Source: Streptomyces sp. NBC_00510
GTDB lineage: Bacteria > Actinomycetota > Actinomycetes > Streptomycetales > Streptomycetaceae
DNA: 64,000 bases
Direction of reading: 5' to 3'
Assembly (NCBI GenBank): GCA_036013505.1
Contig: CP107851.1
Coordinates: 124,001 to 188,000, forward strand
Part shown: in pieces, positions 1 through 64,000 of the stretch
How the letters are laid out: each line of letters starts with the position of its first letter
How positions within the stretch are numbered: the stretch's first letter is position 1
Translations under genes and position numbers: made by a program
The notes under the pieces: generated by a model
What the model was told of the DNA's origin: nothing
What the model saw: only the letters and a program-made list of their open reading frames with translations
Database searches by the model: none

Positions 1-926
1 GTTCAGGGCCAGCTGTAGACGGCGGGCGCATTCGAGCAGGCCCACTCCCTGGTCGAGCAGGTCATGAATCTGGTGCCAGCGTTCCAGGGTGGTTCGGGCC
101 CGTGGCCCGTCATAGATGGGTGCGTCCAGTACGGTGGCCCAGCAGCTGCTGTGCGCCTTCACCTCGCTGGGGGCGGCCTCGCAACAGGTTGTGCCACAGA
201 TGCCACCTGTCGGCGACCTGCACCGCGTCGGGCAGGGCGCGGCGGATGGCCTCGGCATACGTCGCGGAGCCGTCGCGACACACGACTTCGACGTCCGGGT
301 GCTCGCGCAGCCACGCTTCCAGCGTGCTGGCCGTGCGGTCAGGCAGAACGTCGATCCGCTCATGCGTCTCGGCGTCGATCACCACGGTGGCATTGCGATG
401 ACGCCGGCGCAGGGCGAAATCCTCGACGCCGATCACACGAGGCGTCCGCCCGGTGGGCAACGGGATACGCAGCAGGGTGCGCAGGGCGGTGTGACGGGAC
501 AGGCCCACCGCGAGTATCGCCAGCAAACGTGATCCCGCTCGGCCCGCTGACTCTTTGACCACGGCCTTGACCTGCCTGGTCAGACGGGCCGTGCGTCGCT
601 GGTCGCTCCAGCACCCCGGGCACCTGTTCACGAAAGGTGTGGCGGCAGCCTCGCGTGGGGCACACCAGACGCCGAACCCGCACACGGACCACCACCCGTC
701 GCCCGTCGACCGGAACGTCGGCGACCGTCCGCCAGTAATAGCCGTGCACCCGACCCGACGAGGCCCCGCACACCTGGCAGACCGCGGTGTCCAACGGCGT
801 CCGGGCCCGCACCACAATCCGCTCACCCTCGTCGGCCACATCCTCCATGACCAGCGGAGGCAGACCCGAAAACACCATCTGCACAAGCTCGTTGACATCC
901 ATCACATGAAAATCAACGACCCTCAC
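1..926 (-). pseudogene. ISL3-family transposase, two frameshifts, 3' end outside window
   Basis: This is the DDE transposase of an ISL3-type element. The first frame (926 to about 605) encodes an N-terminal zinc-finger-like region with CQVCG and CPTRGC pairs. The reading then jumps near 601-606, where the expected ERYQRRTARLT has lost about two bases, into a frame holding the catalytic-core segment (GVEDFALRRRH, then VADRWHLWHNL). A second shift near 170 moves it to a frame ending WHQIHDLLDQGVGLLECARR, typical of the C-terminal part of the family. With two frameshifts it should be inactive. Its downstream neighbour on the right is the GntR-type regulator gene, transcribed the same way. Confidence 0.8.
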
Positions 927-960
927 AACTCTCCGTCACCACCGAATGTGAGACAGAGCC
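1..960 (-). mobile_element. Decayed ISL3-family insertion sequence, cut by the window edge
   Basis: The element reads leftward. Its right end is placed at about 960, where the minus strand begins GGCTCTGTCTCACATTCGG, a sequence of the kind found at ISL3-type termini. Inside is one transposase reading frame broken twice. The left end lies outside the window, so length and target duplication cannot be judged. Confidence 0.7.
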
Positions 961-990
961 GTTCTTTGTACAGTCCCCCGGCAACGGCGG

Positions 991-2424
991 TCAGACGAGA
1001 GGCAGGCCAGTGATCGCGCCGATCATCTCGGCGGCGCGGGTACTCGCGTCACTGGGGCGCAGCCGTCCGGCGAGGACAGCCTCGAGCATCGCGTGGAGCT
1101 GTGCGGAGACGCGAGCGTAAGGGGGTGTGGACGGACGCACAACGGCGTGCTCGAGTATGGCCCCCGTTACTTTGAGGAACTGCGACTCACCGGCGGCTTG
1201 GTCGAGCGCGGTACGTCGTGGGGCGATCTGCCAAGTCGACTGGGACATTCGCTCCATGGCTTCGACAGACGTGACGGCGCGGAGCACCCGCCTGGCCAAC
1301 TGCGGAGATGATGCCTGCCTGAAGATTCCATAGACCATACCTCCGGCGAGGGCGGCCGAGTTGCCGCGTGGCCCGGCGGGCATGGCGATGAACCCGAAGT
1401 GGTCGAGTACCTCTTCCGTGGTCAGCCCGGACGCCGAACCGAGGGCCGGGGCGTCGTAGCTGCCTCCGAAGGCCAGACAGGCCTTGCCGTGCGCGAGCTG
1501 CTGAATCGGGTGATGACGCTCATAGGTGACCACCTCGGCGGGGATGATGCCCTCGTCCAGAAGCTGCCGTAGGAACGTCAGGCATTCGGTGGTCGCCGCC
1601 GTGTCCAAGGTGACGACGTCGTGGCCGAGGACGGTGGCCCCGTTCGAGGCGAGCAGGGACAGCAGGCAGTACGTCGCTGTCTCCCCCGCGCGGGAGCCGC
1701 CCGGCAGCGTCAACGGGACGGCATGGCCGCGCTCGGCCAGTGCCCGGCCGAGCGCGGCAAGCTCATCCCAGGTCTGCGGTGGTTCGTGTCCGACGGCAAC
1801 AAGATCGTCCCGCCGGTACCACAGCCCGGCGACGTCGGCCTCGGCCTGCACCGCGACGAGCTGGCCATCGAACCGGTTCGCCGACCGGAACGGCTCGACG
1901 AAGTCCTGGTCGTACTCGTTGCGGACCCACTCCGCATCGAGCTCCTCCAAAGTGGTCAGGAAGCCGGAGGATGCGAACTCGTGCACCCACACCGAGTCCA
2001 GGACCGCCAGATCGGGGCCTTGGCCTTCAGCAACGGTTCGCACCAGCGCCTGGCGCAGATCGGACAGACCTACCTGGACGACGTCCAGCGTGATGTCCGG
2101 CGGTGCGGCCTCCCGCAGGAGGGCTTCCCAGCTACCCTCCGGAACTATGACGCGGACCTCGCGGCGAGAGCCGTGCGGCGGCACCCAGTCAGGGTTCACG
2201 AAGGAGCCGTGCCGGCGGCGGCGTAGCACCACCCCTTCTTCGGCCAGCTCCGACAGAGCCCGGTTGACCGGGGTCCGGCTGATGTTGTATAGGGAACACA
2301 GCTCCTGTTCCGTGGGCAGGCGGCCCTCGGGACCGTACACTCCGTCGATGATCCCCTGCAGGAGCAGCGTTTTGAGCTGGACGTATACCGGCAGCCCCTG
2401 ACTCGGATCGATCGCCGGGCACAT
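991..2424 (-). CDS. GntR-type regulator fused to a sugar-binding-protein fold
   Basis: The 477-residue protein is a probable ligand-responsive repressor of the adjacent sugar operon. Residues about 10-77 form a GntR winged helix (LPTEQELCSLYNISRTPVNR, then the wing ending HGSFV). Residues about 85-477 resemble an extracellular solute-binding protein of ABC sugar importers, for example PDLAVLDSVWVHEFASSG and TWDELAALGRALAERG. There is no signal peptide or lipobox, so this fold should act in the cytosol as the effector sensor, replacing the usual UTRA or FCD domain. The ATG at 2424 has a strong AGGAGGA site. The gene lies 151 bp downstream of the glycosidase gene and may be cotranscribed. GntR/solute-binding fusions are known in actinomycetes; the ligand is not apparent. 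Confidence 0.85.
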   Translation of the reverse strand: MCPAIDPSQGLPVYVQLKTLLLQGIIDGVYGPEGRLPTEQELCSLYNISRTPVNRALSELAEEGVVLRRRRHGSFVNPDWVPPHGSRREVRVIVPEGSWEALLREAAPPDITLDVVQVGLSDLRQALVRTVAEGQGPDLAVLDSVWVHEFASSGFLTTLEELDAEWVRNEYDQDFVEPFRSANRFDGQLVAVQAEADVAGLWYRRDDLVAVGHEPPQTWDELAALGRALAERGHAVPLTLPGGSRAGETATYCLLSLLASNGATVLGHDVVTLDTAATTECLTFLRQLLDEGIIPAEVVTYERHHPIQQLAHGKACLAFGGSYDAPALGSASGLTTEEVLDHFGFIAMPAGPRGNSAALAGGMVYGIFRQASSPQLARRVLRAVTSVEAMERMSQSTWQIAPRRTALDQAAGESQFLKVTGAILEHAVVRPSTPPYARVSAQLHAMLEAVLAGRLRPSDASTRAAEMIGAITGLPLV

Positions 2425-2575
2425 TAACGTCTCCTCCTGTCAGGGTCTTCTCCCCTGCCCGGCCCTCGCAGTGCCCTCATCGACCAGGTGCGGCGCTCGT
2501 GCGCCATCTGCAGGCTCGGATCCGTGCATCGGATCCGGCCGCGGAGAAGGTCTCGGCTTGCGAGTCCGTGCAGGT
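2425..2575. other. Spacer between glycosidase and regulator genes
   Basis: This 151-bp gap holds the ribosome site of the regulator gene (AGGAGGA, 7 bases before its ATG). I see no convincing terminator hairpin, so read-through from the sugar operon is possible. Confidence 0.4.
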
Positions 2576-4453
2576 TCACTTCGGATTGTTTATATCAAGG
2601 TGCAGCAGACCCATCACCGCTGCGGGCCAGGCGAACCAGTGGCGGGCGAGCCAGCCGCCGGTGTCCTCACGGTAGGTCTCGGGCAGCAGGCCGTCCACCT
2701 CGGCTACCAGGTCCAGCCGGTCCAGCACCGCGGTGGCGCGCGCCTCGTCCCCGGTCGCGTGGGCGAAGACCAGTTCCTGAGCGTCACCCAGCGTCCACGT
2801 GCCGGGTGTGTGCGCTGATCCGAGTCCTCCGTACTGTCCGCTGACGTAGCCGGGATTGTGTTCGGAGAGTGCAAAGCGCATGGTGGCGACCCAGTGGTCA
2901 TCGCTCGGGGAGCAGAAGCCCCACTGCGGTGCGAACGCGGTCGGTAGGTCGTTGGCGTCGTGGTAGAGCCGGTACTGCCCGGCGCCATCGCTCTCGTAGG
3001 CCCACTGCTTCCCGAACGGGCCGTCACAAGTGAAATTCCGGTGGATGGCGGCGTGCACCTCATCAGCCACCGGGGCCAGTTGGAGAGCCTCGAGTCCCAG
3101 CTCAGCCGACCAGGGCGCGAGTTGTGCGGCCGTATGCCAGAACAGGATCTGGGAGGATAGAGAGAAGGGGAGTTCGCTCGGGTCGTCCGCCGGGTTCTCG
3201 CTGCCGGCCAACAGCCCGTCCGGTCCCTGCCTGGGCAGGTCGTGCCAGACCTCGGCGACCAGTTTCCCCCATTGCCTCGCTGTATCAGTGTGCCGGTCGT
3301 CCCCGGGGGGTGCGGGCCAGCCACCGGTGACCCTGCGGTAGTCGGCGAGTTCCAGGAGCGGATAGAGCTGCTGGTCGGCTTGGACCGCGAGGTCCTTGGG
3401 CCGGCCGTCCGGCAGATGGCTGCGCATCCACGGATGTCCGGGGGTCCTCCCTCGGCCCCACAACCAGCGCAGATGCGCGCCGACGACGTCCGTGACGTCC
3501 TGGGTCCGCGGGGCGGCGTGCAGCAGGAGCAGGGCCTGGTAGTACGCGTCGCGGGTCCAGCTCAGGGGCAGCAGTCGGTGGTCGGTGAGGATGGTGCGCT
3601 CGTCGTGGCCGACGTCCAGAGCGGTGCAGCCGAGGATGTACCGTACGGCGCCGTTCGCTATCCGCTCCAGCGCGCCGGGGCTCTCGCCTCGCGTAATCCG
3701 CGGTGCCGTGACCGCGGGGCGCCGCCCGCCTGGCCAGGCGGGCGAGTCCAGGGAGACCGAGACCGTGATCTCCAGGTCTTCCGGCTCGTCCCCGCTCGAC
3801 CGGATCTCCAGGAGGGCGCCTGACTCGGCTGATGTCCAATCACCAGTCGGTGCCTGCACGGATATCCGGGCGGAGCACGAAAGACGGGGCGCGCGAAGCT
3901 CGAGTTCGGCGCCCTGCGCGACCGCTGTGGTGTGCACCTCAAGGGGGGCGGGCGGATTGACCTCGGTGATCTCCGCAAGTGCACACCGGTCGAGCCGTCC
4001 GCCGAACCGCAGCACAGCGTGCACGCCGGGGGCCTCGACCCGCAGGCGGTACTGCTGCACGAATTCCTGCCGGTCCGGCAGCGCCCACGCGGTCGCCGAG
4101 CAGGACCAGCCATTTCCGCGCCGCTGCCAGACGAGCCTGCCGGCGGCGTCCACGCCGGCACGCCGTTCCGACACGCTTTCAGCGGGCAGCTCCAGACGCA
4201 GGAATGCGGAGCTGTCCTCGGTCAACCGGCCGCGGTAACGCCGGACCGCGGGGGCATCCCCACGCCATTCCTCGTCGAAGGGCTGTGCGCCGGACAGCTC
4301 CACGAAGCCGTGAACCGGGTGCGGCGCGCCTACCGACAGCCACGACCCGTCGCCGCCGAAGGACGCGGCAACAAGCCCATTACCCACATCGAGCGGTTTG
4401 CGCAGCTCTGCGGCCACGGTGGTCTCCTCGTGGGCCTTGGTGACCTTAATCAT
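2576..4453 (-). CDS. Cytosolic six-hairpin glycosidase (GH15/GH63/GH125-like)
   Basis: This 625-residue protein is likely an (alpha/alpha)6 glycoside hydrolase acting on the sugar brought in by the upstream importer. The first 260 residues are beta-rich. The helical catalytic domain begins near 265 and carries SWTRDAYY (298-305), a substrate-site motif shared by GH15, GH63 and GH125 relatives, and later PFSLSSQILFWH and GLLPETYREDTGGW, where a catalytic acid is expected. No signal peptide is present, so substrates should be cytosolic oligosaccharides. Its start overlaps the stop of the nitrilase-like gene by 4 bp (4450-4453), implying translational coupling. The exact GH family and linkage are not determinable by eye. 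Confidence 0.7.
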   Translation of the reverse strand: MIKVTKAHEETTVAAELRKPLDVGNGLVAASFGGDGSWLSVGAPHPVHGFVELSGAQPFDEEWRGDAPAVRRYRGRLTEDSSAFLRLELPAESVSERRAGVDAAGRLVWQRRGNGWSCSATAWALPDRQEFVQQYRLRVEAPGVHAVLRFGGRLDRCALAEITEVNPPAPLEVHTTAVAQGAELELRAPRLSCSARISVQAPTGDWTSAESGALLEIRSSGDEPEDLEITVSVSLDSPAWPGGRRPAVTAPRITRGESPGALERIANGAVRYILGCTALDVGHDERTILTDHRLLPLSWTRDAYYQALLLLHAAPRTQDVTDVVGAHLRWLWGRGRTPGHPWMRSHLPDGRPKDLAVQADQQLYPLLELADYRRVTGGWPAPPGDDRHTDTARQWGKLVAEVWHDLPRQGPDGLLAGSENPADDPSELPFSLSSQILFWHTAAQLAPWSAELGLEALQLAPVADEVHAAIHRNFTCDGPFGKQWAYESDGAGQYRLYHDANDLPTAFAPQWGFCSPSDDHWVATMRFALSEHNPGYVSGQYGGLGSAHTPGTWTLGDAQELVFAHATGDEARATAVLDRLDLVAEVDGLLPETYREDTGGWLARHWFAWPAAVMGLLHLDINNPK

Positions 4454-5268
4454 CGGCCCACCACCGGCGAGGTTCCCAGCCGGTGCACCGCATCGGCCTG
4501 GTACAGGTCGGCCAGCCGCATGCCCAGCGCCGGCTCCTGCTGCCGTTCACGATCGATCGCGGACAGGTCGATACTCACCCGCAGCACGCTTTCCTCCGGA
4601 CCGGCCTCGGCCAGAACGGCTCCAGCGGGGTCGACGATCAAGGATCGTCCACTGAAACCGCTGCCGGTGAGGTTGCAGGCGACCACGAAGATCTGGTTGT
4701 CCTGAGCGCGTGCCCTGGTCCGCAGGGTCAGCAGATACTCGTAGCCGATGGGTACCGCCGACGGGATGACCAGGATCTGCGTCCCGGCCAGGGCCAGTGT
4801 CGTGGCGAGCTCGGGAAACGCGTGCTCGAAGCAGATGAGCGGGCCAATCCGGCCGGCGGGGGTGTCGACGGTGACCAGCCCCTCACCCGCCGCAAACCTG
4901 GGCAGCTCATTGGGGTAGAGGTGGGTCTTGCGGAAGGGGTGCACCGTGCCGTCCGGGAGCACCATGGCCGCGGTGTCGTACAGGACGTCGCCGTCCCGCT
5001 CCAGCAAGCCCAGCACGACCGTGGTGCCGAGTTGCGCGGCGACCTCCGCCACAGCGGTCACGGTGGGACCGTCCAGCGGTTCGGCAAGCTCGCGACCCCG
5101 CTCGTCGATCATCGTGAGGTCGTATCCGGTGGTGACCAGCTCGGGCGTCACCACCAGACCGGCGCCGGGAGCGTGCGCGCGAAGTGCTTCCAGGAGTCGC
5201 TCCACATTGCCGGTGACGTCTCCCGGCTTGGCCGCCAGCTGCAGGGCGACGACGTCGAGTGCACTCAT
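4450..5268 (-). CDS. Nitrilase-superfamily carbon-nitrogen hydrolase
   Basis: The 272-residue cytosolic enzyme should hydrolyse an amide (or related C-N bond) through the Glu-Lys-Cys triad of this superfamily. All three are visible: E43 in VVTPELVTTGYD, K114 in HPFRKTHLYP and C146 in IGPLICFEHAFPE. Length is normal for the family. It overlaps the upstream permease by 4 bp (5265-5268) and the downstream glycosidase by 4 bp, so it is built into the sugar operon. The context suggests a substrate with an amide-linked group, such as an N-acylated or amino-sugar conjugate; this is inference. Omega-amidase or carbamoylase activity is equally possible. Confidence 0.85.
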   Translation of the reverse strand: MSALDVVALQLAAKPGDVTGNVERLLEALRAHAPGAGLVVTPELVTTGYDLTMIDERGRELAEPLDGPTVTAVAEVAAQLGTTVVLGLLERDGDVLYDTAAMVLPDGTVHPFRKTHLYPNELPRFAAGEGLVTVDTPAGRIGPLICFEHAFPELATTLALAGTQILVIPSAVPIGYEYLLTLRTRARAQDNQIFVVACNLTGSGFSGRSLIVDPAGAVLAEAGPEESVLRVSIDLSAIDRERQQEPALGMRLADLYQADAVHRLGTSPVVGR

Positions 5269-6098
5269 CCTTTGACTCCTCCCGCGAACAGTCCGCGCAC
5301 GTAGTACCGATTCAGAACAGTGAAGACCAGCAGTGGCGGCAGAATCGCGATGATCGAACCGGCGGAGACCAGGTTCTGCTGGGCCAGGTGGGGGGACTGC
5401 AGGTTTGCCAGGCCCACCGTGAGCGGCTGATGGTCACGGTCGAGCAGGGTGAGGCCGAGCAGCAGGTCATTCCAGACGAACACGAAATCGATGATCGCGA
5501 AGGACACCAGGCCCGGCTTGGCCAGTGGTAGCACCACGTGCCGGAGCTGCTCCATGTGCGACGCGCCGTCCAGGCGGCTGGCCTCCAGCAGCTCCTCGGG
5601 GACGTCGGCGAAGAAACTGGACATCATGAAGACCGCCCAGCCCGCGCCGAACGCGGTGTGCACCAGGATGATCCCCAGATACTGCGCTCCGCCTCCGGCG
5701 AGCCCGAGCGCCCGCAGCCAGGGCAGCAGCGGCACGAGGATGATCTGGAGCGGCACGATCATGGTGGTCAGCAGCAGGAAGTACGCCAAGCGCTTGAGGC
5801 GGAAGTCCATCCTGGCGAACGCGTACGACGCCATCGATCCGAGGACCAGCGACAATGCCACCGAGCCCAGCGTGATGACGAAGCTGCTCACCACGTACTG
5901 GGACAGTCCTTGCTCCCAGGCGCGCTGGTAATTGCCGAACGTCAGGTCGGAAAAGCCGGCACGCCACCAGCCGTCGCGCGTCTGGCTGATCGGTACGACC
6001 GAGATCATCAGCGCAGTCACCACCGGGACCAGCCACACCAGGCTGCCGACGGTCAGGGACCCGTACAGCACCGTGGTGGTCAGTCGTCCCCTTCTCAT
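5265..6098 (-). CDS. ABC sugar importer permease, MalG-like
   Basis: This 277-residue inner-membrane subunit has six predicted membrane segments and the cytosolic EAA loop that docks the ATPase (residues about 169-198, EELLEASRLDGASHMEQL). The frame stays open upstream to 6233, but the ATG at 6098 is preferred because it overlaps the stop of the first permease by 4 bp (6095-6098), the pattern used throughout this operon. It pairs with the permease encoded just upstream. No ATPase gene lies in the operon; as in many Streptomyces sugar importers a shared MsiK-type ATPase elsewhere is expected. The transported sugar is unknown. Confidence 0.9.
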   Translation of the reverse strand: MRRGRLTTTVLYGSLTVGSLVWLVPVVTALMISVVPISQTRDGWWRAGFSDLTFGNYQRAWEQGLSQYVVSSFVITLGSVALSLVLGSMASYAFARMDFRLKRLAYFLLLTTMIVPLQIILVPLLPWLRALGLAGGGAQYLGIILVHTAFGAGWAVFMMSSFFADVPEELLEASRLDGASHMEQLRHVVLPLAKPGLVSFAIIDFVFVWNDLLLGLTLLDRDHQPLTVGLANLQSPHLAQQNLVSAGSIIAILPPLLVFTVLNRYYVRGLFAGGVKG

Positions 6099-7147
6099 CG
6101 GGACTCCTTCCGCGGCAGCATCGATTTCAGATAGGGGAACCCGAGGACCACCAGCGCGGCGGACATCAGCACGGCGACCGCGGCCGCCTGCCCAGCCTGG
6201 GGGGTGGTGAGGTAGGCGAACGCCTCCTGCCACGGAAGCAGACCAAGGACCGTCGAGTCCGTGCCGGGGCCGCCCTGGGTCGTCACATAGACGATGTCGA
6301 ACGTCCGCAGAGCGAAGATCACGCTCACCACGAAGACGATCCGCATGGGCGCCCGCAGGTGAGGCACGATCACGTGGCGCACCATCTGCACCGTCCCGGC
6401 GCCGTCCACCTTGGCGGAGTCGAGGAGCTCACTGGGTAGCGACGAGAGCCCTGCGGTGAACGTCACCACTCCATAGCCGGCGAACGCCCAGACCGCGGCG
6501 ATGATGACGGCGAAGTTGACTAGGTGGATCTGCGTGAAGCCCAGGTTCAGGGTGCCGATGTCGGAGAGCCACTGGCCGGTGCGCAGGTGCAGGGGTCCCC
6601 AGTTCAGCTGCCCGTCCAGGTGCAGCGTGTGCAGGACCGCGTTGAGCACTCCGATGTGCCGGTCGGGGTTGTAGATGAAGGTCCAGATCACGCCCGCCGC
6701 GGCCAGTGAGATGGTCATCGGAAGCACGAAGACGGTACGGAACAGCGCGGACCAGCGCCGCGCGTGCCAGATGGTGATCGCGATCAGCAGGGACACTGCC
6801 GTGACCAACAGCGGAAAGGTGATCAGCCAGAGCAGCGAGTTGAGCGCGGCGTCCCAGAACTCCCGGTCGGTCAGCGCCTGGCGATAGTTGTCCAGCCCGG
6901 CGAAGTTCCAGGTGGAGGTGTCCAGCGGTTTCCATGGCCGCAGCAGACCCCAGGTGAAGAAGCTGCTCAGCACGCTCTGAATGACGGGCCACAGATAGAA
7001 CATCGCGAAGACGGCCATCAGCGGCGTCACGAACCCGTAGCCCGCTCGGCTGCCCTTCCTCGGGCTCCCGGGGCGCCGCCCCCGTCCGCCGCGCTCGGCG
7101 GACGGGGTGCGGCGCACCCGCGTCGATTGCTTGACGGTGGTGCTCAT
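6095..7147 (-). CDS. ABC sugar importer permease, MalF-like
   Basis: The 350-residue membrane protein is the first permease of the importer. A basic, proline-rich N-terminal tail of about 37 residues precedes six membrane segments, beginning VTPLMAVFAMFYLWPVIQS. The EAA loop (SELLDSAKVDGAGTVQM, about residues 243-270) contacts the ATPase. It starts 9 bases after the stop of the binding-protein gene and overlaps the second permease by 4 bp. The large loop between the first segments is normal for MalF-type subunits. Together with the binding protein and the second permease it forms a carbohydrate-uptake-type transporter. Confidence 0.9.
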   Translation of the reverse strand: MSTTVKQSTRVRRTPSAERGGRGRRPGSPRKGSRAGYGFVTPLMAVFAMFYLWPVIQSVLSSFFTWGLLRPWKPLDTSTWNFAGLDNYRQALTDREFWDAALNSLLWLITFPLLVTAVSLLIAITIWHARRWSALFRTVFVLPMTISLAAAGVIWTFIYNPDRHIGVLNAVLHTLHLDGQLNWGPLHLRTGQWLSDIGTLNLGFTQIHLVNFAVIIAAVWAFAGYGVVTFTAGLSSLPSELLDSAKVDGAGTVQMVRHVIVPHLRAPMRIVFVVSVIFALRTFDIVYVTTQGGPGTDSTVLGLLPWQEAFAYLTTPQAGQAAAVAVLMSAALVVLGFPYLKSMLPRKESR

Positions 7148-7156
7148 CGGCGTCTC

Positions 7157-8464
7157 TCAGTGCCCGGACCGGGTGTCGACCTGCTTCATCGTGGCGATGA
7201 AGCTGGTCACGTCGCGGTCGCGGACGAACTGGGCCAGCGCCTGCCGGTACTTGACCTGGATCTCCCCGCCGATCCAGTCGTCGAGGTCGTAGCCGGCCTG
7301 GTCCGAGGCGGACTTAGGCCACAGCGCAGCGGCGTTCCTGTCATTGACGTCGGGGTACGCGCTTGCCGGGACCTTGGCGTTGGGCGCGACGAATCCGCCG
7401 AGCTTGGCCCAGATCGACTGCGCCGGGGCCGAGCCGAGGTACTCCAGCAGTGCCCGGGCGGCGGCCGGATTCTTGGAGTCCTTGGCTCCCACGAAGAGGT
7501 CACCGCTCACGAACTGCGGCGCGGGCGTGTTCCCGTACGGGGGCATGAGGAAGAAGGACAGATCCTTCCCCGGCTGGAGCTTCTTGCCGCACTCCTGCGG
7601 GTCGACCAGGTTGATGAAGGCGCCCTGGTTCTCGAAGAGGTACTTGCCCGCGACCCTCGCGCAGGTGGCGTCGGAGAACGAGCTCGACAGGGCGTCGTCC
7701 GGGAAGTAGGAGCCGATCAGGTCACCGAACACCTTGAAGGACTTGACGATCCGCGGGTCGTCCCAGCCGATCTTGCCTCGGGCGAGGTCGTTGAACGCGG
7801 TTGCGCCCGCCACGCGGAGGATCACCGAGTCGGTCCACTGCGTGAGGGGCCACTGGTCCTTGCCTCCGACCGCGAAGGGCGCCACGCCCGCAGCCTTCGC
7901 CTTGTCGAGGACTGCGGTGAACTCCGGCCACGTCTTCGGCACCGACAGCTTGAGCTTGGCCAGTTGCTTCGGGTCGTACCAGATCAGGGCGTTGACGTTG
8001 CCCTTGAACAGGACGGCGTCGGTATGCCCGTCAGATCCTTGGGCGATGTCCCGCAGCGACGGCGCGTACTCCCCATCCGCGACCCACTTGTCCCAGGTCG
8101 AGTCGAGGTTCATCAGCAGTCCTTGCTGGGAGAACGACCGGACCAGTCCGGGCAGGGCCACGGCAACGTCCGGCGGGGATCCCTGGGCGAACTGCTGGGT
8201 CAATAGGGCCTGGCCCTGGTCGAAGGGAAGAGGTTCGACCTGGACCTTGACCGAGGGGTACTTGGCCTCGAATCCCTTGATGACGGCGGCGAAGGCATCC
8301 CCCTCACTGCCGGTCCAGTTGGTAACGACACGAAGCTTGCCTTCGACCTTTCCGCCGCTCGAAGCAATGCTGGTCGAGCTGCCGCATGCGGCCAATCCGG
8401 CGAGGAGCAGCGCTGTCGCGGCTCCGGTCACGACATGTGCGCGTCTGCCCGTCATGAAGCTCAC
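7157..8464 (-). CDS. Lipoprotein sugar-binding protein of the ABC importer
   Basis: This 435-residue protein captures the substrate outside the membrane and hands it to the permeases. A GTG at 8464 is chosen as start because it follows GGAGG by six bases and gives a compact signal peptide, VSFMTGRRAHVV then a hydrophobic stretch ending in the lipobox LAAC; longer frames reach 8578 but would put about 38 extra residues before it. The mature part is a family 1 solute-binding fold (SPPDVAVALPGLV, PKTWPEFTAVLDKAKAAG, AAARALLEYLGSAPAQ). It is the first gene of the operon, and the 9-bp inverted repeat and possible promoter at 8505-8578 lie upstream. Confidence 0.9.
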   Translation of the reverse strand: MSFMTGRRAHVVTGAATALLLAGLAACGSSTSIASSGGKVEGKLRVVTNWTGSEGDAFAAVIKGFEAKYPSVKVQVEPLPFDQGQALLTQQFAQGSPPDVAVALPGLVRSFSQQGLLMNLDSTWDKWVADGEYAPSLRDIAQGSDGHTDAVLFKGNVNALIWYDPKQLAKLKLSVPKTWPEFTAVLDKAKAAGVAPFAVGGKDQWPLTQWTDSVILRVAGATAFNDLARGKIGWDDPRIVKSFKVFGDLIGSYFPDDALSSSFSDATCARVAGKYLFENQGAFINLVDPQECGKKLQPGKDLSFFLMPPYGNTPAPQFVSGDLFVGAKDSKNPAAARALLEYLGSAPAQSIWAKLGGFVAPNAKVPASAYPDVNDRNAAALWPKSASDQAGYDLDDWIGGEIQVKYRQALAQFVRDRDVTSFIATMKQVDTRSGH

Positions 8465-8504
8465 AGGTTCCCTCCGGGTCTTCTCAGTCATCAGCGGTAA
8501 GCCG

Positions 8505-8578
8505 CCGGAAGCATTTGTCATTGTGGAGTGACGAATGGGGTGCGGCCCAGACTGAAGGAGTGCTTCCGGATCTGTCAA
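8505..8578 (-). promoter_or_regulatory. Possible promoter and operator of the sugar operon
   Basis: On the minus strand a TTGACA hexamer (8578-8573) lies upstream of the binding-protein gene, though no good -10 box follows. A perfect 9-bp inverted repeat, CCGGAAGCA (8505-8513) and TGCTTCCGG (8561-8569), separated by 47 bp, brackets the region where transcription should begin. This is a reasonable binding site for the GntR-type regulator, by inference only. Confidence 0.4.
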
Positions 8579-9418
8579 CCCCCTCCAGCTAGGAGAAGCC
8601 GAGCACCGGAGAACGGTGGAGCAGTCATGGCACCGTCGTCGTGGGTGCCGGGCTGCTGGGCCACCGGGCTGGGCGGGCAGCCAGTGGGAGGTATCCTCTT
8701 GCGGCTCGTCCTGGGGCGAACGCTCGGTGTTCGACGTCGGGACACGTCAGCCTTCCCGCCCCCTCCGCACCATCGGCAGGCTCGCCGCACCGAGGGCGGG
8801 CGCCGAGCCATACCGCTCAGGCTGCGGCTACCCGCTGCTGGTGCGCTTGGACAACGTCGACGAACACCTGGCCTGCCGGCTCCACCCTGAGCGCTTTATC
8901 CGACAGGCCCTTGATGTCTACGGCAACTATTGGTCACTGCTATTGACGCCGGCAAAGGTCAAGAGCAATGCTTTCGTAGCCACATCAACCGCAAGGATCG
9001 GGCGCTTGATGGCCGGTAGGGCGTTGCGCCAATGAAATACATGGGCGCTCCAACCCGTGCCGCACCTCCCGGTCCGAAGGACCGCGCTCCTCGGCCTGAC
9101 GGCCCCATTCGAGCACTCGCCCGCCCTCATCGATGAGCGCGACCGCGTCATCGTTGGGCATGCGAACGCACCTCCCTCTTCGCCCCTGCCCCACCAGGCC
9201 GACAACAAGCCCGATCAGCGGAAGGCGCCTACGACGGGGAGTAACCCGATCGAGCGGCTGACATCGTGCGGGTCGGGGGCCACCCCAAAATCGAACATGC
9301 GAGCGAATATCGAAATGCGGTCGAGCTACCGCCCTCGGGGCCGCCGGGGAGCCGCCGCCAGCGCGAGGCGGACGGACCTCATGCGCTTTTAAGGGACTCC
9401 GCTCCGCGTGGGCGGGAG
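8579..9418. other. 840-bp stretch with only remnants
   Basis: No complete gene is supported here. The only recognisable coding trace is a PAS-like fragment on the minus strand (8985-9161). An open plus-strand frame at 8820-8960 (reading LLVRLDNVDEHLACRLHPER) has protein-like composition but no start, ribosome site or family I recognise. Confidence 0.4.
8985..9161 (-). pseudogene. PAS-domain protein, N-terminal remnant
   Basis: The translation MPNDDAVALIDEGGRVLEWG followed by RQAEE matches the first strand and helix of a PAS sensor domain, as found at the start of Streptomyces SpoIIE-type phosphatases. After about 25 residues the frame loses all likeness and ends. It is probably the stump of a deleted gene. 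Confidence 0.45.
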
Positions 9419-9580
9419 TCAGCAGGTTCCATTCCCGGAGCAGGCTTTCGGGACCGGTGGGAATGTGTGGCCCTGCACATCCGTGCTGGTGAAGCGGTGG
9501 CCTTTACCGCACGTGCACTCATAGATGCCGCTGACCGGGACCTTTTCTCCGGGGCGGTGCATACGGGTCTTCTCGTCCAT
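9419..9580 (-). CDS. Small cysteine-rich protein, 53 aa
   Basis: The ATG at 9580 follows GAGG by five bases. The protein starts MDEKTRMHRPGEKVPVSGIY, then ECTCGKGHRF, and ends with KACSGNGTC. Two cysteine pairs suggest a zinc-ribbon-like fold, and the PGEKVPVSGIYEC pattern resembles the small YjzC-type proteins found in Bacillus and actinomycetes. The function is unknown. The gene stands alone; an imperfect GACTCC/GGAGTC hairpin lies at its stop codon and may terminate it. Confidence 0.65.
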   Translation of the reverse strand: MDEKTRMHRPGEKVPVSGIYECTCGKGHRFTSTDVQGHTFPPVPKACSGNGTC

Positions 9581-9708
9581 CCTGACCTCGGAGCGATACA
9601 GCTTGGATAGTGCGACCCGCCTCCACGGAACGAGTTCCGTCCCGCTGGGCCGGCGCCCCCGTCGCCCTACGCGATGCAGCGTGCAGACGAGAAAGGCAAC
9701 CTGGCAGC

Positions 9709-9921
9709 ATGCTTTCGAGCGAGCCGCCCGAGGTCATCGTGTACCCGCCGATCGACAGCCATCGAAATGTGACTGTCCGTGGCTGCTACGCCGGAGCCGC
9801 GCATCGTATGGCTGACCTCCTCGACATCCTCCGCCGCTCAGGGGTCGACTGTGACCAGATCGAGTTGACCGATCCGGCGGTGGTGGAGTGGCGTGGGGGC
9901 GGTCCCGAGGTGTGGGAGTGA
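9709..9921 (+). CDS. Small conserved hypothetical protein, 70 aa
   Basis: The frame is open from 9610, but the ATG at 9709, preceded by GAAAGG, is the likely start. The product (MLSSEPPEVIVYPPIDSHRN, then MADLLDILRRSGVD and a tail ending VEWRGGGPEVWE) has the composition of a compact cytosolic protein and resembles short hypothetical proteins common in Streptomyces accessory regions. A similar ending, PRWVEWRGTAAHRW, occurs in the small protein at 25683-25913, so the two may share a fold. No function can be given. Confidence 0.6.
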   Translation: MLSSEPPEVIVYPPIDSHRNVTVRGCYAGAAHRMADLLDILRRSGVDCDQIELTDPAVVEWRGGGPEVWE

Positions 9922-10333
9922 CGCGGCTTCGCCCGAGTGGATGAAGCCGCAAGCCACCCCGATGGGACGTGCCCGGCTCGGGCCCGCCCGGTCCACGTGA
10001 TGTGACCTCTCGCAGGGTCAGGCGGGCAGCTGCGCCGACCCCGCCCTCCGGGGCAACTCCAAGTCACACGGACTCCCGCAGAACGACGCCCACACACCGT
10101 TGCGATCCCAGCCAAGCGGCGTCTTGGGTGCTGGCGAGCCAGGTCCGCGTACGGTCGGCGAGGACGTGGCTGGCCGAGCCGTGCCGCACGTTATCCGATC
10201 CGCCGCTACATCATCTGGCGGAACGGGCACTCCTCTGACCAGCGCCTTCGCAAGGTCGTGACTAGGGCGAACATCGCCTGAATCAAGCCGTGTTGGCGTT
10301 CACGGCTGCGCTCAGGCACCAGCCCTTCTGGCA
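9922..10333. other. 412-bp stretch, no gene seen
   Basis: Both strands are open in places, as expected of GC-rich DNA, but none of the frames has a plausible start and codon pattern. No RNA gene or repeat was recognised. Confidence 0.4.
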
Positions 10334-10993
10334 TCACGTTGCCCGGGCCTGACCGGTCAGCCACCGCTTCACTTCGTGCCAGGCGGCCCTCTCTTCCGCC
10401 GCGGTGCCCCACCACCACCAGAAAGGCGAGTCGTCGGACGTCAACTCCTCCCGCCACCAGTCGAGACTGTCAGCCAGGTGACGGCGGGCGGCCGGTCCCG
10501 TCTCCGCCTCCCAGCGGGCGAGCCACGGGGCGACCGAGGAACTCGCGGTCACGCAGCTCTCGAACACCGCACACGCCGAAGTGGGCGGCGACTTCGTTCT
10601 CAGGGTCTGCGTCCACCATGCGTCCAGGAATCCGGTCACTGCCCCAGCCTGCTCGCGGGGCCACCGCGACCAGCCTGCCGCGGCCAGTCCACGGGCCATG
10701 GAATCGCACTCGGCCTCGCCCTCGGCGAGCAAGACGACGAGCTGCGGCAGAACCCGACGGATGATCGCGGGCTGATCGCCCCAGTGGAAAGGATCTTTCT
10801 GCGCGACCCGGCGGACGAGGTCCGCCGGGAGCGGGACGCCGGAAGTCCGCAGCAGCTCGACCTCCCCCTCATCGAAGCACCGGCCACAGCCGGCCTCGTC
10901 CGCTTGGGCCGTCATGCCGTCGAAGGTCTTCGCGACCCTCGCTATCGCAGCGACAAGGACACTGCCATCCGGAGAGGTCACCATGCATCCCAT
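10334..10993 (-). CDS. Conserved hypothetical protein, 219 aa
   Basis: The ATG at 10993 is preceded by GGAG at a 5-base gap. The 219-residue protein begins MGCMVTSPDGSVLVAAIARV, has an early CGRCF cysteine pair near residue 38, and is otherwise helical and rich in tryptophan (SLDWWREELTSDDSPFWWWW). I do not recognise a named domain. It resembles helical hypothetical proteins of Streptomyces. It is encoded alone, with the IS701-type element starting about 100 bp upstream of its start. It is cytosolic, judging by the lack of a signal or membrane segment. Confidence 0.65.
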   Translation of the reverse strand: MGCMVTSPDGSVLVAAIARVAKTFDGMTAQADEAGCGRCFDEGEVELLRTSGVPLPADLVRRVAQKDPFHWGDQPAIIRRVLPQLVVLLAEGEAECDSMARGLAAAGWSRWPREQAGAVTGFLDAWWTQTLRTKSPPTSACAVFESCVTASSSVAPWLARWEAETGPAARRHLADSLDWWREELTSDDSPFWWWWGTAAEERAAWHEVKRWLTGQARAT

Positions 10994-11090
10994 CAAGACT
11001 CCAGCAGGCTGCCCCAGCCGAAGAGAGCGACGTCACCAGGCGACAACTCAGCCATCCGAACAGGGCGAACCTTGCCTGATGCGGCACTAG

Positions 11091-11109
11091 TAGTGCTTGG
11101 TCAGGTCGG
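11091..11109. repeat. Left terminal inverted repeat of the IS701-type element
   Basis: The 19-bp sequence TAGTGCTTGGTCAGGTCGG is the exact complement of 12514-12532. The target duplication CTAG precedes it at 11087-11090. Confidence 0.95.
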
Positions 11110-11201
11110 TATTGAGGTGGGTATGTCGCGGTGGCAAGTGGGGCAGGCGCCGGTCCAGGTAGCGAGGAGGATCTGCAGGTCACGGACGACCTGGTAGAGG
11201 C

Positions 11202-12467
11202 TTAGGCCGACGCCGCGTCTTTTGGGGCCCGCCCCAGTCGCTGCAGGGTGCAGAACGCATGGGCGACGGAGACGAGGGTGACGTGGTGGTGCCAGCCGTT
11301 CCAGGTCCGGCCCTCGAAGTGCGCCAGGCCCAGGGCCTGCTTCATCTCCCGGTAGTCGTGCTCGATGCGCCAGCGGAGCTTGGCGAGACGGACCAGGGTG
11401 GTCAACGCGGTGTCCTCGGGCAGGTCGGACAGCCAGAACTGGACCGGTTCCTTTTCACCCGCGGGCCACTCGGCCAGCAGCCAGCACGCCGGCAGCTCGA
11501 CACCCTCGGTGGCCTGCCGGATCTCACGTCCGGCGGGCCGGATCCGCAAGACAACGAACCTTGAGTAGATCCGCTTGACGCCTGAACGGCCGGTGCCGGG
11601 CCGCGATCCCTCACGCCACTGCACCGGCCGTGCCGCCGTCCGGCCTGCCTCGATGACCAGTTCCTTCACCGAACGGGCAGGCTTGGGGTATTTCAGCCCC
11701 GGTGGCCGACCGGTCCCGCAGTACGCCTCGGTGACCGGTGCCGCATCGCCCGGCTGGGCCGACAGCGTGCTGGAGATTCCCACCACGTAGTGCATGCCCC
11801 GCGCGTTCAGGCCAAGCCGAAAAGCCGCGGCATCGCCGTATCCGGCGTCCGCGATCGCCAGCGGCACATCGATCCCCCACGAGCGGGTCTCATCGGCCAT
11901 GTCCAGCGCCAGCTGCCACTTCTCGACATGGCCGACGTCCTCGGGGATGCCGCAGGCCGCACGGCGTGCAACCTTGTCCGGGTCCGCCTTCGGCGAGGAC
12001 GGATCCCAGGACGGGGGCAGGAACAGCCGCCAGTTCACGGCCGCCGAGGCATGGTCACGGGCCAGATGGAGCGAGACACCCACCTGGCAGTTGGTGACCT
12101 TCCCGGCGGTACCGGTGTACTGCCGCGACACACACGCCGAGGCGTTTCCGTCCTTCAGGAAACCAGTGTCGTCAAAGACCAGCACAGTGGGCCGGATCAC
12201 CGATTCCATCTTCCACGCCAGACGAGCCCGGATATGAGCCGGATCCCAAGGGCTGGTGGTGATGAAGTGGGCCAGCGCCTGCCGGTTGCCGTCCTCTCCC
12301 AGCCCGGCGGCCATCGGCTCGACCGACTTGCGTCGCACGTCAGTCATCAGACCACGCAGATACACCTGCCCCCACCGGCGCTGATCCTTGCGCGCGAACG
12401 GCTCGAACACCTCCGCCGCAAACGCCTCCAACCCACCACGCACCACAGCAACTTCGTCCGGAGTCAC
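11202..12467 (-). CDS. IS701-family DDE transposase
   Basis: This 421-residue transposase cuts and rejoins the ends of the surrounding element. Candidate catalytic acids are visible in order: TVLVFDDTGFLKDG (first Asp), LAIADAGYGD (second Asp) and LRWRIEHDYREMKQALGL (Glu), the last in the helix typical of this family. The RQYTGTAGKVTNCQVGVSLH segment is also characteristic. The frame is intact from ATG to stop. It is the only gene of the element. IS701 members with a CTAG target are common in Streptomyces. Confidence 0.95.
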   Translation of the reverse strand: MTPDEVAVVRGGLEAFAAEVFEPFARKDQRRWGQVYLRGLMTDVRRKSVEPMAAGLGEDGNRQALAHFITTSPWDPAHIRARLAWKMESVIRPTVLVFDDTGFLKDGNASACVSRQYTGTAGKVTNCQVGVSLHLARDHASAAVNWRLFLPPSWDPSSPKADPDKVARRAACGIPEDVGHVEKWQLALDMADETRSWGIDVPLAIADAGYGDAAAFRLGLNARGMHYVVGISSTLSAQPGDAAPVTEAYCGTGRPPGLKYPKPARSVKELVIEAGRTAARPVQWREGSRPGTGRSGVKRIYSRFVVLRIRPAGREIRQATEGVELPACWLLAEWPAGEKEPVQFWLSDLPEDTALTTLVRLAKLRWRIEHDYREMKQALGLAHFEGRTWNGWHHHVTLVSVAHAFCTLQRLGRAPKDAASA

Positions 12468-12513
12468 ACCTTCCCAACGCCAGACCAGCCCAACAAGACA
12501 CGCAACAACTCAG

Positions 12514-12532
12514 CCGACCTGACCAAGCACTA
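12514..12532. repeat. Right terminal inverted repeat of the IS701-type element
   Basis: CCGACCTGACCAAGCACTA mirrors the left end without mismatch. The second CTAG copy follows at 12533-12536. Confidence 0.95.
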
Positions 12533-12581
12533 CTAGCTTGTACAAACCCCGGTCGACGGTCTGGTCGGACGGCTGATGCAT

Positions 12582-12594
12582 TACCGTGCGGGCA
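12582..12594 (+). promoter_or_regulatory. Possible -10 box giving a leaderless start
   Basis: TACCGT (12582-12587) ends 6 bases before the ATG at 12594 and could act as a -10 box producing a leaderless mRNA, a common arrangement in actinomycetes. A matching -35 is not clear, and the bases beyond about 50 upstream belong to the inserted element. Confidence 0.25.
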
Positions 12595-15500
12595 TGGCTC
12601 AGGAGACGAACGGACTGCAGTATCCCTGGGTACGGCGCATCTACTCGCCGGAGTTCCCTCCGCGGCTTGGGGCCACGGGTTGGCTCGACCCGATGGCTCC
12701 GCGGCAGCGCAATTCCGAGGAGCCCGCGCTCGCATCTCTCGGCGACCTCGAAGCTCTCCAGGTGATCGTGCTGCTCGGTCCGGGCGGTATGGGCAAGAGC
12801 GCCGCCCTGAGCGACGAAAAGAATCGCCTCGGCACCGCGACACATCTGATTGATCTGGGGGCCCCGCATGTCGCCCAAGCCCCCGAGATGCATCTGGGAA
12901 AGGCGTTGCCGCCGACTGAGGCGGCGCCTTGGCATGTGCTGCTGGACTCCTTCGATGAGGAGGCTGGGCGGGACGTGATGGTGGCGCTCGGTGCCTGGCT
13001 GGACAAGTTGGAGGATCCCGCTCGTGCTGCCCTGCGTCTTCGCGTGGCGAGTCGCCCAGGGCTGGTGGCCCAGAACGACCGCCTGTTGCGCCTACTGCGG
13101 CAGGTATTCGGGGATGAAGCTGTGCACATCCGTGTCCTGGCCCCGTTGACGCGCCATGATGTGGAGACGGCCGCGCAGGCAGCCGGTGTGCGGGATGCCC
13201 ATGCGTTCTTGACCGCAATCGAACGTCGTGCGCTGGTCGGACTGGCCAGTGTGCCGCAAACCCTTCAATCTCTCCTGGAGGCTGAGAAGTCGGGTGCGGC
13301 GTTGCCCGACACTGCGGCTGATGCCTATAGGCGGCAATGCGAGGCGCTGTGCGATGAACTGAACTATGGACGGCAGCGGCGGGCAGGCAGGATGCAGTCG
13401 GTACGTTCCGCCGAGCGGTTGGCGGGAGCGCTGCAGTTTTGTTCCTCCGCCCATGTGCTTGACGACGCGCGTGGTCGCATTGCTTCCTCCGGAGGGGTGG
13501 AACTCTTCCGGCTCACGTCTGGTTCTGCACCCGAGTTTGAAGGGGTGGCCGGTGGGTGCACGGAGGACGTGCTGCGTTGGCTGACGGATACCGCTCTGCT
13601 GCGTCCCGACGGGGCTGTGCCCGGGCGATGGGCTTTCCAGCAGCGGGATGTCCGCGAGTTCCTCGCGGCGGAGTTCCTGCTGCGTCGGCGCGTTGCCGAT
13701 GATGTTCTGCTGTCACTGCTTCTGGTGGGTGACCAGGACGCGAGGCATGTCCCGGCTGTGCACCGCGAGGTTGCCGGCTGGGTTGCTCTGAAACGCGAGG
13801 TGGTCTTTGACCAACTCCTACGGCATGATCCGCTCGCACTGCTCGTGCACGACCTGCCTGTCAGCCGACGTGCGCAGGTCGTGGCTTCGTTGGTCGCGGA
13901 GACGATGCGCCGCGACACCGACATCCTGCCGCAGCAGCCCCCGACAGTCCTCAGCCGCCTGGACCATGAAGGTCTGACCGAACAGCTCGTGGACCTCCTG
14001 TCCCCGCCCGATCCACGGCAGCCAGCAACACGGCCGGATTACCGGCGGCTGCAGGCGGGCTTTGCCTTGGCGAAGGCTTGCCCCGGCCGGGTTTCGGGCC
14101 CTACGGTTCTAGACCTGGCAGAAGATGACAACATTTCTCCCGGGTGGCGGGCGGAAGCTCTCAGCCTCCTGCCAGATCAGCTGGAGAAGGACATCCAGGA
14201 TCGGCTGGTTGGCCTGGCCGCGTCAGGCCAACCGGAGGTAGCCGCGGCCGCTGTGCTGCGGCTGTGGCCCGCGCACATGACCACCAGCGTGATGCTTGAT
14301 GCGCTGGCGAGGAATTCGTGGGGCGGTATTTCGGCAGCACGGATCACCGATGCCCTGGGCCCGGGCGATCTGGACAGCGTCCTCGACTGGCTGACCACCC
14401 AGCTCAGCGGGGAACGTCACGGACAGGTCATCAGTGCGATGCATCTGTTGCTCCGCTGGGCACTGCAGCACTTTGTGCCGCTGCCTGATGCTGATGCGAC
14501 GCTGAAGGACACGGCGCCAGGGTCGGACTCGGAGCCACTCGACCCGCGGCTGGTGACGATCTTCGCCAAGGCTGTTTCCCGGCCTCAGTCGTTTGACGAG
14601 CCTCTGGCGATCAACCCTTTCGTTGCCTTGAACGACGCCCCGAAGTGGCGCCGTCGGCTGGCAGCACAGGTCCTCGCCGCCGTCGACGATGACGACGTCC
14701 CCGAGCTGTTCTACGGACCTATCCCGCTCTTCCCGTCCTCGGACAGCCTGTACTGGGCGCGCCAAGCAGCCGCAGAACTCCCCAAGGTCCTAGACGACCG
14801 GCTGGGGTATCCGCTGCGCCTACCCATGCCGCCGCCGGAGGACCTCGCGGACCTGGCCGCGATACGTCAAAGCGACGAGGTGCTCGCCGAACGCACGCGG
14901 CCCTGGTTCACTCCCGCCGCCGTGCAGAAGCCAGTCCACGAGAGCGAGCCGACGCCCGACCCGGAGCATCTCAGGGCAGCCATCCAAGCCGCCGCCTCCG
15001 AGCTCTCCTCTGAGAACCTCCTCCGCCACTGGGACAGGTTGGTCCGTCTGCTCCACCCTCCAACGGAGCACGGCGCGCCCTGGGAATGGCGCCTGAACCT
15101 GGCCGAGACCTCGGCCTACGATGGGCTGGACGAGCCGATGCGGGCTGCACTCCAGCGTGTGGCCGACCGGGTGCTGGTCGACGCGGAACCCTTCACCGCC
15201 CTGGGCGTGGGCCCATCGGGTGTCTACCTCACAGATGTTCCGGTCCTGCAGGCTCTGACGTTCACGCAGGACCCACCGGAACTTGCTTCGGAGCAGTGGG
15301 CTGGCCTTGCCCTCGCGTTGACTGTATCGACGCGGTTAAACGGTGACGACGACGAGCTGCGGTTTCAGCTTCTGCGACAGTGCGTCAGCCGGGCGGGCGA
15401 GAGCTTTCGCGCAGTAGTGGCACCGGCCCTGGGGCAGTTGCGTGACGCGCAGGCACTTCTCCACACGGTCTATCGGCTTCTGCTCTTGGGGGATGCACCA

Positions 15501-16847
15501 CTGACGGCTGCCTTGTTGGCATGGGACTCGTCCTTCGCCCGCTCTCTGGGAACCAGACGACCCGTACTCGAGGCCTTCGCCCGGTCCTCGGAGCCAGACG
15601 CGCTTGCCCATCTCCGCGCGATTGCCGGCCAGGATCCGCGGGGCATGGCTGCCCCTCAGCTGCAGACTTGGGCTACGACGGCCGATCTCCTGCTGCTGTA
15701 CGGGGACCAGGACGATTGGCCGGCCCTGTGGACAGCGATAACCTCCTCTTCCGCGATCACGGCAGCCTGGGCCGAGTCAGCGGACCCGATGCCCCATCGC
15801 CTGCTCATGTTCAACCTCCCCCGCAGCATGCACTGGCCGAAGGCCTACTACGTCCTGGAACCGGCCGAAGCCGGCCGCCTGTACGACCTCCTCCACGCTG
15901 AGGGGCACGTCACGTATCCGATGCCCGGGCAACGCTTCCCCGTCAGTCGTCACCCCGGCGTCGCCCGCGCTGCACTGAACAACCTACTTCCCGAACTCAT
16001 CGCCAGACGCGTCACTCCGGACGCGGTCACCGAGCTCCGCCGCCTCAGCTCCGCGCACCCCGATCATCCCGGGCTGCGGAGCATGGCCGCCGAGCACGCA
16101 CGAGCCGTCGCGGCCCTGGGCGCTCCCATGAGCTGGAAGGAATTCGACGAACTCACCACTCACAAGGGCGCCCGGCTGATTCACAACCGTGAGGATCTCC
16201 AGCGGCTGGTCTTGCAGTGCCTTGCGGAACTCGACAGGCAGATCGGCGATTCACGCGGCTGGGCCCCGCTGCTGTGGAACCAGATCCGACGTCACGCCAC
16301 GCTCCGCTGGCCGATCTGGGAGGAATCACTGAGCGACTTTGTGCGGAATTTCCTGGAGAACCGCCTCAAGGTCGACTACCAGGTGATCAACCGGGAAGTC
16401 GAGATTCAGCCTAGCGATATAGAGGGCAAAGTCCTCGACATCCTCATCCAGGCCTTCGACCCAAACCAGCCGGATACCGACGCTCTTGCCGTGGTGATCG
16501 AGGTCAAGGGCTGCTGGAACCCGGAAATCAAGAACAGCCTGTCCAGCCAGCTCGCCCGCGGCTACCTCGAAGGCCACCCGAACTGGGCCGGAATCTTCCT
16601 CGTCGCACACTTCGGCCACGACCACTGGCACCAACCCATGCTGCGAAAGCGTCACAAAGCTCCACAGTCACACACCGCAGCCAGCATCCGCGAGGAGCTC
16701 CATACGCAAGCCGAGCAGGAGCGCAACAACGGCTACCTAGTCGACGCCGTGGTTCTCGATTGCAGCCTCCCCACACCATCCCCACATGCCAAGCCTCGCA
16801 GCAACAGAACGCGACGCTCCCCCGCCCCGGACACAGCCCCTTCCTAA
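12594..16847 (+). CDS. STAND-type ATPase with C-terminal PD-(D/E)XK nuclease, probable defence protein
   Basis: The 1417-residue protein combines an N-terminal NTPase, a very long helical middle and a C-terminal nuclease fold. The Walker A is GPGGMGKSA (residues about 62-70); a Walker B-like strand VLLDSFDEEAG follows near 115. The middle, roughly 350-1250, is helical-repeat in character. At the C-terminus DTDALAVVIEVKGCWN gives the D, E, K of a PD-(D/E)XK site (about D1296, E1303, K1305), followed by SLSSQLARGYL and GIFLVAHF, which recalls nuclease modules of other defence NTPases. Such proteins sense a phage component and then cut nucleic acid. The usual Avs order is effector first; here it is last. 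A start at 12576 is also possible. It stands alone between the IS and the decayed PRTase gene. Confidence 0.7.
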   Translation: MAQETNGLQYPWVRRIYSPEFPPRLGATGWLDPMAPRQRNSEEPALASLGDLEALQVIVLLGPGGMGKSAALSDEKNRLGTATHLIDLGAPHVAQAPEMHLGKALPPTEAAPWHVLLDSFDEEAGRDVMVALGAWLDKLEDPARAALRLRVASRPGLVAQNDRLLRLLRQVFGDEAVHIRVLAPLTRHDVETAAQAAGVRDAHAFLTAIERRALVGLASVPQTLQSLLEAEKSGAALPDTAADAYRRQCEALCDELNYGRQRRAGRMQSVRSAERLAGALQFCSSAHVLDDARGRIASSGGVELFRLTSGSAPEFEGVAGGCTEDVLRWLTDTALLRPDGAVPGRWAFQQRDVREFLAAEFLLRRRVADDVLLSLLLVGDQDARHVPAVHREVAGWVALKREVVFDQLLRHDPLALLVHDLPVSRRAQVVASLVAETMRRDTDILPQQPPTVLSRLDHEGLTEQLVDLLSPPDPRQPATRPDYRRLQAGFALAKACPGRVSGPTVLDLAEDDNISPGWRAEALSLLPDQLEKDIQDRLVGLAASGQPEVAAAAVLRLWPAHMTTSVMLDALARNSWGGISAARITDALGPGDLDSVLDWLTTQLSGERHGQVISAMHLLLRWALQHFVPLPDADATLKDTAPGSDSEPLDPRLVTIFAKAVSRPQSFDEPLAINPFVALNDAPKWRRRLAAQVLAAVDDDDVPELFYGPIPLFPSSDSLYWARQAAAELPKVLDDRLGYPLRLPMPPPEDLADLAAIRQSDEVLAERTRPWFTPAAVQKPVHESEPTPDPEHLRAAIQAAASELSSENLLRHWDRLVRLLHPPTEHGAPWEWRLNLAETSAYDGLDEPMRAALQRVADRVLVDAEPFTALGVGPSGVYLTDVPVLQALTFTQDPPELASEQWAGLALALTVSTRLNGDDDELRFQLLRQCVSRAGESFRAVVAPALGQLRDAQALLHTVYRLLLLGDAPLTAALLAWDSSFARSLGTRRPVLEAFARSSEPDALAHLRAIAGQDPRGMAAPQLQTWATTADLLLLYGDQDDWPALWTAITSSSAITAAWAESADPMPHRLLMFNLPRSMHWPKAYYVLEPAEAGRLYDLLHAEGHVTYPMPGQRFPVSRHPGVARAALNNLLPELIARRVTPDAVTELRRLSSAHPDHPGLRSMAAEHARAVAALGAPMSWKEFDELTTHKGARLIHNREDLQRLVLQCLAELDRQIGDSRGWAPLLWNQIRRHATLRWPIWEESLSDFVRNFLENRLKVDYQVINREVEIQPSDIEGKVLDILIQAFDPNQPDTDALAVVIEVKGCWNPEIKNSLSSQLARGYLEGHPNWAGIFLVAHFGHDHWHQPMLRKRHKAPQSHTAASIREELHTQAEQERNNGYLVDAVVLDCSLPTPSPHAKPRSNRTRRSPAPDTAPS

Positions 16848-16911
16848 CCGGACAGCGAATTTCCTTCAGTTGTGGAGTCCGGCGACCGGCTGCGGGACCG
16901 AGCGTCGGTGT

Positions 16912-17178
16912 TTACGCGCCCCAGGGAACGCGGGCGAGGACGAGTCCGCGGACGTCGGCGGCTCCAGTCGCTCGGAGTCAGAGCGCAACATGCTGGAGCT
17001 GTGAGCCGCTAGTGAAGACGTCGTCTACGAGCAGGATGGTGGATCCCCGGACCGCAGCAATCGCCGGGATCGAACTACCGTGCTCGTAGGCCGCATTCAC
17101 TTCTACGCAGAGCTCTGCACGAGCCTGCCCCAGGATCTTGCTGTCCTTGTCGACTGGCTGCTGCCCTGATCTGTCCAT
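16912..17178 (-). pseudogene. Phosphoribosyltransferase (ComF-like), stop codon and truncated 5' end
   Basis: The translation contains the PRPP-binding signature STILLVDDVFTSGSQ of type I phosphoribosyltransferases. An in-frame TGA at 16978-16980 interrupts it, after which the same frame continues LRATGAADVRGLVLARVPWG to the real stop at 16912. A CGA-to-TGA change explains this. The N-terminal half is missing, since recognisable sequence begins only at KDSKILGQARAELCVEVN. The gene is therefore doubly damaged. It lies convergent with the STAND gene. Confidence 0.7.
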
Positions 17179-17411
17179 CGAGGATTGCGATCATCGCGCA
17201 CCACACATGCACACGGCAGGCAAACCCCGCCATGGTCTCCGCCCCGCTGCTGACAGCAGGAAATGCAGCCACAGCCCCGGCTCGCGTCGCCGGGCGGCGC
17301 GTTTGTGGGGCCCCGGGCGCGCCAGGCCGGGCGGGCTGTCAAATCCGTCGCGGCGCGGCGGCAGAAGCTGTCAGCATCAGTAAGACGATCACGAGGGCTG
17401 GGGGTATTTCG

Positions 17412-20400
17412 ATGGCGACGGTGCAGCAGCCCACTTCCGCGCAGCTGCGAAAAGTGCAGTGGAAGTTGATCGACCGGGTGTTCGCCCGTTACTCGACCAA
17501 GTCGCTGCTGGAGGTGTTGGAGGCTGCACTAGCCTCCCCGGGCTGCTCACGCTTCCATGATCATCTGTTGTTGGGGTGGACCCGCGTCCTGCGCACGGCC
17601 CCGCACGCCGGAACTGAGGCCGGCGCCAGCGACCTGCCGGCAATGATGCAGGCCCTGATGGGTGCCGCGCCCGGGCGCGGCACGACAACCGAGGCCGAAC
17701 CGAACGATCCGCGTGCGCTGGTGCGTTTCGAGATCGCAGGGCAACGGTTGCTGGTCCATCCCGGAGAGCTCGATCATCCCCTTCCTTTTCTGCGCGGGGC
17801 GCAGCTGACCGCACTTGCAGTTGATGACCAGTTGATCGCGGTGCACGGGTTCGCCTTGACCGACGTGCTCGAGCTGGTGCTGCACTACACCGACCATGCC
17901 GTCACCGCGCTCGCGCCGTCCTGGCCAAAGGAATACACGGACCGCGCCCCGGATGACATCGCGTGCGGGATCGCCCCCGGCGAGGTGGAGGCCGCCCGTA
18001 CGCTCGTCGGCCTGGACCCGGCGGTACTGGCTGGCCGGTGCCGAGAGCCGGAGCGGGCCCGGCGGGCGCTGGAGTGGATGACCGCGGACCTGGCCGGACT
18101 GCCACTGCGGTACCACCCGGCCGGACGGCTGCTGGGCCCGGTCCTGGCCGTCCGGGCTCACGGCCGCCGGCGCATGGTCCCGGTCTCTGTCGCCCTGGAC
18201 ACCTTTGCCGCGGCAGCTGCCCGCCTGATCGCCGACGTCCCTGACCAGGACGCCGCCGAGGAGCGGCTTCAGGAGCTGACGGTGCATCGCACCGCGCAAC
18301 TGCTCGGCCTGACCGAGGCTCCTACCCGGCTCAGGAACGTGGAACTGATGTCCGCGCCGGACCTGCGCTACGACATAGCGGTTGCCAGTGCCCTGGGCCG
18401 GGGCCTGTCCAGCAGGATCGAAAAGGCCCGCGCCGCGCTGCCCCCACCGGAGACCAGGCGCGGTCGGTTGGTCGTCTACGGCGGTCCCCTCGCCCTTGGC
18501 CCCGAACTCGTCACGGACACCGTCTACCTGCATGTCGAAGAGCTCGCCGACGTCCTCGCCGGCGCCGAGGGCAACCCGGCACTACTGGCGTGGTTCGTCG
18601 CGGAGCTGACCAGTCATCCCGGCGTTGCCGGGATCTTCCACCGCGATCCGTTGGACGCCTGGGATGCCTGGCGGAGCACGGGCACGCTGCTGATGCCCGG
18701 ACCGGACCGGCAGGAGGTCGTCGTCGTTCCTCCGGCAGGGTTCGATCCGTCGTGGAGGTACGCGTCCGCCTGGGCGCGGTTCGACGACGTGCTGGCCGCT
18801 GCCGGGCTGCCCGGCGGGGTGCACTGGCGTTCCGCCCGGATGGCCGACCCCGACCCCGGCGTTCCCGGACAGCACGCTGATGTGGTGTACCCGGGCAGCA
18901 ATGACACCGCTGGGCTGGTGGTGCGGGTCAGTACGGTCCCGCCGCTGGCGGTCGTGGCGAGCCCATCCTGTGACCCCGGCACTGTCCTGGGCCTGGAGGA
19001 CATGGCTGGCCTGGCGGACAGTATTCGCACCACCTTGGCTGCTTCCCCGGTTCTGGCCGGCCACATGGCGCTGCCCGACGGTGCTCCGGTCGTCATCACA
19101 TTGACCGAGACTTCGGGTTCCCTCCAGGCCCCCTTTCCAGAGCCCGAGGAGGCCGACGGCGACGGCGAGGATCGGGACCCTGCAAACGCGCCGGCCAAGC
19201 AGCTGCCGGTCCGGGTTGCCACCGACCCCGCCACCGCGAGGATCGGCATCGAACTCGACGCGCGACTGTTGACCACCTTCACCGGCGACGGGCACGCCGG
19301 GCATCAGGTCCTCGGCCAGCTGCTGCACCAGCTGACCGACCGGATCCGCCACGGCCGCGATGCCGGACCAGGCACCAGCCTCGAGGAGTTCGCGGCCGCC
19401 TGGGACGCCGCGCACCCGGTGCTGCGCTTGACGACCACCGCCACCTACTGGCCCGCTGTCGCTCCCCGCTACACCCTGCCGCGCTCCGACCACCTGCACG
19501 CCCGCGCCCGGCGCACCGCGGCCGCCGCCGTCCGCGACGCCGGCGTGCCGGCCGGGACCTGGCACGGACCGGACGCCTACGCCAGGGGCGGACCCGGCGA
19601 GAAACTACTGCACGCCCTGGAGGCCGAACTCGGCCAGCAGATCCAAGCCCACGAACCGCGACTGGTCACCGAGCTGGCACGGTACCTGAACGCGGCCTGG
19701 GCAGAACGCACCCGCGGAATGCACGAGGCGATGGTGAATCTTGCCGCGCCCTGGGCTGCGAACTGGGAACAGGAAGCAGGCCGACGCCAGGTGGAAGCCG
19801 CCACCGCCACCTCGGCCCTGCAGCTCCTCCTTCAACACGCGATCGTCCACCCGCCCGCCGGTGACTGGACGGCGGACATGGTGGCAGTCGCAGACCTGGT
19901 CGCCCTGGCCGAGCTGGTCCTGCACTGCGGCACCACCGCCGTCGCCGCCTCCAGGGGTCTGCACGACCTGCATCTGGCGATCGACCCGAGCGGCGCGTTC
20001 ACCCTCACTGAGCAATCCCAGGACAAGGAGCAACCCGCCTACGAGGGGACCGGGCCGACCCACCTCGGGTTCGACGTCGACGCCTACCAGCATGCCCGGC
20101 ACAAGCGCTTCCTCGCCCGTTCCCGCACCGCCGAGCCCGATGCGAACGACTCGTCCGCCGACCCGGCGGCCCTGCTCGGCGCGTCTGCGCGTACTCCGGT
20201 CCCGTTTGCGCCGCCGCGCTTGCCTCCTGGCAGTCCGTTGGCCCAGGCCGACCAGCTCCTTCATCAGCACTGGGGATTCGGCTTTGCTGCATTGCACGCG
20301 GTGCTGGCCACCGCCGCCGACTGGCCCACCGGCTCTGACGGCATCGCCAGCGTCACCCCCGAGGCCCTGGCGGCCGAGGCCGCCAGGTGGTCTGGGCTGC

Positions 20401-21161
20401 CCGACGCCGATATCGAAGCCGCGGTCGTCCGGCTGCGCCTCCACCCGGCCAACGCTGCCCCCGCCCACGCACACGCCTACACCGAGGTCGAACGCCGTAC
20501 CCGGCTCACCACCCATCCCCTCATTGACCACAACGGCAAGCTGCTGCTCCTGCCCTGGCTCCTCACCAACACCCAGGACCTGTTCGGCACCTACCTCGAC
20601 GAAGGCCGGCTCCCCCACCCCGACCTGCCCCAGCCCGTAAAGAACGCCCTCAGCCGCCATGGCCAGCGCCTCGACAAGCAACTCGAATCCGACATCGAAG
20701 CCGTCGCTCACAACCTCGGACTCCCTCACCGCAGCCGCCTGCTGGAGAAGACCGCTGCCCAGCACGGTATCCCCGACCTGACGGGCGAGATCGACCTCCT
20801 CGTCGCCGACCCCACCACGGCCAGGCTCTGGGTCCTCGAAGCGAAGAACCCCGAAGGCGCCGTCGCTCCCCACAACGTCCGCCAGCACATCCAGAAGTTC
20901 CGCGGTTACCAGCGCACCCTGCTCACCAAAGCCGCCACCATCCGGACCCACACCACCGCAGCCGCCCAACTCTGCGGGGCGGACACCAAAGACATCGACT
21001 GGACCGTGATCCCGCTCATCGTCACCTCCGCCATCGAGCCTGCCGCCTTCCTCGCCGACCCACAGGTCGCCTACACCACCGCAGAGCTCCTCCCCCAGGT
21101 CCTGGCCGACCCGCGAAACCCGCACCCCGGCTGGAACGACCCCCAGGACCAGGCACCGTGA
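17412..21161 (+). CDS. Giant hypothetical protein with C-terminal PD-(D/E)XK nuclease motif
   Basis: The ATG at 17412 (MATVQQPTSAQLRKVQWKLI) is chosen after a G-rich site; the frame stays open upstream to 17232. The 1249-residue product has no Walker motif, signal or membrane segment. Most of it is not recognisable: an N-terminal helical part, a central alpha/beta region and an acidic linker near 580-600 (EPEEADGDGEDRD). The C-terminal 130 residues carry LTGEIDLLVAD (D1128) and WVLEAKNPEG (E1143, K1145), a PD-(D/E)XK nuclease site, with a following helix NVRQHIQKFRGYQ. It is encoded just after the STAND nuclease gene on the same strand and could belong to the same or a neighbouring defence unit. 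A role in cutting foreign DNA is inference. Confidence 0.6.
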   Translation: MATVQQPTSAQLRKVQWKLIDRVFARYSTKSLLEVLEAALASPGCSRFHDHLLLGWTRVLRTAPHAGTEAGASDLPAMMQALMGAAPGRGTTTEAEPNDPRALVRFEIAGQRLLVHPGELDHPLPFLRGAQLTALAVDDQLIAVHGFALTDVLELVLHYTDHAVTALAPSWPKEYTDRAPDDIACGIAPGEVEAARTLVGLDPAVLAGRCREPERARRALEWMTADLAGLPLRYHPAGRLLGPVLAVRAHGRRRMVPVSVALDTFAAAAARLIADVPDQDAAEERLQELTVHRTAQLLGLTEAPTRLRNVELMSAPDLRYDIAVASALGRGLSSRIEKARAALPPPETRRGRLVVYGGPLALGPELVTDTVYLHVEELADVLAGAEGNPALLAWFVAELTSHPGVAGIFHRDPLDAWDAWRSTGTLLMPGPDRQEVVVVPPAGFDPSWRYASAWARFDDVLAAAGLPGGVHWRSARMADPDPGVPGQHADVVYPGSNDTAGLVVRVSTVPPLAVVASPSCDPGTVLGLEDMAGLADSIRTTLAASPVLAGHMALPDGAPVVITLTETSGSLQAPFPEPEEADGDGEDRDPANAPAKQLPVRVATDPATARIGIELDARLLTTFTGDGHAGHQVLGQLLHQLTDRIRHGRDAGPGTSLEEFAAAWDAAHPVLRLTTTATYWPAVAPRYTLPRSDHLHARARRTAAAAVRDAGVPAGTWHGPDAYARGGPGEKLLHALEAELGQQIQAHEPRLVTELARYLNAAWAERTRGMHEAMVNLAAPWAANWEQEAGRRQVEAATATSALQLLLQHAIVHPPAGDWTADMVAVADLVALAELVLHCGTTAVAASRGLHDLHLAIDPSGAFTLTEQSQDKEQPAYEGTGPTHLGFDVDAYQHARHKRFLARSRTAEPDANDSSADPAALLGASARTPVPFAPPRLPPGSPLAQADQLLHQHWGFGFAALHAVLATAADWPTGSDGIASVTPEALAAEAARWSGLPDADIEAAVVRLRLHPANAAPAHAHAYTEVERRTRLTTHPLIDHNGKLLLLPWLLTNTQDLFGTYLDEGRLPHPDLPQPVKNALSRHGQRLDKQLESDIEAVAHNLGLPHRSRLLEKTAAQHGIPDLTGEIDLLVADPTTARLWVLEAKNPEGAVAPHNVRQHIQKFRGYQRTLLTKAATIRTHTTAAAQLCGADTKDIDWTVIPLIVTSAIEPAAFLADPQVAYTTAELLPQVLADPRNPHPGWNDPQDQAP

Positions 21162-21392
21162 CCCTGCCACCCCAACCGGCGGAAGCTGCCTGCAACATGG
21201 CGGCGGTACCGAAGTCTCACTGCCGGCCCGTGACAGGGCCCGGCCAGGTTACGAAAATCCAGTGCACACGCGAGTGGGCCGGCCACAGCGGACGGGGGAG
21301 CACGCTGCGACCGGCGCGCAAGGCTCCCCCCTCCTTTTCCGGCCCCAAGCGCCGGATGGCGACGCGTGGAGGGGCGCGCGCTGTAGTGCAAA

Positions 21393-21417
21393 GGACGCCA
21401 CGCGCCCCGTGGCGTCC
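21393..21417. terminator. Strong hairpin between convergent genes
   Basis: GGACGCCACG and CGTGGCGTCC form a perfect 10-bp stem with a 5-base loop. No T-run follows. It lies 230 bp after the stop of the plus-strand nuclease-like gene and may stop transcripts from both sides. Confidence 0.6.
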
Positions 21418-21598
21418 TGCACGCCTACCCCATTCAGCCGGTACTGGGGCGCGTCGGCGCCCCCATCTGCGGGTGTAGGCAGGAAGCTCGTCGTGTGAGG
21501 TCGGGGCAGCGCCGGGCGGAACCCCGAGCACGGCGCCCGTCCGCTGAAGGCCTGTGCTGCCACTCCCAGCAGGAGCATCCATCGACCACCTCACCCGG

Positions 21599-21620
21599 CG
21601 CAGGCGCAGCAGCGCCTGCG
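21599..21620 (-). terminator. Hairpin downstream of the HTH-membrane gene
   Basis: CGCAGGCGC, loop AGCA, GCGCCTGCG is a perfect 9-bp stem about 50 bp after the minus-strand stop at 21672. It is a plausible factor-independent stop for that gene, without a clear T-run. Confidence 0.55.
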
Positions 21621-21671
21621 TGAACGCCCTGGTTCGGCAACCGGGCCGATCAAGGATGCAGGGTCCCGAAC

Positions 21672-23723
21672 CTACGCTGGAGCGGCGGTGTCGCCCTCGG
21701 TGACCTCGTCCGGTGAAGGTGCTTCCTCCGCGGTGTCCTTGCCTGGTTGCATGGCCGCCTGGACGTCGCCGATGAGGTTGATTGTGGTGATCCGTGGTCG
21801 CTGTCCCAGGCCGTTCAGCGCGATGATCGAAACGAGTCCCCAGAGGATGGCGGCCAGGCCCGCTGCGGTGTCCCGTCCGGATTCTCCGGTCCCCGCCCAT
21901 GCCATCGCGACCGTACTCAGCCCCCACAGCAACCATGTCAGCCGGGCCGCGAAAGCGTGAAGCACGGTGGACATCACCAGCGCCACAATGCCGAAGCCGA
22001 GCCACAGGACATGCGCGGCCGAGGGGGTCAGGGGCAGGTCAGCGGTGTGAGCCTGCAGGAAGCGCGTGACCGGTTCGTTGATGGTGCGTATCGCTAGGTA
22101 CATGTGGTGATCGGCATGGAGCGTTCCGGTGACTTTGACCAGGCCTGCCGCGATGGCGTACAGGCCAGGTATGACCAGGGGTATCAGGCAGATCCACATC
22201 CACACGGGGGCGTCGCGCCATCTGCCAGACAGGACGGTCTCGAGGTCGTCGGCGCGGCGGTCGATCCATTGCGGGTCCGTCACCATGAGCCAGGGCCGCT
22301 TCTTGGGAAGCCCGGTGGATTGGTCCGGGGACTGGCTCGGTGCTCGCAGGTCCGCGGAAAGGTCGGTAAAGGCTGCGCGGGTGGTGCGCTGCAGAGCGGG
22401 GTCGTAGCCGGCAACGGTCACAACGAAGAACAAGATCATCCACGGCACGGTGAGCAGCCACCACCATGGACCCCAGGACAGGCCGGCCTGCACCGTGGCT
22501 GCTGCCCCGGCAGTAGCCAGCGCGGCGGTCAGGCAGCGCAGTACACGGGGCGCAAGGGTGGCATAAGTGACCGACAGCGGTCGCGGCAGGGGTTCGTTGC
22601 GTGCCGTCGCGCGGACCCACGGCCACAGGGCAGCAATCAGGTGCCAGGGCTCGGCAACCAGGACAAGTCCGGCCAGGGCGATCGGGTCGGTGATCAGGAT
22701 CCAGCCGGGCGTGTGCACGGTGAGGGCCACCACATGGAGCGAGGCACCTCCGGCGGCTATCAGGCAGCCGAGGGTGCGGCCCAGCAGCGTCGTGGCGGTG
22801 TACCAGCGCTCGCTGCGCCGCACCGTGATGTCGGTGGCCGCGGTGGAGGCCGCCAGGCCCATGTGCGCCGCCGCGTCGCTGCGCAGCGCGTGGCCGTGGT
22901 CGAGCAGAGTGCGGGCAGTACGCAGAGCCTGGGCAGGGTCAGCCAGAAAGGCCTCCTGGTCCAGGTCCGGTCCGAGGGGCTCCGGTTCCTCTGCGGCCTG
23001 CTGGTCCGTGGGGTCGACCAGACGGAGCAGGGCGAGTTCTTCCTCCAGTTCAAGGCAGCGCCGGCGTGCGGCGGCAGCGAGTGCCTCCGCCTCGTCTCGG
23101 GCTTGTCGGGCCTCGACGAGGTCGTGTTCGGTCTGCTGGAGCTGCTCGATGGCGCGGGCGAGGTTCTCCTGGGCCTGATCGGCATTCGTGCTGTCCGGCG
23201 AGGCGGCGGCGAGCTGTTCGATCTGCAGGCGCAGCTGGGTGTTGAGTGCGGACAGCAGGACCACGAGTTCCTGGGCTGTGGCCAGGTCCTGCGCCAGACG
23301 GTGGCTGTTGGCGTCGGCCTGGGCCAGGCGGCCGCGGCTCTCGGCGACATACCGTGCCGCGGGTGCAGCGCCCAGCGGTGGCCGCCGTACTGCCACGTCT
23401 GCACTCGGCGGGTGGGTCGCCCGCTCCCACAGCCGCATGGCCCGCGTCTTGGTCGTCTCGAGCTGGCCCGGTGGGGCGGTGGCCTGGACCAGTTTCAAGA
23501 CCACGTCCATCGGCGGGACCGTGCCCGACAGATGGTTGCCGATGCTCGAGCGGGACCAGTTGAGCTCCTTGGCAAGGTCGTCGTAGGTCTTGCCCGACTG
23601 CTCGCGCAGCTCGCGAAGGAACTCGGCTAACACGCGGGCCTGGGGTGTCTCCGCCCGGATCGGCGCCGGCTTGCGGCCCCGCTTGCCCCCACCTGCCATC
23701 CACTCCCCCATCAGCGCATTCAT
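21672..23723 (-). CDS. HTH, coiled-coil and multi-pass membrane protein
   Basis: About 683 residues. The N-terminus has an XRE-like helix-turn-helix (KTYDDLAKELNWSRSSIGNH), then a long coiled coil (residues about 130-240, LEQQIEQLAAAS-type heptads, AQDLATAQELVVLLSALN, LEEELALLRL), and the C-terminal half has roughly seven membrane segments (for example WWWLLTVPWMILFFVVTVAG and MWICLIPLVIPGLYAIAAG). A short acidic tail ends EVTEGDTAAPA. Starts at 23723, 23711 and 23699 are possible; 23723 follows AGGA closely and 23699 follows GGGGAG. DNA binding tied to the membrane suggests a signalling or anchoring role. It is divergent from the CoiA-like gene, and TGTCC/GGACA repeats lie between them. Confidence 0.7.
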   Translation of the reverse strand: MNALMGEWMAGGGKRGRKPAPIRAETPQARVLAEFLRELREQSGKTYDDLAKELNWSRSSIGNHLSGTVPPMDVVLKLVQATAPPGQLETTKTRAMRLWERATHPPSADVAVRRPPLGAAPAARYVAESRGRLAQADANSHRLAQDLATAQELVVLLSALNTQLRLQIEQLAAASPDSTNADQAQENLARAIEQLQQTEHDLVEARQARDEAEALAAAARRRCLELEEELALLRLVDPTDQQAAEEPEPLGPDLDQEAFLADPAQALRTARTLLDHGHALRSDAAAHMGLAASTAATDITVRRSERWYTATTLLGRTLGCLIAAGGASLHVVALTVHTPGWILITDPIALAGLVLVAEPWHLIAALWPWVRATARNEPLPRPLSVTYATLAPRVLRCLTAALATAGAAATVQAGLSWGPWWWLLTVPWMILFFVVTVAGYDPALQRTTRAAFTDLSADLRAPSQSPDQSTGLPKKRPWLMVTDPQWIDRRADDLETVLSGRWRDAPVWMWICLIPLVIPGLYAIAAGLVKVTGTLHADHHMYLAIRTINEPVTRFLQAHTADLPLTPSAAHVLWLGFGIVALVMSTVLHAFAARLTWLLWGLSTVAMAWAGTGESGRDTAAGLAAILWGLVSIIALNGLGQRPRITTINLIGDVQAAMQPGKDTAEEAPSPDEVTEGDTAAPA

Positions 23724-23724
23724 T

Positions 23725-23790
23725 TGTCCTGGACATACCCAGCAATGTCCAGAGTCGACCTGCGCGAACCCTCCGCGGGCGGTGTGGACA
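23725..23790. promoter_or_regulatory. TGTCC/GGACA repeats in the divergent promoter
   Basis: A palindrome TGTCC-T-GGACA sits at 23725-23735, immediately before the likely start of the HTH-membrane gene, with further copies TGTCC at 23746-23750 and TGGACA at 23785-23790. The spacing suggests an operator shared by the two divergent genes, perhaps bound by the HTH protein itself. Confidence 0.4.
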
Positions 23791-23853
23791 ATTCCCGGCC
23801 GCCGCAAGCTCAAGGGGTACCGCTCAACCCCACCGCTTTCCGGGAGCCGACTG

Positions 23854-25065
23854 ATGCGTACCACCGCCTCCACAAACCGCCGTTCCTCCACCACCCGACA
23901 CCCTGTCCACGGCTCCTCGGCCCGCCGCCGCATGCGCACCCGCCACGGGGACATCGGCATCGACACCGCCACGAGTCTGCTCATCGACCTTCACCGCACC
24001 CCGGACAGCGCCGGTGCTCTGCCGCGCGGTCGCGCTGCCGGCCGCTACAGCTGCCTGTCCTGCGGGCGGACGCTGGAGCTGTGCGGCCCCCGCGACCACG
24101 CCGACTTCACCGCCCGCTTCCGCCACACGCGCCTGGAGCCCGATCGCTGCCCGGCGCGACCCGAGCACCTGGCCCGCGTGCGCTCTGCTGTCGCCGACGC
24201 ACAATCGCTCGCCCACGAGCTGACCGCCTCCGTGCCCACGGTACGGATCCAGCTGGCCGTCACCGCCGCGGAACCGGGCGCGATACCCGTACTGTCACTA
24301 CGGGTGCACGCCCCGTCCGGGATCAGCGTGATCCACCTCCCCCACGGCGAACTCGCCGGCCACCAGGCCAGCCGGATCCTTGCCGTCCGGGACCCTGATG
24401 TCCGGCAGTGGGTCCTGTTCAACCGTCATGCCCCCGCCCATTACCGCACGGCCGGCCAGATCCACGTCCGCACCCGGCGGCAAGACCACCACATCGACAA
24501 GATCACCCCCACCCCCGGCCAGCGACGACTCGCCCAGTCCCACCTCGCCGTGGCATGGCGCGACCATGGCACGCTACTCCTGCCGTTCGGCGGGCACCCC
24601 GTCACCCATCAACCGCGCACGGGCGAGAACTGGAGCGGACCGGCAGCGTCCTGGCAGCAAGACTGGAAGATCAGCCACCCCAGGCCCGCCGACGGCGCTG
24701 TCTGGTGGGGCCTGCTTCCGTTGCCCCTGCGCGCGGTGGTCGCACCCACCCTGCTTGGCGCAGCGACCACTGCGATGGCAGAGCTGGAATCAGCCCAAAC
24801 CGGCCGCGAGGCCTACCGGCGCAGCAAGGCCCGCGAACGCTACGCCCTCCAGGCCAGCAGCCGCCCCGTCAGACCACAACAACTCCACCTCCCGATAGCT
24901 ACCGCCACCGCAGCCGCCACGGAACCGGGTCCCCAGGCAGCCGGCGAGCATCCTCCGACCACTGCCGGCTCGGCGCCCGAACTCCGAGCCATCGCCGTCC
25001 GGCAAAGTCGGCCGCGCCGGTGGCGTCTCTGGCGAAGCCTCCTGGCCCGGCTACGCCGCCGCTGA
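23854..25065 (+). CDS. CoiA-like hypothetical protein, 403 aa
   Basis: The ATG at 23854 follows GGGAG by seven bases. Near residue 65 lies RYSCLSCGRTLELCGPRDHA, then FRH: a cysteine-pair plus FxH pattern like that at the start of competence protein CoiA and related nuclease-linked proteins. The middle (VRIQLAVTAAEPGAIPVLSL, HIDKITPTPGQRRLAQSHL) is globular, and the last 90 residues are basic and low-complexity, ending RRWRLWRSLLARLRRR, which could bind nucleic acid or membrane. It is divergent from the HTH-membrane gene with about 130 bp between. No catalytic site is certain, so function is open. Confidence 0.6.
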   Translation: MRTTASTNRRSSTTRHPVHGSSARRRMRTRHGDIGIDTATSLLIDLHRTPDSAGALPRGRAAGRYSCLSCGRTLELCGPRDHADFTARFRHTRLEPDRCPARPEHLARVRSAVADAQSLAHELTASVPTVRIQLAVTAAEPGAIPVLSLRVHAPSGISVIHLPHGELAGHQASRILAVRDPDVRQWVLFNRHAPAHYRTAGQIHVRTRRQDHHIDKITPTPGQRRLAQSHLAVAWRDHGTLLLPFGGHPVTHQPRTGENWSGPAASWQQDWKISHPRPADGAVWWGLLPLPLRAVVAPTLLGAATTAMAELESAQTGREAYRRSKARERYALQASSRPVRPQQLHLPIATATAAATEPGPQAAGEHPPTTAGSAPELRAIAVRQSRPRRWRLWRSLLARLRRR

Positions 25066-25682
25066 ACAGGTCAACGTGAGGGCCACCGGGGTGCCGGTTC
25101 GACGGGCATAGTCACCAAGACCCGGCAGGCCCGGACGGCGCTCGGCAACTTACGCGGTCAAGGTCCGGACCGACGGTCGGTGCGCCTCCTGCAGCGCGGC
25201 GTTCTCGACGAGGCGCAGCTGGGTGAAGGCGGCGGCCGTATCGCCAGCGGCCGGGTGGAACGCCCCCTGCACCGCGATCTGGTGGATCTCGATGACCGCC
25301 CGCCGCGACCGCGACCGATCTCCTTGAAGGCATCACCAAGGTTCCGCCCCCCCTTGCACTTTTCCGGTCACAGGCAACGAGGAGTTGATCGTCTTCGAGC
25401 AGGACATCGACCAGCCTCACGAAGGCGCCATCGTCACTGCAAAGGCCTTCGCCCTTGCCATCGCAGCTACTGACCCGCCACGGGCAAGCTGCTGCGGAGC
25501 GGCGTTTCCGGCGTGCTGCGCGTGACGTCCTGGATGTGGCGCCGTACGGGATCAGGTGACCGCGCGGCTTTGGCACGTTGCGGGCTCAGGTCGGGTGAGG
25601 ACCGCGGAGCGGGAGGCGCAGGGATTGCCCTGTATCAGCTTCCCGCCGCGCGGTCCCCGGGCAGCCGGCACGCCAGGGTCTG
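25066..25682. other. 617-bp stretch holding one gene tail
   Basis: The minus strand at 25150-25290 reads IEIHQIAVQGAFHPAAGDTA followed by AAFTQLRLVENAALQEAHRP and a stop. Codon use is gene-like, so this is probably the C-terminal stub of a lost gene of unknown type. The remainder shows no feature I can support. Confidence 0.4.
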
Positions 25683-25913
25683 TCAGTCACTTCTCCACCG
25701 GTGTGCGGCTGTGCCTCGCCATTCGACCCAGCGCGGGTCGTCCACCACCAGGTCCGGCTCCGGCAAGCCAGCCGAGCGCAGGATGAGCAGCGGGTCGTGC
25801 TCGGAACACGCCGTGCCGACGTAGTCGTCCTCCATCCGGTCCTCGCGGTGCATCGTCACCAGCCAGCCGCCGTGCGGCGACAAGCCGTGCACCACAAACC
25901 GCGCACCCTCCAT
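25683..25913 (-). CDS. Small hypothetical protein, 76 aa
   Basis: Starting at the ATG at 25913, the product reads MEGARFVVHGLSPHGGWLVT and ends DPRWVEWRGTAAHRWRSD. It is compact, acidic in the middle (HREDRMEDDYVG) and cytosolic. Similar short proteins of unknown role are frequent in Streptomyces. The frame stays open to 25931, but the ATG chosen gives the best protein-like N-terminus. The ribosome site is weak (GGGGTG). Confidence 0.55.
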   Translation of the reverse strand: MEGARFVVHGLSPHGGWLVTMHREDRMEDDYVGTACSEHDPLLILRSAGLPEPDLVVDDPRWVEWRGTAAHRWRSD

Positions 25914-26253
25914 CACCCCAGCCTGCCGCACGACCAGAACCTGTGCAGTCCAGCAACCGGCTTCCTCACCCCTGCCCCGGGCAGGGCCACGCCACCGCCG
26001 TTGGAGTGGAGGCCAGCCCTGGCGACGCCGCGCCTTCCCTCAGCCACGCCACGGATCGAGTTCAGTGAACCGTGCGCGCCTGCGTCACCATCACCGCCGG
26101 TGCGCGCAACTGCGGGGCCCCCCGGCCCCCCTTGGGCCCCGCCCACGACTCACCGCTCCCCCGAGACATGGCAGCCCCCCGATCTTTCCCGTCACCGGAT
26201 TGGCACGTCGGAGTTTTGTCCACCAAGCGTGCGGCCGTCACTCACGACAGCCC

Positions 26254-26931
26254 TCAGTCGGCGTCGGGATGGCCGGACTCCTCGAGAAGCCGAGCCGCCA
26301 GGTCGTCGGCCCACTGCACAGCCCAGGAGCGCAGCGCGGCAATCGTGGTGTCGTCGAGGCCGTAGGCGGCGAAGGCTTCGTCGTCGGTCCACTCGGCGCC
26401 GGCGAGGTTGGCCTGGAGGTCTTCTCGTTCGAAGCGGCCCCGGGCGTGTCGGCGGCCGAACTCTTCCAGGTCGGTGGTGGACCAGCGCCGGGAGGCAGCG
26501 AACACGTCGATCAGGTCCCGAGGGGCGCCCCGGTCGCCGAGGGCGCGCACTTTGGTTCCGATCACGTCTTCCTCGGCAAGGACGGGCCCGTAGGGACTGT
26601 GGGTGATGGGTCGCCAGAAGATCTCTTTGAGGATGTCGACCTCGCACTCCTGCCTCGTGGCGGGGTCGGACACGGTGAAGCGGGCGGACAGCGGGGCGAT
26701 CTCCAGTGACTGCACGTGCCAGCCGCGTGCTTCCAGGCCGGTGCGGAGTGTGGTGGCGATGTCGGTCATGGGTGCCGGGTTCTGCGTGGCGACGTCGAGG
26801 TCCTGGCTGGGGCGGTTGACCAGGCGGTGGGCGCGGACGGCGTAGCCGCCGGTGAGGACGAGCGGGTAGGGGGAGCCGAGGGCGATGACGTCGGCCAGGA
26901 GCCGCGCGTGCAGCTCCGGCATGTCCGTCAC
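26254..26931 (-). CDS. AbiEii-type nucleotidyltransferase, probable toxin
   Basis: This 225-residue protein belongs to the AbiEii/AbiGii-like nucleotidyltransferases, toxins of type IV toxin-antitoxin and phage-exclusion systems. Visible core: PLVLTGGYAVRAH (the GG-containing loop), RPSQDLDVATQN (DxD metal ligands) and ECEVDILKEIFW (third acid), then RALGDRGAPRDLIDVFAASR, which is also family-typical. A GTG at 26931 is taken as start since it overlaps the upstream stop as GTGA (26928-26931); an ATG follows three codons later. The gene is translationally coupled to its upstream partner, which would be the candidate antitoxin. Confidence 0.85.
   Translation of the reverse strand: MTDMPELHARLLADVIALGSPYPLVLTGGYAVRAHRLVNRPSQDLDVATQNPAPMTDIATTLRTGLEARGWHVQSLEIAPLSARFTVSDPATRQECEVDILKEIFWRPITHSPYGPVLAEEDVIGTKVRALGDRGAPRDLIDVFAASRRWSTTDLEEFGRRHARGRFEREDLQANLAGAEWTDDEAFAAYGLDDTTIAALRSWAVQWADDLAARLLEESGHPDAD
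26425..26461. repeat. 37-bp segment repeated exactly at 45392-45428
   Basis: These 37 bases inside the nucleotidyltransferase gene recur without mismatch at 45392-45428, where they directly abut the duplicated helicase upstream region. The copy marks a junction in the rearranged second locus. Confidence 0.9.
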
Positions 26932-27320
26932 GCGGCGGCCCGGGCGCGGTCGGCGAGCTGGGGGAACGTCTCCTCCCACACGGCGCGCACCGTGCGTCCG
27001 ACCAGGCCACGCAGGACGGGCCACATCTGCACGAGGAGATCCCGGTTGAGGTAGAGGGGCAGGTCGTCGTGCAGTCCTTCGTGCAGGACAGTGCGGTACA
27101 GGCCTATGCGCTGGCGGGGCTTTTCCAGGTCGTACGAGGTCATCCCCGACCAGGCGACATGCAGCGGCAGATCCACGACCCCGCGGGCAGGCCCGCGCAG
27201 CTCGTCCAACGAGGCCGGCAGACGCCGCCGGAACTTCTCCCGGTACAGCGCCAGGTCCTCGGCGTACACGCCGGACGGGTCTGCGGTCCCCGGCACCGGG
27301 GGCTGCGAGCTGGCTGCCAT
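26928..27320 (-). CDS. Partner of the AbiEii-type toxin, 130 aa
   Basis: The small cytosolic protein begins MAASSQPPVPGTADPSGVYA and is largely helical (EDLALYREKFRRRLPASLDE, LYRTVLHEGLHDDLPLYLNR, WPVLRGLVGRTVRAVWEETF). Its stop overlaps the start of the nucleotidyltransferase by 4 bp. Genes of this kind precede AbiEii-type genes in several Streptomyces loci, so it is the likely antitoxin or adaptor. It lacks the winged-helix appearance of classical AbiEi, so any repressor role is unproven. Confidence 0.65.
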   Translation of the reverse strand: MAASSQPPVPGTADPSGVYAEDLALYREKFRRRLPASLDELRGPARGVVDLPLHVAWSGMTSYDLEKPRQRIGLYRTVLHEGLHDDLPLYLNRDLLVQMWPVLRGLVGRTVRAVWEETFPQLADRARAAA

Positions 27321-27398
27321 GCCCCCATTATGGCCTCGGGACGACAGCGGGCGAGGCCGGACCCCGCAGCGCGCGACAGGTCAAGGTCGCGCAGGCCG

Positions 27399-27578
27399 TC
27401 ACGTCGGGCAGCGCCCGGGTCCGCCGCGGCTGGCGGCGACCAGGGCGCAGGCCGGTACGTGCAGGTGCCGGCCCGCTTCGGCGGGGGCGCGGCGGATGAG
27501 GCACGCGCCGAGGAGGTTGCCGCGGCCTGCGGCACCCAGGACAGTGTCATCCCAGACGACGTCCACGCCCTGGCTCAC
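27399..27578 (-). pseudogene. PIN-like toxin, frameshifted after 59 residues
   Basis: The GTG at 27578 overlaps the antitoxin stop (GTGA). The product reads VSQGVDVVWDDTVLGAAGRG, then HLHVPACALVAASRG, a pattern seen at the start of PIN-like toxins next to RHH antitoxins. The frame stops after 59 residues; a different frame continues RALPDVTACATLTCRAL, as expected of the family, so one frameshift near 27417 has likely killed it. The second copy at 59078-59197 is broken at a nearby point. Confidence 0.5.
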
Positions 27579-27835
27579 GGGCTGGTCGTGGCCCGGGGCA
27601 GGCGGCGGTCGAGTTCGGCATCCAGGCCGTCTTGCTCGGCTGGAGTGGGGGCGTAGCCGTTCCACTCGTTCAAGATGGCGCAGGCCTGCTCGGCGCGCAC
27701 GGCGCGCTCGGCAGGGGTCGGGAGGCTGTCGGCCAGGCGGGCCAGATAGGCGCGCAGCGACAGGCCTTCGGCGGCGGCGATCTCCGCCAGCCGGTCCCGG
27801 GTCTCGGCAGGGATCCGGACGTTCACATCGGGCAC
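27575..27835 (-). CDS. RHH-type antitoxin, 86 aa
   Basis: The GTG at 27835 follows GGAG by seven bases. The protein starts VPDVNVRIPAETRDRLAEIA, a ribbon-helix-helix DNA-binding pattern with a short strand and two helices (AAEGLSLRAYLARLADSL), and has a C-terminal toxin-binding tail. It should repress its own promoter and neutralise the PIN-like product encoded in overlap downstream. Since that toxin appears frameshifted, the antitoxin may be an orphan. It is divergent from the helicase gene, with 250 bp between the two starts. A partial second copy occurs at 59194-59425. Confidence 0.75.
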   Translation of the reverse strand: MPDVNVRIPAETRDRLAEIAAAEGLSLRAYLARLADSLPTPAERAVRAEQACAILNEWNGYAPTPAEQDGLDAELDRRLPRATTSP

Positions 27836-28085
27836 GCGGGGTCTCCGTTCACGGTGCTGCAGGACCCTACAGGGGGGTTCGGTTGCGTTCCCGTGTCCGC
27901 TTCTGGGACGCGCGCGACACCCGAGACCGGCGGACGAGCCGCAGGCCGGCCCGCGGCCGGCAACGGGCCGGTACGGTGTCACACCCGGACGCCTTGGCTC
28001 ACCCACGTACATGAGCAGTGCGTGCGGGCAGGAACAAGGTGCCGGCGGCGGTGGCTGTCCCAGCGTCGCAAGAGGAGGAGCAGGC

Positions 28086-30770
28086 GTGAAGAGCGTCCGG
28101 CTGCGCGAGCATCAGGTCGAGGCGAACGCGCGGATCCGGCAGTGGGCGGGATTCCCCACACGCTCCCCCGTGCCCGCCGAGGGGGCGCGGGCCACGCTGG
28201 TGTCGGCCACGGGGTCGGGAAAGACGATCACCGCCGCGCAGGCTGCGCTGGACCTGTTCCGGCAGGGCCGGATCCTGGTCATGGTGCCCACCCTGGACCT
28301 GCTGGTGCAGACCGCCCAGGCGTGGCGCCAGGTCGGGCACCTCGCGCCGATGGTGGCGGTGTGCTCGCTGGAGGGCGACGAGGTCCTGGAGCAGCTCGGG
28401 GTCCGGGCGACGACGAATCCGGTGCGGCTGGCGCTGTGGGCGGGATCCGGGCCGGTGATCGTGCTGGCCACGTACGCCTCGCTGGTGGACCGCGACGACA
28501 TCGACGACCCGGCGGGCCTGGGACGCGTGCGGGGGCCGCTGGAAGCCGCGCTCGCCGGCGGGGCGCGGTTGTATGGGCAGCGGATGGGCGGCTTCGACCT
28601 GGCGGTCGTGGACGAGGCGCATGGCACGGCCGGGGACCTGGGGCGGGCGTGGGCGGCGATCCACGACAACACCCGCATCCCCGTCGCCTACCGGCTGTAT
28701 ATGACCGCGACCCCGCGGATCCTTGCCGCGCCCCGGCCGCCGGTCGGTAAGGACGGCAGCGAGCTCGAGATCGCCTCCATGAGCGACGACCCGGCCGGTA
28801 CCTACGGCCAGTGGATCTACGAGCTCGGCCTGTCCGAGGCCATCGAACGCGGCATCCTCGCCGGCTTCGAGATCGACGTCCTGGAAATCCAGGACCCCGA
28901 CCTCACCCTCGACGCCTCGGAACAACAGGTACGCGGCCGGCGCCTGGCCCTCCTGCAGACCGCGCTGCTCGAACACGCCGCCGCACACAACCTGCGCACG
29001 GTCATGACGTTCCACCAGCGCGTGGAAGAGGCCGCCGCATTCGCCGCCAAGCTCCCGGAGACCGCAGCGGAGCTGTACGCGAGCGAGCCGTCCGAGCACG
29101 CCCTGGCCGAAGCCGGCGCGCTGCCGGCGTCGTCGATCGACGCCGGCTTCTACGACCTCGATCCTCACCGGCACCCGGCCCCGGACCGCGTGTGGGCGCA
29201 GTGGCTGTGCGGCGACCACCTGGTCGCCGAGCGACGCGAGGTGCTGCAGCAGTTCGCGCACGGCATCGACGCCCACGGACGCCGCATGCACCGGGCGTTC
29301 CTCGCCAGCGTCCGGGTCCTGGGGGAAGGCGTCGACATCACCGGGACACGGGGCGTGGAGGCCGTCTGCTTCGCCGACACCCGCGGCTCGCAGGTCGAGA
29401 TCGTGCAGAACATCGGCCGCGCCCTGCGCCCCAACCCCGACGGCCGGGCAAAAGTGGCGCGGATCATCGTGCCCGTCTTCCTGCAGCCTGGGGAGGAACC
29501 CGACAACATGATCGCCTCAGCCTCATACCGGCCCCTGGTTGCCGTCCTCCAAGGCCTGCGCTCACACTCGGAGCACCTCGTCGAACAGCTCGCCAACCGG
29601 GCGCTGAGCCGCGGACCGCGCACGGTCCACGTGCAGCGGGACGCCGACGGCCGCATCATCGGCACCACCGGCGGCGCGGCAGAGGACGGGTCCGGCGACA
29701 GGAACCAGGCGCAGGGCGCGGTGGAGTCGGCACTGTTGCACTTCTCCTCGCCCAGGGACCCTGCCACCATCGCTGCGTTTCTGCGCACGCGCGTCTACCG
29801 GCCCGAGTCCCTGGTCTGGCTCGAGGGCTACCAGGCGCTGCGCACATGGCGGACCGAGAACGGCATCACCGGCCTGCACGCGGTGCCCTATGACACTGAG
29901 GTTGATCTGGGCGTGGTGCGGTTCCCGCTGGGGCGGTGGGTCAACCAGCAGCGAAGGGCGTTGCGGGCAGGGGAACTGGAGGAACGCCGCAGGAGGCTGC
30001 TGGATGAGCCCGAAGCCGGCATGGTGTGGGAGCCCGGCGACCAGGCCTGGGAAACCAAACTCGCCGCGTTCCGCGCCTTCCACCGCACCCACGGGCACCT
30101 CGCCCCCAGGCAGGACGCCGTCTGGAGCGACGGCCCCGACGGCGAAACCCACCCCGTACCCATCGGACAACACCTGGCCAACCTCCGCCGCAAAGGCGGC
30201 CTCGGCAAGAACCCCGAACGCGCCGCAACCCGCGCAGCACAACTCGCCGCCGTCGACCCCGACTGGAACTGCCCCTGGCCACTGGACTGGCAACGCCACC
30301 ACGCCATCCTGGCCGACCTCGCCACAACCGAACCCGACGGCACGATCGCCGGCATCGCACCCGGCGTCGTGTACGAAGGCGACGATCTCGGGGCATGGAT
30401 CGCACGGCAGTCCGGGAGCTGGGCCCAGCTGTCCGAGGAGCAGCAGCGGCGGCTGTCGAAGCTGGGCCTGACTCCCGCCGAACAGCCCGCCCCGGTGCCC
30501 GTCGAAGGGGCAGCCCCGCGGGCTGGGAAAACCTCGGAGGGCTTCCAACGCGGCCTGGCAGCCCTCGCCCAATACATCGCCCGCGAAGGCCACCACCGCG
30601 TGCCCAGAGCCCACACAGAACCGATCACGGTCCAGGCCGCGGAGGGTGAACCGGCGCAGGAGGTGCCGGTTCGCCTGGGTGTGTTCCTGAGTAACCACAA
30701 GACCCGACGCAACCGGCTCAGCCTCCAGCAGCGCACCGCGCTCGCCGAACTCGGGGTGGAATGGGCGTAA
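28086..30770 (+). CDS. SF2 DEAD/DEAH helicase with helicase-associated domains
   Basis: An 894-residue ATP-dependent nucleic-acid motor. The GTG at 28086 follows GGAGGAG closely. Motif I is ATGSGKT (41-47), motif II DEAH (176-179), motif III MTATPR, and motif VI lies in VEIVQNIGRALRPN. After the motor core come two or more helicase-associated repeats in the last 330 residues, with the pattern WETKLAAFRAFHRTHGHLAP and EGFQRGLAALAQYIAREGHH. Streptomyces carry many such helicases on linear plasmids and chromosome arms; their role in conjugation, replication or defence is not settled. Fragments of a paralogue occur at 34933-35437 and 45705-46118. Confidence 0.9.
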   Translation: MKSVRLREHQVEANARIRQWAGFPTRSPVPAEGARATLVSATGSGKTITAAQAALDLFRQGRILVMVPTLDLLVQTAQAWRQVGHLAPMVAVCSLEGDEVLEQLGVRATTNPVRLALWAGSGPVIVLATYASLVDRDDIDDPAGLGRVRGPLEAALAGGARLYGQRMGGFDLAVVDEAHGTAGDLGRAWAAIHDNTRIPVAYRLYMTATPRILAAPRPPVGKDGSELEIASMSDDPAGTYGQWIYELGLSEAIERGILAGFEIDVLEIQDPDLTLDASEQQVRGRRLALLQTALLEHAAAHNLRTVMTFHQRVEEAAAFAAKLPETAAELYASEPSEHALAEAGALPASSIDAGFYDLDPHRHPAPDRVWAQWLCGDHLVAERREVLQQFAHGIDAHGRRMHRAFLASVRVLGEGVDITGTRGVEAVCFADTRGSQVEIVQNIGRALRPNPDGRAKVARIIVPVFLQPGEEPDNMIASASYRPLVAVLQGLRSHSEHLVEQLANRALSRGPRTVHVQRDADGRIIGTTGGAAEDGSGDRNQAQGAVESALLHFSSPRDPATIAAFLRTRVYRPESLVWLEGYQALRTWRTENGITGLHAVPYDTEVDLGVVRFPLGRWVNQQRRALRAGELEERRRRLLDEPEAGMVWEPGDQAWETKLAAFRAFHRTHGHLAPRQDAVWSDGPDGETHPVPIGQHLANLRRKGGLGKNPERAATRAAQLAAVDPDWNCPWPLDWQRHHAILADLATTEPDGTIAGIAPGVVYEGDDLGAWIARQSGSWAQLSEEQQRRLSKLGLTPAEQPAPVPVEGAAPRAGKTSEGFQRGLAALAQYIAREGHHRVPRAHTEPITVQAAEGEPAQEVPVRLGVFLSNHKTRRNRLSLQQRTALAELGVEWA

Positions 30771-30859
30771 CGCCCTATGCGGCAGGTCCCGGCAGTCGGG
30801 CCAGGCGCAGGCGGAAGCGCTCAACCGGAACATCGGCCTGGATGCGGCAGGGACGTGCA

Positions 30860-31471
30860 CTATCGGTGTTCTGCCGGCTCCCAGAGCAGATCGCCAGCGT
30901 CGTCCACGACGGGGACACGCGGCTGTGTGGTGCCGCCGAGGGAAGCGTGGCGGAGCAGGGCCGGCGTCCCTGACTGGAAGGCGGCTGCGACGTCTTGGAG
31001 CATGGCAGCCACCGAACTCCACAGCTCCACTCCGAGGATCCAGGTCTCGTGGTCCCACAGGAAGACTGCGCCGTACGAATCACCGGGCCGCAAGTCGACG
31101 ATGAGACCGTCACCGCCAGGGCTCATCGCGATCGGCAGAAACCAGGGCAGGAAACGTGGTTCCGGTTCGCCGTTCGCGTCCAGGGCGGTCCCTTCCTGTT
31201 CCGCGACAAGCAACCAGACCTCTCTCGTCTCCAGAGCTTCTTCCAGGCTCACAGGAGCAAACGCTTCCGGGATCCAGTAGTCGGCACTGACGCGCGGCAG
31301 GGTCCACCACGCGACCAGGTCGGCGGGAAAACTCACCCCAAGGTCTGCCTCGGTCGCGCGAAGGTGGCTCTCGTCTGCAGCCGCTCTCACAGGGGCCTTC
31401 TGGGGAAGTTCCTGGAACCAGGTACCGATACGGTCCCAAGCCTGGTGCACGTCGTGATCAATCGACGTCAT
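30860..31471 (-). CDS. SMI1/KNR4 (SUKH-1) family protein
   Basis: The 203-residue cytosolic protein has the SMI1/KNR4 signature: ESHLRATEADLGVSFPADLV with AWWTLPRVSADYW, then FLPWFLPIAMSPGGDGLIVD and GDSYGAVFLWDHE. Members serve as immunity proteins against polymorphic toxins or as cytosolic adaptors. The ATG at 31471 (MTSIDHDVHQAWDRIGTWFQ) fits the family N-terminus, although the frame is open far upstream. No cognate toxin gene is nearby. It is convergent with the helicase gene, with 89 bp between their ends. Confidence 0.85.
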   Translation of the reverse strand: MTSIDHDVHQAWDRIGTWFQELPQKAPVRAAADESHLRATEADLGVSFPADLVAWWTLPRVSADYWIPEAFAPVSLEEALETREVWLLVAEQEGTALDANGEPEPRFLPWFLPIAMSPGGDGLIVDLRPGDSYGAVFLWDHETWILGVELWSSVAAMLQDVAAAFQSGTPALLRHASLGGTTQPRVPVVDDAGDLLWEPAEHR

Positions 31472-31820
31472 GGCCAGGAGTCTTTCAACATGCCGGCAGC
31501 CGGGCGAGCCCGAGTGTGCCGGCCGTGCCAGGGTCGGCATGCGCTGATACCACCCACGGCGCAGCGAGCAGCCGGGCCGGGACCGCGCATGGGGAGCTTG
31601 GCCCTGCCCCTGTTCGCCTCCATGAGCGGCATACACGGCACGGCACGGTTCCTCGCTCTGAGCAACTCCCGTGCTTCCAAAATCTGCGCGTTCTCGCCCT
31701 CCCTCTGATTCATGATCAGAGGCTATTGCGAGTGAGACGGCCAAGTTCGGGAGACTCCTGCCTCCACGACGCCGGTCGCCGCGGCCGCAGGGAACGCTGG
31801 CCGCGGATAGCAGGGTAGGT
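31472..31820. other. 349-bp gap, nothing supported
   Basis: I find no gene here beyond upstream extension of the SMI1-like frame. No clear terminator or promoter was recognised. Confidence 0.4.
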
Positions 31821-34559
31821 TCAGCCGGCGTCAACGCGGCGCCATGGTCTGACGTACCAGCGTCGTGACCGAGCCATCCGCCTCTCCGCGACGGCCAGGT
31901 TCGTGCGGCTGCGCAAGGTGTTTGGGTGGTCCGGTCCCAGTACGCGTGTGCGGTCGTCGAGGACCCGCCGGAACTGCTCGACTGCTTCCGCGTGCTGGCC
32001 GAGACGGTGCAGCGCCATAGCGAGGTTGTTGCGACTGGTCAGAGTGCCGGGGTGGTCCGGTCCCCGCTCCCGTGTGTGATCGACGAGATTCTGCCGGTGC
32101 AAATCAGCTGCTTCCGCATGCCGGCCCCCATCGTTGAGAGCGTTGGCAAGGTTGTTGCGGCTACTCCGAGTGTCCGGGTGGTCCGGTCCCAGCACCCGCG
32201 TGTAGTCGATGAGGTTCTGCCGGTGAAAGTCGATTGCTTCCGCATGCCGTCCGAGGTGGTTCAGCGCATTGGCGACGTTGTTGCGGGCGCTCAGGGTGTG
32301 GGCGTGATCCGGTCCCAGGACCCGTGTGTAGTCGGCGAGGCACTGCCGGAACTGCTCGATTGCTTCTGCGTACCGGCCGCTGACGTCCATCACCAGAGCG
32401 AGGTTGCTCCGGGTGTCCAGTGTGTCCGGATGATCTGGACCAAGCACACGGGTCCGGTCGATCAGGTTACGCTCGAACAGATTTGCCGCTTCCGCCTGTC
32501 GGTCGAGACTCATCAGTGCGGATGCAAGGTCGTTGCGGGCCTCCAGTGTGTCGGGGTGATCCGGCCCCAGCACACGGGTCCGAGCGATGAGGTTACGCTC
32601 AAACAGATCGTGTGCTTCGGTGAACCGGCCGAGGGAGACAAGTTCGCGGCCGAGGCCGCTGCGACTCTCCAGGGTGTCGGAATGATCCGGTCCCAGAACG
32701 CGCGCTCGGTCCGCGAGGTTCTGCCGGTGCAGGTCGACTGCTTCGGTGTGACGGGTTAGACCGCCGAGCGCGTTGGCGAGGTTGCTGCGGCTGCTCAGGG
32801 TGTCTGGGTGATCCGGTCCGAGAACACGTACGCGATCGATGATGTTCTGCTCGTGCAGCTCGACGGCGTCCGCGTTCTGCCTGAGACCGTGCAGCGTGAT
32901 GCCGAGCCTGTTGCGGCTGTGCAGCGTGTCTGGGTGGTCCGGTCCCAGGACTCGGGTGCGCGTGGCCGCTGCCTGGCGGTTCAAACGAAGGGCCCCGGAC
33001 ATGTCGCCGGCAGCGCTGAGAAGCTGCGCCAACAAATGCTGTGCGCTGGCGAGTTCGAGGCTGTCACGGCATCCCTCGAGTTCGGCGATGGCAAGTACGT
33101 GGGGCGCCAGGAGTCTGGCAATGGGCCAGTCGGCAGGGCTCGTGCTGTTCAGGCGTTGCACAGCGGCGACCATGTGATCGGTAACGGCCTGATACCAGTG
33201 GCTCGGATCCAGGAACTCGTCCGTCAGGGCGAGGGCGGAAATCTCCCGGATCAGGGGGTGGAGTGACACCTGCGCGATGGCCGAGCCGTCCGGGCCGGTG
33301 TCGGGAGTGTCCACGAGACCGTAGGTGTGCAGGCCGTTGATCGCCGCTTCAATGTCAGCCGCCGTTGCCGCTTGGCCGGTGGCCACCGTCACCAGGCTCG
33401 GGCTGATGACGGGCAACGGAATCGGCGCGGGGCCGAACAGCGACAGCAGGCGCAGGACGTGGCGCGCACGGGTGTTGCCGCTGAACGTGAGCTGGTCCAG
33501 GGAGAGGTCCCAGGTGTGGCGGACGAGGGTGCGGGCAACGTCCGGGTCAGCCGCGTCAGGGTGTTCGGCTCCGAGCAGCTCAGAAAGTTCGTGGTCCAGG
33601 GCTTGCATGTAATTGGTGAACGTGCGGTATCGGCTGGCGACGGCGGCCAGGTAGCGGCTGACGGCGTGGAGCGCAAGAGGGAGGCCGCCGAGCCTGTCGG
33701 CCAACAGCCGCGCGTCCTCGAGGGTGCCCGCGTCGGGCGCGCCGTCGAGCAGCGTGCTAGCACCGGCATCTGCGTCGAGGGGGGCCAAGCGGTGTAGAAC
33801 GGCACGGCTGCCCCAGGTGTCGGGGTGAGTGTCGCGGCTGGTGACCAGCAGAAGTCCGCTGCCGCCGGGGCGGATCCAGCCGCGATAGTTGGTCAGGGGC
33901 TCACTTCCGGGACCCACCGCAGCGGGCTGGTCGGCATTGTCCACGACCAGCAGCCATGGACGTCCTCGGGCAAGCTGCTGCCACACCACGTCCGGCAAGC
34001 TCCCCCGACCGGCACGGACGGCCTCCAGTTGTTCCTCAGGCAGCCCGCAGGCGAGCGCGACCCGGGTCATCTGTTCAGCCAGGTCCGGCTCATCGCGCCA
34101 CGACACCCAGAACACCGGCATGCCTTGTGCACTGGCGTGCTCTGCCAGCAGGGCGGCCAGAGTGGTCTTGCCGACGCCTCCCGTGCCACACAGCACCGCA
34201 AACCGGCCGGCGGGACGATGCAACATCGTCCGCAGCGCGGCCAGCTCGGTCCCCCGGCCGCGAACTGGCCGGCCAGTGTGTACGGGCGCGAGCGACCCGA
34301 GCCTGCCGACCAGCACCCGTTCCAAGGGAAGCTGCTGCGGATGCGCGCGTCCTGCGTTGGCATCCAGGCTTCGGGCCCAGAGCTGAAGTCCGACCGCGGC
34401 AAGGACCAGAACACCAAAGACGGGCCACACCAACCGGGGATCCTGAGCCCAGGCCGGAACTGTCGCCGTAACGTAGTTCGTGACCACAGCCGTCCCGGCC
34501 GCAACCAACGCCGCTCCTGCCGCAGCCGCCGACCCGGCCCGCGCGCTCGCTCCCCGCAC
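31821..34559 (-). CDS. Membrane-linked NB-ARC ATPase with nine TPR repeats
   Basis: A 912-residue STAND protein. The GTG at 34559 follows AAGGGGG; reading from 34628 would need a TTG. Hydrophobic segments lie near residues 8-30 and 45-62 (WPVFGVLVLAAVGLQLW). The NB-ARC core follows: Walker A CGTGGVGKTTLA (about 125-135), Walker B PWLLVVDNAD (about 202-210), GLPLAL and a SLHPLIREI segment. Residues about 545-900 hold nine 42-residue repeats with consensus RTRVLGPDHPDTLxSRNNLA, like kinesin-light-chain TPRs. Such proteins act as ligand-triggered switches, some in phage defence or in transcription control. No catalytic effector domain is visible, so output may be through the membrane or a partner. 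Confidence 0.85.
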   Translation of the reverse strand: MRGASARAGSAAAAGAALVAAGTAVVTNYVTATVPAWAQDPRLVWPVFGVLVLAAVGLQLWARSLDANAGRAHPQQLPLERVLVGRLGSLAPVHTGRPVRGRGTELAALRTMLHRPAGRFAVLCGTGGVGKTTLAALLAEHASAQGMPVFWVSWRDEPDLAEQMTRVALACGLPEEQLEAVRAGRGSLPDVVWQQLARGRPWLLVVDNADQPAAVGPGSEPLTNYRGWIRPGGSGLLLVTSRDTHPDTWGSRAVLHRLAPLDADAGASTLLDGAPDAGTLEDARLLADRLGGLPLALHAVSRYLAAVASRYRTFTNYMQALDHELSELLGAEHPDAADPDVARTLVRHTWDLSLDQLTFSGNTRARHVLRLLSLFGPAPIPLPVISPSLVTVATGQAATAADIEAAINGLHTYGLVDTPDTGPDGSAIAQVSLHPLIREISALALTDEFLDPSHWYQAVTDHMVAAVQRLNSTSPADWPIARLLAPHVLAIAELEGCRDSLELASAQHLLAQLLSAAGDMSGALRLNRQAAATRTRVLGPDHPDTLHSRNRLGITLHGLRQNADAVELHEQNIIDRVRVLGPDHPDTLSSRSNLANALGGLTRHTEAVDLHRQNLADRARVLGPDHSDTLESRSGLGRELVSLGRFTEAHDLFERNLIARTRVLGPDHPDTLEARNDLASALMSLDRQAEAANLFERNLIDRTRVLGPDHPDTLDTRSNLALVMDVSGRYAEAIEQFRQCLADYTRVLGPDHAHTLSARNNVANALNHLGRHAEAIDFHRQNLIDYTRVLGPDHPDTRSSRNNLANALNDGGRHAEAADLHRQNLVDHTRERGPDHPGTLTSRNNLAMALHRLGQHAEAVEQFRRVLDDRTRVLGPDHPNTLRSRTNLAVAERRMARSRRWYVRPWRRVDAG
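31860..32995. repeat. Nine 126-bp tandem repeats inside the TPR gene
   Basis: The motif GGTGGTCCGG or its variants recurs every 126 bp, for example at 31925, 32051, 32177 and 32933. Each unit encodes one 42-residue TPR. Near-identical units at DNA level favour unequal crossing over, so repeat number may vary between strains. They are coding repeats, not a CRISPR array. Confidence 0.9.
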
Positions 34560-34679
34560 ATCGCCCCCTTCAGCCTGTCCCGAGCAGCATGACGCCTCCG
34601 GCCGGGGCAGGAAGGCACAATGGCGCAACCCGTCTACCGCTTCCCTCCTCGACCGAGTCTCAGTCGCTAGTTCCGCGGC

Positions 34680-34952
34680 CTATCCGTCCTCTTCCTTGAT
34701 TTGAGGTGGGCCGAATATCCACAGCAGCGCGCAGGAAATCAGCCCTCCTACGACCAGCCTGATCAGAGCGTCTGCCAGCTTGGCGGTGGAGAACCCGAAT
34801 ACGAGGCGGACGAGGGCTACCATAAAGTCCAGGACAGTTACGCCCAACAGCACGAAGGCCAGGAACGCCAGCGGGACATCGCGCCAGCTTCTACACGCCC
34901 TGCGCCCCTCCTCTTCCTGTTTTTTGTCTTCTCTGGAACTGCCCCTGGCCAC
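34680..34952 (-). CDS. Small two-pass membrane protein, 90 aa, possibly 5'-truncated
   Basis: The frame encodes a charged N-terminus (REDKKQEEEGRR) and two membrane segments (VPLAFLAFVLLGVTVLDFMV and LIRLVVGGLISCALLWIFG), ending with an acidic tail. The only ATG is at 34952, but bases 34933-34952 belong to the antisense of the helicase fragment that begins there, so the original N-terminus may have been cut off by that junction. The gene lies 120 bp upstream of the NB-ARC/TPR gene on the same strand and could be cotranscribed with it. Its function is unknown. Confidence 0.5.
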   Translation of the reverse strand: MARGSSREDKKQEEEGRRACRSWRDVPLAFLAFVLLGVTVLDFMVALVRLVFGFSTAKLADALIRLVVGGLISCALLWIFGPPQIKEEDG

Positions 34953-35437
34953 TGGACTAGCAACGCCACCACGCCATCCTGGCCGACCTCGCCACGACCG
35001 AACTCGACGGCACAGTGGCCGGCATCCAGCCCGGCGTGATGTACGAAGGCGATGATCTTGGGGCCTGGCTGGTACGGCAATCCAGGAACTGGGCCGAGCT
35101 CAGCGCCGAGCAGCAGCAACGACTCACCGCACTCGGCATCACACCCGCCAAACAGCCCACCCCTCCCCCGGCCGGGCACGACGCTGGTGTGAAGCCGTCG
35201 GCCAAGGCGCAGCAGGCCTTCCAACGCGGCCTGACCGCGCTCGCCCGATGGACCGAACGAGAGGGAACGGGCCAGCCCGTACCACGAGGCCACAGCGAAG
35301 AAATCGTGATCGAAGGCGAAGCAGAGCCGGTGGCGGTCCGACTCGGCGTGTGGATCTCCAACACCAAAACCAGACGCGACAAACTCACCCCTAACCAGCG
35401 CACCGCCCTACAGGAAACGGGCGTTGAGTGGGTGTAA
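34933..35437 (+). pseudogene. Helicase paralogue, C-terminal fragment with stop codon
   Basis: From 34933 the sequence matches the helicase gene from 30263 to its stop at 30770. A TGG-to-TAG change lies near the start (WPLD then stop, then QRHHAILADLA). From 35015 the frame is open to 35437 and still encodes the last helicase-associated repeat (AFQRGLTALARWTEREGTG). The N-terminal and motor parts are absent; a different fragment at 45705-46118 carries the N-terminus. Divergence from the intact gene shows it is an old paralogue, not a fresh copy. Confidence 0.85.
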
Positions 35438-35490
35438 CACCGCCTGCAGTCCATCGTTGAACTCAGCGACTGTGCACACTCCCCCACTAC

Positions 35491-35521
35491 GGGACCCCGG
35501 GGCGACACGAACCGGGGTCCC
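35491..35521. terminator. Hairpin after the helicase fragment
   Basis: GGGACCCCGG and CCGGGGTCCC form a perfect 10-bp stem with an 11-base loop, 54 bp after the fragment's stop. No T-run is present. It would serve the plus strand and also the convergent gene ending at 35669. Confidence 0.6.
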
Positions 35522-35668
35522 GCGCCGTTGCCACCACCAGCAGCGCAAAAGCTACCCGGCAACCAAGCGGATCTTCAGCAAGCCCGGAGGCCCGGTCGGC
35601 AAGCGTGCCGGTGACGGCGGTGACATAGGCGCGCACGGTGGTGGAGGGTCGCAGACGCCCATCAGCTG

Positions 35669-36126
35669 TCACTGATAGCCGAGAAATTCTTCGGAGTGCA
35701 AACGCCACCCGGCGTCCTGCTTGACCAGGACCACGGCGGTACGCTCAAAAACGTCGTAGTACCCGGAATCCGGATCGTGGCCATAGGAGAACCACACCGC
35801 CTCGATCCGCGTCGTCTCCGGGGTCTCGCTGACGACGGTCACCTCGTCCAGCCTGGTCACGACGTCGAATACACCGATTTTTTCGCTATTGCGCGATCTG
35901 GCGTACTCGGCGCAAAAGTCCACAGGGCTCCGGTAGAGCATCTGAACCTCTCGGGTACAAGTTGCAACCGGTTTATATGAGCAAACTGTAAGGCGAAAGA
36001 CTCCACCTGACTCGACTGCGGGCGCCCAAGCAGATAGATCAACTGGCCATCGGCGGTGATCGACTCCAGCCATGTCCCGGCTGCCCGCACGACCCCCAAC
36101 GGGCCCCAGCCCAGTGACCCGTGCAT
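35669..36126 (-). pseudogene. NTF2-like protein, probably frameshifted
   Basis: The C-terminal frame reads MLYRSPVDFCAEYARSRNSE, then TRIEAVWFSYGHDPDSGYYD and ends DAGWRLHSEEFLGYQ, which resembles the beta sheet of an NTF2/SnoaL-like domain. A plausible N-terminal helix, AAGTWLESITADGQLIYLLG, lies in another frame from the ATG at 36126, so one frameshift near 35990 would join the two. If instead the open frame is used, translation would start inside unlikely sequence. The function is unknown. Confidence 0.45.
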
Positions 36127-36272
36127 GGCCGGGCAGCAAGCGCCAGCAGACATGGCCAATCTCGATCGTTCCGTGTTTTTCGTTTGACCAGCGCTGCTCA
36201 GCTTCGGCCGTGCCGTTCCGGCAATCGCAGCGCAACCGCCGCAAGCCTGACGGGTCGACGTCGCGTCCCGCC

Positions 36273-38567
36273 CTACCAATCGATGTTGACCTGCACGCAG
36301 TTCATATAGAGGAACATGCCGGATGCGAAGAGGAGCCAGGCCAGCAGCAGGGTGTAACCATCCCAGGAAGTACGTGCCGCACGCAGCGGTCGCCGGGGCC
36401 ACATCGCCTTGGCCCTGGGAAGCCAGGAGCGGCGAGCGGAGTAGAGAAACGGGAGCGGTGGCAGGGCGAGGGCAACGATGCACCCGCACAGCCCTGCCAC
36501 GAGGGCGACGACAAGGATCCCCGCACCGGGCCGGTCCTTGGGCAGGAACATCTGGACGCCTTCTGCGGGCAGCACCGGGGTCCAGAGGATCGAGGCGCCC
36601 GTCGCGCACCAGAGCACTGCCAGTGCCAAGGCAAGCGTGTGGGATCGGGTGAGCTGGGGGGGCGTCAGGCGCCGGGCGGCCAGTCGGCCGGCCATCCGGA
36701 GAAGTACCGCCGCAGAAGCGACGGCCAGGACGGCCAGGGCTATGCTCTGCGGACTCGTCGGCGCGAAGACCAGTCGCGCAAGGGCGAACCCCGGAGCGAA
36801 CGCCGCGGCCACCCGGAACATGGAAACGAGCGCACGCGACTCAAGCGGGGCCCGGAACCGGTCGGCGACGACCGGGACAGGCACGGGGTCCGCCAGGCCT
36901 GGCGCGGAGTCGGGTCGGCACACCGCGGCGACCAGGGCGAAGAGATGTTCCGGACGCTGTTCACGGAAATCCAGCCACTGATAGCGCCTCAGCGCCCCGT
37001 TGTCGTCAGGTATATCCACCTGGTCCAGCAGCACGCAAATCGCACGCGGTGCCCGCTCCCTGATGGCCTCCGTCACATCCGCCCAGTCCACATGCGAGCT
37101 GACGAGAACAAGCGTCCAGCCCGCCGGTGCCACAGTCTCAGTGCTCGTGTCAGAGCTTGCCCCAACGCCCGCCATTTGTAGGGCCGTGCGCAGGAATTCG
37201 GCCACGGACTCGTCGGCCTGCGCCAGGCACTGCACCTGCAGGACGACGTTCCCAACCGGTCGCCTCTGCCCGACCCCGTTCCGCATGCACAGCAGTCGCC
37301 ATTCCCACAGAAACCGCGGGTCCCTGCCGCGCCGCGGCACCCCCGGCTGCCCCGCCCCGAGCTGGGTCTCACCAGCCAACTGCCAGATCTCCCGCCACCC
37401 TGCCCGGAGTCCCGGGTTCCGACTCGGACGCAGGGCACCCCGCCTCGGTCCCGAGCCTACATACGGGACCTCGGTGGCACGGCGACGCTGGTAGGCGACG
37501 CCCATCCCGGCGGGCAGCCACAGGTAGAACCACCGGGACCACAACGCGCAGCCCAGGCAGACCACCGCGGCCGCGACGGCTACGGCCAGGGCCCGGGCCA
37601 CGGCGGCCGCATCCTCGGTCACCGCCGCCGGAGTGGGCCAGACCTCCCTCGCCACTGTGGGATCGCCGATGTCCGGCAGAGCCAGGATCGCCCTAACGCT
37701 GAAACCGCACGCAGCCGACACAGCCCCGCCGCTACCGACCGCGACCACGAGCGAGACCCAGCCGCAGCTCCGCCGCGCGAGGCCGACCGCCACAGCCAGC
37801 ATCGCCGGTCCGAACGGGGCCACCATCGCGGTCAGCGTGAGGAGGATGTACTGCACACTGTGCCAGCGGCCCAGGCGAAGCCCGTTCAGCGCGTTGCTCT
37901 GCCGCCGCAGAGTCGGCTCGTCAAAAGGGCTCCCGGCAAGATGCCCAACCGAGACGTCCAGCCTCACCATGAGCACACTCGCCCACACAAGGGCGGCACC
38001 CATGATCACGGCACAGACCACGAACCCAGCTATCGAGGCGGGCACCCGAGGCAGCGACAGTCGCTGCGGCACCAGCCGACCCGGCTTCGACTCCTCGCCG
38101 CCCGGCTCAGCGCCCGACCCGCTTTCAAGCCGTTCCCCGGTCCCGACGATCTCTTCGCCGAGCATGTGCATCCGCTGCCAGAAACGAACGCGCAGATCAT
38201 GCACGGGAAAACCGTCCAGCTCGGACGGCACAACGGTGCCCGCGACCAGGCCGACGTACACCGGGATCCTGCGCTCCAGCGCCCTGCCCCACTCCAGGCG
38301 AACGTACTCGGAGGCAATCGCCGCGGGCGAGGCCAGCAGCAGGAGCGCATCGGCCGTCTCCAGCGCGTCGTCCCACGCGGCCTCCCAGTCCATCCCTGGA
38401 CGCAGCCGCTGCAGATCGAGCCAGGGATCCAACCGTTCGCGTGCCCACAGCGCCGCGGTCACCGCCTCTGCGAAGTGGAAGTCACGCCGCGAGTAGCTAA
38501 CGAAGACCTTCAGCGGCCGACCACCGCCTGCAGGCGCTCCCTCTAACTCGTCCGGCCCGTCCGCCAT
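36273..38567 (-). CDS. TIR-domain membrane protein with second TIR-like domain
   Basis: The 764-residue protein starts at the ATG at 38567 (AGGG five bases before). Residues 19-135 form a TIR domain: LKVFVSYSRRDF, LQRLRPGMDW, ADALLLLASPAA and SEYVRLEW, with E92 placed as the NADase glutamate. Then come about five membrane segments (residues 175-330). A second, degenerate TIR-like region follows near 430-545 (NVVLQVQCLAQADESVAEFL, WTLVLVSSHVDWADVTEAI), then four more membrane segments to the end. TIR proteins of bacteria often kill by NAD depletion during phage infection; the membrane parts could anchor or gate. The frame stays open for 300 codons upstream, and some of that (DEAVRLAIRNLTDGSDVLSE) looks coding, so a longer protein is possible. 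Confidence 0.75.
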   Translation of the reverse strand: MADGPDELEGAPAGGGRPLKVFVSYSRRDFHFAEAVTAALWARERLDPWLDLQRLRPGMDWEAAWDDALETADALLLLASPAAIASEYVRLEWGRALERRIPVYVGLVAGTVVPSELDGFPVHDLRVRFWQRMHMLGEEIVGTGERLESGSGAEPGGEESKPGRLVPQRLSLPRVPASIAGFVVCAVIMGAALVWASVLMVRLDVSVGHLAGSPFDEPTLRRQSNALNGLRLGRWHSVQYILLTLTAMVAPFGPAMLAVAVGLARRSCGWVSLVVAVGSGGAVSAACGFSVRAILALPDIGDPTVAREVWPTPAAVTEDAAAVARALAVAVAAAVVCLGCALWSRWFYLWLPAGMGVAYQRRRATEVPYVGSGPRRGALRPSRNPGLRAGWREIWQLAGETQLGAGQPGVPRRGRDPRFLWEWRLLCMRNGVGQRRPVGNVVLQVQCLAQADESVAEFLRTALQMAGVGASSDTSTETVAPAGWTLVLVSSHVDWADVTEAIRERAPRAICVLLDQVDIPDDNGALRRYQWLDFREQRPEHLFALVAAVCRPDSAPGLADPVPVPVVADRFRAPLESRALVSMFRVAAAFAPGFALARLVFAPTSPQSIALAVLAVASAAVLLRMAGRLAARRLTPPQLTRSHTLALALAVLWCATGASILWTPVLPAEGVQMFLPKDRPGAGILVVALVAGLCGCIVALALPPLPFLYSARRSWLPRAKAMWPRRPLRAARTSWDGYTLLLAWLLFASGMFLYMNCVQVNIDW

Positions 38568-39053
38568 CACTGCCCTCACCCGTGCCCCACCCTCGTCCGT
38601 TACCCCAGCATTCCCAAGCCGCCCCCGTCCTCCGATCCTCGCGTACCGTGCCGCCGCGAGCTTCCGTTGAGCCGTCACCACTCGGGTCTCCCCCCGTGCG
38701 TCGCGGATGGTTTCGACGGCCCCCAAGGTGACGCGTTCGGACAGAACGTCGGATCCGTCGGTGAGGTTGCGGATGGCCAGCCTCACCGCTTCGTCCGGGA
38801 AGTTCGCTGTGCGTGATATCCAGCCTAGAGAAGTCGACGCGCTCTCACCGGCGTAGGTCACGGATTCGGCGACCACACCCGCGTAGCCTGTCGGTCGGGC
38901 CGGCATCGAACCCACGCCCGAGGACACGAAGCCCACGCCACACACCCCGCGCGCCGAGCGGGAGACCGGAGAGCGGGTGGTTCGCAGGGTGGGGCCGGAA
39001 GCCTTCCGGTTCCTGCTCAAGGCAGGTTTCGCCGGGCCGGCCGACATCAGGGC
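38568..39053. other. 486-bp region upstream of the TIR gene
   Basis: The TIR frame continues open here and between 38640 and 38830 encodes protein-like sequence (WISRTANFPDEAVRLAIRNL). It could be an N-terminal extension of the TIR protein or the remnant of a separate gene. No ribosome site decides between these. Confidence 0.35.
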
Positions 39054-39350
39054 GGGATCAAGTACATCGGTCACGGTCTGAGGTTCGGGATCCGCCACTA
39101 CCAGTGGCACTGCGAAGTCGCGGTGTCTGCGTTCGCGGAGAAAGCAGACGTACCCTCCACGGCGCGGGATCGCGTGTACGTGGGCAACCTGTACGTCAGA
39201 TGCGGGCTCGGGCCACTGAACCATCTGCCCAACACCGCGCGCAACGCCCGTCTGACCGAACTCAGAGTCCGGGCGTTCGCCAGCGTTATGCGTGAACTCC
39301 TGCCCTTCCTGCTCGGCCCCGACCGCGACACCCTCATGCGCAAAGCCTGA
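39054..39350 (+). pseudogene. Unidentified gene, C-terminal remnant
   Basis: The frame reads GIKYIGHGLRFGIRHYQWHC, then TARDRVYVGNLYVRCGLGPL, and ends LLPFLLGPDRDTLMRKA. It looks like real protein but has no start codon that fits, and the upstream part of the frame is junk. I do not recognise the family. Confidence 0.35.
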
Positions 39351-39436
39351 GCAGCGGCCGGGCCGCCGCCTCACGATGGTCGCCAGGGCTTGACTCGGAC
39401 TTCCCGTGTAGGCAACGAACACCGCCTGGGCGGGGT

Positions 39437-40927
39437 TCAGCTGCGCAGCCAGCCGAACAGTCCGTTGCCACGGCGTTCGCGTGCCCACTCCGCTTCCGCC
39501 TCGGCCCTCTCCCGGTCAAGGCGTTCACGCTCGCTGCGGCAGAGCGGGCACTCGGCTCCGGGCGCCAGGCCGTCGCCCTGCCCGCCGTCGTAGTCGTCCG
39601 GATGGACGTCGGTGCCGCAGGCCGGACAGGGCCACATTTCTGCCCGGCGGCGGCGCTGTTCTTCCATGCGTCGCTGCTTGCGGGCCTCCCTGGCCGCGGC
39701 GCGGGCTCGTTCGGCAGCCTGCCGGGCCGCATGCCGCTGCTCCTCCCGCTGCCGGTAGGCGCGGTAGTCGTCAGGATTGTCCAGGGCGGCGGTAAGCGCC
39801 TCGCGGACGCTGTGGCCGAAGCGCCGCCACACCGCCCCATGCGGGCCATCAGCAGCCAGCCGGTCCAAGGTGGTGACCAGGACAGGCACCGTGAAGTCGT
39901 AGGTGCGCCAGCCGTCTGGCGTGCCCCAAGCATCGGTGTAGGGGCCGGTATGCCAGGTGCCCTGCCAGTACCGGGCCGAAAGGCGGGCCACTTCGCTGAT
40001 GCGGCGCTGCGGCACCTGGGGGTTGACCCGCCGGGTGAAGACGATCGCCACCGGCGGGTAGCCCCCACGACAGGAGTCCTCCCATCGTGTCGACCACAGC
40101 GGGACGTCGTCCCCTACGCGGTGGCCGGTCATGGTGCGCTGGAAGAAGCGGTGGTAGCGGGCGATCTTGTCCGCCAGCACAGCTGCCGGTTCGGTGTGGT
40201 TGTCGACCTCCACGAACAACACCGGCAGCTGGTCCTGTGGTGCAGTCAGCACCGCGTCGGCCCGCAGGCTGCCCCTGCCGGGCGTGGTGAAGGTTCCGGT
40301 GACCGGGAGGATCACTTCCGTCGTCCAGCCGCGCAGGGTGCCCAGGCCGCGAGGCCGGGCGGATACCCGCCGTGACCCCGGCTGGACTGCAGGGGCGGGC
40401 TGGGTGCCGGTGGCAGGCCCGGCGCTTCGGGCGGGGGCGGGGGTTTCCGTTGGGGCGGGCCCGGCGCTTACGGGCCTGGCTTCGTCAGCGAGGCAAGGGC
40501 TGCGGCGGGGGATGGGGTGGGTGGGTTGTGGTGGTGACTGGCAGAACGCGTCGATGGTGTCGGTCACCTTCAGCGCGTGCCCGGCACCGGCCTTCGCCGC
40601 CTCCCGCGCCGTGCCGCCCATCTCCTTCGGCGGGCGGCCGAGTTCGCCGGCGGCCGCCGCCAGCCCCGCCGTAGTCAGGTTCCACACCTGCTCCGCCACC
40701 GGCCTGCCCGACCGGCCGGGCCGGTTGGCCGAGCCCACCGACTCCACCAGCCCCGCCGCCTTCAGGTCCTTGCACGCATTGCGGACCGTCTGCACATCCG
40801 CCGTCCCCGGCAACACCAGCTGCCGCAGCTGCCCGGCCGTGGCGACCTTCACCACCCCCAGCGCCAGCAGCACCAGACCCCGCACCCGGGCCGTCGACCC
40901 ATACGGCCACCGCCTGCTCCCCGTCAC
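39437..40927 (-). CDS. Replication-relaxation family protein
   Basis: The GTG at 40927 follows GAGG by six bases and gives 496 residues. The N-terminal winged helix (RVRGLVLLALGVVKVATAGQ, VRNACKDLKAAGLVES) and the nuclease-like middle (QLPVLFVEVDNHTEPAAVLA, KIARYHRFFQR) are those of the replication-relaxation family, known from plasmids and integrative elements of actinomycetes. The C-terminal part is a charged helix rich in Arg and Glu with two CxxC pairs (CPACG and CPLCR), a probable zinc ribbon. It supports plasmid or element replication by opening DNA. The direct repeats at 41205-41232 lie 280 bp upstream. Confidence 0.85.
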   Translation of the reverse strand: MTGSRRWPYGSTARVRGLVLLALGVVKVATAGQLRQLVLPGTADVQTVRNACKDLKAAGLVESVGSANRPGRSGRPVAEQVWNLTTAGLAAAAGELGRPPKEMGGTAREAAKAGAGHALKVTDTIDAFCQSPPQPTHPIPRRSPCLADEARPVSAGPAPTETPAPARSAGPATGTQPAPAVQPGSRRVSARPRGLGTLRGWTTEVILPVTGTFTTPGRGSLRADAVLTAPQDQLPVLFVEVDNHTEPAAVLADKIARYHRFFQRTMTGHRVGDDVPLWSTRWEDSCRGGYPPVAIVFTRRVNPQVPQRRISEVARLSARYWQGTWHTGPYTDAWGTPDGWRTYDFTVPVLVTTLDRLAADGPHGAVWRRFGHSVREALTAALDNPDDYRAYRQREEQRHAARQAAERARAAAREARKQRRMEEQRRRRAEMWPCPACGTDVHPDDYDGGQGDGLAPGAECPLCRSERERLDRERAEAEAEWARERRGNGLFGWLRS

Positions 40928-41447
40928 CCCACACCTCGCCTCCCCCGCCGCCGCTCCACATCCCAACCGGCCCCCCTGGGGGCCACACCGGCTCCCCGAC
41001 CGCGGGGCGCGGCCGACGGCCCGCGCACGCACACCCCCCGGGGCTGGGCGGGCACCCCGGGCCCCACCGCAAGCCCCACCACGACCACTCCACCACCCAC
41101 CACTGACACACAAGCACGGGAGTAAAGGGCTGTCGGCACCGCCGCCACCCACGCACAGGCCCGCTGACCTGCACGAATGCAACACCGGGCACGGGAGGTC
41201 ACCGTAGGGGACCGCATAGGGGACACCGTAGGGAGCGCTACAGGGGCCACAGAGCTCCGGCACGCCGCCCGGACACGACACCCCGGGCTCGCTCACCGCG
41301 GCAAGCCCACACGGCGGCGACACAGCAACGCCGGCCGGCCTTGAGGGTGCCGGCCCTGCTGTCGCGCGGGCGTGTGCCGGGCGTTCCTGGCGTGCGCGTG
41401 CACCGATAGCGGCATGCGCCGCTCTACGGTCGGCCAGTGCCGGCTGC
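40928..41447. other. 520-bp leader of the replication-relaxation gene
   Basis: This stretch is proline-codon-rich and shows no second gene. The only structure I can point to is the run of 12-bp repeats at 41205-41240. Confidence 0.4.
41205..41240. repeat. Three 12-bp direct repeats upstream of the replication gene
   Basis: TAGGGGACCGCA (41205-41216), TAGGGGACACCG (41217-41228) and a partial TAGGGAGCGC follow head to tail. They sit in the leader of the replication-relaxation gene and could be a small iteron-like protein site. Three units is little, so chance is possible. Confidence 0.4.
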
Positions 41448-41717
41448 CTACCGCTTCACCAGGTCGGCGGGGTCGATGTCCAGGGGAAACGGCTCCGTCA
41501 CTGCCGTGGTCCGGCCGGCTGGGACCAGCCGGTCGCTGTAGGCGCCGTGCTCCAGGTGCCCGAGGTACAGCCGCGGAGCAGGCTCCAGCTCCAGGCGCCA
41601 GTAGTGCTCGATCCCCGCTGCCGCATACAGAGCGGGCTTCACCTTCCGGTCCGCGACGCGGGTGGAGGGAGAGGCGATCTCCACGACGGCGATGACGTCC
41701 TGGGCATGCACGGTCAC
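41448..41717 (-). pseudogene. Uma2-type endonuclease, C-terminal fragment
   Basis: The fragment reads DVIAVVEIASPSTRVADRKV, then KPALYAAAGIEHYWRLELEP, the second half of a Uma2 (PD-(D/E)XK-like) protein with its E and K residues. The N-terminal half is missing; upstream sequence in the frame is unrelated. A GTG at 41717 could start an 89-residue stub. Uma2 proteins are abundant in Streptomyces and of unclear role. Confidence 0.65.
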
Positions 41718-42125
41718 ACCGGACAGCACGCCAGTCGCCCTTCGGCGGGGAAGCTCTGCAAGCCCGTCACCGTGCAGCCTCGCAAAGCAGCAACCGCGAC
41801 CCGTCATAGCGTCAGATTCAGCGGCAGGGGCAGCCCGTGGAGCGGTGAGGTACCGAAAGTCCTGGCGACCTGCGGTGGTGAGCAGATTCGTGCTCCTCAC
41901 CGGTGACACCAGTGAACCCGGGCGGCCGGATCGCAGGGAGAACGTCGTGTTCGACGCGGTGAGCAACCACGCCTGCGGATCTCGGGGCGTATCCCGCGCT
42001 GACCGCGACGGCACACCACGCAACAAGTGCGTCACCGCTGCGCACCAGTGCGGTCTGGGAGGCGCCGAAGCGTGACGCCGTACCGCATCGTGGGGGTCGG
42101 TCACAACTAACGGGGGGATGCGGCA
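41718..42125. other. 408-bp stretch, nothing recognised
   Basis: Apart from the ribosome site (GGGGGG) of the following gene near 42112-42117, no gene, hairpin or repeat could be supported. Confidence 0.4.
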
Positions 42126-43190
42126 ATGGAGTTCACTGCCGGTAGACGGATACGGCAGACCGGGCGGCGTTTCCTGGGCGTCGCCGGCGTCGGGCTAGCG
42201 GCAATGGCGGCGTGGTTCGTGGCGGAAGGGCGCCCCGACCACCTCACGGACCTTGCGTTTCCTGTGCTTGCCAGCGCTCTGTGCGTGCTCTTGGGAGTGG
42301 TGCAATTCGCCCGGCTGCGGAAGCCGTTCCGGCTCGTCGTTGACGACTTCGGAGTGACGACGTACGACGGGGCATTGAGCTGGGCGCAGATCGAGGCTAT
42401 CGCCCTCCGCTACCCGGAACCGGTGTACGGCGAGGACGGAACCAGCTATCCCGCTCCGCTGCTCACCCTCCGTCCCGTCGCGGGCGTCACGTTGCCGCGC
42501 AAGCCCGATCCGACCCGCGACGGACGGCTGCGGTACACCCTGCTCGACACTGACAAGCTCGATCAGGGTATTTCCGAGCTCACCGATGCACTGGCGTACT
42601 ACGGGGGCGAACGGTTCGAGACGGTCCCCTTGTCCGTGCGGCCTCCCGCTCCCCCCGTCGTGGCCGACGCGGCGTGGAATGTTCCCGGTGGCGAGTGCGT
42701 GTTCCTCGGGCGGGAGCCCAACGGAGCGCGGTTCTTGACCCGGCTCGGCGTCGCCTGCGTACTCACTGTGCCTGCCGGTGTAGTGGCAGCCACGTCGGCC
42801 GGTCACTTCGGAACGTTCTGGGCCCTCTGGGGCTGGGGCACCGTGATTGCCTGGGGGATGACGATCCACTCCTTCCGACGCTGGAGGCGGCCTCTTCGGC
42901 TGCGGATCGGGCCAGGTGGCATCGGGATGCGTGAGTACGCCACCTCCGAGTTCTACGTCCCATGGTCCAAGATCGCCGCGGTTGTCTTCGAGACCCGCCC
43001 CGGCACCTCGAAGCAGACCGTCCAACTGACCCTCCTGCCCCTCCCCGGCGCCGACCTCGGCCGGGATCGCACGCACCTCATCGACGGCCACCAGGCCTAT
43101 ACCCTGGTGCGCCTCGACCGGCTGCATGACGGGGAACACGCAGTCGCGCCCGCCCTTGAGACCTACGCGGGCGAATGCTTCAGCCGCTGA
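42126..43190 (+). CDS. Membrane protein with PH-like domains, 354 aa
   Basis: The ATG at 42126 follows GGGGGG. Two copies of the same layout appear: a hydrophobic hairpin (residues about 15-60 and again about 200-245) followed by a beta-rich cytosolic domain (FRLVVDDFGVTTYDGALSWA and LRLRIGPGGIGMREYATSEF, each then an SW or PW-K/Q-I motif). This is the pattern of bacterial PH-like membrane proteins (YdbS/DUF-type). There is no catalytic site. It is transcribed alone, and the hypothetical gene at 43703 points towards it. A housekeeping or envelope role is possible; nothing more specific can be said. Confidence 0.65.
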   Translation: MEFTAGRRIRQTGRRFLGVAGVGLAAMAAWFVAEGRPDHLTDLAFPVLASALCVLLGVVQFARLRKPFRLVVDDFGVTTYDGALSWAQIEAIALRYPEPVYGEDGTSYPAPLLTLRPVAGVTLPRKPDPTRDGRLRYTLLDTDKLDQGISELTDALAYYGGERFETVPLSVRPPAPPVVADAAWNVPGGECVFLGREPNGARFLTRLGVACVLTVPAGVVAATSAGHFGTFWALWGWGTVIAWGMTIHSFRRWRRPLRLRIGPGGIGMREYATSEFYVPWSKIAAVVFETRPGTSKQTVQLTLLPLPGADLGRDRTHLIDGHQAYTLVRLDRLHDGEHAVAPALETYAGECFSR

Positions 43191-43702
43191 CCGAAGCGCG
43201 GACAGCCAGCCGGGGGGCCTCCACAGCGACAGTCCCCCTCGCGGCCACACCACACGCCGGCCCCGTCTGCGTCGGACACCCAGCGCGCAGCGGGCGAGGC
43301 GTGGCTGCCGCAGAGCCCCGGCCGCATCGATCCCATCGAGCCGGCCGGGACCCCGCCCTCGTGGGCCCGGCAACCGGTCCGGTACGAACCGCCATCGACG
43401 AGGTCGTCTCGGCGACCAGAGCAGCGATCCGTGCGCGGCCGCGGCAGCCCTCTCGGGCCTGCTGCGGCCGCGCACGGAATACCCACCACCATCCGCCCGG
43501 CGGTCGCCGCACGCCCCGAACAGGCGACGTCACCGCGTCCTCTTCGTGCCCGAACCAGCGGGGTCACGGCAGGTCAGTCTCTGAGCCTGTGCCGGAGCCC
43601 CGCGCGCAGCAGGTCAGGGATGGCCGTCGTGTCGCCTTCCACGCTCTCCTCGTGGCTGTCCGGTTCGGGGCCATGCTCACCTGGCCAACGTCCAAGGGCT
43701 CT
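43191..43702. other. 512-bp stretch with one possible gene tail
   Basis: On the minus strand near 43583-43690 the frame reads EHGPEPDSHEESVEGDTTAI, then PDLLRAGLRHRLRD and a stop. It looks coding but has no start codon. The rest shows nothing. Confidence 0.35.
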
Positions 43703-44032
43703 TCACCCTGAGAACGGCCAGCTCACGCCAGAGCCCGTCAGGGGCGGGGTGAGGGCGTCGATGAGGACCCGTACCTGCAGCAGGGTGCCGTCGCTGGCGG
43801 CTCCCGGTGCCGGGGCAATGACCTGGACGACGAGTACGAACAGTGTGCACAGGCGGCCGTCGGCGACCGCCTGTGGGAGGCCCCGCAGGGATGCTCGCAG
43901 AGACTCTTCGCTCCAGCGGATAGGAGCCAGGCCATCGGCGAGATCGCGCTCTTCCACACTGGGTTGCCAAACACCCGTGCGGAAGTCGTCCAGCAGGCCC
44001 GCAGTGGCAGACCCCAACAAGTCGGCAGGCAC
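43703..44032 (-). CDS. Hypothetical protein, 109 aa, uncertain
   Basis: From a GTG at 44032 the frame encodes VPADLLGSATAGLLDDFRTG, then WSEESLRASLRGLPQAVADG and a hydrophobic strand LCTLFVLVVQVIAP. Amino-acid composition is protein-like and better than in the other frames, but there is no clear ribosome site and no family I recognise. It may be the C-terminal part of a decayed gene. Confidence 0.35.
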   Translation of the reverse strand: MPADLLGSATAGLLDDFRTGVWQPSVEERDLADGLAPIRWSEESLRASLRGLPQAVADGRLCTLFVLVVQVIAPAPGAASDGTLLQVRVLIDALTPPLTGSGVSWPFSG

Positions 44033-44381
44033 CGTCGTCGTGCGCTTTGTAACGAGACGGCGGTGAGTACGACGCCAGGAGCCGACCACGCGCAGCGGGC
44101 ACCAAGGAACCCGGATCGGCTTCGGGTGCCTGACCGTGTTGCTCTGGCGGGCATTGTCTATGTAATGCGCAAGGTGTGGACAGGCGGGCCGTCCCCGCCG
44201 GTGTGGTGGGCTGCTCGGGCGTGACCGCCTGGCGCCGCCTGCGGCCGGTGCCGCAGCCGCTCCCGGTGTGGGTCGGCGGGTCGGGCTCCCATTACCTGAC
44301 GTTTTGTCAGAATGGCGTCGGGGGCAATCCCAGGCCCGGGCGAGGCTCGCGCCCGGAGTGCGAGGAAGGCGAAGGAGCGAA
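44033..44381. other. 349-bp upstream region of the NTF2-like gene
   Basis: No gene is supported. The last 30 bases carry the AAGGAG ribosome site of the following gene. I see no clear promoter. Confidence 0.4.
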
Positions 44382-44879
44382 GTGGACCTCGAGCAGTACA
44401 AGGACAACGTGGCGCATGCGGCCGAGGAGGCCCGTGACTGGTTCTTCAACCAGTACCTCCCGGCCTGGACCGCCGTGGCTGCGGACCCATCCGCCGATCC
44501 CCGGGTCGTTCTGAACTTCTGGGTCCCTCCGCTCAGCGTCTCAAGGGACGACCCCGACCCGGCCCGCGCCCTGTACGACTGGTGCCCCGACCCGGACTCG
44601 GTACTGGTCTACCTTGCTGCGCAGCAGGAGCCGCTGCGGGCCGCCGGATACACCCACACCGATGTTCCCGACAGCCGAGTGACCGCCTACAGCTCGCACT
44701 CCGCCGGGATCGACGTGATCTGGTCGCGCCGCAGGGCCGACAACACCGAGATCGAGCGCCTCGCAGTGCACTTCGAGGTCCGGCGTCACGACTCCGGTAC
44801 CTGGCGCATCATCGCCATCGCCTCCCACCCGACCGACGTCGACCGCATCGCCGACACCTTCGTCACCGTGACCCCCTGA
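44382..44879 (+). CDS. NTF2-like hypothetical protein, 165 aa
   Basis: The GTG at 44382 is preceded by AAGGAG at a 4-base gap. The product starts VDLEQYKDNVAHAAEEARDW with FFNQYLPAW, a helical opening followed by a curved sheet (VTAYSSHSAGIDVIWSRRRA, RLAVHFEVRRHDSGTWRII) that is typical of NTF2/SnoaL-like folds. There is no signal peptide. Related proteins are frequent in Streptomyces with no known activity. It is a single-gene unit; the frame is open back to 44268, but the ribosome site favours the GTG. Confidence 0.65.
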   Translation: MDLEQYKDNVAHAAEEARDWFFNQYLPAWTAVAADPSADPRVVLNFWVPPLSVSRDDPDPARALYDWCPDPDSVLVYLAAQQEPLRAAGYTHTDVPDSRVTAYSSHSAGIDVIWSRRRADNTEIERLAVHFEVRRHDSGTWRIIAIASHPTDVDRIADTFVTVTP

Positions 44880-45280
44880 TCCGCCTCACGCGCGGGGCCT
44901 GACGTCGGCGACATGCCCACAATGACCCGTTCACCTCGTACAGCCCCTAATCGGTGACTTCGCCCGGCGTGGCTCTCGCGAACGTGGAGGGGGTGAGTTG
45001 ATAGCGGCGCTTGAGGCCAGCCTCCGCGCAACGGGAAAGCACCGAAGGAGACCGAACTGCTGCGTGTCTGCATCCGATCCGAATCGTCGCCTATGCGGCG
45101 GGCACGCCCCCTTGCCGGTTCAACGGCGGCGCGAGGTATCGCAACACCAGATGCAGCCTGCTTCACCCGCTCAGAGAACAACCGACCACCAGCAACGTTC
45201 CATCGCCACGGCTCTCGACCAGTGCGGTTCGAGGATTGTTGCTCTTGTGGGGCGGGCATGGCTTTCCAGCAGGTGACACG
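44880..45280. other. 401-bp stretch, nothing recognised
   Basis: Open frames on both strands lack starts and family resemblance. No RNA gene was seen. Confidence 0.35.
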
Positions 45281-45391
45281 ATGGGTCTGAGGGGGCGCCG
45301 CGGCTCGCAAGAAGTGACCGCTCAGCTTTTGCAGGCCTACCAGGACGCGAAGAAGGCCAAGGCCGCCGAGGAAAAGCGCCTGCAGCAGGAA
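45281..45391 (+). pseudogene. 5' stub of a small helical gene
   Basis: An ATG at 45281 begins MGLRGRRGSQEVTAQLLQAY, then a charged helix rich in Lys, Ala and Glu (DAKKAKAAEEKRLQQE). At 45392 the sequence switches abruptly to a 37-bp piece of the nucleotidyltransferase gene, so only the first 37 codons remain. The rest of the gene is not in the window as far as I can tell. Confidence 0.5.
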
Positions 45392-46118
45392 TCGTTCGAA
45401 GCGGCCCCGGGCGTGTCGGCGGCCGAACGGGGATCCGGACGTTCACATCGGGCACGCGGGGTCTTCCGTTCACGGTGCTGCAGGACACTACAGGGGGTCC
45501 GGGTACGTTCCCGTGCCGCTTCCGGAACGCGCGCGACACCCGAGAGTGGCGGACGGGCCGCAGGCCGGCTCGTGGCCGGAGACTGGCCGGTACGGTGTCA
45601 CACCGGACGCCTTGGCTCTCGCCACCTGCACGAGCAACGCGTGTGGGCAGGAACAGGGCGCAGGCGGCGGTGGCTGTCCCACCGGCCCAGGAGGAGGAGC
45701 AGGCGTGAAGAGCGTCCGGCTGCGCGAGCACCAGGTCGAAGCGAACGCGCGGATCCGGCAGTGGGCGGGGTTCCCCGCACGCTCCCCCGTCCCCGACGAC
45801 GGGGCGCGGGCCACGCTGGTGTCCGCCACCGGATCGGGGAAGACCATCACCGCCGCATGGGCTGCGCTGGATCTGTTCCGGGACTGCCGGATCCTGGTCA
45901 TGGTGCCCACCCTCGACCTGCTCGTGCAGACCGCGCAGGCCTGGCGCCAAGTCGGGCACCGCGGGCCCATGGTCGGCATCTGCTCGCTGGAGGGTGACGA
46001 GCTGCTGGAGCAGCTGGAGGTGCGGACCACCACGAACCCCATCCAGCTGACGCTGTGGGCCGGTACCGGGCCCGTGGTCGTGCTCGCCACGTACGTCTCC
46101 CTGGTGGACCGGGACGAC
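45392..46118. repeat. Rearranged duplicate of the 26.4-28.5 kb locus
   Basis: Bases 45392-45428 equal 26425-26461 exactly. Directly after, 45430-46118 follows 27810-28499 with scattered differences, so the 1.35 kb between (the toxin pair, most of the RHH gene) is missing. Homology stops at 46118. Orientation is the same as in the original locus. Confidence 0.9.
45705..46118 (+). pseudogene. Helicase paralogue, N-terminal fragment
   Basis: The ribosome site and GTG start match those of the intact helicase gene (28086). The fragment encodes the first 138 residues, including VSATGSGKTITAAW (motif I) and LVMVPTLDLLVQTAQAW, and ends within LVDRDD. Beyond 46118 the frame runs into unrelated sequence. 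With no DEAH motif or second domain it cannot be a working helicase. The matching C-terminal piece could be the fragment at 34933-35437. Confidence 0.85.
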
Positions 46119-46204
46119 TCCGCACCTCATTCTGAAACGATCAGCAAGGCCCGCCCAGGCGTAGCCGGTCCGAAGCCATGCGGATCCAGCCCTCCAGGAA
46201 ATGT

Positions 46205-46216
46205 CAAGCGCGCTTG
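46205..46216. promoter_or_regulatory. 12-bp palindrome before the HTH/toxin-like operon
   Basis: CAAGCGCGCTTG is a perfect palindrome, 33 bases before the ATG at 46249 and just upstream of a TTATAG that could be a -10 box (46224-46229). It is a good candidate operator for the HTH protein encoded first in the operon. Confidence 0.45.
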
Positions 46217-46248
46217 CGTTTGCGTTATAGGTCAGGCAGGATCGTCCC

Positions 46249-46521
46249 ATGGTGACCTCACCGCGCGTGACCCGCGTCATACTGGATCTCGAGGAAACGG
46301 ACGAGCTGGACCGTCTCGCCCGCGCCGTCGAGGAGTACACCCTGGCGCTGGAGCAGGCGCGAACGGCACTGAGTGAGGCAGCGGGCAGGATCGCCGCCCG
46401 TTATGAACGCGGCGGACCGGCCGCGGTGGCCGCCCGTGTGGGCTGGTCGCGTCAGCACGTCTCCACCTTGGCTGCAGCCCACCGTCGCAACCTCAGCAGT
46501 CAAGGAAAGGACGCAGCATGA
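46249..46521 (+). CDS. HTH protein, first gene of a three-gene module
   Basis: The ATG at 46249 follows AGGA by seven bases. The 90-residue protein has a helical first half (DLEETDELDRLARAVEEYTL) and a C-terminal helix-turn-helix (AAVAARVGWSRQHVSTLAAA). It should bind DNA and may control the operon through the palindrome upstream. Its stop overlaps the next start by 4 bp (46518-46521), so the two proteins are translated together. The module order is HTH, DUF6247-like, RelE-like. Confidence 0.7.
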   Translation: MVTSPRVTRVILDLEETDELDRLARAVEEYTLALEQARTALSEAAGRIAARYERGGPAAVAARVGWSRQHVSTLAAAHRRNLSSQGKDAA

Positions 46522-46889
46522 GCACCGCATCCGAACACCCGGAGCGCCGGAGCGTGCCGCAGCCTTCCTCTACGGCCGAAGAGCTGCGAGCCGCTCTCGC
46601 CCGGATCGCGCCGGAGGCGGTGCCCACCTTCGATGCCGAGCGGGCCGCGGCCATGACCCAGGCGCGGAGTGAGGTCAGCTCCGCCCCCGTGCGGCGGTTC
46701 CTCGGCCAGTGGGCGCTGCAGGTCGCCATTGAACGCCATCCGGAACAGGCCGCCCGGCTCCGGCACCTCGAAGCCCGGGCCGCCGTCGTCGAGGACCCGG
46801 ACGAGGCCAGGACGGTCGCCGCCGAGATCGGGTGGATCCTCGACAAGGCCGCCACCGAGGCTGGGCTGCCCCGCAGCGGTCAGTCTTGA
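46518..46889 (+). CDS. DUF6247-like protein, probable antitoxin
   Basis: The 123-residue product (MSTASEHPERRSVPQPSSTA, then EELRAALARIAPEAVPTFDA and PVRRFLGQWALQVAIERHPE) resembles the DUF6247 family of actinomycetes, whose genes often stand before small RelE-like toxins. It is helical and cytosolic. It overlaps the following gene by 4 bp (46886-46889), again as a coupled pair. An antitoxin role is inferred from this position only; no experiment known to me proves it. Confidence 0.6.
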   Translation: MSTASEHPERRSVPQPSSTAEELRAALARIAPEAVPTFDAERAAAMTQARSEVSSAPVRRFLGQWALQVAIERHPEQAARLRHLEARAAVVEDPDEARTVAAEIGWILDKAATEAGLPRSGQS

Positions 46890-47167
46890 GCGGCTGGCGC
46901 TGGGAGTACGACCCGGACGCCGAGCATGTCGTCAACGGCCTGCCCGCGCGGGTCGTGGCCGAGGTCGAGCGCCTGGCCGGCGAACTCGTCGTCCTGGCCG
47001 ATGTGGGCGTCGACGTCACCGACATCGGCGACGGCCCCCGCAAGGGCGTCCCCGGCGGACTGCGCCGCATCCCCCTCCTCGCAGACGGATGGTTCTACGC
47101 CCTGCCCCTACCCCGCCTGCAACTCATCGCCGTCGTCCGCGTCATCCCCCCGTACACGGACCAATAA
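46886..47167 (+). CDS. RelE/ParE-like small toxin
   Basis: A TTG at 46886 overlaps the preceding stop as TTGA and yields 93 residues beginning LSGWRWEYDPDAEHVVNGLP. The layout, helices (ARVVAEVERLAGELVVLADV) then a strand pattern GGLRRIPLLADGWFYALPLP and IAVVRVIPP, fits the RelE/ParE fold, though the key catalytic residues of RelE are not obvious. In context it is the likely toxin of the module. If it is ParE-like, the target would be gyrase; if RelE-like, mRNA on the ribosome. Confidence 0.6.
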   Translation: MSGWRWEYDPDAEHVVNGLPARVVAEVERLAGELVVLADVGVDVTDIGDGPRKGVPGGLRRIPLLADGWFYALPLPRLQLIAVVRVIPPYTDQ

Positions 47168-47411
47168 AGGCAACGCGGCACGTCACATCCCCACGGCAAC
47201 AGACAACAGCCGGCCCCAAAATCCATGCCGCCTGCGCAGGCCGTTGACACGCGGCCCCCGGGAACATGCCATGCGGCTCGGTTCGCCTCGTCCGCACCCG
47301 CTGCAGTTTGGCAGCGGTGTACGTGTGCCCGCGGGCTGATGTGTCATCGCCGGCGCCGGGGCCTTCCCCTACCACATCCCGGCGCCCCCGGCCGCCGTGG
47401 TGGTCGCAGCG

Positions 47412-47873
47412 TTAAGGGCGCTCGTCCGCGTTACGCCGCTGGGTGGTCTTCATCGGGGGCTTGCGGATGATGTCTGAATCACCCCGCTCGCGGGGTATGT
47501 AGGAAAAGCCGTTCGCCGTGTCCGGGTCGTAGTGGACGACCGTGCCTTGTTCCTCGAGCATGACTCGCCACGATTCCAAACGCTTGGCTCTGTCCTCGTC
47601 GAGTGCCAAGCCGGCCCGCCGACGGGCCTCCACCCGCAGCATGATCACCGGATACAGCTGCCAGTGCTCCTTCTTCACCGCCCACGGAATCAGCTCGTCA
47701 TCACGCGCGATCCTGCGATCAAGCCCCCGCCTGTGCCGAAAATTCCCCCACATCGAGGACACCGTGTCGATGCCGTACTTCCGCCGGTACTCATCAATCA
47801 TGTCCTGATAGCTCCAGCCATCCTCGAACCACCGGATGACTTCCCCCTCGTCAACAATCTTCCTCTTCGGCAC
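47412..47873 (-). CDS. Phage or plasmid-like hypothetical protein, 153 aa
   Basis: A GTG at 47873 follows GGAGGGG. The product reads VPKRKIVDEGEVIRWFEDGW, then SYQDMIDEYRRKYGIDTVSS with a following RHRRGLDRR, a helix-turn-helix like start found in actinophage and element proteins, with KKEHWQLYPVIMLRVEARRR next. The C-terminus ends in an unstructured basic tail (KTTQRRNADERP). It is cytosolic and probably DNA-binding. It is convergent with the RelE-like operon. A role as element repressor or immunity factor is possible but unproven. Confidence 0.6.
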   Translation of the reverse strand: MPKRKIVDEGEVIRWFEDGWSYQDMIDEYRRKYGIDTVSSMWGNFRHRRGLDRRIARDDELIPWAVKKEHWQLYPVIMLRVEARRRAGLALDEDRAKRLESWRVMLEEQGTVVHYDPDTANGFSYIPRERGDSDIIRKPPMKTTQRRNADERP

Positions 47874-48261
47874 GAATCCCCTCCCTGAACTGCGGCAATG
47901 CAAGATACACCGCCCCCTGCAACACGCTACCCAGCTCATCGGAACCACCCGCACGCCCGAACCACCCGGATACCCGCACCGACGAACCGCCCTCCAACCA
48001 TCACACCCACCCGGGACAGAACTCGGACCTGCCGCGTGACGTTGGCAGCGCCAGGACTGCGGGCAGCTCGAGGTGAACGCGGTGATACAAGGCAGGGCTG
48101 CGACGCTCCGCGGCGCCGCGAATGACCCGCGGCCAGCATCCTGCCCGCGCGACCTCCCGCATCCGGCCTTGCCGAACAGGCGACTTGACACTGCGGCCGG
48201 CTCGACATGGCCGTGGTCGCCGGACAGGCTCTGTCCTCGCGGCCGCTCCGGCCAGGTCGTT
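47874..48261. other. 388-bp stretch, no gene seen
   Basis: The upstream part carries the ribosome site of the 47873 gene. Nothing else could be supported on either strand. Confidence 0.4.
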
Positions 48262-49044
48262 TCAGGCGTGGCCGAGGAGTTCCTCGCGCCGGGCCAGCGC
48301 CCACGCGCGCTCTTCCTCGATGTCCGGGATGAAGTTCTGCCGCAGGAATGCCGCCCAGGGGTCCGAGCCGCGCAGGCCGAGGCGCGCTATCCGCTCGGTC
48401 TCCTCGCGCTGCAACCGCGCCAGCGCGTCCAGCACGTCGGCTGGGTCCGCGCCGTAGGCGTCGCACAGTAGCCGCAGCCGCCGCGTCAACGGCGCGCCGG
48501 CTGCGCCGTAGCCGACCCTGCGCTGACGATCGGGAAGTCGCAGGGGCACGCTGTACCAGGCCAGCTGCGCGAGGTCGTCCAGCGCCTCACCGGGGATGGC
48601 CAGGTCCCAGTCGATAACCCCCACCAGGCGGTCGTCCGCCCACACCGAGTTCCAGCTGGTGAGATCGCCGTGGCGCATGATCAGGCCAGGACGCCAGCGC
48701 GCATCCGGATCGCACCAGACAGCCTGCGACGAGGGCCGGAAATCGCGTACAGCCTCGTGGTAGTCGCGCAGCCATCGACCGAGCGCACTGACGCCCTCGT
48801 CCGCGAGAAGCGCCCGCGGCCACGGGTACAGCCCGACCTCGCCACGCAGCAGCGACACCACCTCGTGACCGTCCACAGGACCGTCACCCAGGGCGCGCGG
48901 CGCACCAGCGAAACCCACCTGCTCCAAGTGGCGCAGCAGTTCCCGCACCGCAGGAGTCCACACCCGCCAGGGCCTGAGGATGGTCTCGCCCACACGACGC
49001 ACCCTCGACAGGCCCCCACGCATTGATTCACCGTCCTGGATCAC
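48262..49044 (-). CDS. Aminoglycoside-phosphotransferase-fold kinase
   Basis: The 260-residue protein shows the catalytic core of the APH family: IMRHGDLTSWNSVW (HGD at 125-127) and GVIDWDLAIPGEALDDLAQL (metal-binding DWD at 145-147). The N-terminal lobe is short, starting TILRPWRVWTPAVRELLRHL. Relatives are seldom true resistance enzymes, and many phosphorylate unknown small molecules. The GTG at 49044 follows AGGA by seven bases; an ATG lies seven codons later. There is no partner gene. It could be a drug-modifying enzyme, but nothing in the sequence shows a substrate. Confidence 0.8.
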   Translation of the reverse strand: MIQDGESMRGGLSRVRRVGETILRPWRVWTPAVRELLRHLEQVGFAGAPRALGDGPVDGHEVVSLLRGEVGLYPWPRALLADEGVSALGRWLRDYHEAVRDFRPSSQAVWCDPDARWRPGLIMRHGDLTSWNSVWADDRLVGVIDWDLAIPGEALDDLAQLAWYSVPLRLPDRQRRVGYGAAGAPLTRRLRLLCDAYGADPADVLDALARLQREETERIARLGLRGSDPWAAFLRQNFIPDIEEERAWALARREELLGHA

Positions 49045-49329
49045 GGCGGAATCCTAATTAGCGGCGGAATTCTGGGCCCGGGCGCCCTACCGTTCCGGCC
49101 AGCTGCGGGCGCGGAAACCCGGGCTGAGTCGAGTAGTTGGCCGCCCGGCAGGCCACCCAACGGCCCCGTCCCACGCTCCAGGGCGCAGGACGGGGCCCCT
49201 GCTCTACTGCTCGGAACCGCCGGCAACCGCCACGCGCCCGCGGCCCGCGAGGTGCGCTCCCGGCCCCCAGAGCTGCATCTGCTTCTGGACAGAAGCCAGC
49301 GCGCGGCCGAGCAGCCCCTGGTGCCTCCG

Positions 49330-49783
49330 CTACCGAGCTGAGCCCGTCCCCGGCAACGCAGCGGCCCGGCCACCCACGGGCGGCCAGGCCGCTGATCTCC
49401 GGCGGGAATGGTGCGGACCGATCCGCTGTAGGCCTCGAAGTCCTCGTCGCTCTCGCACTCGTCCCTGGTCAGGACCGCCACGGCCAGCAGTGCGTGCTCG
49501 TGTTCCCGCATGGTGAGGCGGTCGGCGAGGAGATGACGCTCAGATCCTCGTCCGCTGATACGGCGGCGATCACGTCATCGGCTGTGGCATCAACCCAGAC
49601 CGGATCGTCGACGATGTGAACATGGGGCTCGTAGTCACCGTCGCCCCACGGCCTCAACGACTCCGCGCACACGGCTCGCCAGACAGTCTCGTCGCTGAAG
49701 TCGGTTCTGATGATCACCGCGGCAAACTCACTGCGGCCGGTGACAATGGGAAGCACTTCGGGTTCCGATCTGTTATGTGACAC
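49330..49783 (-). pseudogene. DUF6924-like gene, frameshifted and cut at the 3' end
   Basis: The first frame encodes VLPIVTGRSEFAAVIIRTDF, then VHIVDDPVWVDATADDVIAA, which resembles the DUF6924 family. Near 49532 one base has been lost: the frame goes to SSPTASPCG, while the other frame continues FLADRLTMREHEHALLAVAV and LTRDECESDEDFEAYSGSVR, as the family should. After IPAG the likeness ends, so the last part of the gene is gone. It is tightly next to the monooxygenase gene end. Confidence 0.6.
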
Positions 49784-51013
49784 CTACGGCTTGGCTGACG
49801 AGGTGATCGGCGATCCGGCCGGGGCTGCGGAGTCCGGCGCCTCCGCGTAGTCGGGCAGCTCGATGCCGTTGATCGCGCGCCCGACCAGGTCGGTGAACCA
49901 TTCGCCGGCGAAATCGGGGCGCGGCTCGGCGTCGGGCCCGGGGACGTCGCGGCTGCGGGCGTTCAATCGGCCGATCTCCTGGTTGGCCTCGACGAACGAG
50001 CGCATCCGGGCTTCGTAGCGGGTGAACCCGGTGTCGGGGTCCCACTCGGCGGCGGCCAGCTCTCCGGCCAGCAGGTAGGCGCCGACCAGTGCCAGCCCGG
50101 TGCCCTGCCCGGACATCGGCGACGAGCTGAACGCCGCGTCCCCGAGAAGCCCCACCCGTCCGCTCGACCAGCGGTCCATCACCACCTGGGCGACCTGGTC
50201 GAGGTAGAAGTCCGGGGTGTCGTCCAGGTGCGCGAGGATGTCCGGGGCCAGCCAGCCCAGGCCCGCCATCCGCTCACGCAGCAGGCGCTTTTGGGCCGCG
50301 ACGTCACGGTGGTCGACGTCGAAGTCAGCCGAGGCGAGGTAGAACATGGCCATCGCCCGGGTGGCGTCCTGGATGGGGCGCAGAAGGGCTGAACGCCCGG
50401 ACTTCTGGTCCTGGTACTCGAGCAGCCAGCGGTCCAGCCCGAACTCGTTGGGCACACTGTAGAAGGCCAGCACGTGCCCGAGGTGGCGGAGGAACCGCTC
50501 ATGCGGCCCGAAGACCATCGCCCGCAGCTCCGAGTGCAGCCCGTCGGCCCCGACCACCAGGTCGAAGCGCCGCCGGTCCCCGCCCGCGAAGACCACGTCG
50601 ACCCCATCCGCGTCCTGGGCGAGCTCGGCAATTCGGTCGCCGAAGATGTACTCGACGCCGTCGCGGGTGTCGTCGTAGAGCACCTGGGACAGGTCCCCGC
50701 GCAGGATCTCGATGTCCGCGATGAACCCGTCGCCACCGTCGTCATCCGCGCGGAAGGTCTCCAGCACCCGCCCGTCCGTGTCCACGGTGTGCGCGCCAGC
50801 GGTATCGGTGCACGCCGCGCGGACCACCGCGTCCAGCCCCATGCCCCCGATGACCTCCCTGGCGACCCCGCGCGCGTCCACCGCCTGCCCGCCGGGACGC
50901 AGCTCGCAAGCCCGCTCCACCACGGTCACCTCGGCCCCCCGCCGGCGCAGCCAGTGGGCCAGCGCGGGTCCCGCGATGCTCGCCCCCGCCACCAACACCC
51001 TGTGAACGTTCAC
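49784..51013 (-). CDS. FAD-dependent monooxygenase, class A type
   Basis: The 409-residue enzyme should hydroxylate an aromatic or polyketide-like substrate with NAD(P)H and oxygen. The N-terminal dinucleotide-binding motif is LVAGASIAGPALAHWLRRRG, the second FAD site is LVVGADGLHSELR and the C-terminal GD motif is VGLLGDAAFSSSPMSGQGTG. The GTG at 51013 gives the standard N-terminus (VNVHRVLVAG); an ATG at 51085 with a good GGGAG site would add 24 residues. It is divergent from the DauR-like operon, and the CTTTAG/CTAAAG repeat lies between. TetX-like drug inactivation is possible but the substrate is unknown. Confidence 0.85.
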   Translation of the reverse strand: MNVHRVLVAGASIAGPALAHWLRRRGAEVTVVERACELRPGGQAVDARGVAREVIGGMGLDAVVRAACTDTAGAHTVDTDGRVLETFRADDDGGDGFIADIEILRGDLSQVLYDDTRDGVEYIFGDRIAELAQDADGVDVVFAGGDRRRFDLVVGADGLHSELRAMVFGPHERFLRHLGHVLAFYSVPNEFGLDRWLLEYQDQKSGRSALLRPIQDATRAMAMFYLASADFDVDHRDVAAQKRLLRERMAGLGWLAPDILAHLDDTPDFYLDQVAQVVMDRWSSGRVGLLGDAAFSSSPMSGQGTGLALVGAYLLAGELAAAEWDPDTGFTRYEARMRSFVEANQEIGRLNARSRDVPGPDAEPRPDFAGEWFTDLVGRAINGIELPDYAEAPDSAAPAGSPITSSAKP

Positions 51014-51343
51014 CCGCGTCCCCTGTTCACCCGTCCGGATTGCGCGCTCCTGCTCGAAGTCGTCGACGCCCAACACTGCCTCCATGTGCTTTCTCCCGCG
51101 CTGGAACGTTCCCAGCACGGGCCCACCACTGTCGGTGGATCCAGGGCATGGACCGCGGGTCCGCACAAAACTCATCGGTACGGACGGGGTCTGTACGGCA
51201 CCAAAGCGCCCGTTCCCGACTATGAGCCGCACCCTGAGCTTGGGTATCACCGGCCCCTGCGGCCTCTCTAAGGAGCCCAGTCTGCTCGTGCATGCCCAGG
51301 TGCGATCGCTCTCATCAGCGGCGTTGGCGCGGCTCGGAGAATG

Positions 51344-51364
51344 CTTTAGCATCATTGTCTAAAG
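51344..51364. promoter_or_regulatory. Inverted repeat in the divergent promoter region
   Basis: CTTTAG (51344-51349) and CTAAAG (51359-51364) are perfect arms around nine bases, in a strikingly AT-rich spot 32 bp before the regulator start. It is a likely operator for the DauR-like protein and may also govern the divergent monooxygenase gene. Confidence 0.5.
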
Positions 51365-51395
51365 ATGGAATTTGAGTCCAGGATGGAGGCAGGCC

Positions 51396-52046
51396 GTGGA
51401 GCATCCCGTGGCCGTCGCTGCGGTCGAGGGCGATGAGCACCTTGTCCGCGAGGCGGAGAAGATCGCTGTGGCGTTGGGCCGCATGTTTCCCGGGCTGTGT
51501 GAGGTGGTGCTGCACGACCTGCGGGACCCCCAGCAGGCGATTCGGGTGATCGAGAACAACCTTTCCGGCCGGGAGGTCGGGGATTCGGCCACGGAGCTGG
51601 GCCTGGCGCGCATCGCGGATCCGCAGTACCCGAGCGTGATCCAGAACTACCCCAACCAGTTTCCCGACGGTCGGCCGGTGAAGAGCACGTCGATCGGCAT
51701 CAAGAACGCCGCGGGCCAGTACATCGCGGCCCTGTGCCTGAACCTTGACGTGTCCGTCCTGTCGCCGGTGACGCTGGCGTTGTCGAACCTCGTGGCCACC
51801 GATGTCGAGCACCGCGAGCACCCGCTGGAGAATTTGCGGGACCGCAACGTGCGCGAGCTGCGCCGAACTGTGGAGGCGCTGGCCGCGGAGCGCGGTGCCA
51901 CCCCCCGGTCGCTGAGTCGGGACGACAAGAAGGCGCTCGTGCGGCAGCTGCAGGGCGAGGGCTACTTCGAGGGGCGCGACGCCGCCCAGACCATCGCGGA
52001 CCTGCTGGGCGTGTCCCGGGCCACGGTCTACAACTACGCCAAGTAA
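51396..52046 (+). CDS. DauR/YheO-like regulator with PAS-like and HTH domains
   Basis: The GTG at 51396 follows GGAGG by six bases and gives 216 residues. Residues 12-130 form the YheO-like (PAS-fold) domain (HDLRDPQQAIRVIENNLSGR, SIGIKNAAGQYIAALCLNLD). The C-terminus holds a DauR-type helix-turn-helix (FEGRDAAQTIADLLGVSRAT, then VYNYAK). In Pseudomonas DauR controls D-arginine catabolism. Here it opens an operon for D-amino-acid use, with ornithine-cyclodeaminase-like and D-amino-acid-lyase-like enzymes following at gaps of 10 and -4 bp, so it is very probably their local regulator. Confidence 0.85.
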   Translation: MEHPVAVAAVEGDEHLVREAEKIAVALGRMFPGLCEVVLHDLRDPQQAIRVIENNLSGREVGDSATELGLARIADPQYPSVIQNYPNQFPDGRPVKSTSIGIKNAAGQYIAALCLNLDVSVLSPVTLALSNLVATDVEHREHPLENLRDRNVRELRRTVEALAAERGATPRSLSRDDKKALVRQLQGEGYFEGRDAAQTIADLLGVSRATVYNYAK

Positions 52047-52056
52047 AGGGCAGTAC

Positions 52057-53064
52057 ATGACCGACACCGGACCGGCCGCACACACCGCACCTGCTTCTCC
52101 GCCCAGTTCCGGCCCGCCGTCGGACACAGGCCGTGGCCTGCTGTTCATCCCGGAGGAACAGACGGCTGCGCTCGTGGACGAGGAACTGGCTCTGGAAGCG
52201 GCACGCGCGGCCTTCGCCGCGACGGTGCAAGGCGTGGTCTTCCCTTCCCTGGCCGTGCACGGCTCCGATCCGCGCAACCGGTTCACGCTCAAGCCGTCCG
52301 CGTCCGCGACGCATGCCGGGGTGAAGATCGGCACCTACTGGCCGGACAACCTGAGACGTGGGCTCCCACGTCACCACTCCACTTTGCTGCTGCTCGACCA
52401 GAGGATCGGCCGGATCGCCGCCGCCCTGGAACTCGGTGCCGCGAACGCCTACCGGACCGCCGCGGCCGACGCGCTCGCCGTCGATCTGCTCGCCCCCACC
52501 GGCGCCGCCACCCTTGCGGTCTTCGGCACCGGCCATCAGGCTGCCTATGAGGCGCGGGCCGTCGCCCGGGTCCGGCCGATCGGCGAGATCCTGATCGTGG
52601 GACGCGACAAGGCCCGCGCAGCGACCGCGGCTGCCGCACTCACCGCGCAGGGACACACAGCACGTGCGGCCGGTGCCGAGGAAGCCTGCGCGAGCGCCGA
52701 CGTGATCGTCACCGCCACCACCGCACGGGCCGAAGACCCTCCCCTGTTCGAGGCCGAGTGGGTCCGCCCCGGCACGCACCTGTCCTGCATGGGCGCCGAC
52801 GCCCCCGGAAAGCGGGAGCTGCCCCCCGCCCTGTTCGCCCACGCCCGGGTCTTCTGCGACCTGCCCGAACAGGCACGCCGCATGGGCGAAAGCCAGCACG
52901 CACCCGAGGACACCGTCCTCATCCCCCTCGGCGAAGTCCTCACCCAGCGCGCCCAAGGACGCACCGACCACCGTGACATCACAGTCTTCGACAGTTCCGG
53001 GATCGGGCTGCAAGACCTCTACCTGGCTCTGGCCCTCCTGAAGAAGATGGACATCTCCCTGTGA
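52057..53064 (+). CDS. Ornithine cyclodeaminase / mu-crystallin family enzyme
   Basis: A 335-residue NAD(P)-dependent enzyme. The Rossmann motif is LAVFGTGHQAAYEARAVARV, and RFTLKPSASATHAGVKIGTY near residue 75 matches the substrate-binding strand of the family. Members convert ornithine to proline or reduce ketimines and imino acids to amino acids. In this operon it would handle the keto or imino product of D-amino-acid breakdown. It starts 10 bp after the regulator and overlaps the next gene by 4 bp. Whether it is a cyclodeaminase or a ketimine reductase cannot be told by eye. Confidence 0.85.
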   Translation: MTDTGPAAHTAPASPPSSGPPSDTGRGLLFIPEEQTAALVDEELALEAARAAFAATVQGVVFPSLAVHGSDPRNRFTLKPSASATHAGVKIGTYWPDNLRRGLPRHHSTLLLLDQRIGRIAAALELGAANAYRTAAADALAVDLLAPTGAATLAVFGTGHQAAYEARAVARVRPIGEILIVGRDKARAATAAAALTAQGHTARAAGAEEACASADVIVTATTARAEDPPLFEAEWVRPGTHLSCMGADAPGKRELPPALFAHARVFCDLPEQARRMGESQHAPEDTVLIPLGEVLTQRAQGRTDHRDITVFDSSGIGLQDLYLALALLKKMDISL

Positions 53065-54227
53065 CCACCACCCCCGCCCCCGCCGCACAGACCCTGATGG
53101 ATCCGGACACCCCGTTCGCCGTTGTCGACGTGCACAAGAGCCTGCGCAACATCGAACGCCTGCGGGCCAGGGCCGGCCGGCTCGGGGTCACCCTGCGCCC
53201 GCACATGAAGACAGCCAAGAGCCTCGACGTCGCCGCGCTTCTGAACGACGGCGACACGTGTCCCATCACCGTCTCCACTCTCGCCGAGGCCGAGGCGTTC
53301 GCCGACGGCGGCTACACCGACATCACCTACGCCGTCGGCATCGATCCCCACAAGCTCCCCCGCGTCATCGCTCTCCTGCGGCGCGGCGTGACCGTGCGAG
53401 TCCTGCTGGACAGCATCGAGCAGGCCGTCTTCGTCGCGGAAGCCTCCGGCCAGGCCGGCCTGCCCATCCCGGCCCAGATCGAGATCGACTGCGACGGCCA
53501 CCGCGGTGGTCTCAAGCCCGACGACCCCGCCCTCACCGAGACCGGCCGCATCCTGCACGACGCGGCCTGCCTCGACGGCGTGCTCACCCACGCAGGCGAG
53601 TCGTACTTCGCCTACAGCGCCGAAGAACAGCGCCTGGCCGCACAGAACGAACATGACACCGCGGTTGCCGCAGCCGAACGTCTCCGTGCGGCCGGTATAC
53701 CCGTGGCCTGCGTCAGCGTCGGCTCCACCCCCACCGCGCACGCGGCCGAGGACCTCACTGGGGTCACCGAACTACGGGCCGGTAACTACATGTTCTTCGA
53801 TCTGGTGATGGCCGGCCTCGACGTCTGCCAGGTGCAGGACCTCGCCCTGTCGGTGGTCGTCACCGTCATCGGCCACCGCCCCGAGTACGGGTGGATCGTC
53901 ACCGACGGCGGCTGGATGGCCATGTCCCGCGACCGCGGCACCGCCGCCCAGGCCCAGGACCAGGGCTACGGTCTGGTCACCGACATGGCCGGCCACCTCA
54001 TCCCGAACCTGGTCATGACGGCCGCGAGCCAGGAACATGGCACCCTCACCGCCCGCGACGGCACCGACTTGCCCGACCTGCCGGTCGGCACCCGGCTGCG
54101 CATCCTGCCCAACCACGCCTGCGCCACCGCCGCCCAGCACCACGGCTACCACGTCGTCGACAGCAGCAAGGGCAGGGAGCCCGCCCCGGTGATCCAAGCG
54201 CGCTGGCCCCGCATCACCGGCTGGTGA
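53061..54227 (+). CDS. PLP-dependent D-amino-acid lyase or dehydratase (DSD1/D-threonine aldolase type)
   Basis: The 388-residue enzyme has the alanine-racemase-like barrel of the DSD1/D-threonine aldolase group. The PLP lysine is K50 in LRPHMKTAKSLD; the C-terminal metal site PNHACATAAQHHGYHVVD provides the His and Cys ligands of this group. It should release ammonia (dehydratase) or cleave (aldolase) a D-beta-hydroxy amino acid such as D-serine, D-threonine or D-hydroxyaspartate. It is translated in overlap (GTGA) with the upstream enzyme. It closes the operon and is followed by a decayed Ppx gene and a strong hairpin. Confidence 0.85.
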   Translation: MTTTPAPAAQTLMDPDTPFAVVDVHKSLRNIERLRARAGRLGVTLRPHMKTAKSLDVAALLNDGDTCPITVSTLAEAEAFADGGYTDITYAVGIDPHKLPRVIALLRRGVTVRVLLDSIEQAVFVAEASGQAGLPIPAQIEIDCDGHRGGLKPDDPALTETGRILHDAACLDGVLTHAGESYFAYSAEEQRLAAQNEHDTAVAAAERLRAAGIPVACVSVGSTPTAHAAEDLTGVTELRAGNYMFFDLVMAGLDVCQVQDLALSVVVTVIGHRPEYGWIVTDGGWMAMSRDRGTAAQAQDQGYGLVTDMAGHLIPNLVMTAASQEHGTLTARDGTDLPDLPVGTRLRILPNHACATAAQHHGYHVVDSSKGREPAPVIQARWPRITGW

Positions 54228-54285
54228 CCTGCCCCGGGCAAGGGGGGCGAACCATCCACGCGGTGAGGTAGGTGAAGGCGGCCCC

Positions 54286-54481
54286 GGGTGAGATTGCAGC
54301 GTGCGGCGATCCCGGGGATGCACCCGGGCCGGGTCGACGTGATCGGCGCCAGGGCCCTGGTACTGCTGCGGATCATGGAGCGCACGAGCGCCCGGGAGGC
54401 GTGGTCTGCGAGCACGACATCCTCGACGGCATCGCCCACAAAGCGGCAGAGGACGTCGAGCGGGATAAGCGCAAGGGCTGA
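54286..54481 (+). pseudogene. Ppx/GppA phosphatase, C-terminal remnant with frameshift
   Basis: The sequence reads RAAIPGMHPGRVDVIGARAL, then VLLRIMERTSARE, after which the frame breaks and another continues VVCEHDILDGIAHKAAEDVE. Both halves match the end of exopolyphosphatase/GppA proteins (PGMHPGRVDVIGAGA and VSEHDILDG). One base is missing near 54400. Nothing of the N-terminal two thirds is left. Confidence 0.6.
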
Positions 54482-54499
54482 CCTGCGGCAACGCACAGA

Positions 54500-54538
54500 A
54501 CAGGGCCCCGCCGGATCGGCAACCGGCGGGGGCCCTGT
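54500..54538. terminator. Long hairpin between convergent units
   Basis: ACAGGGCCCCGCCGG and CCGGCGGGGGCCCTGT pair over 15 bp with one bulged G and an 8-base loop. It lies after the D-amino-acid operon and the Ppx remnant and before the stop of the convergent AraC-type gene, so it may end transcripts from both sides. Confidence 0.75.
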
Positions 54539-54622
54539 CGTCTGCCCCGCTCACAGTCGAACGTTCCGAGCGGGGCACGGGGCGGCTCCGGTTCGCCTTC
54601 CAGCAACGTGGGCCCGGGACGG

Positions 54623-55633
54623 TCAGGGTGGTCCGTCCAAAGTGCTCTGCCGGAGATGTTTCGTTTCCGATGAGAGCCCACTCTGACCCAACCGAAAGTC
54701 GCGGGGGCTCACCCCGTACGCCGTCTTGAAGACGCGACTGAAGTGGGGTGCGCTGGCGAACCCCCACCGGTGGGCGATGGCCTCGATCGTCATGAACTGA
54801 TGCACTGGCGAAGCCAGTTCCCTCCTGCACTCTTCGAGGCGCTGCGTCCTAATCCATTCACCAAGGGTGATTCCCGCTCGGGACAGGGTCAGGTAGAGCC
54901 AGCGTACGGAAACGTTGTGCTCGGCTGCGATACGCTCGGCAGTCAGATCGAGGTCTGCCAAATGGAGGCGCACATATTCCTGAACACGCTCAAGAAGTGT
55001 GCTGTTCAGGAGCGTTCTGGCCAGGTCGTCCCCGTACAGGACCATGGTCACCACAGCCCTGATCAGGTCGACACTGGGCTCCGCGAACAGGGCGGTATCG
55101 GCTTTACCGGCAGCGCCCCGAAGACGAGCCAGCCGGGTGAAGAACGCTGCCGTGGCGCCCACGGCCGGTCGCTCCGAACTGAGTGGACCAGCCGTGATCT
55201 GATCGAGCAGGGACGGCCGCAGCCCCAGGATGTGCGTGGGAACGCTCACTAGAACTCCACGTACTGGGCCGTGGAACAAAACCTCATAGGGCTTCGCATT
55301 GTCGAGCACCATGAGATCCCCGGCTTTTATCAGTCCGTGCCTGCCCGCCTGATGGAACTGGGAGACCCCCGCTTCCCGGATAGAGACGAGAATCTGCGGC
55401 ACCATCTCCCCGTCCACCGGAGCATCAGTGCGCCGGATGCGGGTCACGTTCCAGCCGATCTCCGAGACTTTCACCGACCCGAGCGCGCTGGTGGTCGCGT
55501 GAGCCCGCTGGCGATTCGGATCCGACGGAAAGTCCACCTCTGCGCGGCCGTTGACGACGAACCCCGAGAGTTCACGGATCGCATTCGCTCGATCACCGGG
55601 AGCCATCGACGCTACGTCAAGTTCCTCTGCCAT
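54623..55633 (-). CDS. AraC-family transcription regulator
   Basis: The ATG at 55633 has AGGAGG eight bases before it, giving 336 residues. The N-terminal half is the cupin-like AraC_binding_2 type (IRRTDAPVDGEMVPQILVSI, KAGDLMVLDNAKPYEVLFHG). The C-terminal 100 residues contain two helix-turn-helix units (LTAERIAAEHNVSVRWLYLT and TIEAIAHRWGFASAPHFSRV, then FKTAYGVSPRDFR), the classic family signature. No target operon is beside it: the convergent D-amino-acid operon already has its own regulator. The inducer is unknown. Confidence 0.9.
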   Translation of the reverse strand: MAEELDVASMAPGDRANAIRELSGFVVNGRAEVDFPSDPNRQRAHATTSALGSVKVSEIGWNVTRIRRTDAPVDGEMVPQILVSIREAGVSQFHQAGRHGLIKAGDLMVLDNAKPYEVLFHGPVRGVLVSVPTHILGLRPSLLDQITAGPLSSERPAVGATAAFFTRLARLRGAAGKADTALFAEPSVDLIRAVVTMVLYGDDLARTLLNSTLLERVQEYVRLHLADLDLTAERIAAEHNVSVRWLYLTLSRAGITLGEWIRTQRLEECRRELASPVHQFMTIEAIAHRWGFASAPHFSRVFKTAYGVSPRDFRLGQSGLSSETKHLRQSTLDGPP

Positions 55634-55779
55634 GCGGGCTTCCTCCTGAACCCGTCGCGGAGCCTGCATTGGACGGCAGATTCCCACCGTACTGCGGCAA
55701 ATGATCCGTTCTTAACGGTTTTGCTGAATTTTACGCATGTATTCCGTTAGTACTTTTGCGGACCGGGGGCGGCGTTGCA

Positions 55780-55926
55780 GAACGCCCCTGAGCCGAACGG
55801 CGAGGGGCCGGGCCGTAGCGTGTTGCATCGGGCCGATTGTTCGGTGCCGGGCGGCGGATGGCTGAGCCGTCAGAGCGTCGAGACCGCCCTCGACGCGCCC
55901 GACGGCATCGCCTGGAGCATCACCTG
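55780..55926 (+). pseudogene. DUF6233-like remnant
   Basis: The frame reads GPGRSVLHRADCSVPGGGWL, then SRQSVETALDAPDGIAWSIT and a stop. The HRADC and ALD elements resemble the C-terminal part of DUF6233 proteins common in Streptomyces, without the final CxxC expected. There is no start codon in the frame. This is a weak call. Confidence 0.35.
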
Positions 55927-56235
55927 AGCAGGGTCTTTCCATCTGAGCGGGATCCGGAGGCGGTCGTGACACACCCGCCCCACGAAGTCGCCTGGCCACT
56001 GCCTACGTACCGGGTGCAACGCTCATTGAACACGTGACCGCGAACGGACGGCTGACCGGGGCTAGCCTGTACGCTTTCGCCGCTGTCGTGTCTCAGAAGC
56101 CGATGTCGTACCGCTCATGTTGAGCGTGGGTTCGACCGCTGTATCTCGGTCGGGTGATCTTCCGGCTTGCCGGGCATGAAGGCAGGGCCTCCTGCACAAC
56201 TCGTGGGTGTCGAAGTCCATGAGCAACAGGAGGCC

Positions 56236-56480
56236 GTGGTGCCGCAGTCTTCCGCGCCGTTGACCGCCGCGTCCAACTCGCATGCCCGGTCGTGTGATTG
56301 CCTCGCGCACGCGTACGCCAACGCGGCCGATCGTCCGCAACGCGTTCCATCGGATATGACGGACGCCGAGTGGGCCGTGGTGCGGGAGTTGCTGCCGGTG
56401 CCGGGGTGGCTGGAGGGCAGGGGCGGGCAGCCGGAGGCGTACTGCCACCGGCAGATGGTCGACGCGGTCCGCTATCTGGT
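56236..56480 (+). pseudogene. IS5-type transposase, N-terminal fragment
   Basis: The translation holds DMTDAEWAVVRELLPVPGWL, then GGQPEAYCHRQMVDAVRYLV, the start of IS5-family transposases with the usual TDxEW and VDAIRY elements. At about 56480 it changes abruptly to an HNH-nuclease fragment. The catalytic region is absent. Confidence 0.75.
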
Positions 56481-56539
56481 CCTACGTCGACGGGCCGTCC
56501 GGACTGGACATCGACCACGTCGTGCCCCTCGCGGAGGCC
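56480..56539 (+). pseudogene. HNH nuclease, 20-residue core fragment
   Basis: The piece reads SYVDGPSGLDIDHVVPLAEA, the DH-containing core of secreted HNH (DUF1524-like) nucleases. It is fused on the left to an IS5 transposase stub and on the right to unrelated sequence. The part that should come next (GASQWTAAQRQAYANDL) lies at 63273 on the same strand. Confidence 0.65.
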
Positions 56540-56896
56540 CGTCGAGGAGGGATCTTCACTGGTCCAGATGCCGCCGAGCGACGGGAACACAGATGACGCT
56601 TCGTAGCGGGTCAGGGAGGCCCGAGGTCGGTGCTGCATCACCCGCCCGAGCAACCCACACGACGATCGACGAAAACGTCGAAAGTCGAGCTGGAGGAACG
56701 AGAAACCCATGGTGAGCGCCTTGCACCTGCGGCAAGCGCAGCGCCGGAGGTCGCGCCGACTTCCGAGAGCCGACCCGTCGACAGCGGCTGAATTTGGACT
56801 CTGCCAAACGATCGTGTCCACGACATAATGCCGCCTGGTCTTCGAAGTGCCGGCGGGGAACGGGAGCGCCGGAGACGAATCGAGAGGGGAACGCGC

Positions 56897-57301
56897 ATGT
56901 CAGCACGTCGGATCCTTGCAACCCTGGCCGCCGCGGTTCTGGCGGCTGGTGGACTCACTGCCATGACCACCACGCCAGCCAGCGCAGCAACCTGCCTGGG
57001 TACTGCCAAGAGCTTCAATCCCGTCGACAACGGGAACGAATACGTGTGGCCCACATCCGGATACGCCTACGCCACGTCCAACTGCAACGACATCAACGTC
57101 AAGCCGTCCATCGCAGCCGGCGGCGGGTTCGACTTCGTGCCCGTGCGCACCTGCTTCTACCCCACGAGCGGCAGCTCCTACTGCAATGCCTACCGCGACA
57201 TCACAGTCGGAACCTGGAGTCTGGCAGCCACCGACGTCAAGGACGGCACCAGATTCATAGTGCAATTCGCGTGGAGCACCAAGGGATCGATCGCCTACTG
57301 A
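56897..57301 (+). CDS. Small secreted protein, 134 aa
   Basis: The ATG at 56897 follows GAGAGGGG. A clear signal peptide, MSARRILATLAAAVLAAGGL then TAMTTTPASA, ends with an Ala-x-Ala cleavage site before ATCLG. The mature 100 residues are neutral and beta-rich with four cysteines (TCLGT, SNCND, RTCFY, SYCNA), which probably form two disulfides. There is no known catalytic motif. Similar small exported proteins are common in Streptomyces and may act as toxins, inhibitors or surface factors. It has its own transcription unit. Confidence 0.75.
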   Translation: MSARRILATLAAAVLAAGGLTAMTTTPASAATCLGTAKSFNPVDNGNEYVWPTSGYAYATSNCNDINVKPSIAAGGGFDFVPVRTCFYPTSGSSYCNAYRDITVGTWSLAATDVKDGTRFIVQFAWSTKGSIAY

Positions 57302-57410
57302 CCTGACTCGTGCTGCTCTCCACGAGAGGCTCCGGCGCATCACACGCGCTGGAGCCCTTCGCCCAAGCTGCCGTCTGCACGACGTTGATACCGGCTTTTC
57401 GCCACTCGCG

Positions 57411-57809
57411 TCACAAGTAACCGGCGGAGGAGGCCAGCGACTTGTCCCTGGTCAAGCCGAGTCCTCCACTGACATCACGGTGGCGATCACGACTATCAAC
57501 CACGACGCTGTCGCCCCGCGTGACCTCCTCCTCGACCCCGCCTGCCCGGCCGATGTCCACCAGGTCCTTCCCCGCCGCCCGGGCGGCGGGGACGAACCCG
57601 CGACGCAGGGAGTGGGAGCGCCACAAGCCTTCGACGTTGGCTGTGTCGGCTGCGGTCTCAATGACGTCGGATGCGGCGTCGGTCGTCATGCGCCCGGTCG
57701 GGTCTCCGATCTGCTGGCCCCGGCAGGTAGTAGGCGAGGCGATGCTGCCGTGCCTGTCGACGGGCTTCTCGGGCCCGGACGCACGAAAGCCCCCTCGCCG
57801 GCACATCAC
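57411..57809 (-). pseudogene. Tyrosine recombinase, degenerate C-terminal relic
   Basis: The frame contains TANVEGLWRSHSLRRGFVPA with ARAAGKDLVDIGRAGG, matching the HxLRRGF box and following helix of tyrosine-type integrases. The N-terminal domain is absent, the catalytic tyrosine region is scrambled, and no usable start is present. It is a sign that an integrative element once inserted near here. Confidence 0.55.
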
Positions 57810-57836
57810 CCGGCAGGGGGCATCGCTACAGCGCAG

Positions 57837-58334
57837 TCAGTTGCCGTTACGGATCATGTCCAGTCGCTCGTTCATCGCGTCAACGTGATTCGTGCCGATC
57901 TTCAGCTCCGCCGTCATCTGGTTGATCTCATCCACATCCATCGAGACGGCGCCGTTCGTGCAGTGCGTAGCTGCCGAATTGAGATGCTCCAAGGCGAGGC
58001 CCCACGATGATGCCGCCTTCGCATCGGGCATGGGCTGACCGCCCTGGATGGTCTCGACATCTGATGTGAGTTTTGCGCACGACTCGGCAAGCTCGTCCAG
58101 GTCCGTGGCGCCCATGTGTGAGATTACGTCATCAAGGTCGTCGCTGATCGTGTCGAGATGATCCTGGCCTCCGTCGTCAAACCAGGCGTTCAGCTTCTCG
58201 GCCTTGGTGGGCGCGCTGGTGGCGGCTGAAGGGCTGGGTGCGGATGCCTCTGTCGTGGTGCTGCTACCGATGCCGCAGGCGGTGAGCGCGGCGGCAAGCA
58301 GGCAGGCGGCGATGGTTGTACCGATGTGGCGCAT
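57837..58334 (-). CDS. Lipoprotein of unknown function, 165 aa
   Basis: The ATG at 58334 follows GGGGG by four bases. The signal ends in the lipobox LTAC (MRHIGTTIAACLLAAALTAC), so the mature protein is lipid-anchored outside the membrane. A Ser/Thr/Ala-rich linker follows, then an acidic helical domain (GGQDHLDTISDDLDDVISHM, SCAKLTSDVETIQGG, LEHLNSAATHCTNGAVSM) with two cysteines. I recognise no family. It may be a small surface or scavenging protein. It is monocistronic, with its stop 28 bp from the integrase relic. Confidence 0.75.
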   Translation of the reverse strand: MRHIGTTIAACLLAAALTACGIGSSTTTEASAPSPSAATSAPTKAEKLNAWFDDGGQDHLDTISDDLDDVISHMGATDLDELAESCAKLTSDVETIQGGQPMPDAKAASSWGLALEHLNSAATHCTNGAVSMDVDEINQMTAELKIGTNHVDAMNERLDMIRNGN

Positions 58335-58437
58335 TGATCCCCCAAGGGCGTGTGGAGGCCCATTTGACCTGATCGTCCGGACTATCGAGGGCCGTGTTGC
58401 TGATTTGTGACGAATGCCCTGGTCTCGGGCATGGCTG

Positions 58438-58472
58438 TGCCCGGCCGCCATGGGGTGTGGCCGGGCATTTTT
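58438..58472 (+). terminator. Orphan intrinsic terminator
   Basis: TGCCCGGCC and GGCCGGGCA pair over 9 bp around a 12-base loop and are followed directly by TTTTT. This is the best T-run terminator in the window and faces the plus strand, yet no plus-strand gene ends before it. Confidence 0.8.
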
Positions 58473-58930
58473 CGTCAGGCGGTGAATTGTCAATAGATGA
58501 CGACGCGGCCCCGGACAGGGGCACACTCTTGTGCGCGACGCGGGCCGCTGCGCCTCGCTGCTGTACGTCCCCCGGCACGCGCCGGGCATACAGCTCCGCG
58601 GTTGACGTCGACGGCTCCTCCTCGTCCCCGCCCTCCGCAACCTCCTCCTCGTCGTACTCCTCGAGGTCGTCCTCCTCGGCCTCGGACTCGTCGCCCGGGA
58701 CTCACTCCCACTGGCCCGCGCACCGTTCCGGCGCGCCTCCGCACGCAGTGCCTCGTCCGCCTGATAGCCGGCCAGGGCGCGCTCCACGTACATCTGGGCC
58801 GTCGTCCTGTCTGCAGGCCGCTCGGGCGCAGGCTCGGCAGCCCGGGCTTCGCCCTTCGCGCGGAGCCGCTCGGCGTGTATCGCCGCCGAGTCACGGACGG
58901 ACGGGTCTCGGTGGTTCTTGATCGCGGGGT
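58460..58930 (-). pseudogene. Element-type hypothetical gene, frameshifted
   Basis: The first frame reads KNHRDPSVRDSAAIHAERLR, then TTAQMYVERALAGYQADEAL, a charged helical protein. Near 58700 the frame breaks; another continues DESEAEEDDLEEYDEEEVAE, then STAELYARRVPGDVQQRGAA. The acidic run fits a single protein once the shift is repaired. I do not know the family; the style is that of plasmid or element proteins. Confidence 0.45.
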
Positions 58931-59029
58931 TGCAGCATGGTGGGTGCCTCCTGGGAGCGGTTGTCTCCGGTGTTCAGCATCCGAGGGTGTTCAGGCTGCA
59001 GTGTGGCCGTCATCTTGCTGGGGCGGCAG

Positions 59030-59197
59030 GGCGCGGGCGGGCGCGGTCGGCTTCCACGAGTGCGCAGGTGGGTGCGCCTACAGGTGCCAGCCGGCCTCCG
59101 CGTGGGCACGGTGGATCAGGCGGGAAGCCAGCAGGTTGCCGCGGCCGGCGGCAACCATCGCGGTGTCGTCCAGGACCAGGTGCACGACCTGGTTCAC
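59030..59197 (-). pseudogene. PIN-like toxin, second copy, frameshifted
   Basis: The GTG at 59197 overlaps the RHH stop. The product reads VNQVVHLVLDDTAMVAAGRG, then NLLASRLIHRAHAEAGWHL and a stop at 59078. Two extra bases there explain it: the other frame continues APTCALVEADRARP as the family should. So the toxin copy is dead by a small insertion. Beyond about 59030 the likeness ends. Confidence 0.6.
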
Positions 59198-59425
59198 CGG
59201 CCGGTGGCCCGGGTCAGGCGGCGGTCGAGTTCGGCGTCCAGGTCGTACTGCTCGGCAGGAGTGGGGGCGTAGCCGTTCCAGGCATTCAGGACGGCCAGGG
59301 CCTGCTCGGCGCGCTCGGCCCGCTCGGCGGGGGTCAGCAGCGTGTCGGCCAGGCGGGCCAGGTAGGCCCGCAGCGACAAGCCCTCGGCCGCCGTGATCTC
59401 CGCGAGCCGTTCCCGGGCCTCGGCA
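59194..59425 (-). pseudogene. RHH antitoxin, second copy without its N-terminus
   Basis: From 59425 leftward the sequence follows the intact RHH gene (27575-27809), encoding ERLAEITAAEGLSLRAYLAR and the C-terminal tail. The first ten codons, which hold the DNA-contacting strand, are missing and replaced by unrelated sequence; homology stops at exactly the base matching 27809. A hybrid start further upstream is conceivable but has no ribosome site. Confidence 0.7.
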
Positions 59426-59729
59426 CCTTTTGTGATGGCGCACCCCAGCATGAGGGGTAGGGGTACGTAAAGACCACTCATCCCGTCCGGCGTCTCCGAA
59501 ACCGGCTCCGGCCTCCAACGCCATAGCCGCCCCTTCACAGACACCTGAGAACCTGCCGCCACCCATCATGGCAATCACCGACCAGCAGCCAACTGCCCGA
59601 TGCCGCCGCCGGGCGCGAGCAGACAGGCGAACCCAGCGACCGCCTCCGGCGACAGCTTCCGGCACCCACCCGACGGCCGACTGACGGCGACACCGCAGGT
59701 GGGCTCCGTCGCCGGTCAGCCCCACGACA

Positions 59730-60539
59730 GTGGGGAAATTCAGGGAGCAGGTCTGTCCCATCCCCGAGCGAAGGGAGAGGATCTTCAAGGCTCTGGCTGC
59801 AGCTTCCCTGACGATCTTGAAGACGCGCGGCATTACCGGAATGCTGACGCGTGTGGGGAGCAATGTTGCACGAAGGTGGGCGTTGGTCCAGGACGCCGTC
59901 GGGCGGGTGTTGTCACAACCCGTGTCGCGCCTGGTAGCCGACAAGCCTCGCATCCCTGTTGAGGTTGCCGATCGATGGGACATACCAGAGAGCGACCGAG
60001 TTGCCCTGCGCGAGTGGGGTTTGCCACAGATGCAAACCTTCACACCCCACTATGCCGGTACGTTCCCCACTCTCCTGCCCAACCGGGCAGGCAAGCACGA
60101 GCGCCGCCTGGTCAAGGACGGACAACAACTCTACGACCTGGGGCATTGGGGGACCGACCCGAGTAGCTGCGTGGCCGGTGTTGTTCCCGGAGAGGGCCGG
60201 GTGCTGTGTCTTCTCCCCGCGCCGATCACCGTTGACGATCTGCCGGAGGTTCTTCGGCCGTACAACCTGGGGCTTCGCAAGCCCGCGGTCTCCTTCTTCA
60301 GCTCCTCCGTCGCACAGTACGTCGAGACGGCCTGCCGGTGGCATGCGGCCCTACAGATCCTCCAGCAGATCGAGGAGCCTGAGTTCCTGACGGGAGAGGC
60401 GGAATACGTACGCCACCACGACCGTCTCTACTCGCTCGTGGAGCTTGTAGTGGATGCGGTAGGACGCATCGATCCAGCGGCGAACGCCGAACACCAAACC
60501 TCAGTCTGGATCGAACTGATCCGCCAGAACTCGGTGTGA
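59730..60539 (+). CDS. SUKH-4-like immunity protein
   Basis: The frame encodes up to 269 residues; the family core begins around residue 85 (IPESDRVALREWGLPQMQTF) and continues LYDLGHWGTDPSSCVAGVVP, then RKPAVSFFSSSVAQYVETAC, all in keeping with the SUKH-4 fold. SUKH proteins neutralise nuclease or other polymorphic toxins. The first 80 residues are basic and unlikely to belong to the domain, so the true start may be one of several GTG codons near 59907-59930. No toxin gene is nearby. It is convergent with the isomerase-like gene. Confidence 0.6.
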   Translation: MGKFREQVCPIPERRERIFKALAAASLTILKTRGITGMLTRVGSNVARRWALVQDAVGRVLSQPVSRLVADKPRIPVEVADRWDIPESDRVALREWGLPQMQTFTPHYAGTFPTLLPNRAGKHERRLVKDGQQLYDLGHWGTDPSSCVAGVVPGEGRVLCLLPAPITVDDLPEVLRPYNLGLRKPAVSFFSSSVAQYVETACRWHAALQILQQIEEPEFLTGEAEYVRHHDRLYSLVELVVDAVGRIDPAANAEHQTSVWIELIRQNSV

Positions 60540-60607
60540 TGACGAACCGCACTCCCCCGAGTCGTGTCTTACTGGCTCGAGGCGCGGCCAACCGCCCCCG
60601 CTACGTT

Positions 60608-61408
60608 CTACTTCTCCTCCGGCTCCCAGGCGCGGAGCAGGTCGAGCAGCCCTGCGTCTCCGTCAACGTGCAAGGAGTCGGCCTGGATCCGGTCGTACAG
60701 GTAGAGGACCAGCTCACTGGCCGTACCGTGGACGGAGGCGCCGGCTGCGTCCGAGTCTTCGCCGGTCGCGGCGGTGGGCGCGGGAATGCAGGTGGTGCGT
60801 GCACCGTCGCCGTCGACGGTGAGGCGCCAGGAGCGGCCCTCGGCGGCGTGGAAGTCGAAGGCCGTGGGCTTGTGGGGCCAGGCACTCGGCGTTGCGCAGA
60901 CGGTGAACAGGAACTCCTCCACACCGTCGAGCGCCAGCTCGACCGGCAGCGGCTGCGTGGCGCCCCCGGCGAGCTGGGCATCGTAGGTGTGCACCGCGGT
61001 CTCCTGGACCCGGTGTCGGGCAGTGCCGCCGGCGGTCTGCGGTGATTGCGACGCGGGCCACCACGTCCAGCAACCGCTCTCCGGTCCCGCCGCGCGCAAG
61101 GCGCCCAGCAGAAGCTGCGTCGACGCGTCCAGCCAGGCCAGCAGGGCCTCACGCTCCTGCGGCACTTCCAGCGCGGCGCGGGCGGCGACGGCCTCGGCCG
61201 GGGGAGCGTCGGCAGACCCCGCGTCGACGATGGCAGCCCAGAAACGGTCTCCCCCACCCAGGTGCTTCACCAGATCGAACAGCGTCCACCCGGGGCAGGT
61301 CGGCACCTGCGCGTCGAGACCGGGCGCGGCGGCGACCACGGCGCGGAAGGCGGTCGACCGTTCATCGATCAGTTGCAACAGGTCAGGGAACTCAAGATTC
61401 TTTGCCAC
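60608..61408 (-). CDS. Mycothiol-dependent maleylpyruvate isomerase family protein
   Basis: This 266-residue protein has the DinB/MDMPI helical fold: PGLDAQVPTCPGWTLFDLVK with HLGGGDRFW near the start and HRVQETAVHTYDAQLAGGAT in the middle, which carry the His, Glu, His zinc ligands. The C-terminal sheet (HGTASELVLYLYDRIQADSL) is also typical. Streptomyces have many such proteins that use mycothiol for detoxification; few have known substrates. The gene stands alone and is not in a gentisate cluster, so true maleylpyruvate activity is unlikely. Confidence 0.85.
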   Translation of the reverse strand: MAKNLEFPDLLQLIDERSTAFRAVVAAAPGLDAQVPTCPGWTLFDLVKHLGGGDRFWAAIVDAGSADAPPAEAVAARAALEVPQEREALLAWLDASTQLLLGALRAAGPESGCWTWWPASQSPQTAGGTARHRVQETAVHTYDAQLAGGATQPLPVELALDGVEEFLFTVCATPSAWPHKPTAFDFHAAEGRSWRLTVDGDGARTTCIPAPTAATGEDSDAAGASVHGTASELVLYLYDRIQADSLHVDGDAGLLDLLRAWEPEEK

Positions 61409-61541
61409 GCCGGATGTCTATCACCGTGCTCCGGTGATCGGACAGCGATTTTCACAGTCGCCGCCGGTTGGCGATTGCGGACGTCCTCGCCTCCCACCGG
61501 ACGTGTCGTACCCGGCACAGGTAGTGACAGTGCCGCCCACA

Positions 61542-61711
61542 TCAGATCGAGCTGAGGCTGATCTCGAGCGGGAAAGGAACTGCGGTCTTCACGATGTCGG
61601 TGAAGACATCGCCGTCGCGGTAGAGCCCGGCGGCTGGATCGATCACGTAGGTATACACCAGGGGTACTCCGTTGGCTGTCTGCTCCACACGCCAGTAATC
61701 ACAGCCCGATC
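61542..61711 (-). pseudogene. Uma2-type gene, C-terminal fragment
   Basis: The frame reads DYWRVEQTANGVPLVYTYVI, then YRDGDVFTDIVKTAVPFPLE and ends with the stop at 61542. This is the usual tail of Streptomyces Uma2 proteins. The catalytic part is missing; at about 61712 the sequence changes to an integrase tail on the other strand. Confidence 0.65.
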
Positions 61712-61893
61712 GCTTACGAGCGAGCCTCGTCCAACTCGCCCAGGACACGCCCCCAGCCGTCCTCGCCCCCATGCTCGGCCTCCACACCAACACCCTGGTG
61801 AAGTGGCGCCGCCGCGCCGCCACCGACTGGACCCCCTACCTCGAAGCCCGTAGCACCAGCCGGGCACCGGGAGACGATACGACCGGGCCCTGA
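61712..61893 (+). pseudogene. Integrase C-terminal tail
   Basis: The frame encodes SLVQLAQDTPPAVLAPMLGL, then HTNTLVKWRRRAATDWTPYL and a short tail. This is the ending of many Streptomyces tyrosine recombinases and related element proteins (LADLLGL, then a W-R/T-rich helix). No catalytic residues remain. It abuts the Uma2 fragment directly. Confidence 0.5.
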
Positions 61894-61974
61894 TGGCCTG
61901 GCCGTTGCCCCACTCCGTTCCTTCTCCAGGTCAGGCGCCGTCTTCAAGGGGTCCGGGATTGTCCGTCGCCTCCC

Positions 61975-63168
61975 TCACTGGAGCACGACGGTGACGCCGT
62001 ACTCGCGCAGGAGGTTCACGGTCTCCTCGAAGTAGGACGGGCCGCCGAGGTGGTGCAGGATGTGTCCGGCGAGGGCGTGGCGGGCGATGTCGGCGTGGTG
62101 CCACACGAGGGTGAACGGCGGGACGACGGAGGGCCCGCCGCACAGGTAGTCCTGCACCGAGTCCAGGTCTCTGCCGTAGTGGGCGCCAGGGCCGAGCAAG
62201 GCTTCGCCGAGTGCCAGGAGCAAGCCGGCCCTGTCGGTGACGTGCTGTCCGTCCAGGTGGTACGTCCCGCCGGAGAGGCCCTGCAGCCCGTACGGGCCGA
62301 CGCGGGTGAGGTCCAGCCACTCGGACCGGCCCTCGGCGTCGAACTGTGCCCACTGGTTGGGCCGTGTGGGAACACCGTCGGACCAGATCTCCCAGACTGC
62401 GCGGGCGGCCAGGGTGGGGCGGTCGTCACCGGGGTCGGTGATGGTGACGTCGATCAGGGCTCCGCCGAGGACGGATGGGCGTGCCTCGACGGTGTCCAGG
62501 TCGAGGTGGTACCCGGTCATCGTCCGGCCGTGGTGGTCGAGGCACCAGAGCGTGATCGGGTCGCCCTCCTGCGGAAGGGGACGACACAGCAGGGCCAGAA
62601 GCGGTGCGGCGGGTTCGCAGCCGATCAGGTGCACGGGCTGGGTGGGTCGCTGCGGGCGCGGGGTGAGCAGGCCGTCAATGGAACGGCAACCGCCCGATGG
62701 GCTGTCCCCCCGGATCGAGGGGAACCACAGGTCGAACCGCGGGCTCGAAGGCAGCAGCTTGCCGCCCCAGTAGTCGTCCTCTCTGACGCCGGTGCCCACG
62801 ACGATGTCCACGCGCCCGGGATCGCCCGCCGTGGGCCACTGGGCCAGGACAGCCGTGTCCTCCAGGTCCCAGTAGCGGGACGGCCCGCCGTTCGAGGGAT
62901 CCACAGGCTCGATCGAGAGCATTCCGTCCCCCAGCAGCCGCACCGGTTCGGCGCTGTCCGTCACGGCTTGGACCAGCAGGCTCTCGCGCGGGCAGCCGCG
63001 CAGTGTCAGGACCTCTCGCGGCAGCGGAGGCGGGTCCATGAACAGGCCCTCGACCTCCGCGCACCGCCCCCACAGCACGCCCTCCTCCTCACCGTCGGTG
63101 TCCTCCCGCACCAGGAGATACCGGACCGGGAAGTCCCGCTCCCACCCCACATGGTCCTCAGAGCGCAC
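61975..63168 (-). CDS. Barstar-domain protein with large N-terminal domain
   Basis: The GTG at 63168 follows GGGGAG by four bases, giving 397 residues. The last 95 form a barstar-like fold (TYHLDGQHVTDRAGLLLALG, then SVQDYLCGGPSVVPPFTLVW and HLGGPSYFEETVNLLREYG). Barstar blocks secreted ribonucleases of the barnase type. The first 300 residues are beta-rich and tryptophan-containing, with no family I recognise (VDIVVGTGVREDDYWGGKLL, LVQAVTDSAEPVRLLGDGML). The fusion could be an immunity protein with a second binding module. No barnase-like gene lies within the window. It is transcribed alone. Confidence 0.75.
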   Translation of the reverse strand: MRSEDHVGWERDFPVRYLLVREDTDGEEEGVLWGRCAEVEGLFMDPPPLPREVLTLRGCPRESLLVQAVTDSAEPVRLLGDGMLSIEPVDPSNGGPSRYWDLEDTAVLAQWPTAGDPGRVDIVVGTGVREDDYWGGKLLPSSPRFDLWFPSIRGDSPSGGCRSIDGLLTPRPQRPTQPVHLIGCEPAAPLLALLCRPLPQEGDPITLWCLDHHGRTMTGYHLDLDTVEARPSVLGGALIDVTITDPGDDRPTLAARAVWEIWSDGVPTRPNQWAQFDAEGRSEWLDLTRVGPYGLQGLSGGTYHLDGQHVTDRAGLLLALGEALLGPGAHYGRDLDSVQDYLCGGPSVVPPFTLVWHHADIARHALAGHILHHLGGPSYFEETVNLLREYGVTVVLQ

Positions 63169-63272
63169 GCTTCTCCCCTGCTACCAGGCTGTCTTGGCGC
63201 GCCAACCCTACGGCTCGCTGACGCCGAAGCCCTCCGAATATCGCTTGCTTGGAATGACGCTCCCCGCCAGTC

Positions 63273-63569
63273 GGCGCCTCACAGTGGACCGCGGCGCAGC
63301 GCCAGGCCTACGCCAACGACCTGGACGAGCCGCGGGCGCTGGTGGGGTCACCGCTCGCAGCAACAGATCCAAGTCGGACAAAGACGTTGCAGAGTGGCTG
63401 CCGCCGGCCGCAGCCGCGCGATGCCGGTACCTGCTCGACCGGGTGACCGTGAAGACCCACTGGCACCTGGCGGTCGACGACATCGAACGCGACGCCCTGG
63501 TACGCGAAGCCTCAGCGTGCCCGCGTACCCATCGTCACCACACCGACGGACACCCCACAGCCGAGCTGA
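63273..63569 (+). pseudogene. HNH nuclease, C-terminal half with two frameshifts
   Basis: The sequence reads GASQWTAAQRQAYANDLDEP with RALV, then one base is lost near 63345, and the next frame gives TARSNRSKSDKDVAEWLPPA and RVTVKTHWHLAVDDIERDAL. A second shift near 63512 is followed by PIVTTPTDTPQPS and the natural stop at 63569. This is the C-terminal half of a secreted HNH (DUF1524-like) nuclease with its N of the HNH motif (ARSNRSKSD). The first half is absent here. Confidence 0.7.
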
Positions 63570-63667
63570 CCTCTACGGCGTGAGGCGGTGGCTGCGCCGG
63601 GGGCCGGCGATGGAATCCTGGGCACCGGCCGCCGCGTGCACGCCCGAAGGCAGGCCGGATACGTCCG

Positions 63668-63698
63668 CAGGCCCTGCCCCCGTGTGGGGCAGGGCCTG
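63668..63698. terminator. Strong hairpin after the HNH remnant
   Basis: CAGGCCCTGCCCC and GGGGCAGGGCCTG form a perfect 13-bp stem with the 5-base loop CGTGT. It lies about 100 bp after the old HNH stop and 112 bp from the stop of the convergent gene at the window end. Confidence 0.7.
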
Positions 63699-63809
63699 GG
63701 TTCCCAAGGCAGCGGCACAAGGGCGGACGATCATGCTCTTGCGCCAACCAGTTGGTAGGTACGTGGTCTGTGGTGGGCAATGATCCTAGTCCCGTCGCAT
63801 TCGCGGGAG

Positions 63810-64000
63810 TTATTCCAGCGTGCGCCAGAGGTTGTCGAAGGCAGCCTGCTCGATGGCGCGTCGTTGTTGCTCCGCCTCCAGTTCCTCCAGCGCGGTACGG
63901 ATGGAGGCCAGCACTGTCTGCACCGCGTAATCGGTGATTTCGGTTGATTCTTTAGCCTGGTCGTGGTCGATACCCAGGCTTTCAGCGAGAGCGAGGAGGA
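63810..64000 (-). CDS. Partial gene running out of the window
   Basis: The frame enters from the right edge and ends at a TAA at 63810-63812. The visible 62 residues (LALAESLGIDHDQAKESTEI, then ALEELEAEQQRRAIEQAAFD and NLWRTLE) form charged amphipathic helices, probably a C-terminal coiled coil. The start is outside the window and the family cannot be named. Confidence 0.6.
   Translation of the reverse strand, partial: LLALAESLGIDHDQAKESTEITDYAVQTVLASIRTALEELEAEQQRRAIEQAAFDNLWRTLE

Follow-up and report, generated by a model that had tools for sequence, protein, structure and literature searches.

The window analysed here, a 64,000-nucleotide stretch of Streptomyces sp. NBC_00510 DNA that lies within the terminal inverted repeat of the linear chromosome, contains a gene predicted to encode a NACHT-STAND protein with a nuclease domain at its C terminus (Table 1). 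The open reading frame (12576..16847, + strand) is intact and encodes 1423 aa when counted from the first ATG, while a start at ATG 12594 gives 1417 aa, as in the database copy P0001. The IS element upstream ends 57 bp short of ATG 12594, and the promoter of the NACHT gene may have been carried or displaced by the insertion. No significant match to the protein was obtained in Pfam and PADLOC scans, no useful match in a PDB sequence search with the whole protein, and no match among 50,697 phage records.

Table 1. Features of the NACHT gene and of the adjoining IS element, in window coordinates
Feature	Position	Strand	Remarks
NACHT-STAND protein of 1417 aa, predicted PD-(D/E)XK-type nuclease at its C terminus	12594..16847	+	alternative ATG 12576 (1423 aa)
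IS element, DDE_5 transposase 11202-12467	11087..12536	-	perfect 23-bp terminal inverted repeats
NLR-type NACHT and helical/winged-helix modules, residues ~2-505	12597..14108	+	
Walker A GPGGMGKS, residues 62-69	12777..12800	+	
Walker B strand HVLLDSFDE (D118, D121, E122)	12933..12959	+	
Q350	13641..13643	+	histidine in 120/120 aligned relatives (L024 set)
Helical-repeat region, presumed sensor, residues ~506-1190	14109..16163	+	conservation lower than in NACHT and nuclease
PD-(D/E)XK-type nuclease domain (predicted), residues ~1195-1395	16176..16778	+	AF2 model pLDDT 89.8, pTM 0.78
E1268, part of conserved RE pair, strand 1	16395..16397	+	
D1282, predicted metal-binding aspartate, strand 2	16437..16439	+	
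E1303-V-K1305, ExK motif, strand 3	16500..16508	+	
Q1319...Y1324, helix following the ExK strand	16548..16565	+	

The original prediction had singled out the Walker A motif, the LLDSFDE strand, the sequence VVIEVKGCWN with an upstream aspartate and a following QLARGYL helix, and had named K1305 as the PD-(D/E)XK lysine. All of these elements are present, with E1303 and K1305 in VVIEVKGCWN, D1282 as the upstream aspartate and Q1319 and Y1324 in QLARGYL. The residue number of the lysine is right, and the motifs are conserved beyond chance in two homologue sets of 32 and 120 sequences, which overlap by at least one protein; the second comprises the 120 aligned proteins listed of 729 found at E<=1e-20. 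Residues G65, G67 and K68 of Walker A are identical in 29/32 divergent homologues and D118, D121 and E122 in 31/32, and the Walker lysine is identical in 118 of the 120 aligned proteins of the second set, the other two having gaps. The P-loop and the acidic Walker B strand lie within a NACHT/NLR-like fold, as is characteristic of NACHT-clade STAND NTPases, and the structural alignment to NLRs begins at residue 2-3. The winged-helix histidine, which is usual in the NACHT clade and not defining, is absent; at what we take to be its column the window protein has Q350 and the homologue P0008 has a serine. A Foldseek search with the NACHT model gave better values for animal NLRs (8e-8) than for Avs3 and Avs4 (PDB 8dgc and 8dgf; 6.6e-5 and 8.2e-4). 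Homologues and structure models thus support the assignment as a putative STAND ATPase, specifically of the NACHT/NLR type.

At the other end of the protein, E1268, D1282, E1303, K1305, Q1319 and Y1324 are all identical in 32/32 divergent homologues, and the catalytic residues are identical in 120/120 aligned proteins of the second set. The succession of a catalytic aspartate, an ExK motif and a glutamine-bearing helix (D1282, E1303, K1305, Q1319) is that of the PD-(D/E)XK superfamily. Structure prediction, which had been proposed as a check, returned a model with the element order alpha-beta-beta-beta-alpha-beta, which may correspond to the core of this superfamily. Its VIA-align values include those to PaqCI (7.7), BamHI (7.5) and McrC (7.4), with Z remaining below 8 and with non-nuclease entries nearby, namely a chain of the Rep15:Rab3B complex (6.4) and RAB43 (5.0). 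Foldseek found nothing for this model at E<=1e-3 in PDB or BFVD, small GTPases being among the top PDB entries, and no sequence-level nuclease match came from Pfam or from a nuclease profile run against PDB sequences. Nevertheless, the homologues, the structure models and the effector swaps in relatives described below support the prediction that the C-terminal domain is a nuclease, and they back the reversed order of STAND ATPase and nuclease that had been proposed for this protein.

Between the two ends, about 900 residues of helical repeats had been noted. This was only roughly right, as repeat-like sequence occupies residues ~506-1190 and is preceded by the NACHT and helical modules (~2-505). 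In alignment A2, column conservation is 0.32-0.38 in the repeat region, compared with 0.42-0.51 in NACHT and nuclease. A Pfam HEAT_2 match is found in 6/32 homologues and is lacking in the window protein, and the structure models lie on either side of residues 621-1124.

In a related clade of the same chassis, the C-terminal slot holds, in place of the nuclease, either a second NTPase or an EAD2-like adaptor, the latter accompanied by a partner gene for a TIR protein or a nucleosidase. Since the nuclease is replaced at the same position by an adaptor or an NTPase, this position can be regarded as an effector slot, which suggests that the C-terminal tail is a socket accepting different effectors. 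These swaps belong to the related clade and not to the window protein's own clade. The Pfam EAD2 model matches the TIR partner and not the chassis tail; in one genome (G213) the chassis is interrupted by an in-frame stop, and in the fourth EAD2-type genome (G720), where the chassis piece is short, no partner gene was seen. In a tree built by FastTree only, from which P0209 and short sequences were left out and for whose alignment EAD2-type and double-NTPase sequences were first trimmed to the end of the chassis, the nearest nuclease type joins the EAD2 clade at a support of only 0.66, and therefore the nuclease losses number one or two. We are inclined to think, with rather more confidence than doubt, that these proteins form a reversed-polarity NLR-like class, distributed over numerous phyla of bacteria and reaching at least one lineage of archaea, in which the C terminus would be an exchangeable effector port. 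By default it would carry a nuclease in cis and, in derived lineages, either an EAD2 adaptor recruiting a TIR or nucleosidase protein from the directly upstream gene, or a second NTPase. If this is true, a NACHT assembly can have its effector joined to the distal end of the sensor repeats as well as to the N-terminal hub.

An alternative explanation is that the nuclease fold serves in DNA binding or surveillance and that the output lies elsewhere, for example in another protein recruited by the NACHT assembly. The middling structural scores would be consistent with this idea, as would the next gene (17232-21161), which has a weak NERD-like C terminus (E 0.031). However, all catalytic residues are invariant in both homologue sets, and the relatives carry typical effectors (TIR, nucleosidase) at the same C-terminal slot. 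We rejected the next gene as a partner, as among 116 loci it accompanies no homologue save its own copies and it occurs in only 3/147 genomes, its own included. We therefore consider this explanation unlikely.

Homologues were found in 16/293 genomes of the order, that of the window included (E<=1e-30), and this occurrence is patchy; relatives are present in several phyla and also on plasmids typed as conjugative. Both findings speak against a second possibility, which we judge slightly less probable still, namely that the protein, rather than sensing phage, serves the chromosome arms as a regulator or as a DNA-repair or recombination factor. This idea is suggested by the location of the window within the terminal inverted repeat and by homologues near contig ends, one of them 4.8 kb from each end of its contig (G175) and another present in two copies of opposite orientations, 100 kb and 8 kb from the two ends (G048). 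However, the neighbours of homologues also show more PADLOC defence-model matches than control proteins do. This contrast counts families rather than proteins; many models overlap, and most of it may come from a small number of proteins that are matched repeatedly. Among the 25 of 190 families listed, each matches 2-4 of 100 neighbour proteins. The contrast was drawn from GC3-filter gene calls with a minimum length of 150 aa, up to 5.5 kb from 16 loci in 15 genomes, with the window left out, one low-GC3 gene (L066:14752-17346) included manually on the neighbour side alone, and 14 control regions chosen, one of which does not exist.

Least probable is that a classical STAND protein uses an N-terminal effector from another gene and has an accessory C-terminal domain: the tripartite order of effector, switch and sensor with the effector N-terminal is stated as a rule in PMC12169576 and PMC10952713, and as holding 'typically' in PMC13092281, but here there is no space ahead of the P-loop, the NLR alignment starts at residue 2-3 and the neighbouring gene upstream encodes a transposase on the opposite strand.

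We consider it likely that the window protein is an antiphage NLR-like sensor with reversed polarity that works as a single protein. Its N-terminal NACHT module would act as an ATP-driven oligomerization switch, the helical repeats in the middle would do the sensing, and the PD-(D/E)XK domain at the C terminus would be the effector. We infer that the repeats would be bound by a phage-derived or infection-altered host molecule, upon which ATP-bound NACHT modules would assemble; their clustering would activate the nuclease, which would cut phage or host DNA, or both, and so stop the infection. The putative role in phage sensing is backed by the antiphage label of the EruA and HyoA models discussed below and by the excess of defence-model matches among neighbours. 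A large family whose order runs opposite to the stated STAND/NLR rule, and in which effectors have been exchanged naturally at one joint, opens to experiment the question of how an effector placed beyond the sensor arm is activated by a NACHT assembly; nuclease, TIR and nucleosidase on one chassis provide natural chimeras for it.

The NACHT protein is a member of a very large family already touched by two antiphage models of NCBIfam (June 2026), NF058535 (EruA; 138.1 bits against an equivalog cut-off of 1000) and NF058534 (HyoA; 92.5 bits against 1200), and as these scores fall far below the cut-offs, the function need not carry over. The NACHT and C-terminal parts match EruA in the same order (profile 9-358 and 1071-1318), both ends of the protein match HyoA in the same order, and both models match 11/11 members of A1 and 31/31 of A5; one EruA relative (L070) is without the aligned R1267/E1268 pair. 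Members above the cut-off were absent from the 147 and 396 genomes searched for EruA and from the 5 searched for HyoA. Our literature search found no paper on either as an antiphage protein, the EruA named in one paper title being an unrelated E. coli regulator, and no title or abstract opening that describes a C-terminal-nuclease NACHT family. The suggestion that this is perhaps a distinct family is favoured by a layout that differs from the N-terminal-effector order, but the protein is one member of this very large family, and the original interpretation as a whole is partly supported.

Animal NLRs (NLRC4, NLRP3, NOD2) share the NACHT and helical modules over ~500 residues; however, the window protein lacks the N-terminal death-fold domain that is a feature of animal NLRs and has its predicted nuclease at the other end. 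Avs3 and Avs4 share the STAND fold, but Avs nucleases are usually N-terminal and the effector order is reversed in the window protein; with its P-loop at residue 62 and its nuclease at ~1195-1395, the window protein departs from the N-terminal-effector, C-terminal-sensor layout of Avs and bNACHT proteins. According to PMC12169576, bNACHT25 and bNACHT32 combine a NACHT switch with a PD-(D/E)XK nuclease, and they protect only if the nuclease active site is intact; in them the nuclease is N-terminal and the sensor C-terminal, whereas here the nuclease is C-terminal. The EAD principle, as set out in PMC7159879 and PMC8195603, predicts what is found in the chassis relatives, an EAD2-like tail with an adjacent EAD2-fused TIR or nucleosidase; in the window protein, by contrast, the effector is fused in cis. 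PMC8195603 places EADs and effectors of STAND proteins at the N terminus in one passage; elsewhere it reports that predicted GT4 glycosyltransferase effectors frequently lie at the C terminus of STAND modules, among them NACHT, and therefore a precedent exists for a C-terminal predicted effector on a NACHT protein.

The best evidence that the predicted C-terminal nuclease of the NACHT protein is its effector is the exchange of the C-terminal slot in relatives. The nuclease pattern is present in 14 of the 16 homologue loci examined from the order and absent from L059 and L060. The L059 protein, assigned to Streptomyces dioscori through an identical database protein (P0152), is 41% identical over 1299 aligned positions to the nuclease-bearing protein of L068, and the alignment stops where the nuclease would start. 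Of the 61 proteins obtained in a search with the L059 chassis, that is, the protein without its C-terminal module, 34 carry the nuclease (two of them, P0178 and P0198, are truncated within it), 18 have a helical tail resembling the effector-associated domain EAD2, three have a second P-loop (approximately 2112 residues in length) and six are short. In the L060 protein the second P-loop lies at residue 1551, within approximately 1250 extra residues that occupy the nuclease position.

An HMM built from the 18 tails alone and run on the open frames of the collected loci (E≤0.01) gave matches restricted to loci of four genomes (G291, G763, G213 and G720), all of the EAD2 type. A second match was found in the protein encoded directly upstream in G291, G763 and G213 (E 4e-22, 1e-20 and 1e-24, respectively); in G720, where the chassis piece is short, the HMM found no second protein upstream. 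The effector part of the G291 partner is a TIR/SEFIR domain (Pfam TIR_2 9e-8, EAD2 5e-9; PDB SEFIR 0.003), and those of the G763 and G213 partners are MTA/SAH-nucleosidase-like (PDB 5.7e-6 and 1.1e-7). Between the G291 and G763 partners the EAD2 region is 89% identical over 90 residues, whereas the effector parts do not align. The stop codon of the partner overlaps the start of the chassis in G291 and G763, and the two abut in G213; further along, the G213 chassis contains an in-frame stop. Judged by their sequences, the relatives in L113, L112 and L115 are natural examples of different effectors combined with a single type of NACHT chassis.

In a chassis-only FastTree phylogeny with 65 tips, the 17 EAD2 types group together, as do the four double-NTPase types (clade support 1.0 in each case). 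Both clades are nested in the tree of the nuclease types; nuclease-type neighbours join the EAD2 clade with support of 0.66. Based on this tree and the swapped modules, the predicted nuclease is likely the ancestral occupant of the C-terminal slot, which has received no fewer than two further kinds of module, including an adaptor recruiting classical immune effectors.

The motifs named in the original prediction were all found in the protein, which confirms that observation. An AlphaFold2 model of residues 1125–1417, based on a 32-row alignment (pLDDT 89.8, pTM 0.78), has the order helix 119–137, strands 144–152, 155–164 and 174–182, helix 191–201 and strand 207–215 (model numbering). E1268 is placed in strand 1, D1282 in strand 2, E1303/K1305 in strand 3 and Q1319/Y1324 in the helix, a placement that presumably agrees with PD-(D/E)XK enzymes. 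The top VIA-align rows were PaqCI (7.7), BamHI (7.5), McrC (7.4), VC1899 (7.4) and Can2 (7.2); non-nuclease rows included a Rep15:Rab3B complex chain (6.4) and RAB43 (5.0), and no row attained 8. Since these scores are middling and Foldseek returned nothing under 1e-3 from PDB or BFVD with this model, the PD-(D/E)XK fold is likely but not proven. Residue conservation provides stronger, sequence-based evidence for a nuclease than the structure matches: no catalytic residue varies across all 32 divergent homologues, nor across the 120 sequences aligned from a set of 729 proteins, among which one carries a euryarchaeote name. Conservation peaks at residues 1201–1340. The helical repeats rank below the NACHT module in conservation, and lower values occur only in the first 40 residues and in the tail.

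The antiphage label is already attached to two superfamily branches, EruA (NF058535) and HyoA (NF058534), and the NACHT protein scores far under both cut-offs; we found no literature on EruA or HyoA as antiphage proteins. Both models cover the protein in two stretches (EruA profile 9–358 and 1071–1318; HyoA 199–589 and 1188–1395). L070, the highest-scoring EruA relative encountered (773.7 bits over profile 10–1318), has kept the D...ExK...Q...Y motif and lacks the aligned R1267/E1268 pair. From these two-stretch matches and the L070 motif, the reversed order appears to be common to the whole superfamily. Below its cut-off, the HyoA model also matches in the control genome of Methanosarcina acetivorans, a well-known archaeon and possibly a tractable member.

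An alternative ATG six codons upstream would give a protein of 1423 residues. The start codon at 12594 lies 57 bp beyond the end of an IS element flanked by perfect 23-bp inverted repeats, which may either drive or silence the gene. In a search of genome contigs, the nearest homologues whose organism is named belong to Streptomyces. The source genome is one contig of 10.15 Mb, of which the window covers bases 124001–188000, with a second, identical copy of the gene in mirror position at the opposite end, each 136,576 bases from its end. The two terminal 6-kb stretches of the contig share 99.98% identity in reverse orientation, and the last kilobase of the window is mirrored too; therefore, judging from these separate points, the chromosome is very probably linear and the window part of its long terminal inverted repeat, which, if continuous, appears to extend beyond 188 kb. 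The next gene downstream also has a mirror copy. Its C terminus contains GEIDLLV...LEAKN (Pfam NERD E 0.031); within the order, three of the 147 genomes searched carry this gene (one being the source genome), and it lies beside none of the NACHT protein homologues in the collected loci. By eye, the HTH_31 protein contains a coiled-coil-like stretch and a hydrophobic C-terminal half, perhaps membrane-spanning. A transporter permease gene lies close to the GntR fusion.

Location of the NACHT protein gene, other genes in the window and relatives with exchanged modules
Feature	Coordinates	Strand	Remarks
NACHT protein ORF	12594-16847	+	1417 residues; numbering starts at this ATG
Next gene downstream	17232-21161	+	1309 aa; C-terminal weak NERD/PD-(D/E)XK-like domain
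ORF with HTH_31 domain	21672-23984	-	770 aa
AbiEii-like nucleotidyltransferase	26254-27320	-	possible partner ORF upstream
Helicase	28011-30770	+	four HA-domain stretches
AAA_16 + TPR protein	31821-34628	-	
TIR_2-domain protein	36273-39488	-	1071 aa; E 2.9e-19
GntR DNA-binding + solute-binding-protein domains	991-2424	-	single fused ORF
L060 relative	L060:4402-12057	-	2552 aa; second AAA/P-loop module
EAD2-type relatives	L113:2342-7425; L112:5363-10686; L115:3875-9967		TIR-EAD2 or nucleosidase-EAD2 gene directly upstream

The setting of the homologues leans to defence. For 100 neighbour proteins from 16 loci, 190 PADLOC families were matched at E≤1e-10 (families are counted, models overlap, and a small number of proteins may produce most of the matches), against eight for 97 controls taken from 13 other regions of this genome set. 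Among 25 of the 190, models for Zorya, Druantia, BREX, Gabija, PARIS, Septu and Argonaute-associated systems match two to four proteins each; Mrr_cat and phage integrase domains occur in three of the 100 neighbours each. Some relatives are on plasmids typed conjugative, one of which has TIR-domain and toxin–antitoxin genes within 10 kb. The window also has, within 25 kb, one protein each of the AbiEii, TIR and AAA–TPR types, the latter two being candidates for defence or signalling.

Our computations show the layout, the intact motifs, the slot exchange in relatives and the setting that leans to defence. By analogy with NLR biology, the NACHT module would switch between ADP and ATP, the protein molecules would assemble and the predicted nuclease may be activated through clustering. 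Compared with the domain order given in the available passages of PMC12169576 and PMC10952713, the protein is a reversed variant, and the EAD2 pairs of its relatives conform to the principle known from the parts available of PMC7159879 and PMC8195603. PMC8195603, in the passages concerned, places the EADs of STAND proteins N-terminally and describes predicted GT4 effectors as often C-terminal on STAND modules, NACHT included; C-terminal effectors as such had therefore already been suggested there. The NACHT protein joins an already existing, little-described kind, and the exchangeable C-terminal effector port is the new aspect, which is worth testing.
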